From the NCBI RefSeq assembly GCF_013415905.1, contig NZ_CP058909.1, positions 2,046,001 through 2,110,000 of the forward strand: a DNA stretch of 64,000 nucleotides. The letters run 5' to 3'. Shown one piece after another: positions 1 through 64,000 of this stretch. Source of the DNA: Halosimplex pelagicum (GTDB lineage: Archaea; Halobacteriota; Halobacteria; Halobacteriales; Haloarculaceae). Each line of letters starts with the position of its first letter. The first letter of the stretch is position 1. A model generated the notes under the pieces. That model saw only the letters and a program-made list of their open reading frames with translations, was not told the origin of the DNA and did no database searches. The translations under genes and the position numbers were made by a program.

Positions 1-284
1 GCGGCTTCGAACGCGTCCGCGCGGCCGGTTCTCGCCCAGACGGTCGCGTCGTGCGCCTCGGCGTAGTGGGCCACGGCACCGACGTGGTCGGGGTGGTGGT
101 GCGTGACCGCGACGTGGCCCACGTCGCGCTCGGCCGCCAGATCGTCGAGCCGACCGGTCCGGGCGGCGGGGTCGACCAGCAGCGCGGGATCGGCGCCCAG
201 CACGTACGCGGCCGTCTCGCCGGTCGGCGCGCGGGTCTCGACCGCCGCGTCGACTCGCGCCACGTCGGCGTGCCTGGATTCCAT
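1..284 (-). CDS. MBL-fold metallo-hydrolase, N-terminal part (cut by window edge)
   Basis: The minus-strand frame starts with ATG at 284 and runs off the left edge, leaving about 94 residues. It carries the metallo-beta-lactamase metal-binding signature THHHPDHVG near residue 60-68, whose His/Asp residues bind the dinuclear metal centre in glyoxalase II-like hydrolases. The N-terminal part (MESRHADVARVDAAV) fits the first beta strands of this fold. The substrate cannot be inferred because the C-terminal part is outside the window. It is divergently oriented from the lipoprotein gene that follows. Confidence 0.75.
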   Translation of the reverse strand, partial: MESRHADVARVDAAVETRAPTGETAAYVLGADPALLVDPAARTGRLDDLAAERDVGHVAVTHHHPDHVGAVAHYAEAHDATVWARTGRADAFEA

Positions 285-404
285 CGGTATCCCGTTCGGT
301 CGGGCGACACCTGTCAGTTTCGGGACTGCACCGTTCGACGCGTATATGCTTTCTGTCCCGATAGATGCGACGCATTTACCAGTGGGAATCACTTCGTCGG
401 AGTC

Positions 405-932
405 GTGAGACGCACCCTGATAGCGGTCGCACTGGTAGCGATGGTCGCACTGGCGGGCTGTTCGGCGCTGACCGGCGGCGACGCCGCCGACACCGACCGG
501 CCCGGCGCGACGGTTTCGGACGACCGGGTCGCCGTCGAGAACGACGACGCGGGCGCGACCGGGGTCAACCAGACACTTCGCCTCGCGGTCGACGAGACGA
601 CGAACGGGAGCGAGTGGACCGCGATCGGCGCGACGTACCCGCGCGAGAACTTCACCGTCGACTCCGCCCAGCACGGGGAGATCGCCCTCGGCGTCGACAC
701 CGACGACGACGGCGAACTCGACCGCGAGTTCAACGAGAGCCACGTTAGCGGCGTCAACAACAACGCCTACTCCTTCGACGTGACGCTGGACACCGACTAC
801 ACCCTCTCGGAGGGCGACGTGGTCGTCGTCGGCTATCCCGCCGTCGACAACCCCGCCGAACCCGGCGACTACGAGGTCGACGTGCGCGTGAACGACCGGC
901 AGAACGCGACGGGCACGGTCACCATCGAGTGA
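405..932 (+). CDS. Putative haloarchaeal lipoprotein
   Basis: A 175-residue protein starting at GTG 405. This start is chosen because it places a lipoprotein signal peptide at the N-terminus: [19 protein letters not shown], with lipobox LAGC at residues 16-19. The mature part is Asp/Glu/Thr rich with several N-x-S/T sequons. It looks like a beta-sandwich domain (CARDB/Ig-like impression only), ending in alternating beta-strand sequence. It is probably secreted and anchored at the outer face of the membrane. The frame stays open upstream to position 51, but that part lacks coding character. No enzyme motif is visible, so function is unknown. Confidence 0.75.
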
Positions 933-1026
933 CGGTCCCGACGCGGTGACCGCTCGCGATCGCGGCGGCCCGCGGCCCCGCGGGGGTCGACAGGCATTTA
1001 CTCGCGGCCGGGCGACTCACCGACAG

Positions 1027-2508
1027 ATGCGCGAGGCACACCCCGTCGAGCGGGCGGTCGGGATGGCATACTACGTCAGCGACGCGCCCGGGGTGGGCGG
1101 CCACCTCCGCGAGTCGCCCGAGGACTTCCGCGTCACCGAGGTCGAGGCGTTCGAGCCCGACCCGCTCGACGCCGACGCCGGCGCCTACCCCAACGTGCTC
1201 GCACGGGTCACGCTGCGAGGGTGGGACACCAACGACTTCGCGTCGGAACTGTCGGATCGCCTGGGTATCTCCCGCGAACGCGTCTCCTGGGCGGGGACGA
1301 AGGACAAACACGCCGTCACGACGCAGCTGTTCTCGGTCGCCAAGGCCGACCCCGACGAGGTGCGAGCGGTCGAGATCCGCGACGCCGAGGTCGAACTCCT
1401 CGGCCGAACTGGCCGGCCCGTTCTCTTCGGCGATCTGGCGGGCAACGCCTTCGAAATCACCGTCCGCGGCGTCGACGAACCCGAACACGCCGACGCGACG
1501 ACCTCGGACCTGCGGGCGTTCGCGAGCGGGGACGACGCCGCGGAGTCAGGGGACCCGGACGCCGCGGCCGACGAACCCGCGACCGTCGGAGTCCCGAACT
1601 ACTTCGGGCAGCAGCGGTTCGGCAGCAAGCGGCCGGTCACCCACGAGGTCGGCCTGGAGATCCTCCGCGGCGACTGGAAGGGCGCGGTGCTGGCCTACGT
1701 CGGCAGTCCGGCCGAGCGCGAACCGGAGTCGACGCGGGAGGCCCGCGCGTACGTCGACGAGACCGAAGACTGGGCGGGCGCGCTCGATAGGCTGCCGAAG
1801 CGACTCGGCTTCGAGCGGTCGATGTGTCACCGGCTGGTCGAGCGACAGGAGGAGCGAGGGGGCGAGGGAGAGGGAGACGGCGAGTGCGAGCGCGGCGACG
1901 ACGGCCTCACCGACGAGGACTACCGCGCCGCACTGGAAGCGGTCCCCTCCAATCTCCAGCGGCTGTTCGTCAACGCCGCCCAGTCCTACGCGTTCAACCG
2001 GATGCTCTCCGAGCGACTGGAGCGGGGCCTCCCGTTCCACGAGCCCGTGGCGGGCGACGTGGTCTGTTTCGCCGATTCGGAGGCGCCCGAGGGTGTCGCG
2101 CTGCCGGACACCGACCGCACCCAGCGCGTGACCGAGGACCGGCTGCGGACGGTCCGCCGCCACTGCGAGCGCGGGCGGGCGTTCGTCACCGCACCGCTGG
2201 TCGGCACCGAGACCGACCTCGCCGACGGCGAGATGGGCGAGATCGAACGCGCGGTGCTGGACGACCTGGACCTCGACCCCGCGGACTTCGACCTGCCGGG
2301 CGAGTTCGAGTCGACGGGGACTCGGCGGGCGGTCCTGTTGCGGACGGAGCTGTCCGTCGACCGCGCCGCCCCCGACCGGGACGGCGACGACGCCGACGAC
2401 GCCGACGACACCGACGGCGCGCTCGCCTTCGAGTTCACGCTGCCGAAGGGGAGTTACGCGACGGTCGTCCTGCGCGAGTACCTCAAGCGCGACCCCGACG
2501 ACCTCTGA
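1027..2508 (+). CDS. truD: tRNA pseudouridine(13) synthase TruD
   Basis: A 493-residue protein of the archaeal/eukaryotic-type TruD (Pus7) family, which isomerises U13 of tRNA to pseudouridine. Start ATG 1027 gives [16 protein letters not shown], and the expected N-terminal phrase [11 protein letters not shown] follows. The catalytic motif [11 protein letters not shown] lies near residues 90-101, with the nucleophilic Asp in TKDKH. The NYFGQQRFG motif lies near residue 190, and the inserted TRUD domain follows. A low-complexity Glu/Gly stretch near residues 275-295 and an Asp run near 455-465 are acidic loops typical of halophiles. The C-terminus [18 protein letters not shown] is the usual end of the family. 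Identification is firm. Confidence 0.96.
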
Positions 2509-2609
2509 GCGCGCCGGGCGCTGCCGGGTCGGGGGCGTTCGGCTGTGACCGACACCCACGGAGCGGGATTTCCGCGCCGCTTTTGACGCTCGCACGGGAC
2601 CGATCCGAC

Positions 2610-3335
2610 ATGGAGTGTCGGCGCTGTGGCTCGTCGCTGGAGCGGCCGGGCGACTACTGCCTGGTCTGTCGCTCCGAGAACGCCGACGCCGTCGTGCTGG
2701 AACTCGACCGCGACCGCGCCCGCGTGACGACGCTCGTCGACGAGGAAGTAGTGGGCGTCCGCGAGGTGACGACCACCCCCGAGGACGGCGACGAGAGCGA
2801 GGTCGTCGAACTGCGGAACTTCGCCGGCCTCGTCGCCGATGAAGTGCGGCGCAAGCGCCCCGAGGAGGTGTACGCGACCGGCGAGCGCGAGGTGCTGCGG
2901 GCGGTTCGGGGCCAGTTACACCACGACTTCTACCGGGTCGGCGACGACGAGGACCCCGTCGAGTCGGTGCTCTCCCGTCGGGGCGACGCGCCGCTGGAGG
3001 TCGTCGAGACCGCACCCCGGGAGAAGATCGGGGGGTCCCACTCGACGCTCGTCGGCGGCCGCGCAGGCCAGCGCGCCATCCAGACCGTCGCCGGCCACCC
3101 CCACGTCAAGAAGATCATCCCCGGCCCCATCGACGCCGGCGGCTCGGGGTCGCGGTCGGGCGTGCGCGCGAAGGCCACTCGCGCCGGCGAGAACGGCAAC
3201 GTCCGCCTGCTCATCCGCGACGGCTCCTCCGTTCAGGAGAACCGCGTCGTCACCACCGCCCGCGAGCGCGACCTCGGCGAAGTAGTCCGGGAAGACCTCA
3301 ACGAGGCGCTGCGCGAGGCCGACCTGCAGGACTGA
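2610..3335 (+). CDS. DUF2103-type metal-binding protein
   Basis: A 241-residue protein with start ATG 2610. The N-terminus has a zinc-ribbon-like C4 cluster, MECRRCGSSLERPGDYCLVC. The C-terminal half contains REKIGGSHSTLVGGRAG followed by HPHVKKIIPGPI, which match the DUF2103 domain of predicted archaeal metal-binding proteins. A nucleic-acid-related role would fit the zinc ribbon and the basic C-terminal segment, but no biochemical function is known to me. It sits about 100 bp downstream of truD on the same strand, so read-through transcription is possible. Family assignment is good; function is open. Confidence 0.8.
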   Translation: MECRRCGSSLERPGDYCLVCRSENADAVVLELDRDRARVTTLVDEEVVGVREVTTTPEDGDESEVVELRNFAGLVADEVRRKRPEEVYATGEREVLRAVRGQLHHDFYRVGDDEDPVESVLSRRGDAPLEVVETAPREKIGGSHSTLVGGRAGQRAIQTVAGHPHVKKIIPGPIDAGGSGSRSGVRAKATRAGENGNVRLLIRDGSSVQENRVVTTARERDLGEVVREDLNEALREADLQD

Positions 3336-3448
3336 CGACGAGCGTCTCCGACGACCACCTGACCCTTCCGCCGCCCGACCTTCGTTTTCACATCTGATAC
3401 CAGATATGTATGCGACCGTAGTCGAACCGACCCTATATATAACCGGGA

Positions 3449-3454
3449 TTTATA
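3449..3454 (+). promoter_or_regulatory. TATA box of the transducer gene
   Basis: TTTATA lies 26 bp before the ATG at 3480. With usual archaeal spacing, transcription would start at or next to the start codon, giving a leaderless mRNA. A second AT-rich stretch (TATATATAA) lies just upstream at 3434-3442. Confidence 0.55.
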
Positions 3455-3479
3455 CGGGGGTCTGAAAAACGTCAGATCG

Positions 3480-6011
3480 ATGGACGGAGAGGACAGCGGC
3501 GGGGTCGGATCGTACGTTCCGGACGTGATACGCGGGCGATTCGTGCTGAAGCTCGCGGCGGTCGTCGCGGTCGCGGTCGTCGTCTCGTCGGCGATCGGGC
3601 TGATGTTCTACGCGAACGCCACCGACCGGATCGACAGCCAGTTATCGGATCGTGTAACGTCGACGGCCCAGCTCCAGGCCCAGGGGCTCGAACGGTGGGT
3701 CGGCGGCGTCCGCCACCAGACGCGGCTCATCTCGCAGGCGCCGCCGTTCCAGCGCGACGACCGCGAGGCGATCGACTACCACCTCCTGCGCCAGGGCGGG
3801 CGGATGAGCGAGTCGATCCTGGACGTGCATTACGTCGACTCCCACAGCCGGGAGGTGCTGGTGAGCACGAACGACAGCGTCGAGGGGACGAACCTCTCGC
3901 GAGCGGGCGTCCCCTGGGCGCGCGACCGCGCGGCGACGGTCGGTCGCGTGACCAACATCGCCGAACGCGTCTTCGTCGCGAGCGAGCCCTACGAGTCGCC
4001 CTCCTCGGGCGAGCGAGTACTCGCGTTCGTCAGCGCCGCGCCGAAGAACACCGAGAACCTCGTCGTCGTCGAGGCCGATCTCGGAGCGCGCGCCCAGCAG
4101 TTCCATCAGACGGTCGACGAGGCGTCGACGACCGTCCAACGCCGCAACGGGGCCCGCGTGATGGGGACACTCTCGGGGAACGCGACCCTGCCGGGCGAAC
4201 TCACGTCGGCCGAGTCGGCCGGGCTCACCCGCGGCGACGGGAACGTCGTCGGATTCGCGCCGGTCGACGGCACGGACTGGACGGTGGCGACGGTCGTCCC
4301 GGCGAGCGCCGCCTACTCGATGCGCAACTACGTCGGGTCGAGTCTGCTCGCGGGGGTCGGCGCGACCGTCGCGGTGTTCGCCGTCGCGACGATCGCCTTC
4401 GGGCGCCGGTCGGCCAAGACGCTCGACGACCTGGCCGAGCGGGCCCGCGCCATCGAGGACGGCGACCTCGACGTGGACTGTTCGACCGACCGGGTCGACG
4501 AGTTCGGTCGGCTCTACGGCGCCTTCGACGAGATGCGCGACTCGCTACGCGAGCAGATCGCCGCCGCCGAGTCGGCCAGGGACGAGGCCGAGCAGGCGCG
4601 CGAACGGGCGGAGGCCGCGCGGGCGGAGGCCGACGAGGCCAAGCGAGAGGCCGAGCGGCTCAACGACCGTCTGGAGGCGCGGGCGAGCGAGTACGGCGAC
4701 GTGATGGCCGCCTGCGCGGCGGGCGACCTGACCCGGCGGCTCGACGCCGAGGCCGACAGCGACGCGATGGCCGAGATCGCGACGGCCTACAACGATATGA
4801 TGGACGAGTGGGAGGCCACGATCCGACGGGTCCGTGCGTTCGGCGAGGCGGTCGGGACCGCCGCCGCGGACGTGACCGAGACGGTCGACGACGTGCGCGA
4901 CCGGAGCGCGGGCGTCCGCGACGCCGCCGAGACGATGTCCGACGACGCGGCCGCACAGTCGGCGAAACTCGACGCGGTCTGGGCGGAGCTCGACGACCTC
5001 TCGGCGACCGTCGAGGAGGTGTCGACCGTCGCCGACTCCGTCCGGACGACCGCCGACGAGACGCTCGAACGCAGCGAGGCCGGCCGCGAGGCCGCCGCGG
5101 CCGCCGCCGACGCCCTCGGCGACATCGAGGACTCGACCGACGAGACGCTCGCGCAGGTCGAGGCTCTCGACGACCTGACGGCCGAGATCGAGGCCGTGAC
5201 CGACCTCATCGGCGACATCGCCGAGCAGACGAACATGCTCGCGCTGAACGCCAACATCGAGGCGGCCCGCGCCGGGACCGACGGCGGTGGCGACGGCTTC
5301 GCCGTCGTCGCCGCGGAGGTCGAGGAACTGTCCGAGGAGACCGTCGAAGCCACCGCCGAGATCGAGTCCGCCATCGACCGGATGCGCGGACAGATGGAGA
5401 CCGCGGTCGACGAGGTCACGGCGACCAGCCGGAAGGTCTCCGCGGGGACCGAGACCGTCGCGGACGCGCTGGCGGCGTTCGACGACATCGCCGACGGGAT
5501 CGAGGCGACGACCGACGGCGTCCGCGAGATCGACCGCGCGACCGCCGAGCAGGCCGAGTCCACCCAGGAGGTCGTCGCGATGGTCGAGTCGGTCTCCGAG
5601 ATCGGCGACCGGACGGCCGCCCAGTCCGACGCGGTCGCGGACGACGCCACCGAGCAGTCGGCCGTCGTCGACGAGGTCGGTCGCGACATCGGGACCCTCG
5701 CCGACCGCGCCGCCGAACTCGACGACGCGCTGGCCGCCTTCGATGTCGAGACCGACAGCGGGTCCGCCGGTGAGGGCGGCAGCGGACTCGCGTCCGACCG
5801 TGGCCGCGGTGTCGAACGGGGGCCGGATGCCGGCACGGACGCCGGTGCGGACGACCGATCGGAGGCCCCGCCGCTCGACACTACCGGGCCGGACGCGCAG
5901 ACCGACGAGGGGGACGAACGGGTTCGACGCGTCGAATCCAGCGAGATCGTCTCTGTGGAGGGAGGCCCCGTCGAAGCGGTCGAGGGTGAGACGGGCGGGA
6001 CCGACGACTGA
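3480..6011 (+). CDS. Halobacterial transducer (methyl-accepting chemotaxis protein)
   Basis: An 843-residue membrane chemoreceptor. TM1 is at about residues 20-44. An extracellular Cache-like sensor domain spans about 45-285 and TM2 about 286-308. A HAMP domain (DDLAERARAIEDGDLDVD) and a second HAMP-like segment near 395-445 follow. The cytoplasmic signalling coiled coil runs from about 450 to 755. Its hairpin tip, EQTNMLALNANIEAARAG, lies near residues 580-598 and contacts CheA/CheW. Flanking Glu/Gln pairs are candidate methylation sites. The last 90 residues are an acidic disordered tail. The ligand cannot be told from sequence. No other che gene is nearby, as is usual for dispersed haloarchaeal transducers. 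Confidence 0.92.
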   Translation: MDGEDSGGVGSYVPDVIRGRFVLKLAAVVAVAVVVSSAIGLMFYANATDRIDSQLSDRVTSTAQLQAQGLERWVGGVRHQTRLISQAPPFQRDDREAIDYHLLRQGGRMSESILDVHYVDSHSREVLVSTNDSVEGTNLSRAGVPWARDRAATVGRVTNIAERVFVASEPYESPSSGERVLAFVSAAPKNTENLVVVEADLGARAQQFHQTVDEASTTVQRRNGARVMGTLSGNATLPGELTSAESAGLTRGDGNVVGFAPVDGTDWTVATVVPASAAYSMRNYVGSSLLAGVGATVAVFAVATIAFGRRSAKTLDDLAERARAIEDGDLDVDCSTDRVDEFGRLYGAFDEMRDSLREQIAAAESARDEAEQARERAEAARAEADEAKREAERLNDRLEARASEYGDVMAACAAGDLTRRLDAEADSDAMAEIATAYNDMMDEWEATIRRVRAFGEAVGTAAADVTETVDDVRDRSAGVRDAAETMSDDAAAQSAKLDAVWAELDDLSATVEEVSTVADSVRTTADETLERSEAGREAAAAAADALGDIEDSTDETLAQVEALDDLTAEIEAVTDLIGDIAEQTNMLALNANIEAARAGTDGGGDGFAVVAAEVEELSEETVEATAEIESAIDRMRGQMETAVDEVTATSRKVSAGTETVADALAAFDDIADGIEATTDGVREIDRATAEQAESTQEVVAMVESVSEIGDRTAAQSDAVADDATEQSAVVDEVGRDIGTLADRAAELDDALAAFDVETDSGSAGEGGSGLASDRGRGVERGPDAGTDAGADDRSEAPPLDTTGPDAQTDEGDERVRRVESSEIVSVEGGPVEAVEGETGGTDD

Positions 6012-6109
6012 GTCGGTCGACCGCGGCGACTGCGGCGGAAGCCGCCGACCGATCCGGAACTGGGACCGTCTCGGCGACTCTTGTAGGCCCCCGAGCTATC
6101 GGGGGTGCA

Positions 6110-7195
6110 ATGTGGGAACTCGGTCCCGACGCTGACGAACCGGAGTGGCGCACAGTCGAGAGTCCCTTCGAGAAGACGATCTTCGCGGTGGTCGAGACCG
6201 CCGAAGGCCCCTACGCCATCGGCGACGGGGGGACGCTGCTGGCCGACCGTGGCGGCGGCTGGGAGGTCGTCCTCGACGACGGCCCCCGCACTCGCGACAA
6301 CCAACTGCGCGGGATGGACGTGACCAGCGACGGCAAGCGGGTGTGGTTCGCCGGCTCCAGCGGCGCGCTGGGCTGTTACGACGTGGAGACTCGCCGGAAG
6401 TACGACTACTCGAACCCCAACGAGATGACGAGCACCTGGGAGGGGCTGGCCGTCGCCGGCCCCGCCGGCTCCGAGAAGGTGCTGGTGGCCAACGGCTCCG
6501 GCGAGGTGTTGCCCTTCTCCGTCGACGGCTTCGACGAGGACTGGGAGGCGGTGAGCAAGCCGGCCTCGAAGGGGTCGAACATCGCGGCGCTCGCGGCCTC
6601 GCCCGACGGGGTCGGCTACGCGGTCGACACGAGCGGCAACGCCTTCCGCACGACCGCCACCGACGGCTGGGAGGACATCGGTATCGTCAACGCCCAGGTG
6701 AAGTTCTACGACATCTACGCCGGCCGCGAGGGACGGGTGTACGTCGCCGCCGGCGACGGGCGTATCTACCGCTACGACGACTCCTACCACTCCTGGACGC
6801 CGATCGGTGTCGCCGAGAAGTCCCTGCGGGCGTTCGACATCCACGGCGACCAGATGGTCGTCATCGGCCACGGCGGGACCATCTACGAACGGGACGGCTC
6901 CTCGCGCTGGCGGAAGCTCACCTCGCCCGTCGGCGTCCAGCTGTACGACGTGGCGCTGGGCGACCCCGACATCATCGTCGGCAACTCGGGGACGATCCTC
7001 GAACGACCGCGCGGCCAGCCCCGCGACGCCGGTACCAGCCCCGACGGCGACAACTACGACGACCGCGGCGAGTACTTCGACGCCGACGAGACGGGCCCCG
7101 GCGAGTCCGGCGGGTCGTCCGGTGACTCGGGTTCGACCAGCGGCGCGTCCGGCGGAAGTTCGGGCGCCGCGACCGGCGGCTCCACCGGCGACTGA
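6110..7195 (+). CDS. Beta-propeller-like repeat protein, paralog A
   Basis: A 361-residue protein starting at ATG 6110 (MWELGPDADEPEWRTVES). It contains repeated beta-blade-like units with phrases such as GDGGTLLADRGGGWEVV, DVTSDGKRVWFAGSSGALG and GNSGTILERPRG. These resemble BNR/Ycf48-like photosystem-assembly propeller repeats. The last 50 residues are a Gly/Ser-rich low-complexity tail. There is no signal peptide or TM segment, so it is probably cytoplasmic. A clear paralog lies directly downstream in the opposite orientation (7233-8198), sharing the MWE start and blade phrases. Function is unknown; a scaffold or sensor role is only a guess from the fold. Confidence 0.7.
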   Translation: MWELGPDADEPEWRTVESPFEKTIFAVVETAEGPYAIGDGGTLLADRGGGWEVVLDDGPRTRDNQLRGMDVTSDGKRVWFAGSSGALGCYDVETRRKYDYSNPNEMTSTWEGLAVAGPAGSEKVLVANGSGEVLPFSVDGFDEDWEAVSKPASKGSNIAALAASPDGVGYAVDTSGNAFRTTATDGWEDIGIVNAQVKFYDIYAGREGRVYVAAGDGRIYRYDDSYHSWTPIGVAEKSLRAFDIHGDQMVVIGHGGTIYERDGSSRWRKLTSPVGVQLYDVALGDPDIIVGNSGTILERPRGQPRDAGTSPDGDNYDDRGEYFDADETGPGESGGSSGDSGSTSGASGGSSGAATGGSTGD

Positions 7196-7212
7196 CCTGG
7201 TTCCGACGCGAC

Positions 7213-7234
7213 CGCCGCGGCTCGCGGTTTTTTT
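7213..7234. terminator. GC hairpin with T-run between convergent genes
   Basis: A short GC palindrome (CCGCGGCTCGCGG) is followed by seven T residues, inside the 37-bp gap between the convergent propeller paralogs. A stem followed by a T-run suits termination of the plus-strand gene; the T-run overlaps the stop codon of the minus-strand gene. No experimental support. Confidence 0.5.
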
Positions 7235-8198
7235 AGTTCGACTCGGACGCACCGCTCGCTCGATTCGACTCCGAGGCGGCCGTCCGTTCGAGGATCAGTC
7301 CGTTCGACCCGACGGCGACGGTCGGGTCGCCGCTCGCGACGCCGCGGATCGTCTTCGACCCGTCCCAGCGCTCGCGCCGCCAGCCGGCGCCGCCCCGCGC
7401 GTACAGCGAGCCGCCGGTCCCGGCGGCCAGTGAGGGCGGGTCCGCCGTCGAGTCGTCCGCCGCCGAGCCGCCAGCCGCGAGCGTCCGGACGGTGAAATCA
7501 CCGAGCGTGTGTGGCGTCCACGCCGACCCGTCGGGCGGACCGCCGTAGACGCGCCCGTTGCCGCCGCCGACGAGCAGGCAGTCGGGCGATGCGGCGACGG
7601 CGTAGAGGCTGTTCCCCGCGCCCTCGACGCCGATCCGTTCCCAGCCGTCGGTGCCGGTGGTCCGGTAGACCGCGGCGTTGCTGTCGACCGCGAAGCCGAC
7701 GCCGTCGGCCGCGGCCAGCGCGGTGACGGCCGTATCTCCGGACGGGACGGTGGTCGGTCCCCAGTCGAGCGTTCGGCCCGAGACTTCGGCGGGGAAGACG
7801 TGGCCGCTCCCGTCGGCGACGAGCAGTTTCTCCGAGCCCCGTTCGCCCTCGACCGCCAGCGCGCCGAAGCCGTCGGTGATCCCCCGCGGCTCCGAGCGGT
7901 CGACCCGCCGGCCGGTCGGCAGGTCGTACCACCCGAGCGCGCCGTTGGCGCCGACGAACCAGACGCGCTCCCCGTCGCTCGTCGCGTCGACCGCCCGGAG
8001 CGTCTCGCCGCGCGCGCTCGGGCCGTCCTCGACGACGACGCCCCAGGTGCCGCCCGTCGCGCGGGCGACGACGGCCCCGCCCGTCGCGACGGCGCATGGT
8101 CCCTGGCTGGTGGCGGCCACGTCGTGATACGTGTCCGGGACCGGCGAGTCGACGGCCGTCCAGCGGGCCGGTGGGGCCCCGGACGCGAACTCCCACAT
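7233..8198 (-). CDS. Beta-propeller-like repeat protein, paralog B
   Basis: A 321-residue protein starting at ATG 8198 (MWEFASGAPPARWTAVDS). It aligns by eye over most of its length with the neighbour at 6110-7195. Shared phrases include DATSDGERVWFVGANGALGWYD, split as DATSDGERVW and FVGANGALGWYD, then GSEKLLVADGSGHVFP and GSNGLILERTA. About six blade-like units are visible, without a signal peptide. The C-terminus ends in an Asn/Ser/Glu tail rather than the Gly/Ser tail of paralog A. The convergent pair probably arose by inverted duplication and divergence. Function is unknown. Confidence 0.7.
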   Translation of the reverse strand: MWEFASGAPPARWTAVDSPVPDTYHDVAATSQGPCAVATGGAVVARATGGTWGVVVEDGPSARGETLRAVDATSDGERVWFVGANGALGWYDLPTGRRVDRSEPRGITDGFGALAVEGERGSEKLLVADGSGHVFPAEVSGRTLDWGPTTVPSGDTAVTALAAADGVGFAVDSNAAVYRTTGTDGWERIGVEGAGNSLYAVAASPDCLLVGGGNGRVYGGPPDGSAWTPHTLGDFTVRTLAAGGSAADDSTADPPSLAAGTGGSLYARGGAGWRRERWDGSKTIRGVASGDPTVAVGSNGLILERTAASESNRASGASESN

Positions 8199-8334
8199 AC
8201 CCCGACTCGCGCGGCCGCGGACGTAAGCGGACGCGACGGTCCCGTCTCCGGGACGGTCACGCCGCCGGGAGCGTCGCGGTCGCTTTTCCCCGCGGTCGGC
8301 CAAACGGGGGCGAGCCGACGGGACGGAGGATTCT

Positions 8335-9108
8335 ATGACAGGTGACACGACGACCGACCGCGAGGAGAGAGGAGACGACGGCGACGGTGAGCGTGGTGCG
8401 AGCACCGGGGACGGGGCGGCCGACCCGGCCGCCCTCGCGGTGGCGCGGGCGGAGGCCCGTCACACGCTCGGCGAACAGATCGACGCGCTGACCGCCACGG
8501 ACGCCAAGGCGCTCAAGTTGGTGCAGTTCTCGACCGGGTTGCTCGGCGTCGTCCTCTCGGTCCTGTCGTTCGCCGGTCCGGGCGCGCGGGCGGCGGCGAA
8601 CCGATATCTGGTCGCCGGTACGGGGCTGTTGGTCGTCGCGGCCGTCGTCGCCGTCGTGGCCTACACCGCGACGGCCCGCGTGGTGGGTATCGACGGCGAC
8701 AGCCTCCGGCGGACGACCGAGGGGGTCTCCGAGCGCTCGCTCGAACGGGCGCTGGTCGCGGAGTACGCCGACTGGATCCGGTTCAACGCCGTCGTCAACC
8801 GCCGGGGCGCCCTGCTGGTCACGGTCACGCTGCTCTGTGTCCTCGGCGGGATCCTGGCGTTCGCGCTCGGCGTCCTGCGCGCGACGCTCGGCCCGCTGCA
8901 CCCGACCGTCCCCCTCGCGGCGCTGGGGGTCCTCGCGGCGGCCTGCTACGCGACCCGGGCCCACCGGCAGGTCCTTCGAGTCCGCGCGGTGGACCGCCCC
9001 AGCTACGGGGACCGCTCCGACGGGGACCGGTCCGACGAGCGGTCGGCCGGCCCCCGGATCGACGGCCAGGAGGCGTTCGTCGGCGACAGCGTCCGCGACC
9101 CCGACTGA
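8335..9108 (+). CDS. Four-TM membrane protein of unknown function
   Basis: A 257-residue protein starting at ATG 8335. The first 35 residues are a charged disordered tail. An amphipathic segment (RHTLGEQIDALTATDAKALK) precedes TM1 (about 62-82) and TM2 (about 90-112). A cytoplasmic loop of about 45 residues follows, then TM3 and TM4 (about 160-205) and an acidic tail. The layout DAKALKLVQFSTGLLGVVLS before a TM pair resembles the transmembrane effector domain found in Pycsar-type systems, but no cyclase is adjacent. That resemblance is weak and is inference only. It is a single gene between two minus-strand genes. Confidence 0.6.
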   Translation: MTGDTTTDREERGDDGDGERGASTGDGAADPAALAVARAEARHTLGEQIDALTATDAKALKLVQFSTGLLGVVLSVLSFAGPGARAAANRYLVAGTGLLVVAAVVAVVAYTATARVVGIDGDSLRRTTEGVSERSLERALVAEYADWIRFNAVVNRRGALLVTVTLLCVLGGILAFALGVLRATLGPLHPTVPLAALGVLAAACYATRAHRQVLRVRAVDRPSYGDRSDGDRSDERSAGPRIDGQEAFVGDSVRDPD

Positions 9109-9147
9109 CCGCTGGACCGCCCGACCGCGTGCGCCGGGGGCATCCCC

Positions 9148-9687
9148 TCAGTCGGCGCCCGCGGCGTCCAGCGCGGCCAGCAGCTGGTCGCGGCCGGAGG
9201 CGCGGAACGGGGCGTCGAGGTCGCGGAGTTCGGCGCGGGAGAAAAAGCGCGCCGCGGCTGCGTCCGAGCCGGCCGCGGCGGTCCCGCTCGCGGCGTCGGC
9301 GGGCGCGGCGTAGTTGAACGAGACCATCGTCGCCGCGCCGAAGTCGAGGAAGCCGTCGCCGAGGAGTTCGAGGTCGGCGGGTGCCACCGACAGCCCGGTC
9401 TCCTCTTCGAGTTCGCGCGCGGCGCCGGCGCGGGGCGGTTCGCCGCCTTCGATCCGGCCGCCGGGCAGCGCCCACTTGCCGGCGTCCTCGCCGACGCCGA
9501 GTCGGACCAGCAGGAGGTCGTCGCCGTCGACGACCGTCGCCCGCGCCATCGGGACCGGGTTCCGGTATATCGTCAGGTCGCAGGCCGCGCAGTGCGGGCG
9601 GACCCCGTCGGAAGTCTCCCGGTCACCGAGTTCGGCGCCGCAGGTCGGGCAGTGCGTGACGGCGTCGGTCTCGACCGTCCATCCCAT
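9148..9687 (-). CDS. NUDIX hydrolase with N-terminal zinc ribbon
   Basis: A 179-residue protein starting at ATG 9687 ([20 protein letters not shown]). Residues about 13-42 form a zinc ribbon (CPTCG...HCAAC), as in NudC-like and haloarchaeal ADP-ribose/NADH pyrophosphatase relatives. The Nudix box is [20 protein letters not shown] followed by ETGL and is complete, including the REL-EE metal-binding residues. It would hydrolyse a nucleoside diphosphate linked to another moiety; the exact substrate is unknown. It is divergent from the eL43-rpo12-pcc1 operon. Confidence 0.88.
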
Positions 9688-9780
9688 GGGCGGCCCGTCG
9701 GGCGGCGCGACCAAACGAGTTACGCCCGTTTGGGGCTCGGCGGACTGACCACCCCGGCCGGTCGGACACGACTCGCAGGG

Positions 9781-9787
9781 TTTATAC
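9781..9787 (+). promoter_or_regulatory. TATA box of the eL43-rpo12-pcc1 operon
   Basis: TTTATAC ends 26 bp before the ATG at 9814. With normal archaeal spacing this gives a transcript with almost no 5' leader. Confidence 0.6.
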
Positions 9788-9813
9788 GGCGCAGCGCCGG
9801 ACGGTACGATACT

Positions 9814-10092
9814 ATGGCCGAACAGCAGGGACGAACCGGGAGCGCGGGACGGTTCGGCGCGCGGTACGGCCGCGTCGCTCGCCGCCGCGTCGCCGAGATC
9901 GAGAGCGAGATGAACGAGGACCACACGTGCCCCGACTGCGGCGAGGACCGCGTCGACCGCCAGGGCACCGGCATCTGGGAGTGCGGCTACTGCGGGCACA
10001 CCTTCACCGGTGGCGCGTACAGCCCGACGACCCCCGGCGGCCGGACGGTCACCCGGTCGATCCGCGCCGCACTCGCCGACGACGACGAATGA
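9814..10092 (+). CDS. rpl37ae: Large-subunit ribosomal protein eL43 (L37ae)
   Basis: A 92-residue ribosomal protein. Start ATG 9814 gives [19 protein letters not shown], the standard basic N-terminus that contacts 23S rRNA. The zinc ribbon is CPDCG (residues about 38-42) and CGYCG (about 55-59), followed by FTGGAY, a family signature. It is the first gene of a three-gene operon with rpo12 and pcc1, an arrangement conserved across haloarchaea. The stop overlaps the next start as ATGA, so translation is probably coupled. Confidence 0.97.
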
Positions 10093-10223
10093 GCTACAAG
10101 TGCTCCCGCTGCAAGCGCGACGTCGAACTGGACGAGTACGGCGGCGTCCGCTGTCCGTACTGCGGCCACCGCGTGCTCCTCAAGGAGCGCAGCCGCGACA
10201 TCAAAGAAGTCGACGTGCAGTAG
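10089..10223 (+). CDS. rpo12: DNA-directed RNA polymerase subunit Rpo12 (RpoP)
   Basis: A 44-residue zinc-ribbon subunit of archaeal RNA polymerase. The sequence [19 protein letters not shown] leads to [14 protein letters not shown], with four Cys ligands (C5, C8, and the CPYC pair). The C-terminal basic motif packs against Rpo3 in the assembly platform. Its ATG overlaps the eL43 stop codon by four bases. The length is normal for the family. Confidence 0.96.
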
Positions 10224-10233
10224 CGCGCGAGCC

Positions 10234-10485
10234 GTGGACCACGAGGCCGTTTTCGAGTGCGAGTATCCCGACGCCGAGCGCGCGCGCCGCGTCGAGCGCG
10301 CCATCGCCGTCGAGGTCGGCGACATCGAGGGCGACCGCACGACCGCGACCCTCGACCGCGACGGCGCGACCCTGACCGTCACCGTGGCCGCCGCCGACCT
10401 GGTGGCGCTGCGGGCCGGCTGTAACACCTGGCTGTCGCTCGTCTCGGTCGCCGAGGACTGCGGGGCCGCCGCGGCGGCGGACTGA
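10234..10485 (+). CDS. pcc1: KEOPS complex subunit Pcc1
   Basis: An 83-residue protein starting at GTG 10234, 10 bp after rpo12. The N-terminal strand (HEAVFECEYPDAERARRVERA) and the C-terminal helix (RAGCNTWLSLVSVAED) are characteristic of Pcc1. Pcc1 is the dimerisation subunit of KEOPS, which carries out the t6A37 tRNA modification together with Kae1, Bud32 and Cgi121. Its position after rpo12 is the common haloarchaeal order. Pcc1 proteins are always this small. Confidence 0.92.
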   Translation: MDHEAVFECEYPDAERARRVERAIAVEVGDIEGDRTTATLDRDGATLTVTVAAADLVALRAGCNTWLSLVSVAEDCGAAAAAD

Positions 10486-10585
10486 CGCGGTGGCGGCCCG
10501 ACACGGTGGCGAACCGACGGGTCGTCGCACGTGAACCAGGCCCACAAGTTATGAGCCTCGACGTGGTATCGTTCTCCCAGTAACC

Positions 10586-10621
10586 ATGGGTAACGAGCAC
10601 GCGTGGGTGGGGACAGCGTGA
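10586..10621 (+). other. Possible 11-codon leader ORF before the sensor-regulator gene
   Basis: ATG 10586 opens the peptide MGNEHAWVGTA. Its TGA (10619-10621) overlaps the GTG at 10618 as GTGA, the same coupling geometry used between operon genes here. A GGTGGGG stretch sits 5-6 bp before the GTG. This could be a translated upstream ORF that sets re-initiation at the regulator gene, or a chance reading. Low confidence. Confidence 0.3.
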
Positions 10622-13293
10622 GCGAGCGAGTGGAAGGTCCGGGGGCGGTGACCGACCCCGTCGTCGCCGAACTGCTCGACGCCGTCGAAGACCCGGCCGT
10701 CGTCTGCGACCCGGACGGGACCGTCCGCGCCTGGAACGGGCCGTTCGCCGAGCGGATCGAGGCGGACCCGCACGAGTCGTCGGTCGCGGCGGTCGTCGAC
10801 TGTCCGAGCGACCCGCTGGGGCGGGCGGTCGAGACCGGCGAGCGGACGATCGGGAGCGGGCCGGTCCGGTCGAGCGGTCGGGCGGTGACCGTCGCCGTCC
10901 GGCCGGTCGAGCGCGAGGGGGCGGTCACGGCCGCCGTGGTGACGCTGTCGGACGCGACGGACCCCTTCGAGACGGAGCGGGCGCTCTACGAGGCCAGCGT
11001 CGACGCGGCGGCCGACGCCGTCTACGTCGTCGACCGCTCGCACACGATCCGGGCCGCCAGCGACGGGTTCCGGCGCTTCACGGGTATCCCGACCGAGCGC
11101 GTCGAGGGGCGGGACGTGGACTGCCTGCGCGAGCTCGGGATCATCGACGGGGAGATCTTCCACGAGGGGATGCGGGCGCTGCGCGAGCTGTTCGCGGGCG
11201 CGGTCGACAGCCACACCGTCACCTCACACGTCCGGCTCGACGACGGGATGGGGTACGTCGAGAACCGGCTGTCGTCGATCGAGCGCGACGGCGAGGTCGT
11301 CGGCGTCGTCAACGTCGTTCGCGACGTGACCGAGCGCGAGCGCCGCCGGGAGGCGCTGGCGGCCAACCGCGAGCGCCTGTCGACCATCATGGAGGACCTG
11401 CCGGTCATGATGGTTGTGGTCGACGGCGATGGGCGGATCGACCACTGTCAGGGGCTGGACTTCGACGCGCTCGTCTGCGACCGGTCGGAGTTCCTCGGCG
11501 AGCCCGTCGAGGCGTTCGAGCCGGTGTGTCCGGACCTGGTCGATGGGTTCCACCGGGCGCTCGACGGGGAGACGGGCGACGCGACGGCGGCGATCGGCGA
11601 CCGGACCTACAAGGCGTGTTTCGAGCCGCTGACCCGGTCCGAGCCCGCGGAGAGCGGCGCGGACGAGCCGGCGCCGGCGGGCGCCATCGCCGTCGCCATC
11701 GACATCACCGACCGCACGCGGCGGGAAGCGGAACGGCAGGCCCGCGAGCAGGAACTGCGCGCGGTCATCGAGAGCAGCGCGGACCCGATCGCGATGCAGG
11801 ACGTCGACGGACGCTACCGGGTCGTCAACGAGGCGATGGTCGAGACCAGCGACGGCGACCGGGACTCGATCGTCGGGTCGACGCCGGAGGCGGTGTTCGA
11901 CGACCGGTTCGCGACGCGCGTCGAGGCCCACCGCCGGGCGGTGCTGGACACCGAGCGGGCCCGGGTCGTCGAGGAGACGATGGCCGGCGAGCCGACCGAC
12001 GAGACCGTCCAGTTGACGTTCGCGCCGTATCACGGTCCGGACGGTGAGGTGCAGGGGACCGTCAGCATCGCCAGGGACATCACCGAACTGGAGCGCCAGC
12101 GCGGCGAACTGGAGACGCTGGCGGAGATCCAGGAGCTCGTCCAGGAGAGCGTCCGGGCGCTGACGGGCGCGACGACCAGCGAGGCGATCAAGGAGAGCGT
12201 CTGCGAGCGGCTGGCCGACTCGGAGTACTACGAGTTCGCCTGGATCGGCCAGCGGGAGGCCTCCAGGCGGGAGGTGACCCCGACCCACTGGACGGGGATC
12301 GCCGACGACTACCTCGAGGAGATCACGGTCACGGTCGCGGCCGACGACCGTGGCGGCGGCCCGGCCGGCGAGGCCTACCGCACCGGCGAGGTGCAGGTCG
12401 TCCACGACGTGACGAGCGACCCGGTGTTCGAGCCGTGGCGCGAGGCCGCCGTCGAGAGCGGGGTCGGGTCGATGGTCGCGGTGCCGCTGACCCACGGGTC
12501 GACGACTCACGGTCTGCTCGCGGTGTACGCCGACCGCCCGAACGCCTTCAGCAGGCGGGAGCTGTCGGGCTTCGAGACCCTCGGCGAGGCGGTCGGCTTC
12601 GCGCTCGCGGCCGCCCAGTACCGACGGCTCGTCGAATCGGACTCCGTCCTCGAACTGGAGTTCGAGGTCCACAGCGGGACGCCGCTGTTCGCGGCCAGCC
12701 GCGAGCACGACTGCCGGTTCGAGATCGACCACGCGGTCCGGACCGGCGACGACCGCGTCGTCAACTACCTCACCGTCGAGGGCGCCGACCCCGAGGTCGG
12801 CGCGGCGGCCGCCGAAGAGCTGTCCAACCTCGTCGAGATCCGCGAACTCGACCGCGAGGACGGTCCGCACTTCGAGATGACGCTGACCGACTCGGTCTTC
12901 CGGTACCTCGCCGACGCCGGCGCGCGCGGCAAGCGCGGCATCGTCGAGGACGGCGTCGGGCACATGCTCGTCGAGGCGCCGGCGGACCTGGACGTGCGGC
13001 GGGTCACCGAGGCGATGGACGCTCGCTTTCCCGACGTGAGCCTGGCCGCCAAGCGCGAGCGCCACCGCACCGACGCCCCCTGGTGGCCGGGCCACGGCGA
13101 CATCGGCGCCCGGCTGACCGACCGCCAGCGCGCGGTCCTCAAGACGGCCTACTACAACGGCTACTACGAGTGGCCCCGCGACGCGGACTCCGAGACGCTC
13201 GCCGACTCGCTCGACATCGCCTCGACGACCTTCCTCCAGCACCTCCGCAAGGGCCACCGCCGCGTCCTCGAAGCCATGTTCGACTCGCAGTGA
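10618..13293 (+). CDS. PAS-GAF sensor with HTH-10 (bacterio-opsin activator-like) output
   Basis: An 891-residue cytoplasmic regulator. GTG 10618 is preferred over GTG 10603 because a purine-rich GGTGGGG precedes it. In order there are PAS-like domains at about 15-115, 120-235, 240-370 and 375-490. A GAF domain spans about 500-660, a Bat-type domain of two parts about 665-800, and a C-terminal HTH-10 about 825-885. The HTH-10 signature is LTDRQRAVLKTAYYNGYYEW followed by SLDIASTTFLQHLRKG. No histidine kinase core is present, so signals from PAS/GAF ligands (small molecules, redox or light) probably act directly on DNA binding. Targets are unknown. No TM segment is seen. Confidence 0.9.
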   Translation: MSERVEGPGAVTDPVVAELLDAVEDPAVVCDPDGTVRAWNGPFAERIEADPHESSVAAVVDCPSDPLGRAVETGERTIGSGPVRSSGRAVTVAVRPVEREGAVTAAVVTLSDATDPFETERALYEASVDAAADAVYVVDRSHTIRAASDGFRRFTGIPTERVEGRDVDCLRELGIIDGEIFHEGMRALRELFAGAVDSHTVTSHVRLDDGMGYVENRLSSIERDGEVVGVVNVVRDVTERERRREALAANRERLSTIMEDLPVMMVVVDGDGRIDHCQGLDFDALVCDRSEFLGEPVEAFEPVCPDLVDGFHRALDGETGDATAAIGDRTYKACFEPLTRSEPAESGADEPAPAGAIAVAIDITDRTRREAERQAREQELRAVIESSADPIAMQDVDGRYRVVNEAMVETSDGDRDSIVGSTPEAVFDDRFATRVEAHRRAVLDTERARVVEETMAGEPTDETVQLTFAPYHGPDGEVQGTVSIARDITELERQRGELETLAEIQELVQESVRALTGATTSEAIKESVCERLADSEYYEFAWIGQREASRREVTPTHWTGIADDYLEEITVTVAADDRGGGPAGEAYRTGEVQVVHDVTSDPVFEPWREAAVESGVGSMVAVPLTHGSTTHGLLAVYADRPNAFSRRELSGFETLGEAVGFALAAAQYRRLVESDSVLELEFEVHSGTPLFAASREHDCRFEIDHAVRTGDDRVVNYLTVEGADPEVGAAAAEELSNLVEIRELDREDGPHFEMTLTDSVFRYLADAGARGKRGIVEDGVGHMLVEAPADLDVRRVTEAMDARFPDVSLAAKRERHRTDAPWWPGHGDIGARLTDRQRAVLKTAYYNGYYEWPRDADSETLADSLDIASTTFLQHLRKGHRRVLEAMFDSQ

Positions 13294-13429
13294 GCCCACG
13301 TCCGCTCGCCCGGACACCCCCTCCCCGCGAAACGTCACCCTCTCGAACAGGTGAACGGAGTAACAGGTACCCTAGGCTTCTAGGGCCGATATTCTTTATG
13401 GAGAGCGAGCAACGGTAGGGTAGACGGGT

Positions 13430-13834
13430 ATGAGTGAACGGAGCGGGTCAAACGACGGAGGACGCGGTCGCACGAAGCCTGCGGTCGACGACCTGGAGGG
13501 GGATCGGCCGTTCATCGACACGGTGTTCGAAGCGCTCTCGGACTGGCGGCGCCGCGAGGTCTGCCAGTTCTTCCGGGAGGGCGACGTGAGCACGGCGACG
13601 GTGGACGAACTGGCGATGCTGCTCGCGGCCAGCGAGCCGGCGGGGCTCGGGGAGCCCCGCGGCCGCAGCCACGACGAGTTCGCGACCGAGCTCGTGGAGA
13701 CGCATCTCCCGCGGCTCGACGCGGCGGGCGTCGTCGACTACGACGACCGCTCGGACACGGTCCGCTACTGGGGCCAGCCGACCGTCGAGAAGTGGCTCGA
13801 ACACGTCACCGAGGTCGACGGCCGCAACAACTGA
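13430..13834 (+). CDS. DUF7344-type winged-helix protein
   Basis: A 134-residue protein starting at ATG 13430. The core IDTVFEALSDWRRREVCQFF begins a winged helix, followed by TVDELAMLLA and ETHLPRLDAAGVVDYD. This is the usual haloarchaeal DUF7344 pattern of a small ArsR/MarR-like DNA-binding domain. A TTTATGG box at about 13396-13402 could be its promoter. It is the last gene of the GC-rich backbone before the accessory region. A second family member lies at 23513-23899. Regulatory targets are unknown. Confidence 0.75.
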   Translation: MSERSGSNDGGRGRTKPAVDDLEGDRPFIDTVFEALSDWRRREVCQFFREGDVSTATVDELAMLLAASEPAGLGEPRGRSHDEFATELVETHLPRLDAAGVVDYDDRSDTVRYWGQPTVEKWLEHVTEVDGRNN

Positions 13835-13927
13835 GTCGCGCCGGCGCGGCGACCGGCAGTGGTCGCGCGGGGCGGGGTCGGCCCGCCGGCGGTCGGCTAT
13901 CACCGGCCCGACCGGAAAGCGGGGGTT

Positions 13928-14884
13928 CTACTGATGTATCCCCATCACCTCGATCTGCTCTTGATAGCGGTTGCGAATCGTCACTTCGGTCACTTGCGCC
14001 ACGTCGGCCACCGCTTTTTGGGTTCGTTTCTCGTTACAGAGCATAGCAGCCGCGTAAATCGCGGCAGCGGCGAATCCGGACGGGCCTCGACCCGATAGTA
14101 ACGGCTCGGCGGTTTCCTCGATGATCTCGTTGGCCTTCGTTTCGACCTCCTGTGGCAAATCGAGTTTCGAACTGAATCGGGGAACGTACTGTTTCGGATC
14201 TATGGGGAGGAGTTCGAGTCCCAGTTCGTTTGAAATGTAGCGATAGGTACGGCTGATTTCGATACGTTCGACACGCGATATTTCGGCTATCTCCTCTAAC
14301 GAGCGTGGAATGCCCTCCTGTCGACAACCAGCATACAGTGCAGCCGTGGCCACGCCTTCAATTGACCGGCCACGAATCAAATCCTCGTCCAATGCCCGCC
14401 GATAGATCACGCTCGTTACTTCACGGACGGAGCGCGGAACGCCGAGTGCGCTCGCCATGCGATCGATCTCGCTGAGGGCAAACTGAAGATTCCGCTCACC
14501 AGCGTCCTTCGTTCTGATTCGTTCTTGCCATTTGCGGAGTCGATGCATCTGGGATCGCTTTTTCGACGAAATCGAACGGCCATACGCGTCTTTATCCTTC
14601 CAGTCGATCTGGGTGGTCAGCCCCTTATCGTGCATCGTCTTGGTAGTGGGCGCACCGACGCGCGATTTCTCCTGGCGCTCTTGATGAGTGAACGCACGCC
14701 ACTCCGGTCCTGAATCGACCAACTCGTCTTCAATCACGAGGCCGCAATCGTCACAGACACGTTCACTCTGCCCTGAACTCTGGACGATAGTATGTGATCC
14801 TCCCGCTGCGCACGTCTCAGTATCTGTCTCTCCACTAGAGTGCTCCGTTTCGTTCTCCTCCTCGAGACGAACAGACCAAACCAT
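13928..14884 (-). CDS. tfb: Transcription initiation factor IIB (TFB) with altered zinc ribbon
   Basis: A 318-residue TFB. Start ATG 14884 ([16 protein letters not shown]) is preferred because the frame upstream looks non-coding and a TATA-like AACTTTATG lies about 30 bp before it. After the acidic N-terminus, the zinc ribbon keeps only three of four Cys: CAAGG replaces the first CxxC knuckle, while CDDCG is intact. The B-reader/linker [19 protein letters not shown] and both cyclin folds follow, with repeat signatures [14 protein letters not shown] and [15 protein letters not shown]. The C-terminal HTH ([13 protein letters not shown]) contacts BRE. It would recruit RNA polymerase to a promoter subset. 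Haloarchaea usually encode several TFBs. Its location at the edge of the accessory block suggests transfer or specialisation. Confidence 0.93.
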
Positions 14885-15089
14885 TGGTTTGTAACAGAAG
14901 AAGTACAGAGGCATAAAGTTTGAATTGCATATCTGACATCGATTGAAGAGAACTGATGAGGCTGATTCATACCCTAGAATAGAATCCATCGTTAACCCTA
15001 TCACTCGTTTGTTAGGATGGGGTGCGGGTTCTATGGTGCCACGTATTGCGAACCGACACGATTTACCTGTACCCTCTCGTATGCAACTC

Positions 15090-15374
15090 ATGGCAGATCT
15101 CAATTCCATTGCGAAACAGATTCACAACCTCAGCCCGGGTCCCGTCGAGATAACTCTTCAGGATGGATCGCAGGCAATATATCAGATCTCCAAAGCTGAG
15201 TTCTTTCAGCAGGAATTTCAGGCCGAAGGGACCCGAGAAAATGACGAACCTCGCTATCGATTCGTATCGAGTGAAGATAACGAATCAATTCTCATTGGAC
15301 GGAAGGAGCCAGATGAGTCCACCTGGACAATGGTCGGGCGTATTCAGGAAATCGGTGCAGTTGAAACTGAATGA
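15090..15374 (+). CDS. Small conserved-looking haloarchaeal protein, unknown function
   Basis: A 94-residue protein. ATG 15090 ([20 protein letters not shown]) or ATG 15081 are the plausible starts; the frame upstream looks non-coding. It has a predicted alpha helix followed by beta-rich segments ([36 protein letters not shown]). It resembles small haloarchaeal proteins annotated loosely as transcriptional regulators, but no HTH is visible. It diverges from the tfb gene. Function unknown. Confidence 0.6.
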
Positions 15375-15399
15375 GATTCTGGATTTATTAATCCATCAA

Positions 15400-16377
15400 T
15401 TATGCAAACAAACTTGTAGAGGGGATGTCCTCACGTCCAGCCGCCTGTTCATATGCAACATGCGCAGCAGCGACATCTTGAATAGCGAGACCGGTGCTGT
15501 CAAATATTGTCAGTTCATCCTGGGGGATTGTTAAATCATCTTCCGGACGTACTAATTCGCCAAGTTCGGCATCGATATCATCTTCATCGATTTCTCCTTG
15601 GTTCCATGGGACATTAATCTCACCTGCATGAATCGCTTGATCAAAGCTATCGATACAGACGTATCCGGTAGAGAGAATACTACTGTCGAGTTCCTGTTTT
15701 CCTTCTGCATCGGCACCGATGGCATTGATATGAGTATGAGGACTGACAGCGCTAAGCGGAACAATCGGTTCTTCAGCAGGGGTCACAGTCGAGACAATAT
15801 CACATGAGGCTGCTTCTTGAATTGTCCCAGATTGAATCTCAAAATCGGGATGCGTGTTAATGAAGGTGTCTACAGCTTCCTCATCCACATCGTTTACGAC
15901 GATCTTGTCGATTGGGCGGACTTGGGTGAGAGCTTCAAATTGTGCATACGATTGTGTTCCGGCACCGATGAGGCCTAAACTGCGAGCATTTTCGATCGCG
16001 AGACGATCTGTGGCAACGGCTGCAGCTGCCGCAGTCCGCTTCCGAGTGAGAACGGTCGCGTCCATGATAGCTAACGGACTAAGAGTCTCCGGATCGGAGT
16101 AAATGATTATCCCCATCACAGTTGGTAGGTTGTTGTTCAATGGATTATCTGGATGGACGTTAACCCATTTAATTGCAGCGCCCTCCCATGAATCCGCCTC
16201 TACATACGCAGGCATTGACCGAAAATCGCCGTTATACTGAGGCAGATCGATATACGATTTTGTCGGCATTACAACAGTCCCTCGTTCGTAGGCTTCGAAC
16301 GCTTCTTCTACGGACGAAATGATTCCCTCAATCGGTACTGATTGTGTTACTTCAGAATCCAGCAGTAGAGTATCCAT
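15400..16377 (-). CDS. Ornithine cyclodeaminase / mu-crystallin family dehydrogenase
   Basis: A 325-residue NAD(P)-binding enzyme. ATG 16377 (MDTLLLDSEVTQSVPIEG) is favoured over 16395 because GGTGATC, matching the 16S anti-SD, sits 2-3 bp before it. The family core is visible: KWVNVHPDNP (substrate lysine region), MDATVLTRKRTAAAAAVAT, the Rossmann motif LGLIGAGTQSYAQ and INAIGADAEGKQELD. The family includes ornithine cyclodeaminase, archaeal alanine dehydrogenase and ketimine reductases. The exact substrate cannot be assigned from sequence. Codon use is clearly lower in GC than the backbone, suggesting acquisition. It is a single gene. Confidence 0.88.
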   Translation of the reverse strand: MDTLLLDSEVTQSVPIEGIISSVEEAFEAYERGTVVMPTKSYIDLPQYNGDFRSMPAYVEADSWEGAAIKWVNVHPDNPLNNNLPTVMGIIIYSDPETLSPLAIMDATVLTRKRTAAAAAVATDRLAIENARSLGLIGAGTQSYAQFEALTQVRPIDKIVVNDVDEEAVDTFINTHPDFEIQSGTIQEAASCDIVSTVTPAEEPIVPLSAVSPHTHINAIGADAEGKQELDSSILSTGYVCIDSFDQAIHAGEINVPWNQGEIDEDDIDAELGELVRPEDDLTIPQDELTIFDSTGLAIQDVAAAHVAYEQAAGREDIPSTSLFA

Positions 16378-16471
16378 ATGATCACCTACTTCCATGTTGG
16401 ATATAGTCCCATCTCAATTCATACCTAATCAAGCTGATGTGACTGTGTTTGAACCACATTGTATCATCGGG

Positions 16472-16639
16472 TCATTCTGACTTCATTTCCTTCAGACGAT
16501 CGAGCAAGTCTTCTGTCGAATTATCCGTTTCAAACGTCATCTTGCCGCTGTATTCCTCTGGTTGCTCTTCGGAGTCAGATTCAATTTCGGAGAGTTTCTT
16601 CTCGCGGCGTTCGAACTCGCGTTCATCGAAGTTACCCAT
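16472..16639 (-). CDS. Small acidic DUF5786-like protein
   Basis: A 55-residue acidic protein starting at ATG 16639 (MGNFDEREFERREKKLSEIE); ATG 16645 (MAMGNF) is an alternative. The C-terminal KMTFETDNSTEDLLDRLKEM matches the pattern of DUF5786-type haloarchaeal small proteins, which end in a strand followed by a DELLDKLKEI-like helix. It is a single-gene unit upstream of the ornithine cyclodeaminase-family gene and probably soluble. Function unknown. Confidence 0.6.
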   Translation of the reverse strand: MGNFDEREFERREKKLSEIESDSEEQPEEYSGKMTFETDNSTEDLLDRLKEMKSE

Positions 16640-16872
16640 GGCCATATGAATCTGAATCTTGGAACGGGTAACCAATAAGCATAGTGGGTTTATGGTAACA
16701 GTTCACAAGGGAGCCGGTTATAGGTGAGTGGTCCAGGGACTACTTATCAAGTGCATATACCGCACATGTAGCTGGCTTCGCGATGGCTGCAACCTGCCTG
16801 ATTCTTACCGTTTATACTGGACTTGGAATCGAGACAGGGGGTATATTATTCAGTCTGCTTCCTCCAGCCTCG

Positions 16873-18216
16873 ATGGAAGACAAACGGTGGTTCCTCTTCG
16901 CCCGTGTGAGTAGTGATGATCAACTGGACAACACCAGCACAGAAAAACAACTGTCCGATATTCGTCAGCGTACTGACGACCTGTCTGGTAGTATTACTGA
17001 TGAAATAGAACGTGCCGAATCGGGTGCCCAAATGGATCGCGAGTCGTTGAACAGAATCTTGGATATGGGGGAGAATGATGAGTTTGACGTGCTGGGGATC
17101 TGGAAATTAGATCGGCTGACTAGATCTGATCCATGGGAGAGCGTCAGTTATCTTCGGAAACTGCGCGAATCCGATATCATTCTGTACTCCCATAATCACG
17201 GTTTCTTCGACTGGGAGGACCGGCGAGATTTCGAGATCATGGTCCGTGAGGTACTGTTCTCAAGAGAATGGTACTCCCGAATCAAAGAAAACGCTGAAGA
17301 TGGTCAACTCAAACATCTTAAACAGGGGAAATATCCATTCGGGAGTCCCCACTGGGGATACACGACCGACGATGAGAAATATATCCGACTTACTGGACGT
17401 GGGGAGAATGTTATTCCAGAAATATTTGATATCTACGTGGAAACTGAAAATAGAGCGGAAACCAGACGTCGAGTGAATGATGAGCATGGGCTAAAAGATG
17501 ACCCGCTCACAGACACTCAAATAAAAACAATTCTTGAGAGCCCACTCTGCTTAGGCCAGTTGGGTCTGAAAGGACAAGTTGTCAATACGAAGGCAGACCT
17601 TCAGTGCGTTTCAAAAGAGACATTCAATCGAACTCAAGAAATTCTAGAAAGTCGATCTGGCTCTTCCTCCGAAGCTGAAGTGGTGCCTGAGTCGATCGGA
17701 CGAGCTGAAAAGAGGTTCGGTCCTGAGTTCATCGGGAACCTCTTCGACAAGCTGAGCACAGTCTGTCCTGAGCCTGACTGTAATGGAATATTGGAAGGAA
17801 CAAATTCAACGAGAACGGTGCGGAATCGCGTCCTCATCGAGTACACGTGTGGGAAGTGTGACTTCACTGGCCCGCTCTTTGATCAACAAGAGATCAATAA
17901 ACTGGATGCGACCATTCCGCTTGCCTGCCCATTCTGTGTATCGGTTGATGATGTCTCAGGAGAACAAGTATCGTCGTCTGCGCTTGAGTATCTCTACACC
18001 TGCAACAACTGTCAAAACGAGTTCGCGGTTGATGTCCCGCCCAATAAGTATCAACGGGCGTTTGAACATCCCGAAGTTGCTTTTCGTTGGGATCCAAACA
18101 GAGATCAGCCGTCTGAGGAAGTTGATGGGGTTAATCCGGAGGATACCGAATTTGTTTGGGGCAGGGAAATAATGTCCGATGGTGGTAGTGATCCCTGTTC
18201 TGATAGTGAAATGTAG
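16873..18216 (+). CDS. Large serine recombinase A with zinc-ribbon C-terminus
   Basis: A 447-residue site-specific recombinase. ATG 16873 starts right at the resolvase fold, MEDKRWFLFARVSSDDQ, with catalytic Ser13 and Arg11. The second active-site motif WKLDRLTRS lies near residues 77-85. A recombinase (DNA-binding) domain follows to about 280. The C-terminal third carries paired Cys clusters (CGKC, CPFC, CNNC), as in the zinc-ribbon domain of large serine integrases. It would cut and rejoin DNA through a phosphoserine link at attachment sites. It is on the opposite strand to recombinase B (19035-21375) and is not closely similar to it. It looks intact, so it may be the functional integrase of this block. 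Confidence 0.88.
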   Translation: MEDKRWFLFARVSSDDQLDNTSTEKQLSDIRQRTDDLSGSITDEIERAESGAQMDRESLNRILDMGENDEFDVLGIWKLDRLTRSDPWESVSYLRKLRESDIILYSHNHGFFDWEDRRDFEIMVREVLFSREWYSRIKENAEDGQLKHLKQGKYPFGSPHWGYTTDDEKYIRLTGRGENVIPEIFDIYVETENRAETRRRVNDEHGLKDDPLTDTQIKTILESPLCLGQLGLKGQVVNTKADLQCVSKETFNRTQEILESRSGSSSEAEVVPESIGRAEKRFGPEFIGNLFDKLSTVCPEPDCNGILEGTNSTRTVRNRVLIEYTCGKCDFTGPLFDQQEINKLDATIPLACPFCVSVDDVSGEQVSSSALEYLYTCNNCQNEFAVDVPPNKYQRAFEHPEVAFRWDPNRDQPSEEVDGVNPEDTEFVWGREIMSDGGSDPCSDSEM

Positions 18217-18276
18217 GTGACAATGATGAATCCCTATCACCGATATATGCACAATTGATTGATCTCCCTCAATAGG

Positions 18277-19038
18277 TTAGTTCGAGATCTCTTGGGTCTT
18301 CTTCCAGACAGTCTCCTTTGACACTCCACACGCAGCACCCACCTTAGCTAACGTAACTGATCTGCCCTGCTCTTTGGCTGCGAGATAGATACAGGCAGAG
18401 GCGAGGCTTGTCGGACTCCCAGTAGATTCAATTTCGGACGAGAGTATCTCCCGGGCCCGTCGTTCAACAGCTTGGTCCAAGCTGAGCTGGCATCTTAGAA
18501 ATGGGAGATACATTGCAGGGGGAGTGATTTCACTGTGAACATCGTATTCTGTTCTAAGTGCACGATATCCTGTTCGAAGCTGCTGATCTGATATTTCACA
18601 CGTTTGAGCGACGACTCTCAGAGGTCGCGGTGACTTTTGTTGTCGAAAGCTCGCATAGATTACTGCTGCTATTCCCACAGAGACACTGCGACCCTGAAAG
18701 TACTGGTCTTGCCATGCTTCAGCGAGCATCTCGGCCGTTTTGATACAGTTGTCGCTGTCACCTCTGAGAGCCCGAACGAACTCTTCTGCGATTGCTATCA
18801 TCTCAACTAGGGTGCCATCTGAGGAATCACGGACGGCTACTTTGTCCTCCCATTCTCCAGTGGTGCTCTCAGAGTTGGAAGATGTCCGAGACCGGGCATT
18901 CTCTTGTTTATATTCGTTTGCTACCTTATCTGGACCAGTAACGATGAAGCTACACTCCGAACAGAGTAATTCAGTTTCATTGATTGGTTCGGTTTCTGAG
19001 GATCCGCAAAGGGGGCATGTTGCTGATGAGACTGTCAT
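18277..19038 (-). CDS. Short, diverged TFIIB-like protein
   Basis: A 253-residue protein starting at ATG 19038. The N-terminal zinc ribbon CPLCGSSETEPINETELLC-SEC is complete (C8, C11 and the later CxxC pair). The B-reader/linker of true TFBs (the GPEWRAF and KSRVGAP phrases) is missing; a Ser/Asn-rich spacer replaces it. Two cyclin-like repeats remain, SVGIAAVIYASFRQQ and SPTSLASACIYLAAKEQG, ending in an HTH (GVSKETVWKKTQEI). The reading frame overlaps the upstream recombinase gene by four bases (ATGA), so the two are co-translated. It could be a dedicated promoter-selectivity factor for the element, or a competitor of host TFBs. That is inference. Confidence 0.82.
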   Translation of the reverse strand: MTVSSATCPLCGSSETEPINETELLCSECSFIVTGPDKVANEYKQENARSRTSSNSESTTGEWEDKVAVRDSSDGTLVEMIAIAEEFVRALRGDSDNCIKTAEMLAEAWQDQYFQGRSVSVGIAAVIYASFRQQKSPRPLRVVAQTCEISDQQLRTGYRALRTEYDVHSEITPPAMYLPFLRCQLSLDQAVERRAREILSSEIESTGSPTSLASACIYLAAKEQGRSVTLAKVGAACGVSKETVWKKTQEISN

Positions 19039-19768
19039 GAGAGATCTCCATTCTGGTGGGCCCGATATTCGTTGATAATCCGCTCTGCTTTTGATTGTTT
19101 CCGCGAACTATCCATCCCAGTTTGTGCATGCTTGAATCGAAACCTGATGGCCGTTGCTTCGTCAAAGACTGCGTCAGGTAGGATCTGGTATTCTTCGACG
19201 GTGGCTTGGAAGTCAGCAATTTGGTAGTGTCCAATATACAATTCATTCCGTAGCACTTTGCCTACGGACTGACGACACCACGAGTCTCCGCGTTTGGTCG
19301 TCTTACCACGGCGGTTGAGTAGGAAGGAAACCTGTGGCATCGATCGTTCTTGGATGTACAAGTCGAATATTAGACGGACCAGCTCTTTTTCTGTCTCGTC
19401 GACGCAAAGGGTTCCATCATCATTCTTTTCGTAACCAAGTGGAGGACGGTCGTTTGGCCACTTCCGTTCTCGAGCGAGTCCGTACATACCTAGTTTGACT
19501 CGCTGACTGGTCAGGTCGGACTCCAATTCAGCTGCCGATGCGAGATTCCGGAAGTTGAAACGACCAACCGGATTGGTCGTATCGAGAAATTCGGTTACGC
19601 TGTGGAGACCGACTCCCAACTTGTCGAGCTCTTCCTCGGTTTTGACGAGGTCCACAAGTGAACGGCAGAAGCGATCTAGTTTCCAGAATACGACGACGTC
19701 GAAGAGGCTGTCCCGTGCTCGCTTGAGCATCGATTGAAATTCAGGCCGTTCGGTATTGCGACCAGACT

Positions 19769-21159
19769 CAGTACCTCACAAAGCATCGCAGGTTAGCCTG
19801 ACCTGAGCCATCTGTTCTGTCGTGATGAGTCGTCGATAGCGGTTGAACAACACTGATTGATGGCGGAGCTGTCGCTGTCGGCGGCGCTCAGCCGCCGACG
19901 CGACAGCGTTGCCACTTGCGAAGACGCTTGTTCGGTCAGTGACTACCGGTAGAACCGGTCGTCAGGTGGGCGGTTCGCGGGGACGGCCCGACGCACCGCG
20001 AGGGCCGTCCACGCAGCCCGCCGAACCATATTCACGAACTCCTTGTACGGCCACCACCAGAGGCGACGCCCGCCTCGGCGGGGCGTCGCCACGTATTCAT
20101 AGTGCAGATACCGCCACGCGTTCTGCAATAGCAGACTCACCACGACGTACAGCAGTCTCACCGTTGCATTTCGCGTCGTTGTCGTCGCTATCGCTTGCTC
20201 GGACAAGCGATAGCTCGACTCGATACCGAAGCGTTTCGAGTAGTGGTATCGAGCGTCGCGTGGCGTCTCGATGAACGGCGCGTCAGCGGCGTAGCCGTGA
20301 CGCGCCACGCCGTGGTCGTCGTACTTCCCGTTCAGGTACGTACAGTCGATGTAGACGGGAAACTCGACGGTCCAGCTGTGACCGTCGAGTTTCCCTGTCA
20401 GATCGTGTTGGATGACGCGGCTCCACCCTTCCGAGAGTTCCTGCTGAATCTTTTCTCCCCACCGGATGATCGGGACCACGTAGGCGTAGTTGTGCGCCTG
20501 AAGCAACGTGAGGCACTTGCTGTCGTAGAATCCGCGATCAAGGTAGACGGCCTTGACTTCGGTGTCAAGGCCGTCGAGGACACCAAGGAACTCAGCGAGG
20601 ACACTGCTGGCGGTGTCGCCGTCTTCGAGACGGCGCACCGCCAGCGTGTATCGTTTGTTCCTCACGCGTGCGTAGAGTGTGGCATAGGCGTGGAACGCGG
20701 TGGTTCCACGCTTGGCTTCCGAGCGGTAGAGAGCGTCTGTGTCGTCTTCGTCACCGTAGTAGGGCCGCAGGTGGAGGTCTGCGCAGACCTCCACCTGCTC
20801 GGGGAGAAGTTCGACGATGTCCCGTCGAAGAAGGGTGTTAGCGACTCGTTCGAGCCGTTCCGGCTCGAACTTCGTCCGGAGGTGGTAGAGGATCGTGTTC
20901 GCCGATGGCGAGTCTTCACTGGCGTTGCATAGCGTGGAGATCGAGGTCCCGTCGGCGGTTGCGCCGACGAGGACCTCGTAGATGTCCGCTACATCGATTT
21001 CAGCGTTGTTGGCGAGGTTGAGAGAAACTTCCTCGTCAAGTCGGTTGACGAGGAAGTTAAGAAGCTGGTCTTCGTGGATTTCACTGTCTGCTTGCTGCTG
21101 GTGTTTGGACACATCTTCAGCAAGCAGACGTTCTAACTAACCGGCTTTGTGAAGTACTG
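19769..21159 (-). mobile_element. ISH3-family insertion sequence, 1391 bp
   Basis: Terminal inverted repeats are CAGTACCTCACAAAGC (19769-19784) and GCTTTGTGAAGTACTG (21144-21159), 16 bp with one mismatch. A 5-bp target duplication AGACT flanks the element (19764-19768 and 21160-21164). Length, repeat size and duplication size fit the ISH3 family as known in haloarchaea. The single transposase gene looks intact and the flanks are perfect, so the insertion is probably recent. Confidence 0.95.
19943..21112 (-). CDS. ISH3-family transposase
   Basis: A 389-residue DDE transposase starting at ATG 21112 (MSKHQQQADSEIHEDQLLNF). The acidic catalytic region includes VCADLHLRPYYGDEDDTD near residue 110, AVYLDRGFYDSK (second Asp) near 190, and the KRFGIESSYRLSEQ segment (Glu of the triad) near 290. 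The C-terminal hydrophobic helix RLLYVVVSLLLQNAWRYL is typical for ISH3 proteins. No stop or frameshift interrupts it. Confidence 0.92.
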   Translation of the reverse strand: MSKHQQQADSEIHEDQLLNFLVNRLDEEVSLNLANNAEIDVADIYEVLVGATADGTSISTLCNASEDSPSANTILYHLRTKFEPERLERVANTLLRRDIVELLPEQVEVCADLHLRPYYGDEDDTDALYRSEAKRGTTAFHAYATLYARVRNKRYTLAVRRLEDGDTASSVLAEFLGVLDGLDTEVKAVYLDRGFYDSKCLTLLQAHNYAYVVPIIRWGEKIQQELSEGWSRVIQHDLTGKLDGHSWTVEFPVYIDCTYLNGKYDDHGVARHGYAADAPFIETPRDARYHYSKRFGIESSYRLSEQAIATTTTRNATVRLLYVVVSLLLQNAWRYLHYEYVATPRRGGRRLWWWPYKEFVNMVRRAAWTALAVRRAVPANRPPDDRFYR

Positions 21160-21659
21160 AGACTCTGCTTCATCAGCAAACACGAATATAACGTCCCATG
21201 TGGCGTTCTCACAGAATTCCCAACATCGTCTGACTTGTTCGTCAATCGAATATCCAAACCGCTGGCTATTCGACGAGGTTCGGGCGTAGATCGCTGCCTG
21301 CAGGTCTTCATCTGGTTCTGTTGTGTCTTCTCCATTTATTGTGCCACCTGGGCGAGAGGATGGAACATTATCCATACTACATTCCTCCGTCAGCAGTTGC
21401 AGACAGACGCAACTCAACGAGTGTCTCCGACTCCGCACAGTATGGACAGAGAGGATGCTGGTCTGGCCCAAGTTCTACGGGGATGTTTTCCCTGTCATAC
21501 TTTGTTAAACAGTTTGGGCACTCCCACAACTGGACGTTATATTCTTCGGTTAATTCCGGGTATTTTTCAGCAAGTGTTGGTGTCAACGTCGCTCCCTCAT
21601 GGGCCTCAAGGTAGTCAACGACCTTGTCTCGGGGATATAAATTGACATTCGGAACAAAG

Positions 21660-22599
21660 GGCTGTGTTGAATCGCTGTAAGGCGGTGGATTTCACTGTTT
21701 CACGGCTCGCTTGATGTTATAGACCACACACATCAGGGCAATCTCGCGGAACTCACGGAACCAGGAGCGCGCTCGCACGGCGAAGCCGAGCGAGCGCTTG
21801 ACTGCCGAGTTGACAGTCTCGGTCATAGAGCGCTGATTGTAGCGATTTTCGTCGATTCTGGCATTGTGCGCGTGGTCGTAGGGCGCGAAGATCCGATGCT
21901 TGATCAGCGGTCTGATGTCGAGCTCACGTAGTGATTCACGGAGTGACTGCTTGTCGTAGCCTTTATCGGCGGCGAGAGACCGCAGATCGCCCGCGTTCCG
22001 GCGGGCGATCTGCTCGGCGAGGTCTGCGTCGCTTCCTTCACGGTTCGTCGAGCAGTGTACGTCGAGGACGGCTTGGGAGTCTGTATCGACGAGTTTCGTG
22101 ACTTTGAGCTTCTGGACGCGGTAGCTTGTTCGCTGGCAGTAGTGGCGGCTCGCAGCTGAGCGGTCGTAGAATGTGGCGTCGATCGCGGCGTGTTTCGAGG
22201 GATCGTGCAGCTGCGCCGACTGGCGCAGCAGCACTCGACAGACGCTCATCTCGATCCGGTCGAACGCTTTACACACGGTGGACGGATGCGGGAGATCGGC
22301 CACGTCAAGGCCGATCTCCCCGGTTATTTGTGGCATCTCCTTCAGCAGGTCGATCGTCATGCGGTAGGACGCATCGAGGTAAATCCGCAGACAATGGATG
22401 GAAACGAGGGTGTACTCGGCGAATCCGCCGCCCCGGACGGCGGCGGCGGATTCGCCTCGTTCACCCGTAACCCTTTGAGCGATCGAGACACAACGTTCGG
22501 TGAAGCGGAAGATTTGCGTCATGGACAACGGAAGCCTCCCGCTTCAACTCCTTTGATTTAGCGACCGATCCCGCCGCCATCTAGTGATTCAACAGAGCC
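21660..22599 (-). mobile_element. IS5-type insertion sequence, 940 bp
   Basis: The ends share the inverted repeat GGCTgTGTTGAATCgCT / GGCTcTGTTGAATCaCT (about 17 bp, two mismatches). The target duplication is GAACAAAG, at 21652-21659 and 22600-22607, 8 bp and perfect. One intact transposase gene lies inside. The same TGTTGAAT end motif marks two other elements in this window (32865-33808 and 41883-42811). The insertion separates the nuclease domain from its zinc ribbon. Confidence 0.94.
21692..22528 (-). CDS. IS5-family transposase
   Basis: A 278-residue DDE transposase starting at ATG 22528 (MSMTQIFRFTERCVSIAQRV). The catalytic Asp motifs are AAIDATFYDRSAASRHY and SLAADKGYDKQSLRE, and the Glu region is NQRSMTETVNSAVKRSLG. 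The C-terminus RSWFREFREIALMCVVYNIK is common to the haloarchaeal IS5-type proteins in this window. It appears intact. Confidence 0.92.
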   Translation of the reverse strand: MSMTQIFRFTERCVSIAQRVTGERGESAAAVRGGGFAEYTLVSIHCLRIYLDASYRMTIDLLKEMPQITGEIGLDVADLPHPSTVCKAFDRIEMSVCRVLLRQSAQLHDPSKHAAIDATFYDRSAASRHYCQRTSYRVQKLKVTKLVDTDSQAVLDVHCSTNREGSDADLAEQIARRNAGDLRSLAADKGYDKQSLRESLRELDIRPLIKHRIFAPYDHAHNARIDENRYNQRSMTETVNSAVKRSLGFAVRARSWFREFREIALMCVVYNIKRAVKQ

Positions 22600-23512
22600 G
22601 AACAAAGGCTTTGGGGCTCATATCCGCATAAGGTGTATCGCCTTTTCCGCAACGTTCGCGATACGAACAGTACTCACATTCCCAGTCGGCTTCTGGCTGA
22701 GCTGGTGGGAGGTTATCGCTGAGTCGATATTCTGTATGCGTGTTAGCCCATGACAAGACTGTCTCATTCCAGAATTTTGTATCGAATTCGACATGGAAGA
22801 CCTTCATCTCGAATGTGTCGCGCGAAATATAGATGAGAACACCTTCAGTCGGGTTTCGGTCTTGTTCTACGGAGAGTCCTGCCATATACGCGTGCAATTG
22901 AGCGCGATGACGTCTGTCCGGTGAGTCTTTGTACTCTATCGATGATGTGGTTTTTATTTCCGTCGGCAACAATGGTTCACTCTCTTCGTCGACGAGCACT
23001 GGATCTGTTACACCCTTGATCCGAACTTCGTTGCCTTGTATCTCGACATCGAAATCGATCCACATTGAGTTCCGTACAAAGGTTTGGTCAGTGCTGATAA
23101 CATCCTGCAAGAATGGAAGAACAACGTCCTCCTCAATGCGCCGTCCAGTCCAGAGAATTCCTTCTGCATCATCCTGTTCTTCGGGTGCATTTTCCTGCCC
23201 GTAGTAGATTTTCCGGTGACACTGAAGGAGTTTACTTGGACTGTGGCGCTCTGAGGGTGGAACTGAACTCGGTCCATTAAAATACGGTTTCCCATCACGA
23301 ATATTCTGCCGGAACTCCCGGTTCTGATACCACTCTTTGAACCGCACAGTCGTCATATCTTTCAGCAGTTGACTAACACTATCTCCATCAACTGGGGTAT
23401 CTTCCGATTTTGAGTTGCGGGAATCGTCGGTTACCATTCTGGTCAACGTTCCGAGGTAGACATCCATAGTCAATGGCTCATTTGCGGTTCCTGATACACG
23501 CACAAGCGAATT

Positions 23513-23899
23513 TTACTTCCGATAGAAGGCCTCAATCGCCGGTTTGCTGAGGTTCAACAAGAGCGCAGCCAAGTCGAAAAACGAGCCCTTTTCGACGGTC
23601 TGCCGCTGGGGGTCATAGACGATTACTTCCGCGTTTGTTAGTGTCGGCAAGTGACTCTGGGATAATGCATTGTATACGTTTTTGTAAGGTTCTCCACTCG
23701 CATGTTCGACTGCGATCCCATTTTCTATGGCTGCAATCTGTCGTGCTAACCAGCGGGTGGATACTGTGTTCCCGTTCTTCACATGTTCAAGAATCTGTAT
23801 TATCTGACGCCGTCGTGATGCCCGCAAAGCGTGTAGCAGCGTGGAAAGCAGTTCTTCGAGATCTTCATCTCCGATGTCTGAGTGGTTGTTACTGTCCAT
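23513..23899 (-). CDS. DUF7344-type HTH protein, first gene of the nuclease-recombinase operon
   Basis: A 128-residue protein with preferred start ATG 23899 (MDSNNHSDIGDEDLEELL); ATG 23932 extends it. The winged-helix region TLLHALRASRRRQIIQILEH and ALSQSHLPTLTNAEVIVYDP resembles DUF7344 proteins such as the one at 13430-13834. It ends 9 bp before the GTG start of the nuclease gene. It is therefore the promoter-proximal gene of the operon and a candidate regulator of it. Function otherwise unknown. Confidence 0.72.
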   Translation of the reverse strand: MDSNNHSDIGDEDLEELLSTLLHALRASRRRQIIQILEHVKNGNTVSTRWLARQIAAIENGIAVEHASGEPYKNVYNALSQSHLPTLTNAEVIVYDPQRQTVEKGSFFDLAALLLNLSKPAIEAFYRK

Positions 23900-24089
23900 A
23901 TTTTGAGATATGGGGCCGAGTCGTCCAGACAATATTTGGGCGATGTTGGTTGCGGACCATTTTGGGATCCTATCGGCTGAAAGCTATGATACTGGTATCC
24001 AAAATAGTTTGGGGTCAACTACAGTTGCTGAAAAATTCTCTGGTTTACTTAGCGCGTTTTGGATAGTCTAGACTCGTCCAGAGAGCAGT

Positions 24090-24350
24090 ATGCGCTTTGA
24101 CGCTGACTGGATGTCGCGTGCTGATGATCGCATCTTAGAGCATCTGGCCGAACGTGGACCAGATACGCCCAAAGAGATGGCAGACAGTGATCGGGTCCGA
24201 TTTTCACGCCAACATATCAACGCTCGGTGCAAGAAGCTCGTTTCGTACGGCTTACTGGTTCATCTTGGGAATGGGGTCTACGACATTACTCGTGACGGGG
24301 AACACTATCTTGTTGGGGAGCTTGATGTCCGAGAATTAGAATCTAGATGA
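24090..24350 (+). CDS. PhiH1-repressor-like winged-helix protein
   Basis: An 86-residue protein starting at ATG 24090 (MRFDADWMSRADDRILEHLA). The winged helix DTPKEMADSDRVRFSRQHINARCKKL, split as DTPKEMADSDRVRF and SRQHINARCKKL, leads into SYGLLVHLGNGVYDITRDG. This layout is shared with the repressor of halophage PhiH1 and many plasmid or provirus regulators. It is divergent from the DUF7344 operon across about 190 bp and could control it. The 200 bp after it (24351-24555) show no convincing feature. Confidence 0.75.
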   Translation: MRFDADWMSRADDRILEHLAERGPDTPKEMADSDRVRFSRQHINARCKKLVSYGLLVHLGNGVYDITRDGEHYLVGELDVRELESR

Positions 24351-24555
24351 ATACGCTTCTACTTGTACACAGTTTCGGAGGATAGGCTAGTTCCGAGTCG
24401 TATAGCCGACAGTTCGTGGTCTATTTTCTAGCGAAGTGCTCGATTCCTGCCCATCCTGAACGAAACAACCGAGTGAGATGGGATATTGCGCGGATTTGGG
24501 TGCACCTTCAGAGCGTTGCCGCTCCCAATCGGTGAACTCGGTTGGGATCGATCGC

Positions 24556-24765
24556 TTAATCAGGTGGTATCAATGCCGACACCACGATCTCGACACACTC
24601 ACCGGCGGTCAACACGGGCGTGTAGGTCATCTCGCCGTCAACACTCGCTTTCAGCAGGAAATCGGTCAGCCGCCAGACGTTGTAGAGCAAGACCGCAAAC
24701 ACGAAGTAGAAGAACCGTACTCGATAATCCTTCGCTGGGCATCGACTAGACGAGGGCTGCACCAC
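24556..24765 (-). pseudogene. C-terminal fragment of an IS4-like transposase
   Basis: About 60 residues remain, including DYRVRFFYFVFAVLLYNVWR and LTDFLLKASVDGEMTY. This hydrophobic C-terminal helix pattern is common in haloarchaeal IS4-like transposases. The catalytic part is missing, and the fragment runs into the FeoB-like remnant. It marks an old IS-associated rearrangement. Confidence 0.6.
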
Positions 24766-25159
24766 CCCACCCGAGAAGCAGCGAGAAACCGACGGCAGCT
24801 GCCGCCTGCCGGAGCATCATCCGACCGGCGTACCTCGGAGAGAGCTCTTTCGCGACCGTGATCGCCGTCACCAGGCAGGGAAGCAACACTCCAGTCAAGT
24901 AGACGGCTGTCAGTACCTGCACCGGAGTCATCGCGGACAGCGTCGCGCCGAGTCCGTCCGATTGTAACAGAAGCAGACCGTCCTTGCGGATCGATCCCAT
25001 AACGATGACAAGTGCTGTCTCACCGGGGAGGTTGAACAGTCCTATCACTGGTCCGAGAGCCGCACCCATCACATCCAGGACTCCAAAGTAGTCCAACAGT
25101 GATGCGACGAGGACGATCACGGCGAAGACGGGGAGCGCTTCAAGAAGAAACTCCGAATC
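24746..25159 (-). pseudogene. FeoB-like transporter, C-terminal fragment
   Basis: About 137 residues of a membrane protein beginning DSEFLLEALPVFAVIVLVAS without a start codon at the breakpoint. The Gate-domain phrases GLFNLPGETALVIVMGSIRK and LLPCLVTAITVAKEL match the C-terminal membrane half of FeoB-type ferrous iron transporters. The G-protein and N-terminal membrane parts are absent. It is cut at about 25160, exactly where the permease fragment starts on the other strand. Confidence 0.65.
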
Positions 25160-25164
25160 ACGGT

Positions 25165-25677
25165 CTAGTCAAGGACGTGCGGATCACGACGAACGATCGC
25201 ACAGTCGCGACGGACGGGGGCATCGCATCGTGTTCGTGCTCAAGTAGTGTCCAAACGACGAAGACCCACCGCGAACGCGTTGAAACCGCTGCCGGGGGCG
25301 CGTGGTCGTTCTTCAAGGATACGTTCCCGTATCTCCTGCTTGGGATGACGCTCGGTGCACTAATTCACGGGGCAGTCCCCGCGTCGTGGATCCAGCAAGT
25401 CGCCGGGAACCCGCTGGCTGTTCCGTTGGCCGCACTCGCAGGCGCACCGCTGTACGTCAGTATGGTAGGAATGCTCGGCATCGCTGCCCCACTCGTCGAC
25501 CAAGGCGTTCCGATTGGGACCGTCATCGCGTTCGTCGTCGGTGGTGCAGGAGTCAGTATTCCGAACCTGATTCTTCTCAACAAACTCTTCGAGCGGAAAC
25601 TCCTCGTTGTCTACGCCGCGACTGTCGTCACCATCGGGACAATTCTCGGATACGGGCTGAACGTTCTCTTCGTCTAA
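25165..25677 (+). pseudogene. Permease (ArsP/YraQ-like), C-terminal half
   Basis: The coding part begins near LVKDVRITTNDRTVA with no start codon at a sensible place; the frame stays open upstream only by chance. A Cys-rich linker CSCSSSV is followed by SFFKDTFPYLLLGMTLGALI, HGAVPASWIQQVAGNP and VGGAGVSIPNLILLNKLFER. This is the second membrane half of the DUF318 permease family, which includes the organoarsenical exporter ArsP and predicted metal exporters. The N-terminal half is missing. Its closeness to the ars operon fits a former arsenic or metal export role. Confidence 0.65.
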
Positions 25678-25810
25678 TCGTATTCCTAGAAATCAGGAGC
25701 TTTCCAATGACTCCAGCAGATAGTCGTTCGGCTATCTGCGTTCTGGCTCGACCGACAAAGGAGAGTGTGTGACGATATGAACTCCTTCGATTGCGCGACG
25801 GCACACGTAC

Positions 25811-26253
25811 TCAGAGCTGGGGTTCGACTTCGTCAAAGAGGTCGGTCACGAGCCGTTGGATCTCGTCGCGGATGCGACCGACCTCAGCAGCCGACTTCCC
25901 GTCCGGGTCGTCGAGATTCCAATCGCGGTTCTCACCCGCCCATCCCGCGGGACAGACGTCGTCGGCTGAACACCCATCGTGATGACGTAGTCGCTCTCTT
26001 GGGTTTCCTCGAACGTGATCTCTCGAGGAGTCCGTCTCGAGATATCGATGCCAACTGCGTGCATCGCCCGAACCACCTCGTCGTGGACGTGGTCGGCAGG
26101 GCGCGTTCCACCAGTTATGAGTTCGATTGCGTCCTCGAGTCCTTGCTGTTCAACTTCTCGCTGTGCGAGCGCGTAGGCCATCTGCGAGCGACCTGCATTC
26201 TGCACGCAGACGAAGGCAATTCTCAGCGGTTCGGATTCTGTGTTCTCAGTCAT
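25811..26253 (-). pseudogene. arsC: Arsenate reductase-like protein (LMW phosphatase fold), frameshifted
   Basis: Start ATG 26253 overlaps the upstream arsC-like gene by 8 bp. The active-site loop VCVQNAGRSQM (nucleophile Cys then GRS) and the DYVITMG motif are intact. After ITMG the frame is lost: one missing base near 25970-25974 turns the expected GCSADDVCPAGWAGE into GVQPTTSVP. The correct downstream frame continues to a stop at 25811, encoding ENRDWNLDDPDGKSAAEVG and IRDEIQRLVTDLFDEV. A full-length protein would be about 147 residues. It is the last gene of the ars operon and probably inactive as it stands. Confidence 0.85.
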
Positions 26254-26716
26254 GTATTACGCGGTTCGCGCGACGCTCCGCCTGTGTCGGCAGCTCGTCG
26301 AAGAGTTCGATCACCTGCTGTTCGATTTCGGTACTGATCGCCCAGACGGACTCCCGATCGGCGTCTACTGGGTCGACGAACCCCCAGTCTCGAACGACGA
26401 CCCCGGGTGGAATGTCCTCGATCGATAGTGCACAGCCCATCAATACGACAAAATCGCACGCCTCAAGCGCATCGCGGGTGATCTTCTCCGGTGACTGGTC
26501 GGATAAGTCGTAGCCTTTCTCAGACATCACCTCTATGACGGTCGGATGTATCGCGGCAGCGGGACCGGTCCCACCAGAAACGATCTCAACGTCACTTCGA
26601 TTCTGAACCTGAACTTGGGTTTCGGCGAGCGCGGCGGCGATTTGGCTCCGGCCTGCGTTTTCGACGCAAGCGAATCCGAGGCGAAGCGGATCAGGGGTGT
26701 CTGTGTGTGGTGCCAT
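26246..26716 (-). CDS. arsC: Arsenate reductase-like protein (LMW phosphatase family), second copy
   Basis: A 156-residue protein starting at ATG 26716. It keeps the P-loop CVENAGRSQIAAAL and the core ISGGTGPAA-like segment VSGGTGPAAAIHPTVIEVM, followed by DFVVLMGC. It is diverged from the other two copies, with IEDIPPGVVVRDWGFVDPVD in place of the usual DWALDDPDG. It could reduce arsenate by the LMW-phosphatase mechanism or act on another substrate. It lies 15 bp downstream of acr3 and overlaps the frameshifted third copy by 8 bp. Confidence 0.82.
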   Translation of the reverse strand: MAPHTDTPDPLRLGFACVENAGRSQIAAALAETQVQVQNRSDVEIVSGGTGPAAAIHPTVIEVMSEKGYDLSDQSPEKITRDALEACDFVVLMGCALSIEDIPPGVVVRDWGFVDPVDADRESVWAISTEIEQQVIELFDELPTQAERRANRVIHD

Positions 26717-26731
26717 CGGTGGGTCCTTTCG

Positions 26732-27898
26732 TCAGTCGTCTTCAGCGGGCGGTGGGGAGGAAGACGTGCTGAGCTGTCCGGTCGTGGCACCACTCCAGTC
26801 GAACTTGCGCTGAAAGTACAGCGCCACGTTGACCAACGCCAACAGGACAGGGACCTCGATGAGCGGGCCGACGACGGTCGTGAACGCGACACCGGAGCCG
26901 ACGCCGAACACAGCAACCGCGACCGCGATTGCGAGTTCGAAGTTGTTCGAGGCGGCGGTGAACCCAATGGCCGTCGTCGTCGAGTAGTCTGCGCCGATGC
27001 CCTTGCCCATCCCGAAGCTGACGAGGAACATCACGACGAAGTAAATCGTCAGCGGGACGGCGATCAGGAGTACGTCACCGGGGGAGGCAACGATGTTCTC
27101 GCCTTGCGTGGCGAACATCACGATGACGGTGAAGAGGAGCGCGACGAGCGTGACTGGGTCGATCTTCGGGACCAACGTCTCGTCGTACCACTTCTCGCTC
27201 TTGGCTCGCGTGCCGACGTACCGGGTAAGGAACCCGCCCACGAAGGGGATTCCGAGGAAGATAACGATCGCCTGGAACACCTGCATCGGGGTCACGTTGA
27301 ACGTCTCGATGCCCGCGACGAGCGTTTCCATCCCGAGCAGCGGCGGAAGGAATAGCCCGAAGAACCAGACGTAGACACCATACGTGATGATCTGGAAGAG
27401 GCTGTTGAACGCGACCAGCCCGGTGACGTACTCGGTCGAACCCTCTGCAAGTTCGTTCCAGACAAGTACCATCGCAATACAGCGGGCCATTCCGATGAAC
27501 ACGAGGCCGAGGAAGAACTCGGGGCGAGCAGGCAAGCCAGGAACGAGTCCACTGAAGAAGATCACAGCGAGTCCGAACATAAGCGTCGGGCCGATCAACC
27601 AGTTTTGAATTAAGCTTAGTCCGAGCACACGCCAGTTGCTGAACACGGCCCGCAGTTGGGAGTAGTCAGCCTTCGCCAGCGGCGGATACATCATCGCGAT
27701 GAGGCCGATTTCGACGAGATGGAAGTCCTGAATCGGCTGGGTTACCGACGGGGCGACGAATCCGAGTCCCACACCGATGGCCATCGCACCGAGGATCCAG
27801 ACGGTGAGGTACTTATCGAGGAAGTCCATCGACCGCGGGTCGCCACAGCTCTCACACTCACAGTTCGGGCCATGGTCGTGGGCGTCGACGTTACTCAT
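26732..27898 (-). CDS. acr3: ACR3-family arsenite efflux permease
   Basis: A 388-residue membrane protein starting at ATG 27898. The N-terminus is a soluble Cys/His-rich tail (HDHGPNCECESCGD) that may bind As(III) or metal. About ten TM segments follow. Family signatures are MYPPLAKADYSQL, the conserved Cys in GMARCIAMVLVWN and FTAASNNFELAIAVAVAVFG. It exports As(III) using the membrane potential. The GTG/ATG overlap with arsM is 8 bp, so translation is coupled. It is full length and apparently intact. Confidence 0.94.
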   Translation of the reverse strand: MSNVDAHDHGPNCECESCGDPRSMDFLDKYLTVWILGAMAIGVGLGFVAPSVTQPIQDFHLVEIGLIAMMYPPLAKADYSQLRAVFSNWRVLGLSLIQNWLIGPTLMFGLAVIFFSGLVPGLPARPEFFLGLVFIGMARCIAMVLVWNELAEGSTEYVTGLVAFNSLFQIITYGVYVWFFGLFLPPLLGMETLVAGIETFNVTPMQVFQAIVIFLGIPFVGGFLTRYVGTRAKSEKWYDETLVPKIDPVTLVALLFTVIVMFATQGENIVASPGDVLLIAVPLTIYFVVMFLVSFGMGKGIGADYSTTTAIGFTAASNNFELAIAVAVAVFGVGSGVAFTTVVGPLIEVPVLLALVNVALYFQRKFDWSGATTGQLSTSSSPPPAEDD

Positions 27899-28745
27899 CG
27901 CCGACCTCCGGCTTTCGAGCGGTGATAGTCGCAGAAACGAGGAACTCGCTCACGTCGTAATCGTCATCCCAGTCACGGATGAACTCGTCACTGTCGTCTT
28001 TCGGTGCGATGTTCACCGATTCGAAGCCTGTGTCGGTGAGTATCGTCTCGAGTCCGTCGATGGTCGACGCACCAGCGACACAGGACGCTACGGAGTCCGG
28101 ATCGGCACGGACATCATCCGGCACCGCTGCAGTCAGTACGACGTCAGAGATCGCGAGTCGCCCGCCGGGACGGAGAACGCGAAACGCTTCGTCGGAGACT
28201 TGGGGCTTATCAGGCGAGAGGTTCACGACACAGTTCGAGATGATCACGTCAATACTCTCGTCTGAAGCCGGGAGATGTTCGATCTCACCGAGGCGGAACT
28301 CGACGTTCTCGGCGTCGTTTTGACTGGCGTTCGTACGCGCTTTTTCGACCATCTCGGGTGTCATATCCACGCCGATCACACGACCCGCCTTGCCGACTTC
28401 TTGGGCCGCGAGGAAGCAGTCGAAGCCCGCGCCTGATCCGAGGTCAAGAACCGATTCACCTGCATCAAGCGACGCGATTGCTTGGGGATTCCCACACCCG
28501 AGTCCCAGGTTTGCGTTGCCGTCGACACTCTCCAACTCGGTCTTAGAGTAGCCGAGTTGGCGGGCCGTTTCGTCGGTGGGAGCCGTCGTTTCTGCGGAAC
28601 TGCAACAGGAATCGTCGCTCGAACAGCAGTCACTCTCCGCTTCGTTCTTCCCCGCAGCAATACTGGCGTACCGTTCTCGGACGACCTTCCGTTGGGTCTT
28701 TGCGTCGAGACCGGACTCCGTTGAGGTGTCGCTCGTTTCAGGCAC
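27891..28745 (-). CDS. arsM: Arsenite S-adenosylmethionine methyltransferase
   Basis: A 284-residue protein starting at GTG 28745. The N-terminal segment has paired Cys clusters (DCCSSDDSCCSS), followed by LGYSKTELESVDGNANLGLG and CGNPQAI, the ArsM signature. The SAM-binding motif is VLDLGSGAGFDCF, and NCVVNLSPDKPQV carries a further conserved Cys used in As(III) binding. It methylates As(III), leading to volatile or exportable species. It overlaps arsC upstream and acr3 downstream by 8 bp each. Family assignment is strong. Confidence 0.93.
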   Translation of the reverse strand: MPETSDTSTESGLDAKTQRKVVRERYASIAAGKNEAESDCCSSDDSCCSSAETTAPTDETARQLGYSKTELESVDGNANLGLGCGNPQAIASLDAGESVLDLGSGAGFDCFLAAQEVGKAGRVIGVDMTPEMVEKARTNASQNDAENVEFRLGEIEHLPASDESIDVIISNCVVNLSPDKPQVSDEAFRVLRPGGRLAISDVVLTAAVPDDVRADPDSVASCVAGASTIDGLETILTDTGFESVNIAPKDDSDEFIRDWDDDYDVSEFLVSATITARKPEVGDE

Positions 28746-29181
28746 TCGTGGTCACCTCCTGTTCGATTTCGTCGAAAAGCGCACTCACACGATCACGGAT
28801 CTCATCGCGGACTTCTCGGACTCGGTCGACGTCTTTCCCATCGGGATCGTCCAGTGCCCAGTCACGGATGTCTACATCGGAGTCGTCAGCGTCGAGTTCG
28901 AGCGTCGAACAGCCCATCGTGGTGACGTAGTCACACGATTCGAGTTCCTCCGTCGAAATCTTCCGCGGTGTCCGTTCAGAGAGGTCGAATCCCTCCTCGC
29001 GCATCACCTCAACGACGACGTCGTGAACGTGATCGGCAGGGTGGGTTCCGCCAGTGAGAATCTCGACAATGTCGGCGAGATCTCGACGCTCCCGTTCGTG
29101 TTCGGCGAAGGCAGTCGACATCTGTGATCGCCCGGCGTTCTGGACGCACATGAACGCCACAGAGACTGGTGTGTCACTCAT
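28738..29181 (-). CDS. arsC: Arsenate reductase (LMW phosphatase / thioredoxin-linked type)
   Basis: A 147-residue protein starting at ATG 29181, which overlaps the arsR stop as ATGA. The P-loop CVQNAGRSQMSTAF holds the nucleophilic Cys. GGTHPADHVHD, DYVTTMGCST and DWALDDPDGKD complete the haloarchaeal ArsC pattern. It reduces arsenate to arsenite for export by Acr3 or methylation by ArsM. It looks intact, unlike the copy at 25811-26253. Confidence 0.92.
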   Translation of the reverse strand: MSDTPVSVAFMCVQNAGRSQMSTAFAEHERERRDLADIVEILTGGTHPADHVHDVVVEVMREEGFDLSERTPRKISTEELESCDYVTTMGCSTLELDADDSDVDIRDWALDDPDGKDVDRVREVRDEIRDRVSALFDEIEQEVTTSA

Positions 29182-29576
29182 TGACCCACCTCTCGCGTCT
29201 CGTTGAGCGCTGTCAGAAGCGCCTCGGCCCGATCGGTCGTCTCGTAGTACCGCCACGTCCCGTCTTTTCGTCGCGTGACGAGCCCGGCGTCGTAGAGATC
29301 CGAAAGGGCGTGACTGATCGCGCTGTCACTGACGTCGACGATCGGATTGATTTCGCAGACGCACAGCTCCCGATCCGCGGCCGTCAGTAAACGGACGATG
29401 TTGTATCGAGTATCGTTCCCTAGCGTCTTGAGCGCAGTTAGATCGGTGTCAGGATTGGTCGGTGTCTCCGATTGATACGAGCGCAGCGAATCGAGCCGTT
29501 CCTCGATATCGGCTTCACAGCAGCCACCACTTTCCTCAGTGATGAGGCGTTCGAGTCGTTCCGTTTGTGAGCCCAT
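29178..29576 (-). CDS. arsR: ArsR-family arsenic-responsive repressor
   Basis: A 132-residue winged-helix protein. ATG 29576 is chosen because the TATA box at about 29600 puts transcription start next to it. A Cys pair lies in the N-terminal part (EESGGCCEAD). The HTH region is LKTLGNDTRYNIVRLLTAAD, followed by the metal-sensing ELCVCEI motif in helix alpha-3 and SDSAISHALSDLYDAGLVTR. As(III) binding to CxC would release DNA. It is the first gene of the arsenic operon. Confidence 0.92.
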   Translation of the reverse strand: MGSQTERLERLITEESGGCCEADIEERLDSLRSYQSETPTNPDTDLTALKTLGNDTRYNIVRLLTAADRELCVCEINPIVDVSDSAISHALSDLYDAGLVTRRKDGTWRYYETTDRAEALLTALNETREVGQ

Positions 29577-29599
29577 AGATGGCTGATTGAACAGACACT

Positions 29600-29608
29600 C
29601 ATATAATG
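29600..29608 (-). promoter_or_regulatory. TATA box of the arsenic operon
   Basis: On the minus strand the sequence reads CATTATATGA about 26-30 bp before the arsR ATG. The transcript would be nearly leaderless and would cover six genes to 25811. No clear palindromic ArsR operator could be picked out by eye. The stretch 29640-29934 contains no intact gene. Confidence 0.55.
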
Positions 29609-29772
29609 GTGTCGAGATAGAGGTCACCGTTACATTCTACGCGCTATACGCACCCAAGACAGCCTCCACAACAGCATATACATTGAGACGACCAGTTTCA
29701 ACTACTGCGCGACCTCCGTTCGAACCCCGTTCCGAGAATAATCGCAAGACTGCAAGCAGATAGCTTGCTACA

Positions 29773-29794
29773 CAATCTACATAATGTACAATAT
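29773..29794 (+). repeat. Partition-site-like 22-bp repeat, copy 1
   Basis: It begins CAATCTACATAATGTA and ends CAATAT. It matches the three copies upstream of parA (31212-31233, 31275-31296, 31374-31395) in 16 or more of 22 positions. It lies downstream of the ParB-like gene, so the repeats bracket the par operon. Confidence 0.6.
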
Positions 29795-29934
29795 GCACGA
29801 AATCTGAGTGGTGGAGGAAATCTACCAAATCCGATGCTAGTCGTTCGTAGCTTGCTCCTCAGCATCTCGACAACTTCCTGCACACGTTCCTCATCGGCTT
29901 CGATACCACGCTCCCGGAGAATCTGAAGGGCGAC

Positions 29935-30321
29935 CTAATCACCGTGGTCCGCAATCACCCGGAGACACGCATCTTGAAACTCTCTTCCCTCAAATTCGGG
30001 AACATCAAACATAGAGAACGCCGCAGTTACCGAGGATCGCATCCGGGTGACGCTATTCCACGTCTCCTCCCGGACATAGAAGCCGTGCATATCGATCTCA
30101 TCAAAGGAGAAGGCCGGTCCACCGGTAGATTCGTCCACATCCCCCTCATCCTGCTCGGGAGTGGACTCAGTCTTCGATTCTGTGTCCTCAGTAGTTATCT
30201 CCTCATCCGGTTGCGGTTCATCCTCGGTGTCAGCACGCTCGTCGTCGTCCGAGTCTACTCCTTCCTCCGTTTGTTTGAGCTGTTCAGCGACGTCGCCGAA
30301 ACGGTCGTCCTCATTAGGCAT
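29935..30321 (-). CDS. ParA-partner protein (ParB-like), possibly shortened by an amber codon
   Basis: A 128-residue acidic protein starting at ATG 30321, overlapping parA by 8 bp. The first 70 residues are Asp/Glu-rich and disordered. A short conserved-looking C-terminal domain follows (GFYVREETWNSVTRMRSSVT, REFQDACLRVIADHGD). The TAG at 29935-29937 is followed in the same frame by VALQILRERGIEADEERV and QEVVEMLRSKL, which looks like genuine helical protein. The natural protein may therefore be about 30 residues longer and this copy truncated. The partner role in segregation is inferred from position after parA. Confidence 0.65.
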   Translation of the reverse strand: MPNEDDRFGDVAEQLKQTEEGVDSDDDERADTEDEPQPDEEITTEDTESKTESTPEQDEGDVDESTGGPAFSFDEIDMHGFYVREETWNSVTRMRSSVTAAFSMFDVPEFEGREFQDACLRVIADHGD

Positions 30322-31186
30322 GGCTGTGTTCCTCCACGAGGTCCGCTAAGTGGTCGAAATTCGGGGTCTGGTCGCAATCTTCGTCGAACTCCGAGACGGG
30401 CATTCCTTGTTTGAAAGCACGAGAAATCGCAGTCCGTTCGCGAATCCCTGGCTTCGGGATACTATCGATAGTGCGTCCCGATTCATTGAGAGCATCGAAG
30501 ATCTCCGGATCCACACGGGCGTACTCAGGAACGAACGAACCGAACTCTCGGTTGAGATTTTCAACGAGAGTCCGATGCTCGTTGTGTTGCCCCATCGTTT
30601 CGCGAATCATATTCGGAGTGACTGCAAGGATATCTAACCCGATATTCTCCCGGATTGGGAAGATCTGGCGTTCAATCATCTTATTGAGGCCGTTGATCGA
30701 GCCAGCACGCGGGATCAGCGGGATTATAACGCGCTGGACGGCGATGAGGGCGTTATCGGAGAGTTTCCCACGGCCGCCGGCGGCATCAATTATCACGTAG
30801 TCGTATCCGTTTTGGATGAGTGGATCGACGACATTCCGCCGAAGCTTCACGTCTGCGAACCGTTCGTCCTTCAGCCTCGTCTCGACGTTTTCGAGTTCGT
30901 TGCTTGACGGGAGGAGGTAAACGCCGAAGTCCGTCTCGATAAGCAGGTCTTCGGGGTCTTCACCATCGATAAGGGCGTCACCGAGGTTCGCATCGCGGTC
31001 GTACGCATCGTCGTACCCAAGCTGGGTGGTCATGTGCCCGTCCTTATCCAGATCCAGTAGTACCGTCTCATGGCCGCGGTCAGCGAGTCGATCAGCAATG
31101 TTGAACGCGATCTTGGATTTCCCTACCCCTCCCTTGAGCAACGAGACAGCTGCTCCGGGGAGTCCTTCAAACTCGTCAGCACTCAT
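30314..31186 (-). CDS. parA: ParA-family partition ATPase
   Basis: A 290-residue ParA/Soj-type ATPase starting at ATG 31186. The deviant Walker A motif is LLKGGVGKSK, with signature Lys18 and P-loop Lys23. Walker A' LLDLDKDGHMTTQLG and Walker B-like YDYVIIDAAGGRG follow. C-terminal phrases such as GIRERTAISRAFKQGMPVSE fit haloarchaeal plasmid ParA proteins. It would pattern or segregate a plasmid or element using ATP-dependent DNA binding. Three 22-bp repeats upstream and the small partner gene downstream support a partition locus. It looks intact. Confidence 0.9.
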   Translation of the reverse strand: MSADEFEGLPGAAVSLLKGGVGKSKIAFNIADRLADRGHETVLLDLDKDGHMTTQLGYDDAYDRDANLGDALIDGEDPEDLLIETDFGVYLLPSSNELENVETRLKDERFADVKLRRNVVDPLIQNGYDYVIIDAAGGRGKLSDNALIAVQRVIIPLIPRAGSINGLNKMIERQIFPIRENIGLDILAVTPNMIRETMGQHNEHRTLVENLNREFGSFVPEYARVDPEIFDALNESGRTIDSIPKPGIRERTAISRAFKQGMPVSEFDEDCDQTPNFDHLADLVEEHSHA

Positions 31187-31211
31187 AGCTCAGCACCTCC
31201 GAAAGAAGCGG

Positions 31212-31233
31212 ATTTTGTACATTTTGTAGATTG
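31212..31233 (-). repeat. Partition-site-like 22-bp repeat, copy 2
   Basis: On the minus strand it reads CAATCTACAAAATGTA then CAAAAT. It lies 26 bp before the parA start codon, so it overlaps the likely parA promoter and could serve both as centromere and operator. Confidence 0.6.
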
Positions 31234-31274
31234 TTGGTACAATCCCAATTGTGATAATCACCGTCGACCCTACG

Positions 31275-31296
31275 CAATCTACATAATTTAGATTAT
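31275..31296 (+). repeat. Partition-site-like 22-bp repeat, copy 3
   Basis: It reads CAATCTACATAATTTA then GATTAT. The unit is partly palindromic itself (AATCTA...TAGATT). It is on the opposite strand to copies 2 and 4, about 63 bp from copy 2. Confidence 0.6.
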
Positions 31297-31373
31297 CAGC
31301 ATTTCATACGTATTCATCGCGATCTTCGCCACCCACACGAACCAATTGAAGACGCCCAATATTCCTCATCTAT

Positions 31374-31395
31374 ATTATTTACATTATTCAGATTG
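31374..31395 (-). repeat. Partition-site-like 22-bp repeat, copy 4
   Basis: On the minus strand it reads CAATCTGAATAATGTA then AATAAT. It is the most distant of the upstream copies and somewhat diverged. Confidence 0.55.
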
Positions 31396-31495
31396 GCTAT
31401 GAGAACTACATCCTTCAGTCATTCAATAGAAGAGTCCTGAGTGATAGAACTCAGACAGAGCCGTTCTACCCCGTCCTCTAGTAAGTCTTTTAACT

Positions 31496-31519
31496 ATTAC
31501 CGGATTATTGGTAATTACC
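31496..31519. promoter_or_regulatory. Inverted-repeat operator before the first HTH/nucleotidyltransferase module
   Basis: ATTACC at 31496-31501 pairs with GGTAAT at 31510-31515, and GGTAATTACC (31510-31519) is itself a perfect palindrome. It lies 2 bp before the ATG at 31522 and just after the AT-rich TTTTAACTA that could act as promoter. A protein bound here would block transcription start, which fits autorepression by the HTH protein. Confidence 0.55.
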
Positions 31520-31521
31520 AG

Positions 31522-32196
31522 ATGCATGAGGTGCTCGACGACACCGCGGCGCAGGTCATCCTCACCATCGAGAGTGGTGACTCCATCCGTCGTGTCGCCC
31601 AACACCTCCAAACGCCGTACGAGACGGTTAGACAGGCCGTCAACCGACTCGAAGACGCAGGCTACGTCCGCTATGACGACAGCCTCTCAGTCGTCGACGA
31701 GAGCGTAAGGGACGCAGCACGAGAGCTCGTCGCTGCCAGCGCCGGCGTCAGTCCACCATCCATCGAGGAGGCCTACGTCATCCCGCAGTTCGGTGACTGG
31801 CCGTTCGCATTCACACGGATCGACGCCGTCTACGTGTGGACTCAGGGCGGCTACCAGGTCGGTCGCGAGCCCGACGACTATCCACTGTTCCTGGCCGTTC
31901 GTGAGCAGGACGTCGATGCCTGGGAGGCGTTTTTCGAGTCGTTCGGCCTCCCCACTGCATTCGAGCGACAGCCCGGAGACGATCTGGACGGACCGCTGCA
32001 GATCCTCCTTGAGCCACGCCCCTCACTCGATATTGAGCACGTCGTGGGATACCCGGTCATCCCGAGAACCGAGACCATCGAGTATATGCGCGAGAACTAC
32101 GCCCAGTTCCAGTCGGCGCTGGCGATGCTCGACAGGATGTACGACGACCTCAACCTCGGCGTCACGTATCGAGAGACCGAACGGGCACAGCCATGA
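31522..32196 (+). CDS. Winged-helix protein, antitoxin-like partner of a nucleotidyltransferase
   Basis: A 224-residue protein starting at ATG 31522 (MHEVLDDTAAQVILTIESGD). The N-terminal winged helix SIRRVAQHLQTPYETVRQAV and NRLEDAGYVRYD is followed by an alpha/beta domain of about 150 residues without known motifs. Its stop overlaps the start of the nucleotidyltransferase gene as ATGA. The organisation (HTH protein, then overlapping nucleotidyltransferase) parallels AbiE-type (type IV) toxin-antitoxin systems and the second module at 38321-39955. The antitoxin role is inferred from this arrangement. Confidence 0.72.
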   Translation: MHEVLDDTAAQVILTIESGDSIRRVAQHLQTPYETVRQAVNRLEDAGYVRYDDSLSVVDESVRDAARELVAASAGVSPPSIEEAYVIPQFGDWPFAFTRIDAVYVWTQGGYQVGREPDDYPLFLAVREQDVDAWEAFFESFGLPTAFERQPGDDLDGPLQILLEPRPSLDIEHVVGYPVIPRTETIEYMRENYAQFQSALAMLDRMYDDLNLGVTYRETERAQP

Positions 32197-32864
32197 GCTT
32201 CAACAACCGAAGTGACGCGCTCATCGAACTGCTCGAGGAGCTCACCCAACAGGGTCACGAGTACGTTCTTGTTGCGGCTACGCTGTCTCAGCGTTCAATG
32301 TTCGTTTCTCCACGGACCTCGATATCGTCGTCGCGCCTGACTCCAAAGCTGACTTCGTCGAGTTCCTCGAACAGCAGGGATTCGAGGAAACGGACAGCCA
32401 CGCCAAGGAGTGGTTCTACGATACCGAGGTAATCGAGTACGAGAAGCGGCTCACGCCGCAGCAGCCGATCGGCTTCGATCTCTTGGTAAACGGACTCGGG
32501 TGTCGCCAGACGGAGGCACAGTGGTCGTTCGACTACCTGTACGACCACAGACACCAACAAGAGGTGAGCGGGGGTACAGTGACGACGGCGGCCAGAGTGA
32601 TCGATGGAGCAGTCCTCGTCGCGGCAAAGCTCCATAGCGGCCGTGAAACAGACCTCCGGGACGTCCTGGCAGTAGCAGAAGAAATCGATCCCGACGCTGT
32701 CACGCCTCACCTTCGGCGAGGGGACGACGATGCGCTACGGGAGCAGCTTGAGCGTGGACTGGAGATCATAGAGAGTGATGAACTCAAGCACGGGTATCGG
32801 AGTGACTTCGGGGCCTCAGCTGTCTCAGAAGAAACGGTCACCGCTCTCCAAGAGTATCTGTCTG
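32193..32864 (+). pseudogene. Nucleotidyltransferase (toxin-like), frameshifted and 3'-truncated
   Basis: ATG 32193 (MSFNNRSDALIELLEELTQQ) reads normally to GHEYVLV. One G is missing near 32273-32275, in the Gly-Gly of the expected VLVGGYAVSAF active-site motif. The frame then continues elsewhere as FSTDLDIVVAPDSKADFVEF, carrying the TDLDIVV metal-binding Asp pair. The coding frame runs to about 32864, where an IS5-type element begins; its first bases supply an artificial stop. So the catalytic motif is frameshifted and the C-terminus is lost. The upstream HTH partner is intact. Confidence 0.82.
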
Positions 32865-33808
32865 CACTGCTCTGTTGAATCCGCTGACAGCGGCAGGATA
32901 GCGTCGCTCTGAAGGTGGAAGCGAAGCGGAGAGGGTGAATGTGCCTGAAGTCCTCTTCCGCTTCGTTAAACAAGCCGCATCGCTGGCTCAAAAGCGCTGT
33001 GCTGCCAGCCCCACGGCGGTGGTGAGCGATCCGGCTGGCCACGGATTTGCCGACTGGAAGCATCTGACGCTACATTTCCTTCGGGTTCACATGGGTGCCA
33101 CCTACCGCGAAATCGTCGATTGGGCTAGCGAGATGGATCGAGTGCGCGCCGTCTTGCAGTTGGCCCGCACTGCATTCCCGGCACCCTCGACGCTGTGGCG
33201 GTCGTTCGAGCGGGTGCCCACCCGTATCTGGCGTCAACTGCTCGACCGCTCAGCGGCCGCCTGCGATCCCGGCGACCACGGCGCCGTGGATGCCACGTTT
33301 TTCGACCGACAAGCGGCATCCAGCCACTACGTCGATCGGTCGGATCGCCACATACGGACGCTGAAAACGACGGCTCTGGTCGATACGGACTCGTGTGCCG
33401 TCCTCGACGTGCATTGTTCGGCACACTGGCCCCACGACACACAGGTGGGCCGTCAGGTGGCGCTACGCAACACCGACAAAATCGAGAGTCTCGTCGGCGA
33501 CAAAGGCTACGACGACCAATCTCTGCGGGAAGCTCTCCGATCAAACGGCGTCCGGCCAGTCATCAGACACCGGCTGTTCGCCCACTACGACCACGCCCAC
33601 AACGCACGGTTGGACAGCGAGCTCTACGGGCAACGCTGGATGGCCGAGAGTGCATTTTCGGCCATCAAACGCCGATACGGGTCCGCTGTCGGGCCGAGCG
33701 CCTGGTATCGCCAGTTCCGCGAACTCGTGCTGACCGCCACGGTCTACAACCTCGAACAAGCCATCAAGCAGTGATCGCTACGCCGTCCCCGGATTCAACA
33801 AGGCAGTG
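32865..33808 (+). mobile_element. IS5-type insertion sequence, about 944 bp
   Basis: The ends read CACTGCTCTGTTGAATCC and, reversed, CACTGCCTTGTTGAATCC, 18 bp with two mismatches. No target duplication is visible, so one flank was probably rearranged or deleted. It interrupts the 3' part of the nucleotidyltransferase gene. The transposase gene inside is intact. Confidence 0.8.
32935..33774 (+). CDS. IS5-family transposase
   Basis: A 279-residue DDE transposase starting at GTG 32935. Catalytic regions are GAVDATFFDRQAASSHY, SLVGDKGYDDQSLREAL and GQRWMAESAFSAIKRRYG. It ends AWYRQFRELVLTATVYNLEQ, like the other IS5-type proteins in the window. It is closest in layout to the protein at 21692-22528. 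Apparently intact. Confidence 0.92.
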   Translation: MNVPEVLFRFVKQAASLAQKRCAASPTAVVSDPAGHGFADWKHLTLHFLRVHMGATYREIVDWASEMDRVRAVLQLARTAFPAPSTLWRSFERVPTRIWRQLLDRSAAACDPGDHGAVDATFFDRQAASSHYVDRSDRHIRTLKTTALVDTDSCAVLDVHCSAHWPHDTQVGRQVALRNTDKIESLVGDKGYDDQSLREALRSNGVRPVIRHRLFAHYDHAHNARLDSELYGQRWMAESAFSAIKRRYGSAVGPSAWYRQFRELVLTATVYNLEQAIKQ

Positions 33809-33899
33809 TCACACGTGACGCGCTCGTCGTCGCCTACTGATTGCTGGTATAGGAGAATGTTATACAGCTTTTCAGATACTATAGGCAATTCACATCATC

Positions 33900-35290
33900 C
33901 GTCTTTAGCTAAGACGAGAACCGCGTGACAGCGACGGCTTATCGAGGCTACTTTTCGAGAGGAATGAGGAAGAGAAGTCTGTGCACAACTCTCGCACCTC
34001 ATCGAGGATCATGCGTCGGCTTACTACACTGTTTCCCTCTGAGTTCCTCGAAGAGCACGCCGAGGAACTCTGCGTGGTCGAGCGAGAGGGGAAACTACAG
34101 GTTCCAGTCCTCGTGTGGGCGCTCGTGTTCGGCTTCGCCGCAGACGAGAGCCGAACACTCGCTGGCTTCAGACGCAGCTACAACTCCACGGCTGATGAAC
34201 CGATCTCTCCCGGTGTCTTCTATCACCGGTTGACACCGACGCTGGCAGAGTATCTCCGCGACCTCGTCGAGTCCGCGCTCGACGAGGTCGCTGTTCCCGA
34301 CGCTGTTGACGCTGATATCGACCGATTCAGAGACGTGATGATCGCTGATGGAACGGTGTTGCGGCTCAACGAGTTCCTCTCTGATGAGTTCTAGGCCCGT
34401 CACGAGGAGCAGGCTGGAGCGAAGCTCCACCTGCTCCACAACGCCACAGAACAGATGATCGAACGGATCGACGTAACGGACGAGAAAGCGCACGACAGCA
34501 CGTTGTTCGAGACGGGGCCGTGGTTGCACGGACGGCTGGTTTTGTTCGATCTGGCGTACTTCAAGTACCGCCGCTTCGCGTTGATCGACGAGAACGACGG
34601 CTACCTTCGTGAGTCGGCTGAAGCAGAGCGCAAATCCGGCGATAACGGAGGAGTTACGGGAATGGCGCGGCCGCGCCATTCCCTTGGAGGACAAGCAGCT
34701 CCACGATGTGGTCGATGATCTCTCGCGGAAGTACATCGACGTAGAAGTGGAAGCGGAGTTCAAACGCGGGCCGTACGAGGGAACTCGGTCGCTGGAAGCG
34801 GTTCTGCGTCGTCGGCGTCCTCGTTGCGGACGCCGACGACTACCATCTGTACATCACGAACCTGCCGAGAGAGGAGTTCCTCCCAACGGATCTAGCAACG
34901 CTGTATCGGTGTCGCTGGGAGGTAGAGACGTTGTTCCGTGAGCTGAAGACACAGTACGAATTGGACGAATTCGATTCAAGCAACCGTGATGTCGTGAAAA
35001 TTCTGCTGTATGCGGCGTTACTGTCACTGCTGGTGAGTCGTGAGCTGTTGGATCTGGTGACCGAACAGGCCGACGATGAGATCGTGTTTCCGCCGGAACG
35101 CTGGGCGGCGACCTTCCGGTCGCACGCCCAGCTCATCCTCCACGAACTCGGTGAGTACCTCGGCTACTCGCCACCGCCGTTGCTGGAGCTGTTGATCGAA
35201 GACGCACAGAAGATCCACCAGCAACGAACGATCTTACAGGAGACGCTCGCTACCGCTACACAACCGAGGTGTGAGTCTTAGCTAAAGACG
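33900..35290 (+). mobile_element. ISH8-type (IS4 family) element, decayed
   Basis: The termini are CGTCTTTAGCTAAGAC (33900-33915) and its exact reverse complement GTCTTAGCTAAAGACG (35275-35290). Length 1391 bp fits ISH8-type elements. No target duplication is seen. The transposase gene inside carries an in-frame stop and two frameshifts, so the element cannot move by itself. Confidence 0.8.
34011..35281 (+). pseudogene. ISH8-type transposase with one nonsense and two frameshift mutations
   Basis: ATG 34011 (MRRLTTLFPSEFLEEHAEEL) reads to FLSDEF, then a TAG at 34392-34394 replaces a sense codon and the frame continues ARHEEQAGAKLHLLHNATE. A frameshift near 34607 (after ENDGY) moves into the VSRLKQSANPAITEEL frame, and another near 34800 leads into VADADDYHLYITNLPREEFL. 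The last part has the IS4 YREK-like Glu segment YRCRWEVETLFRELKTQYEL. The original protein would be about 420 residues. Confidence 0.82.
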
Positions 35291-35292
35291 AA

Positions 35293-35448
35293 TGGGGGCT
35301 CGCCTTTCTCTTCGGGCGAAACTCAAACACTCTTAGACCGATCCAGACCTACCTCTACAGCAAAGACGAGGGTCGGCACTATCCTGCTGGTCGATTACAG
35401 AATCAGTCACTTTCAGACGGCTCAGACACCGCCTCAGAAGAGCAATAG
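35293..35448 (+). pseudogene. C-terminal fragment of an unidentified gene
   Basis: Directly after the ISH8-type end an open frame encodes WGLAFLFGRNSNTLRPIQTY and LYSKDEGRHYPAGRLQNQSL, then SDGSDTASEEQ and a TAG at 35446. The composition is protein-like and there is no start codon. It is probably the tail of a gene cut by the IS. The following 150 bp (35449-35600) hold no gene; a TTTATTA box at 35571 belongs to the next small gene. Confidence 0.45.
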
Positions 35449-35601
35449 CAAATTAGTGCCCATTGCCAGAAGAGCATCGACTCAATCATTTCGCACCAGC
35501 GCGTCGTCTACGAGGTGATTAAAGAACTGGTAGGTCATGTTTTGTTGACCGAAAGAATGCACCCCCGTGATTTATTACTGCAGGAGCGATTATGTCCTAC
35601 T

Positions 35602-35724
35602 ATGAGCGCAAAGGGCCAGCTCCGTCGGTTCGAGAACAGGGCGCAGCTGCTGCGCCATATCTCTGAGGAGACCGGCACGGACATCGACACGCTTTGGGAC
35701 GAGTACGAAGCCCAAGTCGAATAG
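35602..35724 (+). CDS. Small 40-residue protein, unknown function
   Basis: ATG 35602 opens MSAKGQLRRFENRAQLLRHI followed by SEETGTDIDTLWDEYEAQVE. A TATA-like TTTATTA lies at 35571-35577, giving a near-leaderless mRNA. The peptide is helical and charged. It ends 22 bp before the HEPN-like gene at 35747 and may be co-transcribed with it. An antitoxin or accessory role is only a positional guess. Confidence 0.5.
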   Translation: MSAKGQLRRFENRAQLLRHISEETGTDIDTLWDEYEAQVE

Positions 35725-35746
35725 AGCTCTTTGCTGTTTTTGACGC

Positions 35747-37147
35747 GTGGGCGACGATACTGATCTCGACTTATCGTTCGCAATAGATGCAGAGACAGTC
35801 TCTCTAAGCCCTATCGGGGAATATCAGATTCTCGATCTGGAAGGGCCGGTCGTCATCGTTGGAGATGCGTCGTACCGCGTTGTTCCGGTCGGTGAAGAAT
35901 CAGACGCGTCAGAAGATGTCCGGGAACTCAGTGTCGACGAGATACGTGCTGCACTCAGCGAGCTCGCTGACAACGACGACTTTCAGTCGATCGTAGACAA
36001 TTGCCCGACAAATACGCCGCTCGTCTACGACGACATCGATTATTTGACTCGGCATCTCCCCACAAATTCACTCCAGAAGTGCCAGAAGCTGAGTGAGAGC
36101 ACCCCTTTCGAGAAGGAATTACTCCTCCAAGTTGCCTACGTAGAACGCCAAAACTCTCTCGTCGGGCACTCAGACAACGTCCTCGAGTATTATCTCGAAC
36201 AGCGTGCTGAAATCGCTGAAAAAGTCCGGTCCACCGACGAGATAGACAGCGACATTGAGCGGTCATTCTTTTCGTATCTACTCCTTGCCTCAGCACTCAT
36301 CGAAGAGTTGACGACGGAAACGGTCCTCAACGAACTCTTCCGCGAGGAAGCTCGTCTCGACAGCATCACAGAGCACGTTCGGAGTATGGGGCACGCGAAG
36401 CGATTAGAGAAACTCTGTGATATCCAAATACTGACCGGGGGTGACCACGGATCGCTTGTCGAGGTCAAAGAACGCAGAAACAACCTCGTCCACGACGCGC
36501 AGAAACGTGCAGGTCTTGACGAACTCGAATCGCGTCGTGAAGTCGCACAGATCCTCGAGCAGACTGATCGATGTGCGTCCGTGCTACTGACGATCTCGGG
36601 AAAGAACATTGAGTCAGCCATCGCTAAGCGAGGGTGTGACCCCTATATCGAACACGCTCAATCCGAAGCTGTGACCGACACAATCACGACCTGGGAACAG
36701 GAGAATCCAGAGCGCCTATCGAGACTTCACGACTGTGAAAGAGCAACCCTCGAAGAGATTCGCTGGGATACCGAAGAGAGTGACCCTAGGAACAACATCA
36801 CGGAGGGGTTCACGTTTGATGGATTTGATGACGAAGAGCTGTATGAGATACTGATGGAGTTCGTCGGTGATGCCTCACAGGCGTTCCGTGACCGGATTGA
36901 TGCCGATGCAAACGAGAGCAATCTCGATCGCTTCGATTTCGCAGTGATGGTGCTGCTCTGTGCTGGTCACAGTTACGAGGAGATTGCCCGCTGGCTGGAT
37001 ACCGACGAAAAGTACGTCCAGCGGAAGGAGAACGTGATAGCCTGGAGAGCTTCGCAGTTCGAGAAGGGATTGGTAGAGGAGATTCCTCGCCCAGAGGGCC
37101 CAACATGGCCATCGGACACGGCATCAGATGATCAGGATGGGTGCTAG
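35747..37147 (+). CDS. HEPN-like protein with C-terminal HTH
   Basis: A 466-residue protein starting at GTG 35747; no ATG fits better. The N-terminal 55 residues are beta-rich, followed by a largely helical region. Near residues 243-248 it has RNNLVH, the Rx4-6H signature of HEPN RNase domains. The preceding helices (YLLLASALIEELTTETVLNE) fit a HEPN/Swt1-like or RiboL-PSP-like fold. Near residues 405-430 GHSYEEIARWLDTDEKYVQR resembles a sigma-70 region-4-type HTH. HEPN domains are common in antiviral and toxin systems. It seems intact in a region where most neighbours are broken. The functional call is inference. Confidence 0.6.
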   Translation: MGDDTDLDLSFAIDAETVSLSPIGEYQILDLEGPVVIVGDASYRVVPVGEESDASEDVRELSVDEIRAALSELADNDDFQSIVDNCPTNTPLVYDDIDYLTRHLPTNSLQKCQKLSESTPFEKELLLQVAYVERQNSLVGHSDNVLEYYLEQRAEIAEKVRSTDEIDSDIERSFFSYLLLASALIEELTTETVLNELFREEARLDSITEHVRSMGHAKRLEKLCDIQILTGGDHGSLVEVKERRNNLVHDAQKRAGLDELESRREVAQILEQTDRCASVLLTISGKNIESAIAKRGCDPYIEHAQSEAVTDTITTWEQENPERLSRLHDCERATLEEIRWDTEESDPRNNITEGFTFDGFDDEELYEILMEFVGDASQAFRDRIDADANESNLDRFDFAVMVLLCAGHSYEEIARWLDTDEKYVQRKENVIAWRASQFEKGLVEEIPRPEGPTWPSDTASDDQDGC

Positions 37148-37182
37148 CTCGATAACAAACAGGTCATCGTCACTAGTACGTG

Positions 37183-37317
37183 ATGCTCTCTCAGCGGAAG
37201 GCACACTTGGATAAGACCGAGCGTAAGCATCTCGAAGACTGCCTTAAGGCAGAAGGTACCATCCGAAATCGAGAGGGCTCGCTCGTCGATTCGGCAACTG
37301 CGTCGCCGATACAGTGA
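37183..37317 (+). CDS. Small ORF or gene remnant, 44 residues
   Basis: ATG 37183 opens MLSQRKAHLDKTERKHLEDC, continuing LKAEGTIRNREGSLVDSATA and a TGA at 37315. Composition is protein-like (charged, helical). It lies between the HEPN-like gene and the Orc1 fragment. Nothing identifies its family, and it may be a remnant of a larger gene. Confidence 0.3.
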   Translation: MLSQRKAHLDKTERKHLEDCLKAEGTIRNREGSLVDSATASPIQ

Positions 37318-37344
37318 CCGTTACGCCGTCAGCTATCCTGAACT

Positions 37345-37767
37345 GAACTCGCCGAGGCACGATTGCTCGTGGTCCAGCGACTCGATGACCTGCGGATCGT
37401 CGTTTCCGGGGCCATCCTCTCTATAAATCCAATAGAGGAGTTGCTACGCGAGTCGACGACTCAGGTCAAATTCATCCTCTATTCGCTCACGTTGCTTACC
37501 GAAGAGAATCCGAACGAGGACGGGTTTTCGACCAACCGAATTTACGAACGGTATCAAGCGACGACAGAGAAGGCTGATGCGAAGACTCTCAGCGAGCACC
37601 GCGTCTATGAACTGTTGAAAGAACAGGCGTTCCTCGGTGTCGTTGAATCAACTCGGACCGGGGGTGGCCGGGGTGAAGGCAGTTATCTTGAGCATCGGCT
37701 GGTTCAGGATACGGGCATCGTGCTGAAATCTGTCCTCCGGGACAGCCGGTTGGAAGACTTGGCCTAG
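37345..37767 (+). pseudogene. Orc1/Cdc6 replication initiator, C-terminal fragment
   Basis: About 140 residues remain, without a start codon. The sequence STTQVKFILYSLTLLTEENP, then GFSTNRIYERYQATTEKAD, then SEHRVYELLKEQAFLGVVES and TGGGRGEGSYLEHRLV, is the winged-helix C-terminal domain of haloarchaeal Orc1/Cdc6 proteins that binds origin repeats. The AAA+ ATPase domain is missing. Together with the par operon at 29.9-31.2 kb it indicates that this stretch derives from a plasmid-like replicon. No origin repeats were found next to it. Confidence 0.78.
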
Positions 37768-37858
37768 CTCCCGTCTCGAGTGCTCACCACACCCCTGATC
37801 ACGAGTGTATCTCTCGGTACGTCGGAAACGTGGGGTAGGTGTCCTCCCTTCTCGAGTT

Positions 37859-38182
37859 TTACTCGTCCGGGTTGACTGGACCTTTGTACTTTGACGTCAC
37901 CGTATCGCCCTCCCGCCACTGCCAGTAGTAGTAGCGATTGTCGTTGATCTCCTTGATCGTGATCGTCGCTTTGGCAGGGATGTCGTCCGGGAGATCGTCT
38001 GGTCGCTCTTCGACCCCTTCTTGGTCTGCCGACTCCTCAAGACGGGCCTCACGTTCCTTGTGTTCGGCTAGCGCTTCAGAATACGTCGCAACGTCTCGAA
38101 GCTGCTCCGGCCCCGACTCGTTGAGCGTGTTGACGATCTCCGTCGGGAGGTTCGCCGGTGGGGTTGGAGGTTCGTAGGACAT
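37859..38182 (-). CDS. Small haloarchaeal DUF6788-like protein
   Basis: A 107-residue protein starting at ATG 38182 (MSYEPPTPPANLPTEIVNTL). A charged helical middle part (EALAEHKEREARLEESADQE) is followed by a C-terminal beta motif NRYYYWQWREGDTVTSKYKG, which resembles DUF6788 domains. A 10-bp inverted repeat upstream (38197-38237) probably controls it. It is divergent from the second HTH/nucleotidyltransferase module. Function unknown. Confidence 0.65.
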   Translation of the reverse strand: MSYEPPTPPANLPTEIVNTLNESGPEQLRDVATYSEALAEHKEREARLEESADQEGVEERPDDLPDDIPAKATITIKEINDNRYYYWQWREGDTVTSKYKGPVNPDE

Positions 38183-38196
38183 CGGCTACTCTCGTG

Positions 38197-38237
38197 TTAA
38201 CCAACACGGCCCACGAATCCATAGTTTTGTTGGTTAA
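38197..38237. promoter_or_regulatory. Inverted-repeat operator upstream of the DUF6788-like gene
   Basis: TTAACCAACA (38197-38206) and TGTTGGTTAA (38228-38237) are exact reverse complements separated by 21 bp. They lie 15-55 bp before the ATG at 38182, across the expected promoter. This points to control by a dimeric DNA-binding protein. Confidence 0.6.
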
Positions 38238-38280
38238 GACGATGGAGACGACTCTCATGCCTGCTGACTGTAACACTACT

Positions 38281-38306
38281 CGAAACTTCTTTATATACAA
38301 GTTTCG
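38281..38306. promoter_or_regulatory. Operator enclosing the TATA box of the second HTH/nucleotidyltransferase module
   Basis: CGAAACTT (38281-38288) and AAGTTTCG (38299-38306) form a perfect 8-bp inverted repeat. The 10 bp between them contain TTTATATA, the TATA element, about 25 bp before GTG 38321. Binding here would directly exclude TBP, a clean autorepression layout. Confidence 0.7.
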
Positions 38307-38320
38307 TACTATGTTACACC

Positions 38321-39247
38321 GTGCTCCGGCGTATCGAACTCGAGGTCCTCGCCACGGTCGACCGCGGCGACACGATCTCCGAACTCGCGACGAAGCTCAA
38401 CCACAGCGAGAGCTACCTCTCTCGTGCCGTCGCCGACCTCGTCGAAAAGGGACTCGTCTACACGGAACGCGACGGGCGGCGAAAACGAGTCGTTCCATCG
38501 GATGCTCGCGCCGTCGAACTCTACCGGGACCTCGTCCGCCAGCACTCCCATATCGACTTCCCCGAACTGCTGACGGGCAAGGCACTCGAAGTGCTGTACT
38601 ACTTCAACCAGCCGCGAACCGTCTCCGAGATCGCCGACCGGAGCGACAACTACCGCAACACGGTTAACCGCGTCCTCAAGCGGTTTCGTGACCGTGGTCT
38701 CGTCGGGACGGCCGACGGCCACTACGAGTTCAACGCCGACTTCGACCGCCTCCACGAGTTCGCCCGTGAACTCGCACACCAGCTGCGTCGCCAGCGCCTC
38801 GAAGCCGTCGCCCCGAAGGGGACGATTCTCTGGGAGGACTACGACGAATTCCTCGCGCAGGCCGAGACGGAGATCGACGCAGAGGGGTTCCACGAAACCG
38901 GCCTCGCTCGATTCGCGGCCTTCGACCTCCAGTTCCTGCTCACCGGCCACCGCTACTACGTCTACTCCGAAGACCTCGACGCAGTCTCGCCGGCGGAGCT
39001 CTGCTGTCACACGCTGCTGATCGACGACGGCAGTCGCCACCGCTCGTACTGTCTCCTCCTGCTCAGCCACGTCGACCTCGACGAGGCGGACCTCCGAGAG
39101 CAGGCCGCGAAGTATGGCCTCGAAGACGAGATCGACGCCTTGCTGCACTACCTCGAGACGCACGGCGAGGTCGACAACGACCGACTCCCGGAGTGGGACG
39201 AGTTCCAGGAGCTGGCGGCTGACTACGAGGTGCCACTACCACCATGA
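38321..39247 (+). CDS. Two-winged-helix regulator, antitoxin-like partner of a nucleotidyltransferase
   Basis: A 308-residue protein starting at GTG 38321 at the expected leaderless position. The first winged helix is DTISELATKLNHSESYLSRA (residues about 18-40) and the second is VSEIADRSDNYRNTVNRVLK (about 100-120). A C-terminal region of about 150 residues, with a helical end HYLETHGEVDNDRLPEWDEF, may bind the partner. It overlaps the nucleotidyltransferase start by four bases (ATGA). AbiEi-type antitoxins have an HTH and repress their own promoter at inverted repeats, which fits here. The antitoxin role is inferred. Confidence 0.75.
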   Translation: MLRRIELEVLATVDRGDTISELATKLNHSESYLSRAVADLVEKGLVYTERDGRRKRVVPSDARAVELYRDLVRQHSHIDFPELLTGKALEVLYYFNQPRTVSEIADRSDNYRNTVNRVLKRFRDRGLVGTADGHYEFNADFDRLHEFARELAHQLRRQRLEAVAPKGTILWEDYDEFLAQAETEIDAEGFHETGLARFAAFDLQFLLTGHRYYVYSEDLDAVSPAELCCHTLLIDDGSRHRSYCLLLLSHVDLDEADLREQAAKYGLEDEIDALLHYLETHGEVDNDRLPEWDEFQELAADYEVPLPP

Positions 39248-39955
39248 GACCTACATTCGGACGTGAGTACATCGAGAACGAATTCCAGCGAATCGGGGGC
39301 GGGCTATCTGAACCGCTCACAGTCTACCTGATCGGTGGTGGCACGATGTCGCTGCGCGACCTCAAGGGGGCGACGAAAGATATCGACCTGGTCGTCCCAG
39401 ATGGCGACGCATACGGGCAGTTGTGGGCCGTCCTGATGGACCTCGGGTATGCGGAGGTTCAATCGCTGGATCCAGATTACCGGGTGCTGGGGGCGACGAG
39501 CTGCGTCGAGAACGACGATGGGTGTCGCCTCGACATCTTCAACCAGCAGGTCGCGAACAAGCTCGTGCTCACCGACGGGATGCAAGAGCGTAGCGAGCCG
39601 TTCCTCGACACGGATCGACTGACGGTTCGGCTGGTCAGCAACGAGGATATCTTCCTGTTCAATGCGATCGCAGGCCGCGACGACGAATCAGATCGCCACG
39701 TTCGCGAACGAGGCACTGGTCGAACTTGAGGAGCGGTACGGGGTGACCACGCCGATCGAGGACCGCGTCCAGGAGCTCACAAATAGGTACTACCGGGGGA
39801 TCGAGGTCCTCCAGGCACTCGACGAGCCCCTGACCGGCGACGAACTGGCCGCGGAACTAAATCTTGACGGTGCTGAGGTCCAGGAACGGGTTGCGTATCT
39901 TTTAGAATACGACCGGATTTGGCGAGAAGGAGAACCAGTCCATCCCGCGGAATAG
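39244..39955 (+). pseudogene. Nucleotidyltransferase (DUF6036-like, toxin-like), internal deletion
   Basis: ATG 39244 overlaps the HTH gene. The catalytic part is intact: YLIGGGTMSLRDLKGATKDI followed by DLVV, the GG...DxD nucleotidyltransferase motif. At 39680-39695 the frame IFLFNAIAGRDDESD jumps to IATFANEALVELEERYG in another frame. About 35-40 residues expected between these two blocks are missing, so an out-of-frame deletion of about 100-120 bp has occurred. The remaining C-terminal wHTH-like part (ALDEPLTGDELAAELNLDG) ends at 39955. As it stands the protein would end early at 39729. The region 39956-40078 shows no gene. Confidence 0.78.
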
Positions 39956-40078
39956 TGGAGACGATTAATGTCTAATCTTGATACCGAAGCTACCTCTCCT
40001 GATTCTGGGGCCAGCTTGACCAGCTCCTATAATCCGTCCATCTCGGATACGCCAGTACATTCTACAGTACTTTCAGGG

Positions 40079-40320
40079 GGCCTTGTTTAGACGCCGAATT
40101 GCGGGCTGTTGAGAGCCTGTGTCCCAATCAGAGATGAACAGACGCCGTCAGCTCGGCTCGTCGGATTGTCTCGACGGGCCAAATTGCCTGGTTGCTGTAC
40201 TCAATCCAAGCTGCTCAGGTCGATCTCAACTCGGAAATTGCCGAGACTCGTCAACTACTCCGTCTCGACGGCTCGGAAAAACATGCTCTCAACCACTCAT
40301 ACCAGCGTCTAAACACGGCC
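40079..40320. mobile_element. 242-bp MITE, copy 1
   Basis: Ends GGCCTTGTTTAGACGC and GCGTCTAAACACGGCC are inverted repeats with one mismatch. TTTCAGG flanks both sides (40071-40077 and 40322-40328), a 7-8 bp target duplication. There is no coding capacity. Its interior matches 44425-44665 across the whole length, and the ends match the IS at 44425-45608, which is the likely source of transposase. Confidence 0.85.
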
Positions 40321-40418
40321 CTTTCAGGGAGGAATCAATCCTCAAAACCGTTTGCACCGTCTTCGGTTCCATACACCAACCAGAACTCCTACAATACCGT
40401 ACTCACCACTCAACAAAT

Positions 40419-40682
40419 ATGAAACCGGACAGAGTGGAAATCCATCTGCAGTCACAAAGGGAATACGAACGACGCACCGCGTCCGTATCCACCTCCATCA
40501 CAGCCCAGCTCGGAGACAACGGTTACCAGAACAAAAACACGCTATCCTTCGATTGCGACCCAATAGGTAACAACTACAGCAGAACGTATCTTCGAGCCAC
40601 TTTCGACGATCGATCAAAAATATTCGAACGCTCATCCCGAGACATTGTAACACAGAAGTTTCTCGAACCAGTTTCCCGGTGA
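40419..40682 (+). pseudogene. Unidentified gene, 3' end cut by an IS1595-type element
   Basis: ATG 40419 opens MKPDRVEIHLQSQREYERRT, then ASVSTSITAQLGDNGYQNKN and CDPIGNNYSRTYLRATFDDR. This has regular protein composition and low GC. The frame runs into the IS1595-type element at about 40645 and stops at 40682 in IS sequence. About 77 native residues remain. No family is recognised. Confidence 0.45.
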
Positions 40683-41515
40683 GTTGAGTTTCAGAGCAAG
40701 GAAGTCGAGGTACTTCTGGAGGTGATGCTTCGAGACACCGCGGAACTTCGCCAGCCACTGGCGAAGGAAGCTGTGACGGTTCTCGCAGGTGTTCGTGTGA
40801 GCGTCACCGATGACGTAGGTGTCGGAGTGGGTGACGGCCAGATGGCCGTCCACCCCCTCCAGTTCCTCGATATCGTCATAGATTCCGTATCCATCTGTAC
40901 AGAGAATTACACTCCCGTCGCCATACTCTGCGATGTCTTCGTCAGCGTCCTGAAGATCCTTGCAGACAAGGAACCGAACTCGTCCGTCATCCCGACGGAC
41001 GAGTGTCAGGACGGGCGGTTTATCTCCTTGGAAGTCTCCTCGCCCCTTTTTGAGAGTCCGCGCTGGCGCGGACTCGACTCCTCATCTTCGAGTCCCTTCT
41101 CCCCAGCAGTCACGTAGATCTCGTCGGCTTCACACACGTCGTAGAGATCAAACTCGTCGATATCACCACTCACGTCCTGGACTTCGTGGACGAAGTTGAG
41201 GACGGCTTCGTAGTCCCGACCAAGGTCCCGAGCGATCTGAGCGGTCGGCTCAGATCGCATCTCCTTGACGATGTCGAACATCTCTTCGAGGGCGAAGCGA
41301 TGCTGGCCGAAGATCGTGTCCGTGAGGTCGTTGAAGTACGTCTCGCAGTTCTTGCACCAGTACTGCTGAGCGTCCTTGCCGGTGGTTCCTCGCTTGACGA
41401 CCTCGTCACTCTCGCAATGGACACACGTCACCGTCTCGCCGAAGCGGGCGAGACGGAGACGCTCGAAGCATCGCTCACGTGGTGGCAGAAACACCTGCGC
41501 TGACTGCTTGTCCAT
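40632..41515 (-). pseudogene. IS1595-type (ISH4-like) transposase, frameshifted
   Basis: ATG 41515 opens MDKQSAQVFLPPRERCFERL. The N-terminal zinc ribbon is CVHCES...YWCKNCETYF, and the DDE domain starts at YDVCEADEIYVTAGEKG. At TCAAAAAGGGGCG (about 41048-41060) the frame must shift by -1 to continue as GRGDFQGDKPPVLTLVRRDD and CTDGYGIYDDIEELEG. The end VIGDAHTNTCENRHSFLRQW and LAKFRGVSKHHLQKYL is read at 40632-40853. The A/G run could be a mutation hotspot or, less likely, a programmed slip. Likely IS limits are about 40647-41555, with weakly matching ends (GTAACA). Confidence 0.75.
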
Positions 41516-41882
41516 CGTTGAACGGCACTTGACTCGCCAGCAGAATTGATGTTACGATCTATCGAGATGAGCGTATTCGAAATCCGCGACTTTCTCAAAT
41601 ACCACTTCTCCGATGTGAGAGACATCACGCGAACTCTGACTGTACCTATTGATGACGGACTATTTACTATCCGACCAACACAAAAGAAGGGAAGAGAAAT
41701 AGAAGACTTCGATGAAATCACCCTCAGAGCCAAAGGAACCAGGGTGGAGTTTGGCGGCCAGGACAGCATGCAGCCACACATCTTCACTTATGAAGAACAT
41801 GATGACGACGAACCACAGGACGAAAACAATGCAGAGAAACTCCTGGACTTCTTCAATGAAATCACATCAGACTCATTTACTC

Positions 41883-42811
41883 TGCCGTGTTGAATAGATT
41901 CTGAGTCACGGTTAGAGTGGTTCACAGAGCGGTTCTATGTTCGAGAGAGCGAACATCAGGACAATCTCACGGAACTGCCGATACCAGCCGAGCGCTCGCA
42001 CGGCATCGCCGAGCGAGCGCTTCGTTGTCGAATACGAAGTTTCGGCCATCCAGCGCTGAGAGTAGCCTTTTGCCCGGATGAGCGCGTTATGTCCTAGCGT
42101 CAAGAGTCTGGATCCACGCTGTAAGATGAGTGGCTCGACACCGAGGGCGTAGAACTCGTATTTCGTGATCCAGTTGTGAAACGCTTTGTCGGCGGCGACC
42201 GACAGCAGGTCGTCCGCGTTCCGGCGGACGACCTGCGGTCCGGTCTTCGTATCGTGTTTCCACCGGGCTGAGATATGTACGTCAAGGACGGCAAGAGACT
42301 CTCTATCGGTAAGTGTCGTCACTTTCAGCGTTTGAACGGTACTTCCCGACCGCTGGCGGTAGTACGACGAGGCCGAGCGGCGGTCGAAGAACGTACTGTC
42401 GAGTGCGGCGTGGCCAGACTGCGGGTGCTGCTGCGCGGAAACGCGCAGCAGCGCCCGCCAGACCCACATTTCCAGTCGGTCGAACGATTTGTAGATCGTC
42501 GTGTAATCCGGCAGATCGTCTCGATCAAGGTCGAGGGCGTCACGGATCTCCGCCATGTACTCCAACCGGTTCGGCGTTTCACGGTAGCTGTGGTCTTCTT
42601 CGAGCCGAAAACAGTGCAAGACGACGTGTTTCCAGCGGGCGAACCCGCCAGTGGCGGGTTCGCCCGCGTGCTTCCCCAACGCTTGTTTGACTAGGTGCCG
42701 ACACTGCTCAACGAAGTTGAGGAGATCGACTTCCATGGACAGAATCGATTTCCTCGGCTTCGTCCTTCTACTCCGTGATATAAGCCGATTAGATCGCTAT
42801 TCAACACGGCA
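41883..42811 (-). mobile_element. IS5-type insertion sequence, 929 bp
   Basis: The ends are TGCCGTGTTGAATAG (41883-41897) and CTATTCAACACGGCA (42797-42811), a perfect 15-bp inverted repeat. The target duplication ATTTACTC is at 41875-41882 and 42812-42819. One intact transposase gene lies inside. Perfect ends and duplication suggest a recent insertion. Confidence 0.95.
41912..42736 (-). CDS. IS5-family transposase
   Basis: A 274-residue protein starting at ATG 42736 (MEVDLLNFVEQCRHLVKQAL). Catalytic regions are AALDSTFFDRRSASSYYRQR, LSVAADKAFHNWITKYEF (diverged from the usual DKGYD) and SQRWMAETSYSTTKRSLG. The end LGWYRQFREIVLMFALSNIE matches its relatives. Replacement of DKGYD by DKAFH is notable but the Asp remains. 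Confidence 0.9.
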   Translation of the reverse strand: MEVDLLNFVEQCRHLVKQALGKHAGEPATGGFARWKHVVLHCFRLEEDHSYRETPNRLEYMAEIRDALDLDRDDLPDYTTIYKSFDRLEMWVWRALLRVSAQQHPQSGHAALDSTFFDRRSASSYYRQRSGSTVQTLKVTTLTDRESLAVLDVHISARWKHDTKTGPQVVRRNADDLLSVAADKAFHNWITKYEFYALGVEPLILQRGSRLLTLGHNALIRAKGYSQRWMAETSYSTTKRSLGDAVRALGWYRQFREIVLMFALSNIEPLCEPL

Positions 42812-43330
42812 ATTTACTCCTGAATCAGAGTCCGATAGAGGGCAGGACGTTCGGCAGCTATTCAACCAGTACGGCGTCACGGCCCAGTTAAGCACGTTAG
42901 CTGGGACGGACTCTGAAATCTACCAGAACTACCAGAAGGCCGTCAACGAGTTCAAAGAACGCGACTACCGTGACACAGTCCGTGATCTCGGTGTAGCAAG
43001 CGAAGAACTGATAGACCATTTCTGCCGCCAAGTCTACAAAGAAGGGGAGGTCTCGGACAACATGACTGCCCGGCTCAACCAACTCGATAAAACAGAAGAC
43101 GGGCTTGCATCGTACATCGGAAAGACGGTGTCCGCCGCCTGGTGGCTACGAAACAAGGCCTCACATAACGCAGACTACGAGAGCACAGAGGCTGACGCTC
43201 ACTACGCTCTTCTTTGCTACCAGATCGCGGTAGAGACCTACGTCGAGGACTTTCTTGAGGCCGAAGTCAGCTACTGAATGTGTGAAACACATTATATAAT
43301 ATCATCAGCTTCCAGAAGAAGCTATGATGA

Positions 43331-43570
43331 GGTCAGATTAGGACCAGAAACAGCAAGAAGCCGATAATAAAAACGATACGCCGGCTCCAAGAATTCCATT
43401 CCGAATTGCTCTCCAGATACGATACATACTTGTCAGATGACATCCCAGCGGCAATAAAACAAGAGGGTGGCCACCGGCTCAACGTCAAGCCGAAAATCAG
43501 GTCACAGATCCATGAGGTGTTAGAATTAGGTCTCTCATTCAGGGCAGTGCATAATTCGGTTCAGGCTTAA
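43331..43570 (+). pseudogene. Protein-like remnant, unidentified
   Basis: An open frame without a start codon encodes IRRLQEFHSELLSRYDTYLS, then DDIPAAIKQEGGHRLNVKPK and IRSQIHEVLELGLSFRAVHN, ending at TAA 43568. The composition is convincing for a helical protein. Either it uses an unusual start or it is the rest of a decayed gene. The rest of 43278-43617 holds nothing recognisable. Confidence 0.35.
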
Positions 43571-43617
43571 CCGACCTGGTTGTCCAGAGCAGCTCTCAAG
43601 GACAGAGAGACAGGCTA

Positions 43618-44292
43618 TTAGACAGATACTTCCAGGTCAAACTCCTGTTGTACAATTCCATTCAACGCTGAGGCAGTGAAATCCTCGAACACACCGTCAT
43701 CAATACTGTTCCGCACCGTATACGGCTGATACCCTTCCTCCTCCAAATTCAGTTTCTTCACTTCACGGAGCACAGGCCGCAGATCCGTATAATTATACAG
43801 TTCAGGGCTTCCGTCCAACGGCCGTACCCAGAGCTCCCACTCAAAGCCATCGGTCAACACGGCGACAGCGTGAAAATCCAGATCCTTCTCTAGGTATTCC
43901 TTGACCTGCTTCCGGGCCCACTCAATCTTGTTCGGCGGCTTCGACTCCCCAAACAAACGCAAACCCAGGTCTTTCGACTCTTGAACCGGGATCGTTGTCA
44001 GACAGAAGTCAGGAATACCACGGCCATGCTTCCATTTCGGAGCGTACTGCACAGGCTGTGTACGAATCGTATGCCCCAACCCCTGAATCATGGGGTGAAT
44101 CAGGTGTTCTTCGATGAACCGTTCCGGTTTCTGCCCGAGCGGATCACCTTTGAAGTAGTGACCGTCGTTTAGCACAGCTTCGAAGTGAGCAGTGCAGTTC
44201 CTCTCACCGACCTTCTCTACGAGATCCTCGAGTATTTGGAGAACTGTGTAGGCGACTTCGGAGTGGTCCTCTAGTTCCGTATCCTCCACCAT
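43618..44292 (-). CDS. PD-(D/E)XK-like nuclease domain protein (restriction type)
   Basis: A 224-residue protein with preferred start ATG 44292 (MVEDTELEDHSEVAYTVLQI); the frame opens at TTG 44349. The core has HGRGIPDFCLTT followed by LRLFGESKPPNK, matching the PD-...-(D/E)xK pattern of restriction-type nucleases. The following phrases VLTDGFEWELWVRPLDGSPE resemble the N-terminal nuclease region of type I or IIG restriction enzymes and their solo relatives. No methyltransferase is nearby. It is flanked by IS and MITE sequence and may be a stray restriction fragment or a stand-alone defence nuclease. Confidence 0.6.
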   Translation of the reverse strand: MVEDTELEDHSEVAYTVLQILEDLVEKVGERNCTAHFEAVLNDGHYFKGDPLGQKPERFIEEHLIHPMIQGLGHTIRTQPVQYAPKWKHGRGIPDFCLTTIPVQESKDLGLRLFGESKPPNKIEWARKQVKEYLEKDLDFHAVAVLTDGFEWELWVRPLDGSPELYNYTDLRPVLREVKKLNLEEEGYQPYTVRNSIDDGVFEDFTASALNGIVQQEFDLEVSV

Positions 44293-44424
44293 TTCTATGC
44301 CGGTTGAATGATGACCAACCGATTTAAGATTATCTCCAGCTCTGGACAATATCCTGCATTATCTGGCTCAACCTCGGTCGCCACCTCTCTTCCCTGCTAC
44401 CGAGGGATCGATCGTAGTACTCTT

Positions 44425-44665
44425 GGCCTTGTTTAGACGCCTAATTGCGGGCCGTTGAGAGCTTGTGCTTCGATTGGAGATGGGCAGACGCCATTAGTTC
44501 GACTCGTCCGATTGCTTTGACAGACCGAATTGCCCGCTACTGTGACCAATCCAGGCTGATCGGCCCAATCTCGACTCGGAAACTAGCGATACTCGTTCAC
44601 GATTCCGATGCTCAGATCCGAGAAACAGCGCTCTCAACTGCTCTTACGAGCGTCTAAACACGGCC
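44425..44665. mobile_element. 241-bp MITE, copy 2
   Basis: It has the same ends and interior as 40079-40320 (for example AATTGCGGGC, GTTGAGAGC, CAATCTCGACTCGGAAA). It is the sequence that interrupted the transposase gene of the surrounding IS with a 9-bp CTGAACGAG duplication. It was inverted together with the transposase body. Confidence 0.82.
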
Positions 44666-45480
44666 CTGAACGAGTTGTCTCGCTTGCTCAAAAAGCCGTC
44701 GTCGGCGAGCCAGATCCAGCGTTCGAAGACGGTGACGGCGGTTACGCAGATTGGGTGATCGTGGTGATTCACGGCCTCCGCGAGTACTTAGATCACACGT
44801 ATCGGCGGCTGCTGGACGTGCTTCACGAGATGCATGGAATTGTCGCTCAACTCGATCTAGCGGTGGCTGAGCTGCCTGATTTTACGACCGTGTGTACGCG
44901 CAAGCAGGATCTCGAAATGCGGATCTGGCGCATCTTGTCGCGGTTGTCGGCGGAGGTGCACGATCTCGGCGATGTTCAGGCGATCGACGCAACCGGTATG
45001 GATCGGATAGCTGCCAGCCAACACTACGCAAAACGGACGAACTACACGTTTGAGGCGGTGAAAACGACGCTCCTCAGTGATTGCAAGACCGGTGCGATCC
45101 TAGATATACATTGCTCGATGAAACAGCCGCACGATTCGAAGATCGGCTGGCAAATGGTCAAACGGAACCTCGACAAACTGAACATTCTTACCGCCGACAA
45201 AGGCTACGATTGGTGGCTGCTTCGTCAAAGATTGCGTGCTGAAGGCGTGAAACCGGTGATCAAGTACCGCGAATTCGGCTGGCACGGCATCGCTAACAAC
45301 TTATTGCAAGATGATACGATCTACCATCAACGCTCGAACGCCGAATCCACATTTTTCGCGCTGCGCCGCAAATACGGCGAGATCGTTCGAGCTCGAACCT
45401 GGTTCGGTCAGTTCCGTGAACTCGTCCTGAAATGCGCTGTCAGAAACATCGAACTGAGCGTCAGCCACCCACGACCGTGA
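44666..45480 (+). pseudogene. IS5-family transposase, 5' end inverted away
   Basis: The body reads ERVVSLAQKAVVGEPDPAFE to the stop at 45480, with catalytic regions QAIDATGMDRIAASQHY, ILTADKGYDWWLLRQRL and HQRSNAESTFFALRRKYG. The missing N-terminus, EVKRQDEFVSTKLSRFTE, is found on the minus strand at 45503-45570, ending at the same ERV junction. An apparent ATG at 44608 lies inside the MITE and is not the native start. The intact protein would be about 290 residues. Confidence 0.82.
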
Positions 45481-45630
45481 ATTTACGCGTCTAAACAAGG
45501 CCCTCGTTCAGTGAAGCGGCTGAGTTTGGTGGACACAAACTCGTCTTGCCGCTTCACTTCCTAGTAAGTTAGACATTTAGCCGCTCTTACTAGCGTCTAA
45601 ACACGGCCGTTTGAATGTCCTCTGTTTGTC

Positions 45631-46971
45631 TCACGTTTCTCCCTTCCTGTCTCTTCGCGTGGCGAGGGTCATAGTAACTGGGTTGGTCGGTGCTAACGTC
45701 ATCGATGCTGCGAGGTTCAACTCGTCGGTGACTGGCTCGAATCGGAACTGCTGCAGCAGTCGTGCGAGAACCAGTCGGGTTTCGAGCAGCGCGAGTCGCC
45801 GCCCGATACAGATTCGGGGGCCGCCCCCGAACGGGAAGTACGCGTACTCCGGGCGATCACCCGTCTCCCACCGGGATGGGCGAAATACCTCCGGGTCGTC
45901 GTACAGGTCCGGACGGCGGTGGGTCGCCCACTGCGAGCAAATCACGAGTGTACCCGCAGGAATGCGGTACCCTTCGACGATATCGTCGTCGATAGCCTCT
46001 CGCATCACCAGATGGACGGGCGGATACAGCCGCATCGCTTCCCGGATTGCCCGGTCCGTTCGAGGGAGGGAGTCACCCATCTTGGGTTGGCCGTCAAGTG
46101 CGGTGACTTCGTCGGCGACGGTCGCTTGTTCCTCGGGGTGGGTTGTGAGACAGTGCAGCGTGTAGGTAATCGCGAGCGCGGTCGTCTCGTGGCCAGCCAA
46201 CAGGAACGTCACGAGGTGGTCTCGGATTTCACGGTTGTCCAGATCGGCGGCGAGCAGCACCGAGAGCAGATCAGTCCCATCAGTCGGATTGTCACGCCGC
46301 TCGGCAAGGAGGTCGGTAACGAATTCGTCGAGTCGTTCGATTGCTTGGCGATACCGGCGGTTGCGCGGGAGCGGCACCCAGTCGGGTACGTGTATCGGGA
46401 CTCGACTGTCTGGCGTAAACCGATCCGAGACGGCACGGGCTGCATTACGGACGGCGGTCGCGTCACGAAAGTCCGTATCGAAGAGGATCTCTCCGAGAAC
46501 TGTGAGCGTGATTTCTGAGGTGGCGCTGGTGATATCGACTGTGTCGCCGGCCTGCCAGTCCGTAATGTGTCGTTCGGTACAGTCAACCATCGTTGAGGCG
46601 TAGTCGGCGATCTGTCCGGGGTTGAAGGCGGGTTGGATCGCCGACCGGGTGGATTTCCAGTCGTCGCCCTCGTTGATGAGCAGGCCATCGCCGAGGAGGC
46701 CTTCTAACTCCTGGCGTTGGAAGTCACCCTTGCGATAATTGGCCGCGTTGCCTGTGAGCACGTGGTGTATCGCGTCTGGGTCGGCGAGCAGGACACCGTC
46801 CTGGCGTGGAATGGTGAACGACACGATGGGGCCGTGGTCGGCGACGGCCTGGTCAACGAAGCCGAGTGGGTCGCGGGCGTAGGAGAGTGCGTGTCCGAGT
46901 ATTGGGGGCGCTGATGGTTCTGGTGGGCGGACACCGTCTGTCCGCGGTGTGGTTTGTGGCGACTCGCTCAT
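45631..46971 (-). CDS. Cytochrome P450
   Basis: A 446-residue soluble P450 starting at ATG 46971 (MSESPQTTPRTDGVRPPEPS). Key motifs are LLAGHETTA in the I-helix (oxygen activation), EAMRLYPP (ExxR, K-helix) and the heme-ligand loop FPFGGGPRICIG, with the axial Cys near residue 388. No N-terminal membrane anchor is present, as in prokaryotic P450s. It would insert oxygen into a small hydrophobic substrate using ferredoxin-type donors; none is adjacent. It is divergent from an HTH-10 regulator with only 82 bp between, suggesting direct regulation. Substrate unknown. Confidence 0.94.
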   Translation of the reverse strand: MSESPQTTPRTDGVRPPEPSAPPILGHALSYARDPLGFVDQAVADHGPIVSFTIPRQDGVLLADPDAIHHVLTGNAANYRKGDFQRQELEGLLGDGLLINEGDDWKSTRSAIQPAFNPGQIADYASTMVDCTERHITDWQAGDTVDITSATSEITLTVLGEILFDTDFRDATAVRNAARAVSDRFTPDSRVPIHVPDWVPLPRNRRYRQAIERLDEFVTDLLAERRDNPTDGTDLLSVLLAADLDNREIRDHLVTFLLAGHETTALAITYTLHCLTTHPEEQATVADEVTALDGQPKMGDSLPRTDRAIREAMRLYPPVHLVMREAIDDDIVEGYRIPAGTLVICSQWATHRRPDLYDDPEVFRPSRWETGDRPEYAYFPFGGGPRICIGRRLALLETRLVLARLLQQFRFEPVTDELNLAASMTLAPTNPVTMTLATRRDRKGET

Positions 46972-47025
46972 ATCTGGAGAGTCGGGACCGTCGTTCCCGA
47001 GTGTTCTCCCACGTATGGACGGGTG

Positions 47026-47032
47026 TTTATAT
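47026..47032 (+). promoter_or_regulatory. TATA box of the HTH-10 regulator gene
   Basis: TTTATAT lies 22-28 bp before the ATG at 47054, inside the 82-bp divergent region shared with the P450 gene. Binding of a regulator here could affect both genes. Confidence 0.55.
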
Positions 47033-47053
47033 GAGGGTGTAGAACAGAAGTAC

Positions 47054-47710
47054 ATGAAACGGCTCCATGTCCGTGTTACTCCGCCAACCGAGGAGTTACT
47101 CCCCGTCCATCGGGCTATCTCCGCGACTTCCGAGTTGGGGGACGCAGTCCTGTTGTCAGGTGGCGAGGATTCGGACGATCCCACGGAACTGTTCTCGATT
47201 AGGGGAAGCCGGGAGACTGTTCTTGCGGCTCTCGGCGACCAGTCAGGGATCCGCTCGGTCAATCTTCTCTCGGCGGAAGACGGAGAGACGTACGTATACG
47301 TGCGGGAAGTCGGTCAGGAACGGACAATTGCCGATGCGTTCACAGCGGACACGCTCGTGGTGACACTCCCGATCCAGTTTCGAACGAACGGCAGTGTCGA
47401 ATTGACTGTGCTCGGGTCAGGGTCTGATCTACAAGCAGCGCTCGGTACTGTTCGAGAGCTCGCAGACGTGACAGTATTGAAAGTGCGGGATGGTTGGTCT
47501 GATCAGTCCAGGGACTCGCTGACAGAACGCCAGCGCACTGTGTTGCACGCCGCGTACGAGGCTGGGTACTACGACTATCCTCGTACCACCACTCAGGACA
47601 AGGTAGCCAGCGCGGTGGCCGTCACCGGCAGTACGGTTGCTGAACATCTTCGGAATGCTGAGGCGACACTCGTACAACAGGCACTCGATACTGAGTCGGC
47701 TAGCGAGTGA
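47054..47710 (+). CDS. HTH-10 (Bat-like) transcriptional regulator
   Basis: A 218-residue protein starting at ATG 47054 (MKRLHVRVTPPTEELLPVHR). The first 150 residues form the beta-rich Bat-associated domain. The C-terminal HTH-10 reads SLTERQRTVLHAAYEAGYYD, then VASAVAVTGSTVAEHLRNAE. Unlike the 891-residue protein at 10618 it has no PAS or GAF sensor. Divergent pairing with the P450 gene suggests it controls that gene. The signal is unknown. Confidence 0.85.
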   Translation: MKRLHVRVTPPTEELLPVHRAISATSELGDAVLLSGGEDSDDPTELFSIRGSRETVLAALGDQSGIRSVNLLSAEDGETYVYVREVGQERTIADAFTADTLVVTLPIQFRTNGSVELTVLGSGSDLQAALGTVRELADVTVLKVRDGWSDQSRDSLTERQRTVLHAAYEAGYYDYPRTTTQDKVASAVAVTGSTVAEHLRNAEATLVQQALDTESASE

Positions 47711-47810
47711 TCTATCCCGTTCTTTTTCCTGCTTCATTCTCGGCGTTGCTCCGATGAAGACGACTAGGGTTTCAATATCGCCGCTGAAGCAAGGGTGAAT
47801 ACAGAGGACA

Positions 47811-48725
47811 ATGACGAAAAATCGTCCGGTCACGGATATCTTTCGCCTTCTCGCTGACGACACACGGGTCGATATTCTTCGTGCTGTTGCTGTGTCGCAG
47901 TACGAGCTTGAACAGGTCGGATCAGGGGCTGCTGAACTCGCGTTTTCCGAGATCTACGAGCACGTCGATGTGGAGAACACGTCCAAGCTGTCGTATCACC
48001 TCGGCGAACTCACCGGGACCTATCTCCGGAAAAGCGACGATGGGTACTCGCTTTCACACGCTGGTGAGCGCATCGTTCGATTCATCCTATCGGGGAATTA
48101 CGAGCAACCGGAGTCGTTTGGGCCTGAACCGGTTGATGGAGTGTGCGTCTTCTGTGGTGAGGAAGCGCTAGAAGCGAAGCTCTCGCACCAGTTTTTCCGG
48201 ATCGACTGTACGGCCTGTGAGCAACAGGTGACGGGACAGCCGATCACGCCCGCACAGGTCAGGACGCGGGACGACGACTCGCTCGTGCAGAGCGTCAAGT
48301 TACGCACTGCGGAGGATGCCAGGCAGATCCGGCAGGGGATGTGTCCAGAGTGCGGGGCGCATCTGTCTGCCGACGTGGTTGCGGTACCCGAAAGTCCGTT
48401 GCCTGATGCTGATTCGTTCGTGGTGACGAGTACTTGTGAGGAGTGTCTCCGGGAGTACAACAGCCCGTTGACCTACAGCGTCGTCTACCACCCGGCGTCG
48501 ATTGCGTTCCACTGGGATCGTGGCATCGATGTGACGGCGCGCGGTATCTGGGAGTTTCACGAACACGTCTATGAAGGCCACTGGACGTCCGAACAGACGG
48601 CGTCTGATCCCGAGGAGTACGAAGTCGTATTGCGTCATGGGGACGATGCAGTTCGACTCTATCTCGATTCGGCTGCGACGGTGGTGGAGACGGAGCGCGT
48701 GCGAGGCGCGAGCGGTGAGTTTTGA
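47811..48725 (+). CDS. ArsR-like HTH protein with C-terminal zinc-ribbon domain (DUF7351-like)
   Basis: A 304-residue protein starting at ATG 47811. The N-terminal winged helix is TDIFRLLADDTRVDILRAVA and then NTSKLSYHLGELTGTYLRKS. The C-terminal part has Cys pairs CVFCGEE, CTACEQQ, CPECGAH and CEECLREY, a double zinc ribbon seen in haloarchaeal ArsR-type regulators with DUF7351. It may sense a ligand or redox state through the Cys clusters. Targets are not evident. It lies 100 bp downstream of the HTH-10 gene. Confidence 0.82.
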   Translation: MTKNRPVTDIFRLLADDTRVDILRAVAVSQYELEQVGSGAAELAFSEIYEHVDVENTSKLSYHLGELTGTYLRKSDDGYSLSHAGERIVRFILSGNYEQPESFGPEPVDGVCVFCGEEALEAKLSHQFFRIDCTACEQQVTGQPITPAQVRTRDDDSLVQSVKLRTAEDARQIRQGMCPECGAHLSADVVAVPESPLPDADSFVVTSTCEECLREYNSPLTYSVVYHPASIAFHWDRGIDVTARGIWEFHEHVYEGHWTSEQTASDPEEYEVVLRHGDDAVRLYLDSAATVVETERVRGASGEF

Positions 48726-48872
48726 TAGTTTTGACAACACTATTACGAAAGCGGCGTTGAGCAGACGGTGGGGCTGGTCAGGGTGTTCTCTGATTATCGA
48801 CGATAAGGGCGTGTTATCGGGGTTTTCCGCTCAATTCGAGTTTTGAAGCAGATCCGATAAATTATCAAACTT

Positions 48873-48888
48873 CCAATACCTTTATTGG
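48873..48888. promoter_or_regulatory. Palindrome at the promoter of the methyltransferase operon
   Basis: CCAATA and TATTGG are 6-bp arms separated by CCTT. The right arm overlaps a TATA-like TTTATTG (48881-48887). Regulator binding here would compete with TBP for the operon starting at 48934-48991. Confidence 0.45.
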
Positions 48889-48990
48889 TGTTGCTGGCCC
48901 GACCAGTAATCGCGGCCAACGGAGGCCCAACACGTGCAATTGAGTAATCCCCACGACCAGACAGGCCAGCAGCATCGAACACACACCGAG

Positions 48991-49635
48991 ATGACCGACC
49001 AACAGCAATCAGCACGAAGGAGCTCGAAATCGGCCGACGAGATTGCCGACGCATACGCAGACGTCGCTGACAAACTCGCACGGTGGCGACAGCTTGACGG
49101 ACTGTTCGCTGGTCGGTATCGTCGCCGCCAGTTTGAGCACGCGAACGGTCGAGTACTTGATGTCGCCTGCGGCACTGGACGGAACTTCCGCTACGTCTCG
49201 TCGTCGAGCGAAGTCGTCGGTATCGACATCAGCACCGAGATGCTCGCTCACGCCCGCAGTGAGCTCGACAGACTCGAACTGGACGGCACTATCCATCGGA
49301 TGGATGCCCAAGCACTCGACTTCCCTGACGATAGCTTCGATACCGTCATCTCGTCGTTCTCCACGTGCACCTTCCCCGACCCAATTGCCGCGCTCCACGA
49401 GATGGAGCGCGTCTGTACCCCCGACGGCGAGATCCTGCTGCTCGAACACAGCCGCAGCGACGCCGCTCCACTCGCCTGGCTTCAGGACTGGCGTGCCGAG
49501 TCCCACTACGAGAAGAACGGCTGCCGGTTGAATCACGAACCACTGGCGACCGTCGAGCAGGCCGGGATCCCGGTCGGAAACGCCTCGACCGCGTTCTTCG
49601 GTCTCGTCACTACCATCGAGGCCACTCCGAGGTGA
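48991..49635 (+). CDS. Class I SAM-dependent methyltransferase
   Basis: A 214-residue protein with likely start ATG 48991 (MTDQQQSARRSSKSADEIAD); GTG 48934 would add 19 residues. Motif I is RVLDVACGTGRNFRYVSSSS, motif II VVGIDISTEMLAHAR, then MDAQALDFPDDSFDTVIS and EILLLEHSRSD. This is the UbiE/phospholipid-methyltransferase-like group. The acceptor is unknown. It is the first gene of an operon with a small membrane protein, a serine hydrolase and another membrane protein, so a lipid or membrane substrate is plausible (inference). Confidence 0.85.
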   Translation: MTDQQQSARRSSKSADEIADAYADVADKLARWRQLDGLFAGRYRRRQFEHANGRVLDVACGTGRNFRYVSSSSEVVGIDISTEMLAHARSELDRLELDGTIHRMDAQALDFPDDSFDTVISSFSTCTFPDPIAALHEMERVCTPDGEILLLEHSRSDAAPLAWLQDWRAESHYEKNGCRLNHEPLATVEQAGIPVGNASTAFFGLVTTIEATPR

Positions 49636-49642
49636 TTATCCA

Positions 49643-49822
49643 ATGAGTCTACTGACTGTCGAGCACACTGCGACAGGCCTGTGGAGCGCATCTCGCGGTA
49701 TTCCGCTCTTCGTAGCGATCCTCGCCGGATACGTCCTCGTGCTACTGTGGACACACTGGCAAAACTGCGACCGTCCCGCCCAGCAACGCAACCACCTCAC
49801 CCACAGCCGTTCCGACTCATGA
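49643..49822 (+). CDS. Small single-TM membrane protein
   Basis: A 59-residue protein from ATG 49643 (MSLLTVEHTATGLWSASRGI), with one TM helix PLFVAILAGYVLVLLW and a basic, His-rich cytoplasmic tail. It lies 7 bp after the methyltransferase gene and its TGA overlaps the ATG of the serine hydrolase gene. Coupling on both sides makes it likely to be a genuine gene. Function unknown. Confidence 0.65.
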   Translation: MSLLTVEHTATGLWSASRGIPLFVAILAGYVLVLLWTHWQNCDRPAQQRNHLTHSRSDS

Positions 49823-51514
49823 CACGACCACGACTCTCCACGATGGACGATTGCACGGATAGAGCCACGAAACGGTCGTTCCTTGCCGGTCTCGGTAGCC
49901 TCGGATTCATCGCTTTCGGAACTGCAGCCGGTCGAACGAGCGCCGCGACAGACTCTCAGAATACTGACCCACAGCCAGGCAAGGGTCCGTTCACAGACTC
50001 AGACGAACCCGAAGCGTTCGTCGATGATGTGATGGCCGAACGAATCGGGACGACGACGCCCGGAGCTACTGTCGCCATCGTCTCGGGAGACACACCCAGC
50101 CTGACCAAAGGATACGGCGCTGCTGACGTCGATGCCGATGTTCCAGTCCGAGCCGACGAGACGGTGTTTAGAGGCGGGTCAGTCGGCAAGCTCGTCACCT
50201 TCACCGCCGTCATGCAGGGCGTCGAACAGGGCGTACTTGACCTCGACACCGATGTCAACTCGTATCTCGGCGACTCCACTGTCACTGTGCCGGATACGTA
50301 CGATGATCCTGTGACGCTCCGGCATCTCGGCACTCATACCGCCGGATTCGAATCCACACTCGATCCCGATATCGTCGCAGATCCAGCTGCTCTCGACTCG
50401 CTGGAGGCGTTACTCACCAACCAGCAGCCTTCGCGCATCCGCCCGCCTGGTGAGCTTGTCGGGTACTCAAACTACGGCGCAGGGCTCGCCGGCCACGTCA
50501 TCGCCGAAGCTCATGACACGACATTCGAGGAGTACGTTCAGTCGGAGATCTTCGAACCGCTCGGGATGACTCGGAGCACATTCGCCCAGCCAGTTCCCGA
50601 CGACCAGCCTGGCAACCTCGCTGCACCACACGTCCGCGACGGTGAGTCGTTCCTGGTAGCCGACGATGTGTACATCAATATGCGTCCTGCGGGCTCGCTA
50701 AGCGCGACGGCAACGGACATGGCTGCGTTCATGAGTGCACACCTCGGCGGCGGCGCAGTCGGCGACACGCGGATTCTCGACGCGGAGACCGCCGAGACGA
50801 TACACAGCCGCCACCACGTCCGTCACCCGGCAGTTACCAATTGGCGGTACGGGTTCCACGAGTACGGTAACCCCGACGCCAACCTTCTCGGCCACTCGGG
50901 TGCGACGGTCAAATTCACGAGCTACCTGCTGCTCGCCCTGGACCACGATATCGGGATCTTCGTCGCCTACAACGGCAACCCGAGTGAAGGTCCGAAAGCG
51001 GTCGTTGATGAGATCGTCGCGGAGTTCGATCTCCAGCAAGCACCGACGACGCCGACACCGACTTGGAGATCGGGCGGTCAGGAGCGCGCCGAAACCGTTG
51101 CCGGCGAGTACAGCCTCACGCATCTCCCACAGAGCGGGCCACTCCAGGTCGTCGATCTGCTCGAACACCTGACCGTCGAACCCGCAGATAATGGCCGCCT
51201 GCGCACTACAATCCTCGAAGGAGACGGCCGACAGTGGGTCGAAACCGTACGTGTACGAGGAGGTGGGCGGGCACGATGTCCTGGCCTTCGAGGTTACAGA
51301 TGGCGAGGTGGACGTGCTGAATATGAGTAGCGAACCTACTGGCGTCTACCAATCCGTTCCGTTCCACGAACGCCAACTCGTCACCGGCGGTGTACTTGGG
51401 ACGGCACTATCGGGCTTCGGTCTCTCGCTCGTCGGATGGGGCGGACACAGCGCCTGGCGGCAGTGGAAACAGCACCGCACCGATGATGACCCCAACATGG
51501 AGGACTCTGAATGA
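49819..51514 (+). pseudogene. Beta-lactamase-family serine hydrolase, frameshifted near the 3' end
   Basis: ATG 49819 (or ATG 49843) leads into a signal sequence ATKRSFLAGLGSLGFIAFGT, possibly Tat-type though a twin Arg is not clear. The class C beta-lactamase/PBP4* domain follows, with catalytic FRGGSVGKLVTF (SxxK) and GYSNYGAGLAG (YxN). Near 51240-51250, after GRQWVET, the frame is lost. The correct continuation VYEEVGGHDVLAFEVTDGEV and RQLVTGGVLGTALSGFGLSL, a C-terminal membrane segment, is read in the +1 frame to 51514. The native protein would be about 564 residues and probably cleaves an extracellular ester or amide. As it stands it lacks its C-terminal anchor. Confidence 0.78.
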
Positions 51515-51918
51515 CAGATCAGCACGTCTCTCAACAACGAACCGAACAGCAGCACGAGTACGACGACCAAAGCGGGTTCACGCACGGCGTTAAACGCCGA
51601 TTGACGAGCGCGTCGTGGCTCGCCCGCGCGGCAAGCGTCGGCCTGAGTAGCGTCTCGATTGGGTTCGTCATGCTCTTCATGTTCGTCTTGGAGACCGGCG
51701 GCGACCTCACCCTCTTCACGCGACCGCTGCCGATGCAGATCGCACTCTCGCTCCCGTATCTCATCGGAGTCCTCACGTTCGGGACGACTGTCGGTGCATT
51801 GTTGGCGTGGCGGTACCGCTACTGGTCACCCACTACACGCATTCACCAGACGGTCTTGGCACTACTGGGTCTCGTATTCAGCTGGCAGCTTTCGACACTG
51901 GGATTCATAGCATTATGA
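51511..51918 (+). CDS. Three-TM membrane protein
   Basis: A 135-residue protein starting at ATG 51511, overlapping the serine hydrolase frame by four bases (ATGA). After a polar N-terminus of 45 residues there are TM segments at about 47-67, 77-98 and 113-133. No known motif. Overlap with the hydrolase suggests a functional pair, perhaps a membrane partner of the anchored hydrolase domain. Confidence 0.7.
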   Translation: MTDQHVSQQRTEQQHEYDDQSGFTHGVKRRLTSASWLARAASVGLSSVSIGFVMLFMFVLETGGDLTLFTRPLPMQIALSLPYLIGVLTFGTTVGALLAWRYRYWSPTTRIHQTVLALLGLVFSWQLSTLGFIAL

Positions 51919-51929
51919 GTTCGAGGATG

Positions 51930-52616
51930 TCATAGAATAATTCGCATGGCGTTCCATTTTCCCCGTTTGTACAGTCCTGGCGTCTCTTTCAGCTCCGGAT
52001 AGCCGGCACGTTCGACAGCCTCCTCAACGAACGTTACCCAGAGATCTTCGTGCTTCTCCGCGTAGACGGATTTCGTCTCACTCGGGTACATATCCAACTC
52101 GTATTCAGTCAAGTCGATTTCGACCGCGTGTTTTCGCTCAAGCGTTCTCGCGCCGAAGCTATACAGGTGCTTGAAGAGGACGTTCTTCCGTCGAACGGTC
52201 AACAGCCGCTTCAATTCGTTGATGTACTCATTCACCCATTCTCGCCAGTCGTAGGTATTTGATCCGGTCTCTACGGAAGTCTCCGGCATGGCGAAGTCCG
52301 GATTCAGGCGGCGGAGGTAGAACTGAATTAGCGCAACAGCGGTTCAATGGTTGGCATTCGGAAGCGCGTGTTTTAGAATCAGATTCGAGGCGAGTTGACC
52401 AGCTACGTCTGTCGCTGATCCCTCCCATGACGTCCGATCGAGGACATCCGGCAGCGTATCGACGTCGATATTCTTGTACGCCTCGACAGGTACTCCCTCT
52501 TCTTCATTCTGATCGAGAAGTGCGCGATAAATCTCGAGGAGACGAACGACAATGGTGCTGTTGTCGGCACTCATCTCTGAAAGCGACTCTTTCAGGTTAA
52601 AGTCAATCTTCTTCAC
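51930..52616 (-). pseudogene. Fic/Doc-like protein with a stop codon at the catalytic Arg
   Basis: GTG 52616 (VKKIDFNLKESLSE) or a downstream ATG starts the frame. The core LASNLILKHALPNANH is followed by TGA at 52344-52346 and then, in the same frame, TAVALIQFYLRRLNPDFA and YDWREWVNEYINELKR to the stop at 51930. HALPNANH-x-TA resembles the Fic/Doc motif HxFx(D/N)(G/A)N(K/H)RTA, and the missing residue is Arg. A single CGA to TGA change explains it. The intact protein would be about 228 residues. Fic proteins transfer AMP or phosphate to targets; many are toxins. The rest of the sequence is diverged, so the family call is moderate. Confidence 0.65.
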
Positions 52617-52710
52617 GGTCCACCGCTGATGCGGGATGTATAGATGACGTAGAATGGTTCGTCGAGCTCGTATTCTATAGTACTCGTTAGAACTTTCTAC
52701 TCGTATCCTG

Positions 52711-53756
52711 TTGCAGCAATTAGTGGAGCACCTCGACGAAATCTCTGTCGAAGAGCTGCAAGATGCTCTTGACAACGTGGACGGAAACAAGCCGACACAA
52801 CGGCTCTTAGCGGCAATTGCGTACAAAAACGGTGTTTCGCAGACTGAACTAGCCGAATGGTACGACGTTCAACGACGGACGATCTACAGCTGACTCAAGC
52901 GACCCGACGGTGTCGGGTCGCTTGAGTCAGCCGTCTCTGATGCTCATCGATCCAGAAGAAAACGAAACCTCTCAGAATCATATCAAGAAGAGTTCGAACA
53001 AACCGTCACTAAGTCACCTGAAGCGGTCGGGATCGACGCGCCGGCGTGGACGCCGGCGCTCGCCCAAGAATTTCTCGAAGAAACGTACGGTGTCGAGTAC
53101 TCGATCTGAGTTGTCGGCGGTTGCTCAAAGAAGCTGGACTTAGTTATCAAAAACCACGTCGAACAGCCGCCGAAGCCGAAGAATCCGACCAAGAGAACTT
53201 CCACGACGAGATCAAAAAAGCGGCGGGAAATGGACGCTACAGTAGTCTGTATCGACCAAACCAGAAATCTGTCCAGGTCGAGCCACGTGCCGCGTGGTTT
53301 CCGCGCGGCACGCGGCCGACCGTCGAACTCTCCGGCCAACGCGACTGGACGTGTCTGCTCGGCGCGATCACCGAAGATGGTGACTGCTTTTTCTCACGGT
53401 TCACTGAATACGTCACCGCTGATCATGCGAAACATTTCATCCTCACGTTATGCGAAGAATTCGAAGAAGACTTGATCGTCGTGCTGGACGGAGCGCCGTA
53501 CTTCCAGGCGTCGGCCGTCACAGACCCTGCGGCCCGTGGCGACCTCGTCTTCGTCATGTTACCGGCGTATTCGGCAGAATTCAATCCTCGTGAAGAGAGC
53601 TAGCGACAACTCAAAGACGCTTTCAGCAACCGATTCTTCGACTCGCTTGAGTAGTCTACCATTGCGATCGATACCGCTTTCGACTAACTATTCTTCCAAC
53701 TATGAGCAATTATTTCTGACGCCTACCATCGCTCATTTTAGGCTCACTAAGTAGGC
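52711..53756 (+). pseudogene. IS630-type transposase remnant
   Basis: The sequence begins LQQLVEHLDEISVEELQDAL and has the HTH segment KNGVSQTELAEWYDVQRRTI. A TGA at 52891 replaces the expected Trp, another stop occurs at about 53107, and a frameshift follows, after which LRRLLKEAGLSYQKPRRTAA and the DDE part resume. The DDE part includes LIVVLDGAPYFQAS (Asp) and VMLPAYSAEFNPREES, typical of IS630/Tc1 elements. Further stops occur at 53601, 53652 and beyond. It is non-functional and old. Confidence 0.8.
52889..52931. repeat. Perfect 20-bp inverted repeat with 3-nt loop
   Basis: The left arm 52889-52908 starts GCTGACTCAAGCG and the right arm 52912-52931 ends CGCTTGAGTCAGC; all 20 pairs match and the loop is GGT. 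It sits inside the IS630-type remnant where a Trp codon has become TGA. RNA from either strand would form a very stable stem. Confidence 0.85.
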
Positions 53757-53834
53757 GCCCCTCTAATCACAAACTGTTCAAAATCACACTTTCCGTCCGA
53801 AGTTAAGACCGGACTCGATTAACGGAACAGACAA

Positions 53835-53981
53835 ATTCCAATCCTAATAATGTAATACAACGATCCCTGAGTGTTTGTTACGGGTGGGCAGAGGGTATTC
53901 CAATCACAGGAGTGTAATTCCAACGAGCTATGATTACTCATGGTTCGTGAGTGATTCTAATTCCAATTGTAGGACTGTAAT
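53835..53981 (+). repeat. Three phased 22-bp direct repeats (ATTCCAAT-N8-TGTAAT)
   Basis: Copies are at 53835-53856, 53897-53918 and 53960-53981. Each has ATTCCAAT, eight variable bases, then TGTAAT. Start-to-start distances are 62 and 63 bp, about six helical turns, so all copies face the same side of DNA. They lie in a gene-free stretch (53757-54270) upstream of the IclR-type gene and could be regulator sites. The remaining intergenic sequence shows no gene. Confidence 0.7.
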
Positions 53982-54285
53982 CTGCGCTGGACTGCGGATG
54001 CCGGACAGAGGACCGCGGAGCATCGCGACTTGCAGCGCTCTCAGTAATGTTTGATATCCTTACGTTCCCCTATGCGGGATGCAATAGTTCTCGAGATAAA
54101 CCAGTCGAATGATTTGGGAAGACGAAATTTCGTGGACGAATGTTATAAAATGATGGATTTGAGAAGCTGTCTTAACTTTCGACGTGCTGGCGACTCAATT
54201 TCTATCTGCTTGCTAGTGACTCTCACCCGCCACTGTTCCCACATGAAGGAACAGAGTTAAGGCAGTCTATGCCATGTATTCTCGT

Positions 54286-55047
54286 ATGACACAGGAATCA
54301 ACGAAGCCGCTCAGTTCGGTCGGGCTTGCCTGCGATGTACTCGACACCCTGCACGAACTCGGTGGTGCTGGGGTGACTGAGCTGGCTAAGGAGCTGAATT
54401 GTTCGAAAAGTACGGCGCATAGGCAGCTCACGACGCTTTACAATAAGGAATACCTCGTCAAGGATGGCAGCCAGTACCAGATTGGGTACAAGTGTCTTGA
54501 CCTGGCTACGCGCGTGCGCGATCAAATAAATAACTACGATGTCATCAGCGAAGAGATCGAGAGCCTCGCCGAGGAGACTGGTGAAACAGCTCAGTTTGCT
54601 ACAGAAGAGCATGGGCGCGTGGTGTATCTGTACAAAGCACGCGGAAATCAGGGGGTTCAGACATCCTCGAACGTGGGTACTCGGGAGTTCTTCCACAGTA
54701 CGGCTCTCGGGAAAGTGATGATGGCATATATGTCTGAAGAGCGTATCGATGAGATAATCGATCGACACGGACTCCCCGCAAAGACTGAAAAAACGGTCAG
54801 CGATCGGGAATCCTTAATGCAAGACCTTGAAGAAATTCGAGAGCGTGGATACGCTATTGACGACGAGGAGAATGTCCATGGTCTCCGTTGTGTCGCGGCC
54901 CCCGTTCTCCAAGATGACGATATACTGGGCGCTGCCAGTGTGTCGGGCCCGTCGAGGCGGATGGAGGGTGAACGCTTTGACGAGGAACTTCCGAATATCG
55001 TGACACGTACGGCAAATGTGATCGAACTCAACTCCAAATTCTCCTAA
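54286..55047 (+). CDS. IclR-family transcriptional regulator
   Basis: A 253-residue protein from ATG 54286 (MTQESTKPLSSVGLACDVLD); ATG 54274 is an alternative. The N-terminal winged helix GGAGVTELAKELNCSKSTAH, then RQLTTLYNKEYLVKDGSQYQ, is followed by the IclR effector domain. That domain includes STALGKVMMAYMSEERIDEI and the closing phrase GLRCVAAPVLQDDDILGAAS. It probably senses a metabolite and controls the isomerase and/or transporter genes downstream. No operator was identified apart from the phased repeats upstream. Confidence 0.9.
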   Translation: MTQESTKPLSSVGLACDVLDTLHELGGAGVTELAKELNCSKSTAHRQLTTLYNKEYLVKDGSQYQIGYKCLDLATRVRDQINNYDVISEEIESLAEETGETAQFATEEHGRVVYLYKARGNQGVQTSSNVGTREFFHSTALGKVMMAYMSEERIDEIIDRHGLPAKTEKTVSDRESLMQDLEEIRERGYAIDDEENVHGLRCVAAPVLQDDDILGAASVSGPSRRMEGERFDEELPNIVTRTANVIELNSKFS

Positions 55048-55174
55048 AGCTCCAGCCCCCCTACTGTTCTTCTATGCGGGATGTTTTCCTCAAATATCAT
55101 TACAATAGTTCTGTCCAGGGTGCGATGTTCGGATAAGTAAAATAATTGTACGAGCCCAGATATTCCACATATTG

Positions 55175-55999
55175 ATGCGACTCGCGATGACCACCCTCGG
55201 CTGTCCGGACTGGGATGTCGAGACCGCCTTTACCAGAGCTTCAGAGTACGGATTCGACGGTATTGACTTCCGAGGACTACAGGACAACCTGGATATCACG
55301 CGACGTCCCGAGTTCACGAGCGATATCGATCAGACGCGTGGCCTTCTCGATGAGACGGGCCTCGCTGTGAGTGCTCTTAGCTCGAGTATTTCGATCTGCG
55401 ACCCGGATTCACGCGAGGAAAGTGTTAGTACGGCTCAAAGATTGATCTCCATCGCACAGGAGCTAGATGTCGAGTACATCCGCGTATTCGGCAAGGGCAA
55501 CGCAAGCACGCAATCGGTCTCTGAAATGGCCGATGAGGGGCGGGAGACGATGGACGAGATACTGTCGCTGGAGGGCGCGACCGAGATTCAGTGGATCGTT
55601 GAGACGCACGACCACTGGACCCGATCCGATGAATGCCGTGTTCTTATCGATCGGATCGACTCCCCCTGTGTGAACGTTCTCTGGGATGTTGGTCACACCG
55701 CGCGGGTCAGCAGTGAGAGCCCCGCGGAGACCCTTGACACACTCGGGTCTACCGTTGAGTACGTCCATATCAAAGACGCGCTCTATGATCCCGATCACGA
55801 ATATGCGATGGACGACGGGTGGCGATACGTTGCTCCTGGTACCGGCGAACTACCGCTCGCCGAGACCGTCGATCTGCTTCGGGAACGTGGCTTCGACGGG
55901 TGGATCCTGTTCGAACACGAGAAGCGCTGGCACCCGGAGTTGCCGGACCCGGAACAGGCGTACCCCGAATTCGTCGAGTGGTTCGCGGGCCTCTCGTGA
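55175..55999 (+). CDS. Sugar phosphate isomerase/epimerase-like TIM-barrel protein
   Basis: A 274-residue protein from ATG 55175 (MRLAMTTLGCPDWDVETAFT). The AP endonuclease 2-like barrel is seen in EYGFDGIDFRGLQDNLDITR, EYIRVFGKGN, WIVETHDHWTRSDECRVLID (metal-binding Glu/His), NVLWDVGHTARVSSESPAET and YVHIKDALYDPDHEYAMDDG. These residues bind divalent metal in sugar isomerases, epimerases and inosose dehydratase relatives. Substrate unknown. The IclR gene upstream and the transporter genes nearby suggest catabolism of a sugar or polyol. Confidence 0.85.
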   Translation: MRLAMTTLGCPDWDVETAFTRASEYGFDGIDFRGLQDNLDITRRPEFTSDIDQTRGLLDETGLAVSALSSSISICDPDSREESVSTAQRLISIAQELDVEYIRVFGKGNASTQSVSEMADEGRETMDEILSLEGATEIQWIVETHDHWTRSDECRVLIDRIDSPCVNVLWDVGHTARVSSESPAETLDTLGSTVEYVHIKDALYDPDHEYAMDDGWRYVAPGTGELPLAETVDLLRERGFDGWILFEHEKRWHPELPDPEQAYPEFVEWFAGLS

Positions 56000-56116
56000 G
56001 ACTGTCAGCCTCTACTGGACAGGCGGTGTGTTGTCTCCGCTCTCGAACTTCCGGTCTATAGCATCACTGACTACAACGTCCAAACATTTTTTGCTTGACC
56101 CACCGCTCATAGCGGT

Positions 56117-56215
56117 ATGCACGGCTCAACGTTGCTGGAGCGCGATGTCCTCACGCGGTATGCACACCTCATCGATCACAGCATGCTCGCGGGAAGGGAG
56201 CGTCAGCGACGATGA
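56117..56215 (+). CDS. Possible 32-residue peptide coupled to the next gene
   Basis: ATG 56117 opens MHGSTLLERDVLTRYAHLID and the TGA at 56213 overlaps the next ATG at 56212. The overlap hints at coupling, but the peptide is short and has no recognised family. It may also be the start of a deleted gene. The stretch 56000-56116 shows nothing else. Confidence 0.3.
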   Translation: MHGSTLLERDVLTRYAHLIDHSMLAGRERQRR

Positions 56216-56454
56216 GTGGTGGTGGACGCGAGGCCGCACTCAAGTACCTCTGTCAGCATCGCGCGTCGTTCAAATTCCTGTTCGCCGGCGCGGTCACGTT
56301 CTTGTTATTCCACTTCGTCTCCCTGACTGTCGTCGAACCGGGGACACCGTCCTACGTCATAACGGTCGTGAACATCGTCTCGCTCGGAGTCCTTCTAGTG
56401 ATTTCGTTGGTTGTCATCATCGGGTGTCAGCGATTCGCTGAACAGGACAAGTAA
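56212..56454 (+). CDS. Two-TM small membrane protein
   Basis: An 80-residue protein from ATG 56212 (MSGGGREAALKYLCQHRASF). TM segments are at about 20-40 (FLFAGAVTFLLFHFVSLTVV) and 48-72 (VITVVNIVSLGVLLVISLVV). No family is recognised. It lies between the isomerase-like gene and the convergent substrate-binding protein gene. Function unknown. Confidence 0.6.
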   Translation: MSGGGREAALKYLCQHRASFKFLFAGAVTFLLFHFVSLTVVEPGTPSYVITVVNIVSLGVLLVISLVVIIGCQRFAEQDK

Positions 56455-56628
56455 TCCTTGAGAGAGCTGCTGTCCGCTCATGTCCAAGGCTGTTTGCTGT
56501 CCGTTTGAGAACAGTGTCGGATCACCGTGTCGCTCCGCTGACGTGGCTCAATAGCTGACCAGGGACCGCAAGTCAGGAATCGAAAGCGGCGAAAATCGAA
56601 AATGCGGTTCGAGGCCGTTCGTACGCCG

Positions 56629-58611
56629 TTACTCGGTCTTCGCGGGAGCGTGACCGTACTGAATTATGTAGTCAGTGCCGTAGTTGCCACGCTTGTAGTG
56701 CTCGGACGATTCCTCAGGCCAGTCGTAGTTCTTCGTGTCGCCCCAGTTGCCAGCGGTCACGTCGGTGAGGTTGATGTCCGGGAGGTAGAAGTTGTGGATC
56801 CGAGCCATCTTCTCCGCGAACTCGCGGGTGGCTTCCTCGCCGGAGGTGGAGGTGAACGTCTTCCACTCTTCGAGCCAGTTGATCGTCTCGGTTTCGCCAC
56901 TGAGGTCGAGCGCACCGACTTCTGTCGGAATCTCGTAGATGAGCGGTTTGCCGTGCTGGCTCGTGTAGTCCTCGGGGTTATCGATATCTGCAGGGGCCGT
57001 TGGCTCTGTGTTGACCGAGGTGTAGTGACCCGTTTCGGATGTCTCGTCCAGGTCGTAGGCCGACAACGGACCGAAGCCGCCCCACCACGGAGTCATGTCG
57101 AAGTTGTAGTTGTACATCTCCGTTCGCCACTCGTCGTCGTTGTAGATGAGCAGGTTCGTCTCGAAGCCGAACTGTTTCAGCTGGTCATCGATGACCTTAC
57201 CGTTGGCCGCCCAGCTGGACCAGTTCGAACAGTGGAACTCGATCTGGGCGGGGTCCCCGTCGGGGCCTGTCCAGGTTCCGCTCTCCATCGTGTAGCCCGC
57301 CTCCTCCATGAACTCCGTGGCACCCTCTTCGTTGGCCGTGAAGCTGTAGTCGTACAGCTTGTCGAGGAACTCTTGGCCGAGGATGTTCTCTGACATGGGC
57401 TTGCCCATCCCCGTCTGGTAAGTCGCGGGCCGGCCCCACATCGGTGAGGTGTTGTACACTTCCTCCACGTCGATTATCTCGTGCATCGCGCGCCGGACGT
57501 TCAGCCGGCCGAGGTGCTTGTTGTTCCAGTTGAGGTGAAGTTTGTACTGTTCGCCGTTGGCGTAGGCGCCGATGGTCTGGATGTGTTCTGGAATCTCCCC
57601 GATGGAGCCGCCCAGCCGCCGTTCGAGCGTGTCCGGGCCGAAGTCCAGTCTGTCGTTAATCGCCATTTGCGCAACCTTGGATTCGCCGCCGATCAGGAAC
57701 TCGAGTTTGTCGTAATTGAAACGGTCGGCGAAGGGGTGGTCCTCTACGAGGACCATCTGGACCTTGCTCCCGGAAACCTGATCGATTCTGAAGGGGGCGT
57801 ATCCCAAGGCGTCCGTCACGCCGATGTTCCGCTTCCCGATGCTTGCAGTGACGCTTTGCACTTCGCTGGCAGTCGTCGCGTCTTCGAGGCCCTCGCGCTC
57901 CTCCTGCCACTGCCATCGCGGGGTCCGGAACATCATCCCTTCTAGCTCGCCTACGGCATACGTGTCCGCCCGCCGGGGCTGGTTTGCCTTGAGCTTCAGC
58001 GTATAGTCGTCAACGAGCTCGGGAGCATTCCCCGATCGGTCGGGGTTCTCCGCGAGGAAATCGATAATACGCGCAGTGTAGAGGTCTTCCATGGTGACGG
58101 CCCTCCCTGTGTCGCCGTCCGAGTCCCACCACGTGAGGCCAAGACTCTCGTCGATGGAGATCGTCAGTTCCGGCGGAACACTGCCACCGCCGCTGACCTC
58201 GTAGTCAACCCACTCGGGGGTCTCCAGGCCATGACCAATCCGGTCCCAGCCCATGTGCATCCACATGTAGTCGTCGAGCTTGGGGGGATAGTTCTTCTGC
58301 GCGAACGGGTTGAAATTCAGCTTCATCGGCAGCGCCTGAGTCGAACCCGTGATCGTTTGCGTAACGGGCTCTCCCTGGGGCGTTGACGTGTCCGTACTGC
58401 CCGAAGAGCTACCGTCGCCGGAGCTCGTTCCATCATCCCCACCACTCATCTCGTCAGTGGACGTGCTCTCTCCAGCCCCTGCTGGAGTGCCGGTGTCACC
58501 CTGGCAGCCCGCGACTGACGTTACCGCCGCGCCGGACATGAGAGCGATCCATTTCCGGCGAGACATGCTTACCACCCTGCTATCGTTGTTACCGTCACGA
58601 CCATTTGACAT
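56629..58611 (-). CDS. ABC transporter substrate-binding lipoprotein, peptide/nickel (SBP_bac_5) type
   Basis: A 660-residue secreted protein. ATG 58611 (MSNGRDGNNDSRVVSMSRRK) is preferred over 58632 because TTTAAATA at 58638-58645 would start transcription right there. SRRKWIALMSGAAVTSVAGC is a signal with lipobox VAGC (Tat-like SRRKW). A Gly/Ser/Thr linker precedes the class-5 binding domain. Phrases such as KLNFNPFAQKN, WDSDGDTGRAVTMEDLYTAR, SNWSSWAANGKVIDDQLKQF and NWLEEWKTFTSTSGEEATRE fit. Ligand (oligopeptide, oligosaccharide or other) is uncertain. It is divergent from MoxR and the two permeases, its likely partners. Confidence 0.9.
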   Translation of the reverse strand: MSNGRDGNNDSRVVSMSRRKWIALMSGAAVTSVAGCQGDTGTPAGAGESTSTDEMSGGDDGTSSGDGSSSGSTDTSTPQGEPVTQTITGSTQALPMKLNFNPFAQKNYPPKLDDYMWMHMGWDRIGHGLETPEWVDYEVSGGGSVPPELTISIDESLGLTWWDSDGDTGRAVTMEDLYTARIIDFLAENPDRSGNAPELVDDYTLKLKANQPRRADTYAVGELEGMMFRTPRWQWQEEREGLEDATTASEVQSVTASIGKRNIGVTDALGYAPFRIDQVSGSKVQMVLVEDHPFADRFNYDKLEFLIGGESKVAQMAINDRLDFGPDTLERRLGGSIGEIPEHIQTIGAYANGEQYKLHLNWNNKHLGRLNVRRAMHEIIDVEEVYNTSPMWGRPATYQTGMGKPMSENILGQEFLDKLYDYSFTANEEGATEFMEEAGYTMESGTWTGPDGDPAQIEFHCSNWSSWAANGKVIDDQLKQFGFETNLLIYNDDEWRTEMYNYNFDMTPWWGGFGPLSAYDLDETSETGHYTSVNTEPTAPADIDNPEDYTSQHGKPLIYEIPTEVGALDLSGETETINWLEEWKTFTSTSGEEATREFAEKMARIHNFYLPDINLTDVTAGNWGDTKNYDWPEESSEHYKRGNYGTDYIIQYGHAPAKTE

Positions 58612-58950
58612 GGCTGATTTTGACACGGTCATCCGAGTATTTAAAGATATTGAATAGTGGATTATTGTTTATGGGTGTAATTTACTGACTGGAAGACTTT
58701 GTACGTGTGTAGAAAATGGAGAAACAGCGGTCAATAAGCGGTAATTTCGAGTGAAAGGGGTAGTCAGAAGCGAGAATTCAGAGGTCTGAACTGAAAACTC
58801 CCTTCTTGACGTGGTGGCAGTGCCATCTGTTTACACGGAGGGCGACAGCGCCTCTAACACCGTCTGGGTCCTGACTTGTTCTTCGACTCTGTCTCAGGTC
58901 TCATGTAATGAACCGTCAGAGCTAAGTCATTCTATTGTGCTTCCATAGGC

Positions 58951-59919
58951 ATGGCAACGACTGAACTCTCCGTTGGAGAGGCGAATGCCGACTGTCAGGC
59001 AGTATTGGAAGAGATCGAGTCGGCCGTGATCGTGGACCGGTCGTTCTTGGAGGACGTCCTTCAGGGCTTGCTTGCGAGAGGACACGTCCTTCTCGAGGAC
59101 GTTCCGGGAACGGGGAAAACTCTGACCGCACATAGTTTCGCTACGGCGCTCGGTCTCTCGTTCTCGCGTATCCAGTTCACACCGGACCTCCTGCCTACGG
59201 ACGTCTCGGGTACGAGCGTTTACAATGAACAGAAGGGAGAATTCGATTTCCAGCCGGGACCGATTTTCGCCAACATCGTTCTGGCCGACGAGATCAATCG
59301 CGCACCACCGAAGACCCAGTCCGCTATGCTGGAGGCCATGGGGGAGGGGCAGGTGACGGTCGAAGGCGAGACACGGGAACTGCCTGATCCGTTCTTCGTC
59401 ATCGCGACGCAGAATCCCGTCGAGCAGGAGGGGACCTTCCCGCTCCCCGAAGCGCAGGTCGACCGCTTCGCCGTGAAATCCTCGATCGGGTACCCGGACG
59501 TGGACGGTGAAATAGAGATTCTAAAGCGCCGTCATGGCCGTATCGAGCAGGCTCCGTCGGTCAATCCAGTGATTGATTCCACAGATGACGTGCTCGCCCT
59601 GCAGAAAATCGCGGAAACGGTCCGTGTAGACGATGATATGTTCAGCTATGTCGCGGCAGTCACCCGGGCGACGCGCGATGACCACCGCGTCTCGGTCGGT
59701 GTGTCGCCGCGTGGGACCCAGCGTTTCTTCGAGGCTGTCCGCGCCAGGGCGATCATTGAGAACCGCGAATACGTGACTCCCGACGATGTCAAGGCTGCCG
59801 CGTACCCCTCTCTTGCTCACCGCCTCGTCCTCACGCCCGAGGCACAGGTTAATGACATCGACAGGGACGCCATCATCGACGATGTCCTCGAAGAGGTTCC
59901 TGTCCCGACAGTTGAGTAA
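58951..59919 (+). CDS. MoxR-family AAA+ ATPase
   Basis: A 322-residue ATPase from ATG 58951. Walker A is DVPGTGKTLTA (about residues 49-59), Walker B is VLADEINRAPPKTQSAMLEA (about 110-130), the sensor region is VIATQNPVEQEGTFPLPEAQ, and Arg fingers are in VDRF. MoxR proteins act as chaperones activating partner proteins with VWA domains; none is adjacent here. It lies between the divergent substrate-binding protein gene and the permease genes, an unusual partner for an ABC importer. Confidence 0.92.
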   Translation: MATTELSVGEANADCQAVLEEIESAVIVDRSFLEDVLQGLLARGHVLLEDVPGTGKTLTAHSFATALGLSFSRIQFTPDLLPTDVSGTSVYNEQKGEFDFQPGPIFANIVLADEINRAPPKTQSAMLEAMGEGQVTVEGETRELPDPFFVIATQNPVEQEGTFPLPEAQVDRFAVKSSIGYPDVDGEIEILKRRHGRIEQAPSVNPVIDSTDDVLALQKIAETVRVDDDMFSYVAAVTRATRDDHRVSVGVSPRGTQRFFEAVRARAIIENREYVTPDDVKAAAYPSLAHRLVLTPEAQVNDIDRDAIIDDVLEEVPVPTVE

Positions 59920-60135
59920 GGTCAACGGTCGAGTGACGGTCGATTTTACTGTTCGTTGATGGCCTTTGGAGTGTGGCGCGATGATCGCTGTTTTTCTCCG
60001 AATCGCATACGAAACACCGGTGGTGTCCGTGCAGAAGGTGGGGGACGACTCATGGGAATTCGACCGATCCGCGAGTTCCTGTCTCATTTGAACCACAAAG
60101 GTTAAGATACCTTGGGGCAGAATCAAAATCAGAAC

Positions 60136-61155
60136 ATGAGGTATGTTTTAAAGCGCTTTGGCCAAGCAGTCCTGACATTATTTGTCGTCGTCACCGTCGC
60201 ATTCATATTGTACCGCCTCATGCCCGGAAACCCGGTTTCGGCATACAAGGCGCAACTGCTGGAGCAGGCGGAACAAACCGGCACCCAAGTCGACATAGAA
60301 GAGATCAACCGGAGGGCCGAGTTGTATCTCAACGTCAATCCTGACCAGCCGATACACCTCGCGTATCTCGAGTACATGCGCGAGGCGCTCCTGAATCAGG
60401 ACTTCGGGGAGTCGTTGTGGTACAATAGGCCTGTGTTCGATATCCTGTTTCAAGCGATGCCGTGGTCGATCTTCATCTCCATCTACAGCCTGATCCTGGG
60501 GAGAGGAGTCAGCCTCTCCCTCGGTATGCTGATGGCGTACAAGGAGGGTTCGAAGTTTGACTACGGGATGACGATCTTTGGGCAGGCTCTGAGTGCCATT
60601 CCCTACTACGTCGGCGCCATCGTGCTGCTGGCCTTCCTCGGGTACCAAACCGGAATTTTCCCAACAGGTGGTCGTTACGACACGGCGACGACACCGGGAT
60701 TCAATATCCCATTCATGTTGGGAGTGCTTCATCACGGGGCATTACCGATACTGTCCGGATTCATCCTCGGATTCGGTGGCAATCTGAGCATGCGTGCTAA
60801 CGCGATCAGCGTGATGGGTGCAGACTACCTTCGCTTTGCGCGACTACGGGGAGTAGGTACTGGGCGTCTCGCGACGCTCTACGTCGGTCGCAATGCGATC
60901 CTCCCCCTGTACACGGGCATCATGATCGGCATCTCCGGGATTTTCAGCAGCTCGATCATCCTGGAACAGATTTTCAGCTATCCTGGGGTTGGATGGTTTA
61001 CATTCGGCGCGTTGCAATCGCACGACTACCCACTGTTGATGGGCGCGTTCATATTCTACACGACCATCACGGTCACTGGGATCCTTATCGCAGACCTCAC
61101 GTATGGTCTGGTTGACCCCCGAGTCCGTTCGGGCGGAGAACGTGAATCCTTCTAA
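60136..61155 (+). CDS. ABC transporter permease, DppB/OppB type
   Basis: A 339-residue membrane protein from ATG 60136 (MRYVLKRFGQAVLTLFVVVT). About six TM segments are seen with the classic N-terminal RFGQAVLTLFVVVTVAFILY segment. The EAA-like loop DYLRFARLRGVGTGRLATLY contacts the ATPase subunit. The conserved end SYPGVGWFTFGALQSHDYPL and LMGAFIFYTTITVTGILIAD follow. It forms a heterodimer with the next gene. No ATP-binding subunit is found in the window. Confidence 0.92.
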   Translation: MRYVLKRFGQAVLTLFVVVTVAFILYRLMPGNPVSAYKAQLLEQAEQTGTQVDIEEINRRAELYLNVNPDQPIHLAYLEYMREALLNQDFGESLWYNRPVFDILFQAMPWSIFISIYSLILGRGVSLSLGMLMAYKEGSKFDYGMTIFGQALSAIPYYVGAIVLLAFLGYQTGIFPTGGRYDTATTPGFNIPFMLGVLHHGALPILSGFILGFGGNLSMRANAISVMGADYLRFARLRGVGTGRLATLYVGRNAILPLYTGIMIGISGIFSSSIILEQIFSYPGVGWFTFGALQSHDYPLLMGAFIFYTTITVTGILIADLTYGLVDPRVRSGGERESF

Positions 61156-61167
61156 CATCACAAAGCC

Positions 61168-62193
61168 ATGGCACAAGAGAAACCAAACGTCGACAACGAA
61201 TCAGAACAGGGGTTGTTTAGCGCTGCACAGACAGAAAATGAACTCACCAATGCCGACCAGATAGGACGGATACTAGACAGAAGTGTCTACGCGCCAATGC
61301 AGATACTGTGGGCAGACTGGCGTGCGAAGGTGAGCATCCCGATCCTGTTATTTTACCTCCTCATGGGGACGGTCGGGGTTGCGATTATCCCGCAGCCAGA
61401 GAGCCACATGTTCGACACGTTCATCGGCCCGTTCCAGAGCCTCCAGCATCCTCTTGGGACGGACGGGTTCGGGCAGCCGATCTTCCCACAGCTCGTCCAC
61501 GCAACGCCGGCTATGTTCAAGATGCTCCTCGCCGGGGCTATCTTCGCGAGCGCTGTGGCGGTGCTCATCGGGCTGGTATCCGGGTTCAAGGGCGGTAGCA
61601 TCGACACGCTGTTGATGACCTTCACCGACATCGTACTGACGATGCCTGGGCTCCCGCTCATCATCTTCCTGACGGCGATCTATCCGCCCCGGGACCCGTT
61701 CCTCGTCGGCATCCTCCTGGCCATCGACAACTGGCCGGGACTAGCGCGGTCGATACGGTCACAGGTGCTCTCAATCCGCGAATCGGAGTTCATCGAGGCG
61801 GCGCGTACGATGGACATCTCCACGTCTCGGATCCTTACCCATGACGTGCTGCCGCAGATGATGCCGTACATCATGATCAACAGCGCTGGCACTGCACGCA
61901 GCGTCATCACTGAGTCAGTCGCGTTGTACTTCCTCGGCATCCTGCCGTTCACCACGTTCAACTGGGGAGTCATGATGAACATGGCGAACGAGATGGGCGC
62001 AGTCGCCGATCCGGGCCGCGCGGGCCACTGGCTCCTTTGGCCGGCTCTCGCACTCTCACTGCTCGGGTTCGCGCTGACGCTGTTCTCTCAGTCGATGGAC
62101 CGAGTCTGGAATCCGCGACTGCGGGCACGTCACTCCGAGACCGTCTCATCTGACGACGACGACAACGCGCAGACCCTTTCGCCGATGGACTAG
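61168..62193 (+). CDS. ABC transporter permease, DppC/OppC type
   Basis: A 341-residue membrane protein from ATG 61168, 12 bp after the first permease. The N-terminus has a soluble 55-residue part before TM1. QHPLGTDGFGQPIFPQLVHA is the OppC signature, and the EAA loop is ESEFIEAARTMDISTSRILT. The last cytoplasmic tail is acidic. It pairs with the DppB-type subunit. The operon ends here; genes for ATPases may be elsewhere or lost. Confidence 0.92.
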   Translation: MAQEKPNVDNESEQGLFSAAQTENELTNADQIGRILDRSVYAPMQILWADWRAKVSIPILLFYLLMGTVGVAIIPQPESHMFDTFIGPFQSLQHPLGTDGFGQPIFPQLVHATPAMFKMLLAGAIFASAVAVLIGLVSGFKGGSIDTLLMTFTDIVLTMPGLPLIIFLTAIYPPRDPFLVGILLAIDNWPGLARSIRSQVLSIRESEFIEAARTMDISTSRILTHDVLPQMMPYIMINSAGTARSVITESVALYFLGILPFTTFNWGVMMNMANEMGAVADPGRAGHWLLWPALALSLLGFALTLFSQSMDRVWNPRLRARHSETVSSDDDDNAQTLSPMD

Positions 62194-62277
62194 GGGTTTC
62201 CCTGTCTCGTTGCGATTCGTGAAGCTGTCCATGAGTGCGTAGTGGTCGCCCCGTTACTATATTAAAAGCCGGAATCT

Positions 62278-62427
62278 TCAATCGTCGTTATCGTATTTCT
62301 CGCTACAGACCTTCACAACCGAGGCACCCTCACGATATCCGATTTCCTCTGGCACCCAGTTAGGAACACTCTCGTTGAGGTTGACACGTCTTGCTGTCGG
62401 GGTCGGTAGAGCAGTGGTGGACGGTAG
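62278..62427 (-). pseudogene. Possible small gene or C-terminal remnant
   Basis: The minus strand encodes RVNLNESVPNWVPEEIGYRE then GASVVKVCSEKYDNDD and a stop at 62278. The sequence looks genuinely coding, but no ATG or GTG starts it in frame; a TTG at about 62427 is the only candidate. It may be the tail of a decayed gene. Confidence 0.3.
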
Positions 62428-62507
62428 CAACGAGAAGGAGTGGCGCTCGCACAGTACGGCAGCGAGAACTGTCGCCGGGTCTGATTCGAAACCAGCGGGG
62501 TCTCACC

Positions 62508-62732
62508 TCAGCCCAGGAGACCTCCGAGCAGGCCGCTGCTCTTCTCCTCACTTTCGGTGTCGTCCGAACCAATGTCGCGGATCGCGCTCCATTCGTCGAC
62601 GTCGTTCGCTGATTCGTAGTCGGCGGGGAACTGACCGAGCGGTCCGTGTTCGGTGTCGTTCTCGAGCAGGATGTGCCCTCGAAGGCCGTTGTCGGACTTG
62701 GATTCACTGCAGTATGGGCATTGGGCAACCAT
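62508..62732 (-). CDS. Small zinc-finger protein
   Basis: A 74-residue protein from ATG 62732 (MVAQCPYCSESKSDNGLRGH). The CPYC knuckle followed by HILLENDTEHG suggests a C2H2-like or CxxC...H metal site. The remaining sequence is acidic and ends in SSGLLGGLLG. It belongs to the many small CPxCG-related proteins of haloarchaea. Function unknown. Confidence 0.6.
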   Translation of the reverse strand: MVAQCPYCSESKSDNGLRGHILLENDTEHGPLGQFPADYESANDVDEWSAIRDIGSDDTESEEKSSGLLGGLLG

Positions 62733-62835
62733 AGAACAAAGAGAACGACGGTTCCTATTAAACGTAGCGTTCGTTCGAGATTGCGCGTCGAGAAGTCAGG
62801 GGTTAGCTTTCGAGCTCAGAGGTTGCAGGAGTTCT

Positions 62836-63111
62836 TCAGGCTTTCTTCGAGCCAGCCGCCTGAATCCGTTGTTGGCGGTTCCACAGCAGATAGCCACCGC
62901 CACTAGCGGCCAGCGCGCCGAACAACGCGTACGGCCAGAGGCTCCCGATCTCGAACAGCGAGCCGACGAGGAGGAGGAGGCCGAACGCGACGGCGATTAC
63001 CGCACCCCAGACACCCCGGATTGAGGCACCACAGTGCGGACACCGATCGGCGTTGCGCGGGATGTCCTCTTCGCAGCGTCGGCAGACAATCTCCGATCCG
63101 TTGTTGATCAT
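62836..63111 (-). CDS. Zinc-ribbon membrane protein
   Basis: A 91-residue protein with start ATG 63111 (MINNGSEIVCRRCEEDIPRN). The zinc ribbon is CRRCEEDIPRNADRCPHCG (residues 10-28). Two TM segments follow (GAVIAVAFGLLLLVGSLFEI and PYALFGALAASGGGYLLW) and a short basic tail. This is the common haloarchaeal zinc-ribbon plus two-TM layout. Function unknown. Confidence 0.7.
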   Translation of the reverse strand: MINNGSEIVCRRCEEDIPRNADRCPHCGASIRGVWGAVIAVAFGLLLLVGSLFEIGSLWPYALFGALAASGGGYLLWNRQQRIQAAGSKKA

Positions 63112-63234
63112 CACCCATGGATTTTCAATACTCTTATTTAAATCATTCTGTTGCCTGAGATTGGCCTCAGCGGACCGAACCGATCCTATGGGTGGCAATC
63201 TTCCGGCTTGAAAACGAAGCGGCGTGAGTGGCGG

Positions 63235-63984
63235 TTAGAACGGCGAGAGGACAGTGTGGTTCAGCAGCTGCCAGATCAGATACCCGCCGTGAACCGCGAC
63301 AGGGATCGCGGCGACCTTCATGGCGTCGGACCTGGAAAGGTCTCGGGCATGTTTCATGGCGAACGTGAGGAGGTACGCGCACCAGATGAGTGCGAGGAGA
63401 CCGACGATCGTGCCGGCGATGGCGATCGGTTCAGCCCGGACTTCGTTCAGGAGGAACGCCACTTTCTGAGGCGGTCGTCCTCCTTGGATCTGTGTGGATA
63501 TCTCGGTCTGCGTCAGTGCGAGCGCCCAAGACCCGTAGTGAACGAGGTTCGCAAGGACCATCGGGGCGAGTCCCCAAGCGGTGAGCTTCGCCGTCTTGGA
63601 TATCGTTCCGACCCCGTCGAACAGCCATGAGACGAGGTACAGGACGATCGTATACAGCGCCCACAGGATCAGGATGCCAACGGCGGGGTGGCCGGCCCGA
63701 CCCCACAACTGTCGGGTGACACGCTGGCCGATGATCGGATCGTCGCCCTGCTGGGCGAAGGCGAACGACCCACCGCGGAAGTTACCGAGGATAGATTCGA
63801 CGACAAAGACGAGGAGCACAGTTCCCACGAGGCCTGCCACGAGGAGCAGCAACGTCTCCTGTTTTAAGCCGTGTTCCTCCGCCTTCCGTTCGAAGAACAC
63901 GTCTGGTGCAAGCACCAGTAACTTGAGCGCCTTAAACGGACGAGCGACTGCTGTTCCCGGACTCTTCAAGACTTCCATCGCCAT
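63235..63984 (-). CDS. Yip1-domain membrane protein
   Basis: A 249-residue protein from ATG 63984 (or ATG 63978), with start near the window edge. The N-terminal amphipathic part PFKALKLLVLAPDVFFERKA is the usual Yip1 entry sequence. Five TM segments follow with SWLFDGVGTISKTAKLTAWG and LAPMVLANLVHYGSW, the Yip1-domain core. Yip1 proteins are integral membrane proteins of unclear role in archaea. The nearby zinc-ribbon membrane protein may be functionally linked. Confidence 0.82.
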   Translation of the reverse strand: MAMEVLKSPGTAVARPFKALKLLVLAPDVFFERKAEEHGLKQETLLLLVAGLVGTVLLVFVVESILGNFRGGSFAFAQQGDDPIIGQRVTRQLWGRAGHPAVGILILWALYTIVLYLVSWLFDGVGTISKTAKLTAWGLAPMVLANLVHYGSWALALTQTEISTQIQGGRPPQKVAFLLNEVRAEPIAIAGTIVGLLALIWCAYLLTFAMKHARDLSRSDAMKVAAIPVAVHGGYLIWQLLNHTVLSPF

Positions 63985-64000
63985 GAACGAGATATCCCGG

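Follow-up and report, generated by a model that had tools for sequence, protein, structure and literature searches.

The window, the whole 64,000-nucleotide stretch of Halosimplex pelagicum DNA analysed here, holds on its minus strand genes for a DUF7344 HTH protein, a Cas4-like nuclease, a serine recombinase (SR) and a TFIIB-like protein (TFB), the nuclease and SR genes each being split by an insertion sequence (IS). The HTH protein is encoded at 23513..23899 (−; Pfam PF24035, 1.2e-19). The 5′ piece of the nuclease gene (22600..23503, −, part of the open frame 22589-23503) carries the active site and the Fe-S cysteines (PDDEXK_1, 1e-10; Cas_Cas4, 7.5e-7), and the 3′ piece (21376..21659, −), which aligns with the C-terminal region of a relative that is intact, encodes a zinc ribbon; between them lies an IS at 21660..22599 (−) with a DDE_Tnp_1 transposase at 21692-22528. 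The SR gene is likewise interrupted by an IS at about 19769..21159 (−; transposase 19943-21112). Its 5′ piece (21160..21375, −) encodes the catalytic serine and matches the SR N-terminus of locus L048, its Resolvase match (PF00239, 2.8e-4) falling slightly below the Pfam cut-off, and its 3′ piece (19035..19768, −) encodes the catalytic and recombinase domains and has no zinc-ribbon domain. The two SR pieces lie in the open frames 21133-21471 and 19035-19730 (−), which match Resolvase at 2.8e-4 and 5.4e-17 and Recombinase at 1.3e-11. The TFB gene (18277..19038, −; PF00382, 3.7e-15) overlaps SR by 4 bp.

The frames and Pfam matches bear out the initial annotation, which had proposed four minus-strand genes once the two IS are removed, and the coordinates give the same spacing, with gaps of 9 bp and 1 bp and an overlap of 4 bp. 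All four genes are real, but the proposed set left out two recurring members. The first gene of the module is in fact a divergent one for a small wHTH protein (24090..24350, +; PHROG_2440 transcriptional regulator, 3.2e-28), relatives of which occupy the equivalent place elsewhere. The other is a convergent gene for a second serine recombinase of 477 aa, SR2 (16783..18216, +; PF00239, 2.1e-15; PF07508, 5.4e-5), which is 60% identical to the SR2 of locus L056 and has a zinc-ribbon-like C-terminal stretch (PF23451, 1e-5, 25.5 bits against a cut-off of 27). Broken by two IS, the copy in the window is probably inactive.

Recurrence of the module and its constant pair

The recurring module consists of the divergent wHTH, the DUF7344 HTH, the Cas4-like nuclease, SR and TFB in either order, and the convergent SR2. 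A profile search (29 matches at E 1e-50 or better) places the SR subfamily in 28 of 392 Halobacteriales genomes and 24 of 95 genera, and since the module recurs in so many genera the operon is not a chance arrangement. The co-occurrence check suggested in the initial annotation thus came out in its favour: the order is conserved in many genera and at different genomic places, with loci on both plasmids and genomic islands. The tightest link of the SR subfamily is to TFB, which adjoins SR in all 28 loci that extend past SR, the 29th being a fragment at a contig end; the profile was built from 17 genes already adjoining TFB and applied with a strict cut-off, so that distant SR genes without TFB could be missed. 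The proposed four-gene unit stands as an ordered co-occurrence, but only SR and TFB form a strict pair. SR2, the longer of the two serine recombinases, is found by gene maps in 26 of the 28 SR-TFB loci, and the DUF7344 HTH gene lies, in other loci, directly 5′ of the nuclease, TFB or SR.

Serine and tyrosine versions of the module share a wHTH-HTH-nuclease core that is 87% identical in DNA, and differ in the recombinase block behind it. The alternative version, with tandem pairs of a small DNA-binding protein and a tyrosine recombinase, resembles the multi-tyrosine-recombinase elements of the Tn554/RIT type, whereas the type in the window has serine recombinases and TFB. Cargo is present between the HTH and nuclease genes in several loci, but a shared insertion point there was rejected: the breakpoints vary from locus to locus, and no common site is therefore claimed.

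The Cas4-like nuclease, islands and cargo

Relatives of the nuclease occur in 52 of the 392 genomes, that of the window included. The seven residues that had been singled out as its PD-(D/E)XK core and Fe-S pattern (D167, E182, K184, C95, C276, C279 and C285) are all invariant in an alignment of 30 nucleases, where they are numbered D140, E155, K157, C68, C249, C252 and C258. The terminal zinc ribbon, also noted before, is encoded by the 3′ piece, and its cysteines are conserved in the same alignment (C319 invariant; C322, C343 and C346 at 90% or more). The protein has the D, ExK and Q motifs and the four Fe-S cysteines of Cas4, all invariant in the 30 aligned sequences, and shares the PD-(D/E)XK core and four-Cys pattern with Cas4 and MGE-Cas4 (TIGR00372, PHROG_1706), but differs from them in scoring below the NCBIfam cas4 equivalog cut-off (55.8 against 65 bits), in its extra C-terminal zinc ribbon and in its recombinase or Orc1 neighbours. 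No Cas1 was seen among the 25 families listed, out of 336 matched in PADLOC, for the genes upstream of the modules. By sequence, the sole PDB relative of the nuclease is 4ic1 (8.1e-7).

The nuclease is not bound to this operon, contrary to the initial annotation. Of 54 nuclease loci fetched, 22 have SR and TFB nearby; by counts from gene maps, about 12 have genes of tyrosine-recombinase type in place of SR/TFB, and in about 12 an Orc1/Cdc6-like gene adjoins the nuclease. Independent occurrence, which the initial annotation had regarded as evidence against a common unit, is hence partly seen for the nuclease, although the shared order is still found in many genera. The Orc1/Cdc6 neighbours, together with eight plasmid records that contain the nuclease, the position of the window module and that of genome G173 on integrated DNA with Orc1-like frames, and the ParB-like genes (recognized by eye) before TFB-SR in locus L219, would agree with a role of the nuclease and its neighbours in plasmid maintenance, with the recombinases resolving plasmid dimers or inverting segments and no integrative element involved. 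We consider this unlikely, as a single core that comes with differing recombinase blocks and a changing cargo in many locations resembles mobile elements, and as the similarity between the modules of loci L063 and L075 (92% identity) stops at a shared point beyond SR2, their flanks being unrelated. That point is one candidate end of the module.

In the two islands whose ends could be read, these are of a different kind. The island to which the window module belongs is at least 512 kb long and ends in a 9-bp repeat, GCGGGGGTT (13919..13927 at the left end, no strand), beside a tyrosine integrase. The position of SR2, 2.9 kb from the left end, had raised the idea that the module is the integrase of this island, and the only two PF00239 matches in the genome are the module's own recombinases; the idea was put aside because the tyrosine integrase stands beside the right junction, in a stretch that genome G209 shares, and the island was probably integrated by another enzyme. 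The ends of the island in G173 are IS copies. Recurrence on islands and plasmids fits the view of the operon as the core of an integrative element, but the readable island ends, the 9-bp repeat of the window and the IS copies of G173, are not module ends. For the module itself, no recombination product, att pair or empty site came to light, and a DNA search for empty sites in Halorhabdus and Halorubrum gave island rearrangements only and no clean module ends; two Halorhabdus junctions that could be read have short shared stretches of about 6-7 bp. A viral origin is not supported, with no match among 50,697 phage records and matches to eight viral contigs at 21-25% identity only.

Many modules lie near defence and DNA-modification genes, namely PbeA, PbeC, DndD, type I RM, McrBC, QueC and GTP cyclohydrolase. 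Genes upstream of the modules match 336 PADLOC families against 57 for control genes, a comparison that counts families rather than proteins, many of the families being variants of one protein, and that is based on 77 of 106 upstream genes (27 of Orc1-type or unassigned loci and two others being excluded) and 77 of 120 control genes. Such neighbourhoods could mean that the module is itself a part of defence islands, made up of an immune nuclease and phase-variation recombinases. However, the cargo changes from locus to locus, and of the seven module proteins scanned only the nuclease matches PADLOC, as Cas4 (1.2e-15), with the wHTH marginal (9.7e-4) and no match for SR, TFB, SR2 or the HTH, which makes a defence function of the module quite improbable. 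The control matches, among those listed, are mostly CRISPR-Cas genes.

A shortened recombinase and a shortened TFIIB

The large serine recombinase domains PF00239 and PF07508 are found in both the SR pieces and SR2. SR, judged by its sequence, is a shortened relative of the large serine recombinases, ending after the recombinase domain so that their C-terminal zinc-ribbon/coiled-coil domain is missing: its residues 29-266 align to 10-249 of 542 in CcrB (3.2e-35), that is, to the N-terminal half only, and it covers positions 81-365 of 651 of the integrase PHROG_95. The best NCBIfam match of SR is to the SCC cassette chromosome recombinases CcrA/CcrB/CcrC, likewise serine recombinases (CcrB, 3.2e-35 and 1.2e-35), but at 122-123 of 900 bits SR is far under the curated equivalog cut-offs and is without the C-terminal half. 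In SCC, as in the module, two recombinase genes stand together on a cargo-bearing island; the module, in contrast, also has a Cas4-like nuclease and a partner that resembles TFIIB. XisF-type excision recombinases match the SR of locus L064 (8.8e-31), the SR2 of locus L036 (9.9e-19) and the SR2 of the window (1.6e-10), all below cut-off, and we know of no TFIIB partner for them.

The partner of SR is shortened as well. Module TFBs keep both cyclin repeats and the zinc ribbon, in common with canonical haloarchaeal TFBs such as the one encoded at 13928-15109 in the window, although the ribbon of the window's module TFB scores below the Pfam threshold. They differ from these in the loss of the B-reader/B-linker, absent from all 21 aligned module TFBs, with 25-35 residues between ribbon and cyclin repeats against 71 in the canonical TFB of the window, and in an altered recognition helix, where a glutamate replaces the canonical valine (21/21). 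Three residues past this glutamate, a tryptophan is found in all nine TFBs of the SR-TFB order and an arginine in all 12 of the TFB-SR order, a split that may merely mark two lineages. At 88.8 of 384 bits, the module TFB is below the NCBIfam TFIIB cut-off.

Given this conserved pairing, a transcription factor may have been co-opted for DNA rearrangement. Our preferred reading, to which we give somewhat less than even credence, is that the operon represents, in disrupted form, a module for site-specific recombination that haloarchaeal plasmids and defence-rich genomic islands carry, with SR-TFB as a two-part recombinase; recombination by the module is inferred. SR and TFB would act jointly, and TFB, perhaps with TBP, would supply in trans the site recognition that resides in the C-terminal domain of other large serine recombinases. 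CcrA and CcrB work in pairs, and by analogy SR2 may be the partner recombinase. The HTH and wHTH proteins would control the operon, and the nuclease may be an optional, interchangeable helper in DNA-end processing or the establishment of incoming DNA, serving also with tyrosine recombinases and Orc1/Cdc6.

A candidate DNA site is found at the 5′ end of SR2, where 16 of 22 loci have a conserved dyad, nine of them unseen by the profile. This profile, made from seven loci, finds the nine others all at SR2 5′ ends and nothing else above threshold in 3.3 Mb scanned. The dyad is missing from the SR-TFB-order loci, including the window, and from six of the 22 other loci (one of them a 3-kb contig); the SR-TFB-order loci have another conserved block 5′ of SR2 (16719..16761, +, in the window). 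Exact inverted-repeat arms of 7 or more occur at spacer 16 in 8 of 14 loci, against at most 4 at any spacer in 60 shuffles, but in three of the eight (L044, L067 and L219) the repeats are different ones, spacers of 18 to 22 also gain counts from longer nested arms, and the A/T runs and spacer length had been noticed ahead of testing. The profile test on unseen loci is thus the better evidence for the dyad. Of 11 loci with the SR-TFB order, just one has a conspicuous signal at spacer 16.

It is possible, if somewhat doubtful, that a general transcription factor has here turned into a recombinase subunit, with TFB, probably together with TBP, binding the outer elements of the recombination site, TATA-like boxes that mirror each other across a core whose spacer is 16 bp, replacing the lost DNA-recognition domain of SR and bringing promoter-type recognition to DNA integration. 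The dyad could also be an ordinary operator-promoter, and locus L112 lacks SR and TFB yet carries both SR2 and the dyad, so that the dyad goes with SR2 rather than with TFB. TFB might be a transcription regulator dedicated to the module which, lacking the B-reader, occupies TBP-promoter complexes so that initiation is blocked, or directs the polymerase only to module promoters, the dyad combining the promoter of SR2 and a symmetric operator. The retained zinc ribbon and cyclin repeats fit such a regulator, as do the TATA-like runs that the dyad and the second conserved block both contain at the 5′ end of SR2; however, TATA-like runs and outer boxes flank the dyad in mirror image on both sides, where a promoter needs one side only, and the coupling of TFB, whichever the gene order, is to SR, not to SR2 or the HTH. 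We regard this regulatory reading of TFB as somewhat unlikely.

If the pairing of SR and TFB holds, it would represent the reuse of a transcription initiation factor in DNA recombination. It would also offer a system of two defined proteins and a candidate DNA site, open to tests in vitro, and an exchangeable recombination module that moves among haloarchaea in the vicinity of genes for defence and DNA modification. No serine recombinase paired with a TFIIB was found in the titles and abstract openings listed, a scope outside which subscription journals mostly fall. Archaeal serine recombinases have been seen in transposons and never fully investigated, according to a review (PMC8371274). TFIIB genes are carried by archaeal mobile elements in other settings too: in the thaumarchaeal ICEs (PMC6563490), a TFIIB homologue likewise belongs to what is probably an operon on an integrated mobile element, but its partner is ParB, with conjugation genes, and not a serine recombinase. 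In locus L219, genes that look ParB-like by eye precede TFB-SR, so that both are present there.

Pairing of a shortened recombinase with a trimmed TFIIB

The initial annotation placed four minus-strand genes at 18277-23899, encoding a DUF7344-family HTH protein, a Cas4-like PD-(D/E)XK nuclease, a serine recombinase (SR) and a TFIIB-like protein (TFB), and both the genes and their spacings are borne out by the reading frames and family matches, with two insertion sequences splitting the nuclease and recombinase genes. Two further genes had been overlooked. A second serine recombinase of 477 aa (SR2; 16783-18216, plus strand) is encoded convergently with TFB, and the gene for a small wHTH protein (24090-24350, plus strand) points away from the HTH gene; in a comparison of loci both recur at the same relative places in other genomes.

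A profile made from 17 SR sequences found next to TFB gave 29 matches in 28 of 392 genomes (E 1e-50 or better), a strict cut-off that leaves more distant SR genes outside the count. TFB adjoins SR in all 28 loci extending past SR, the 29th match being a contig-end fragment from a genome already counted. The nuclease adjoins the pair in 21 of the 28 loci, is split by an insertion sequence in the window and is missing or past the contig end in six, while 26 have a convergent SR2, with none visible in locus L038 and the other orientation in L218. As TFB is found at SR in each of these 28 loci and the nuclease and SR2 are less constant, the strict unit is SR plus TFB. The gene order in genome G177 is wHTH, HTH, TFB, SR, with the nuclease absent, and in G031 the HTH gene stands directly ahead of SR. 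The module in L218, likewise without the nuclease, has the HTH gene directly ahead of TFB, and one serine and three tyrosine recombinase genes lie alongside.

All 21 aligned module TFBs keep the four zinc cysteines, but the linker between the ribbon and the first cyclin repeat spans 25-35 residues (n=21), whereas that of the canonical TFB (window 13928-15109) has 71, and the B-reader and B-linker are therefore missing. In the second repeat, the recognition helix has Glu in 21 of 21 module TFBs at a position held by Val in the canonical protein, and two positions past an invariant Thr there is Trp in all nine TFBs of SR-TFB order and Arg in all twelve of TFB-SR order. The changed positions are presumably the counterparts of V283 and R286, which contact the BRE in human TFIIB, and the Trp/Arg split may mark only two lineages.

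Large serine recombinases recognise their sites through a C-terminal zinc-ribbon/coiled-coil part, which SR lacks. Its matches cover roughly the first half only of XisF and of the Ccr recombinases of staphylococcal cassettes, and positions 81-365 of 651 in the integrase family PHROG_95. SR2 has a zinc-ribbon-like C-terminal stretch, scoring slightly under the Pfam cut-off. Because TFB is trimmed and changed, SR is shortened and the two are strictly paired, the best reading appears to be that they form a two-part recombinase, in which TFB would stand in, in trans, for the missing C-terminal part of SR. The main rival, that TFB is a private transcription regulator, would have it act at the same place. 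Such a two-part recombinase would have a parallel in the tyrosine version of the module, where the recombinases are likewise paired with a small DNA-binding partner gene; the surprising part of the finding is that a shortened serine recombinase is paired with a trimmed TFIIB.

Conserved DNA upstream of SR2

In seven loci of TFB-SR order a dyad lies upstream of SR2, with a 16-bp spacer in all seven. Its arms vary between loci, but the two arms of a locus agree with each other except for one mismatch in L036, and in the five loci with a confidently placed catalytic motif it starts 243-275 bp before that motif. Ten of the 14 half-sites have an A/T run of at least 6 outside the arm, where the background for the same regions is 0.128 (P = 7e-7, a guide only, as the A/T-run and outer-box features were noticed before testing), and 8 of the 14 have a G[TC][AG]CAG box farther out. 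A profile from the seven loci, applied with a threshold of 12 to 3.3 Mb of sequence in which some copies overlap, matched SR2 loci only, each at the SR2 5′ end, and found the dyad in nine loci outside the profile set (L039, L079, L218, L219, L109, L112, L125, L127, L134). The dyad is present in 16 of 22 SR2 loci, a count that leaves out L038 and L130, where no SR2 is visible. The profile has no match in L044, L058, L059, L067, L111 and L212, the last a 3-kb contig that may stop short, nor in the loci of SR-TFB order, window included. L112 has SR2 and the dyad, with SR and TFB absent.

Several loci of SR-TFB order carry a different conserved block at the same place upstream of SR2 (window 16719-16761). 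Loci L063 and L075 are 92% identical through the module and lose similarity at the outer edge of a block of this type, an edge which is a candidate element end.

Contexts of the nuclease and neighboring cargo

Nuclease relatives occur in 52 of 392 Halobacteriales genomes and 33 of 95 genera (E 1e-10 or better; window genome counted), and a stop-free frame of 372 aa or longer encloses 50 of the 55 matches. Among named genomes there are 44 loci: 38 haloarchaeal ones at 38-100% identity (query included) and six weak matches in other archaea; eight plasmid records hold the nuclease, and none of the phage records searched has a match. The Asp, Glu-x-Lys, Gln and four Fe-S cysteines are invariant among 30 aligned sequences, the C-terminal zinc ribbon is present, and a sequence search finds 4ic1 (8.1e-7) as the sole relative with a solved structure.

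Of the 54 other nuclease loci, all of them examined, SR and TFB are near in 22 (not in the same operon in L048), tyrosine-recombinase-type genes in about 12, mostly with small DNA-binding proteins, and an Orc1/Cdc6-like gene adjoins in about 12; about eight are unassigned, the last three counts being read from gene maps. The earlier proposal, in which an integrative element has its own transcription factor, is half right. L065 (serine type) and L072 (tyrosine type) share 87% DNA identity across wHTH, HTH and nuclease, and the similarity ends where the nuclease gene ends, so that the recombinase block is the exchanged part.

The alternative module (L071, L072, L074, L068, L033, L062) combines the nuclease, mostly an HTH gene, a ~190-aa protein, and either one pair or two, each made up of a small DNA-binding protein and a tyrosine recombinase; the L072 member of the ~190-aa protein has no Pfam, NCBIfam or PHROG match. 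In L040, L041, L042, L049, L078, L081 and L084 an Orc1/Cdc6-like gene directly precedes the nuclease, an arrangement that looks like a plasmid replication cassette, and loci of this type mostly also carry an HxlR-like wHTH gene, with transposases nearby.

Genes upstream of the serine and tyrosine modules match 336 PADLOC families, and control genes in equal number match 57 (77 of 106 upstream and 77 of 120 control genes used; enrichment counted by family, not by protein). These families include PbeA, PbeC, DndD and type I RM, and McrBC is found upstream by Pfam. Of seven module proteins scanned, the nuclease matches as Cas4 and the wHTH marginally, the others having no PADLOC match. By eye, L057 (about 8408-14693) holds archaeosine/queuosine-type genes, some between the HTH and nuclease genes of the module, as expected for a DNA-modification system; QueC and GTP cyclohydrolase have one match each among module-upstream genes. 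In the window, arsenate-reductase-like and methyltransferase genes, an ArsR-like HTH and a ParA-like ATPase were likewise seen by eye at 25846-31186, on the island beside the module.

The surrounding island

When the seven other genomes of the window's genus are compared, chromosomal similarity stops at window 13922-13927 in six and at 13834 in the last, a fragmented assembly. The sequence of genome G209 picks up at two chromosome positions, 2571812 and 2617293, and the window therefore holds the left end of an island of ~512 or ~557 kb. Both ends of the longer version carry the sequence GCGGGGGTT, and the same 9 bases close the shared sequence in four relatives, followed by different DNA. From window 13928 to 2571812 or 2617296 (loci L245 and L247), ~512 kb of megaplasmid-like DNA lies at the 9-bp site; the beginning of the 45.5-kb stretch that follows occurs twice, either as a real repeat or as an assembly effect. 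The stretches covered (2046001-2370000, 2495000-2573500, 2585000-2618800) contain four or more Orc1/Cdc6-like frames within the island, which points to an integrated megaplasmid, and the tyrosine integrase alongside the right junction is the more likely agent of island integration.

The closest relatives of the window SR, TFB and SR2 are in G173, where the module lies within a 60-kb insertion with three Orc1/Cdc6-like frames and two copies of one IS at its borders; G416 and G275 have the uninterrupted counterpart of the site. These 60 kb (G173 chromosome 1899657-1960037) are plasmid-derived, and the bounding IS copies are direct, with an 8-bp repeat outside.
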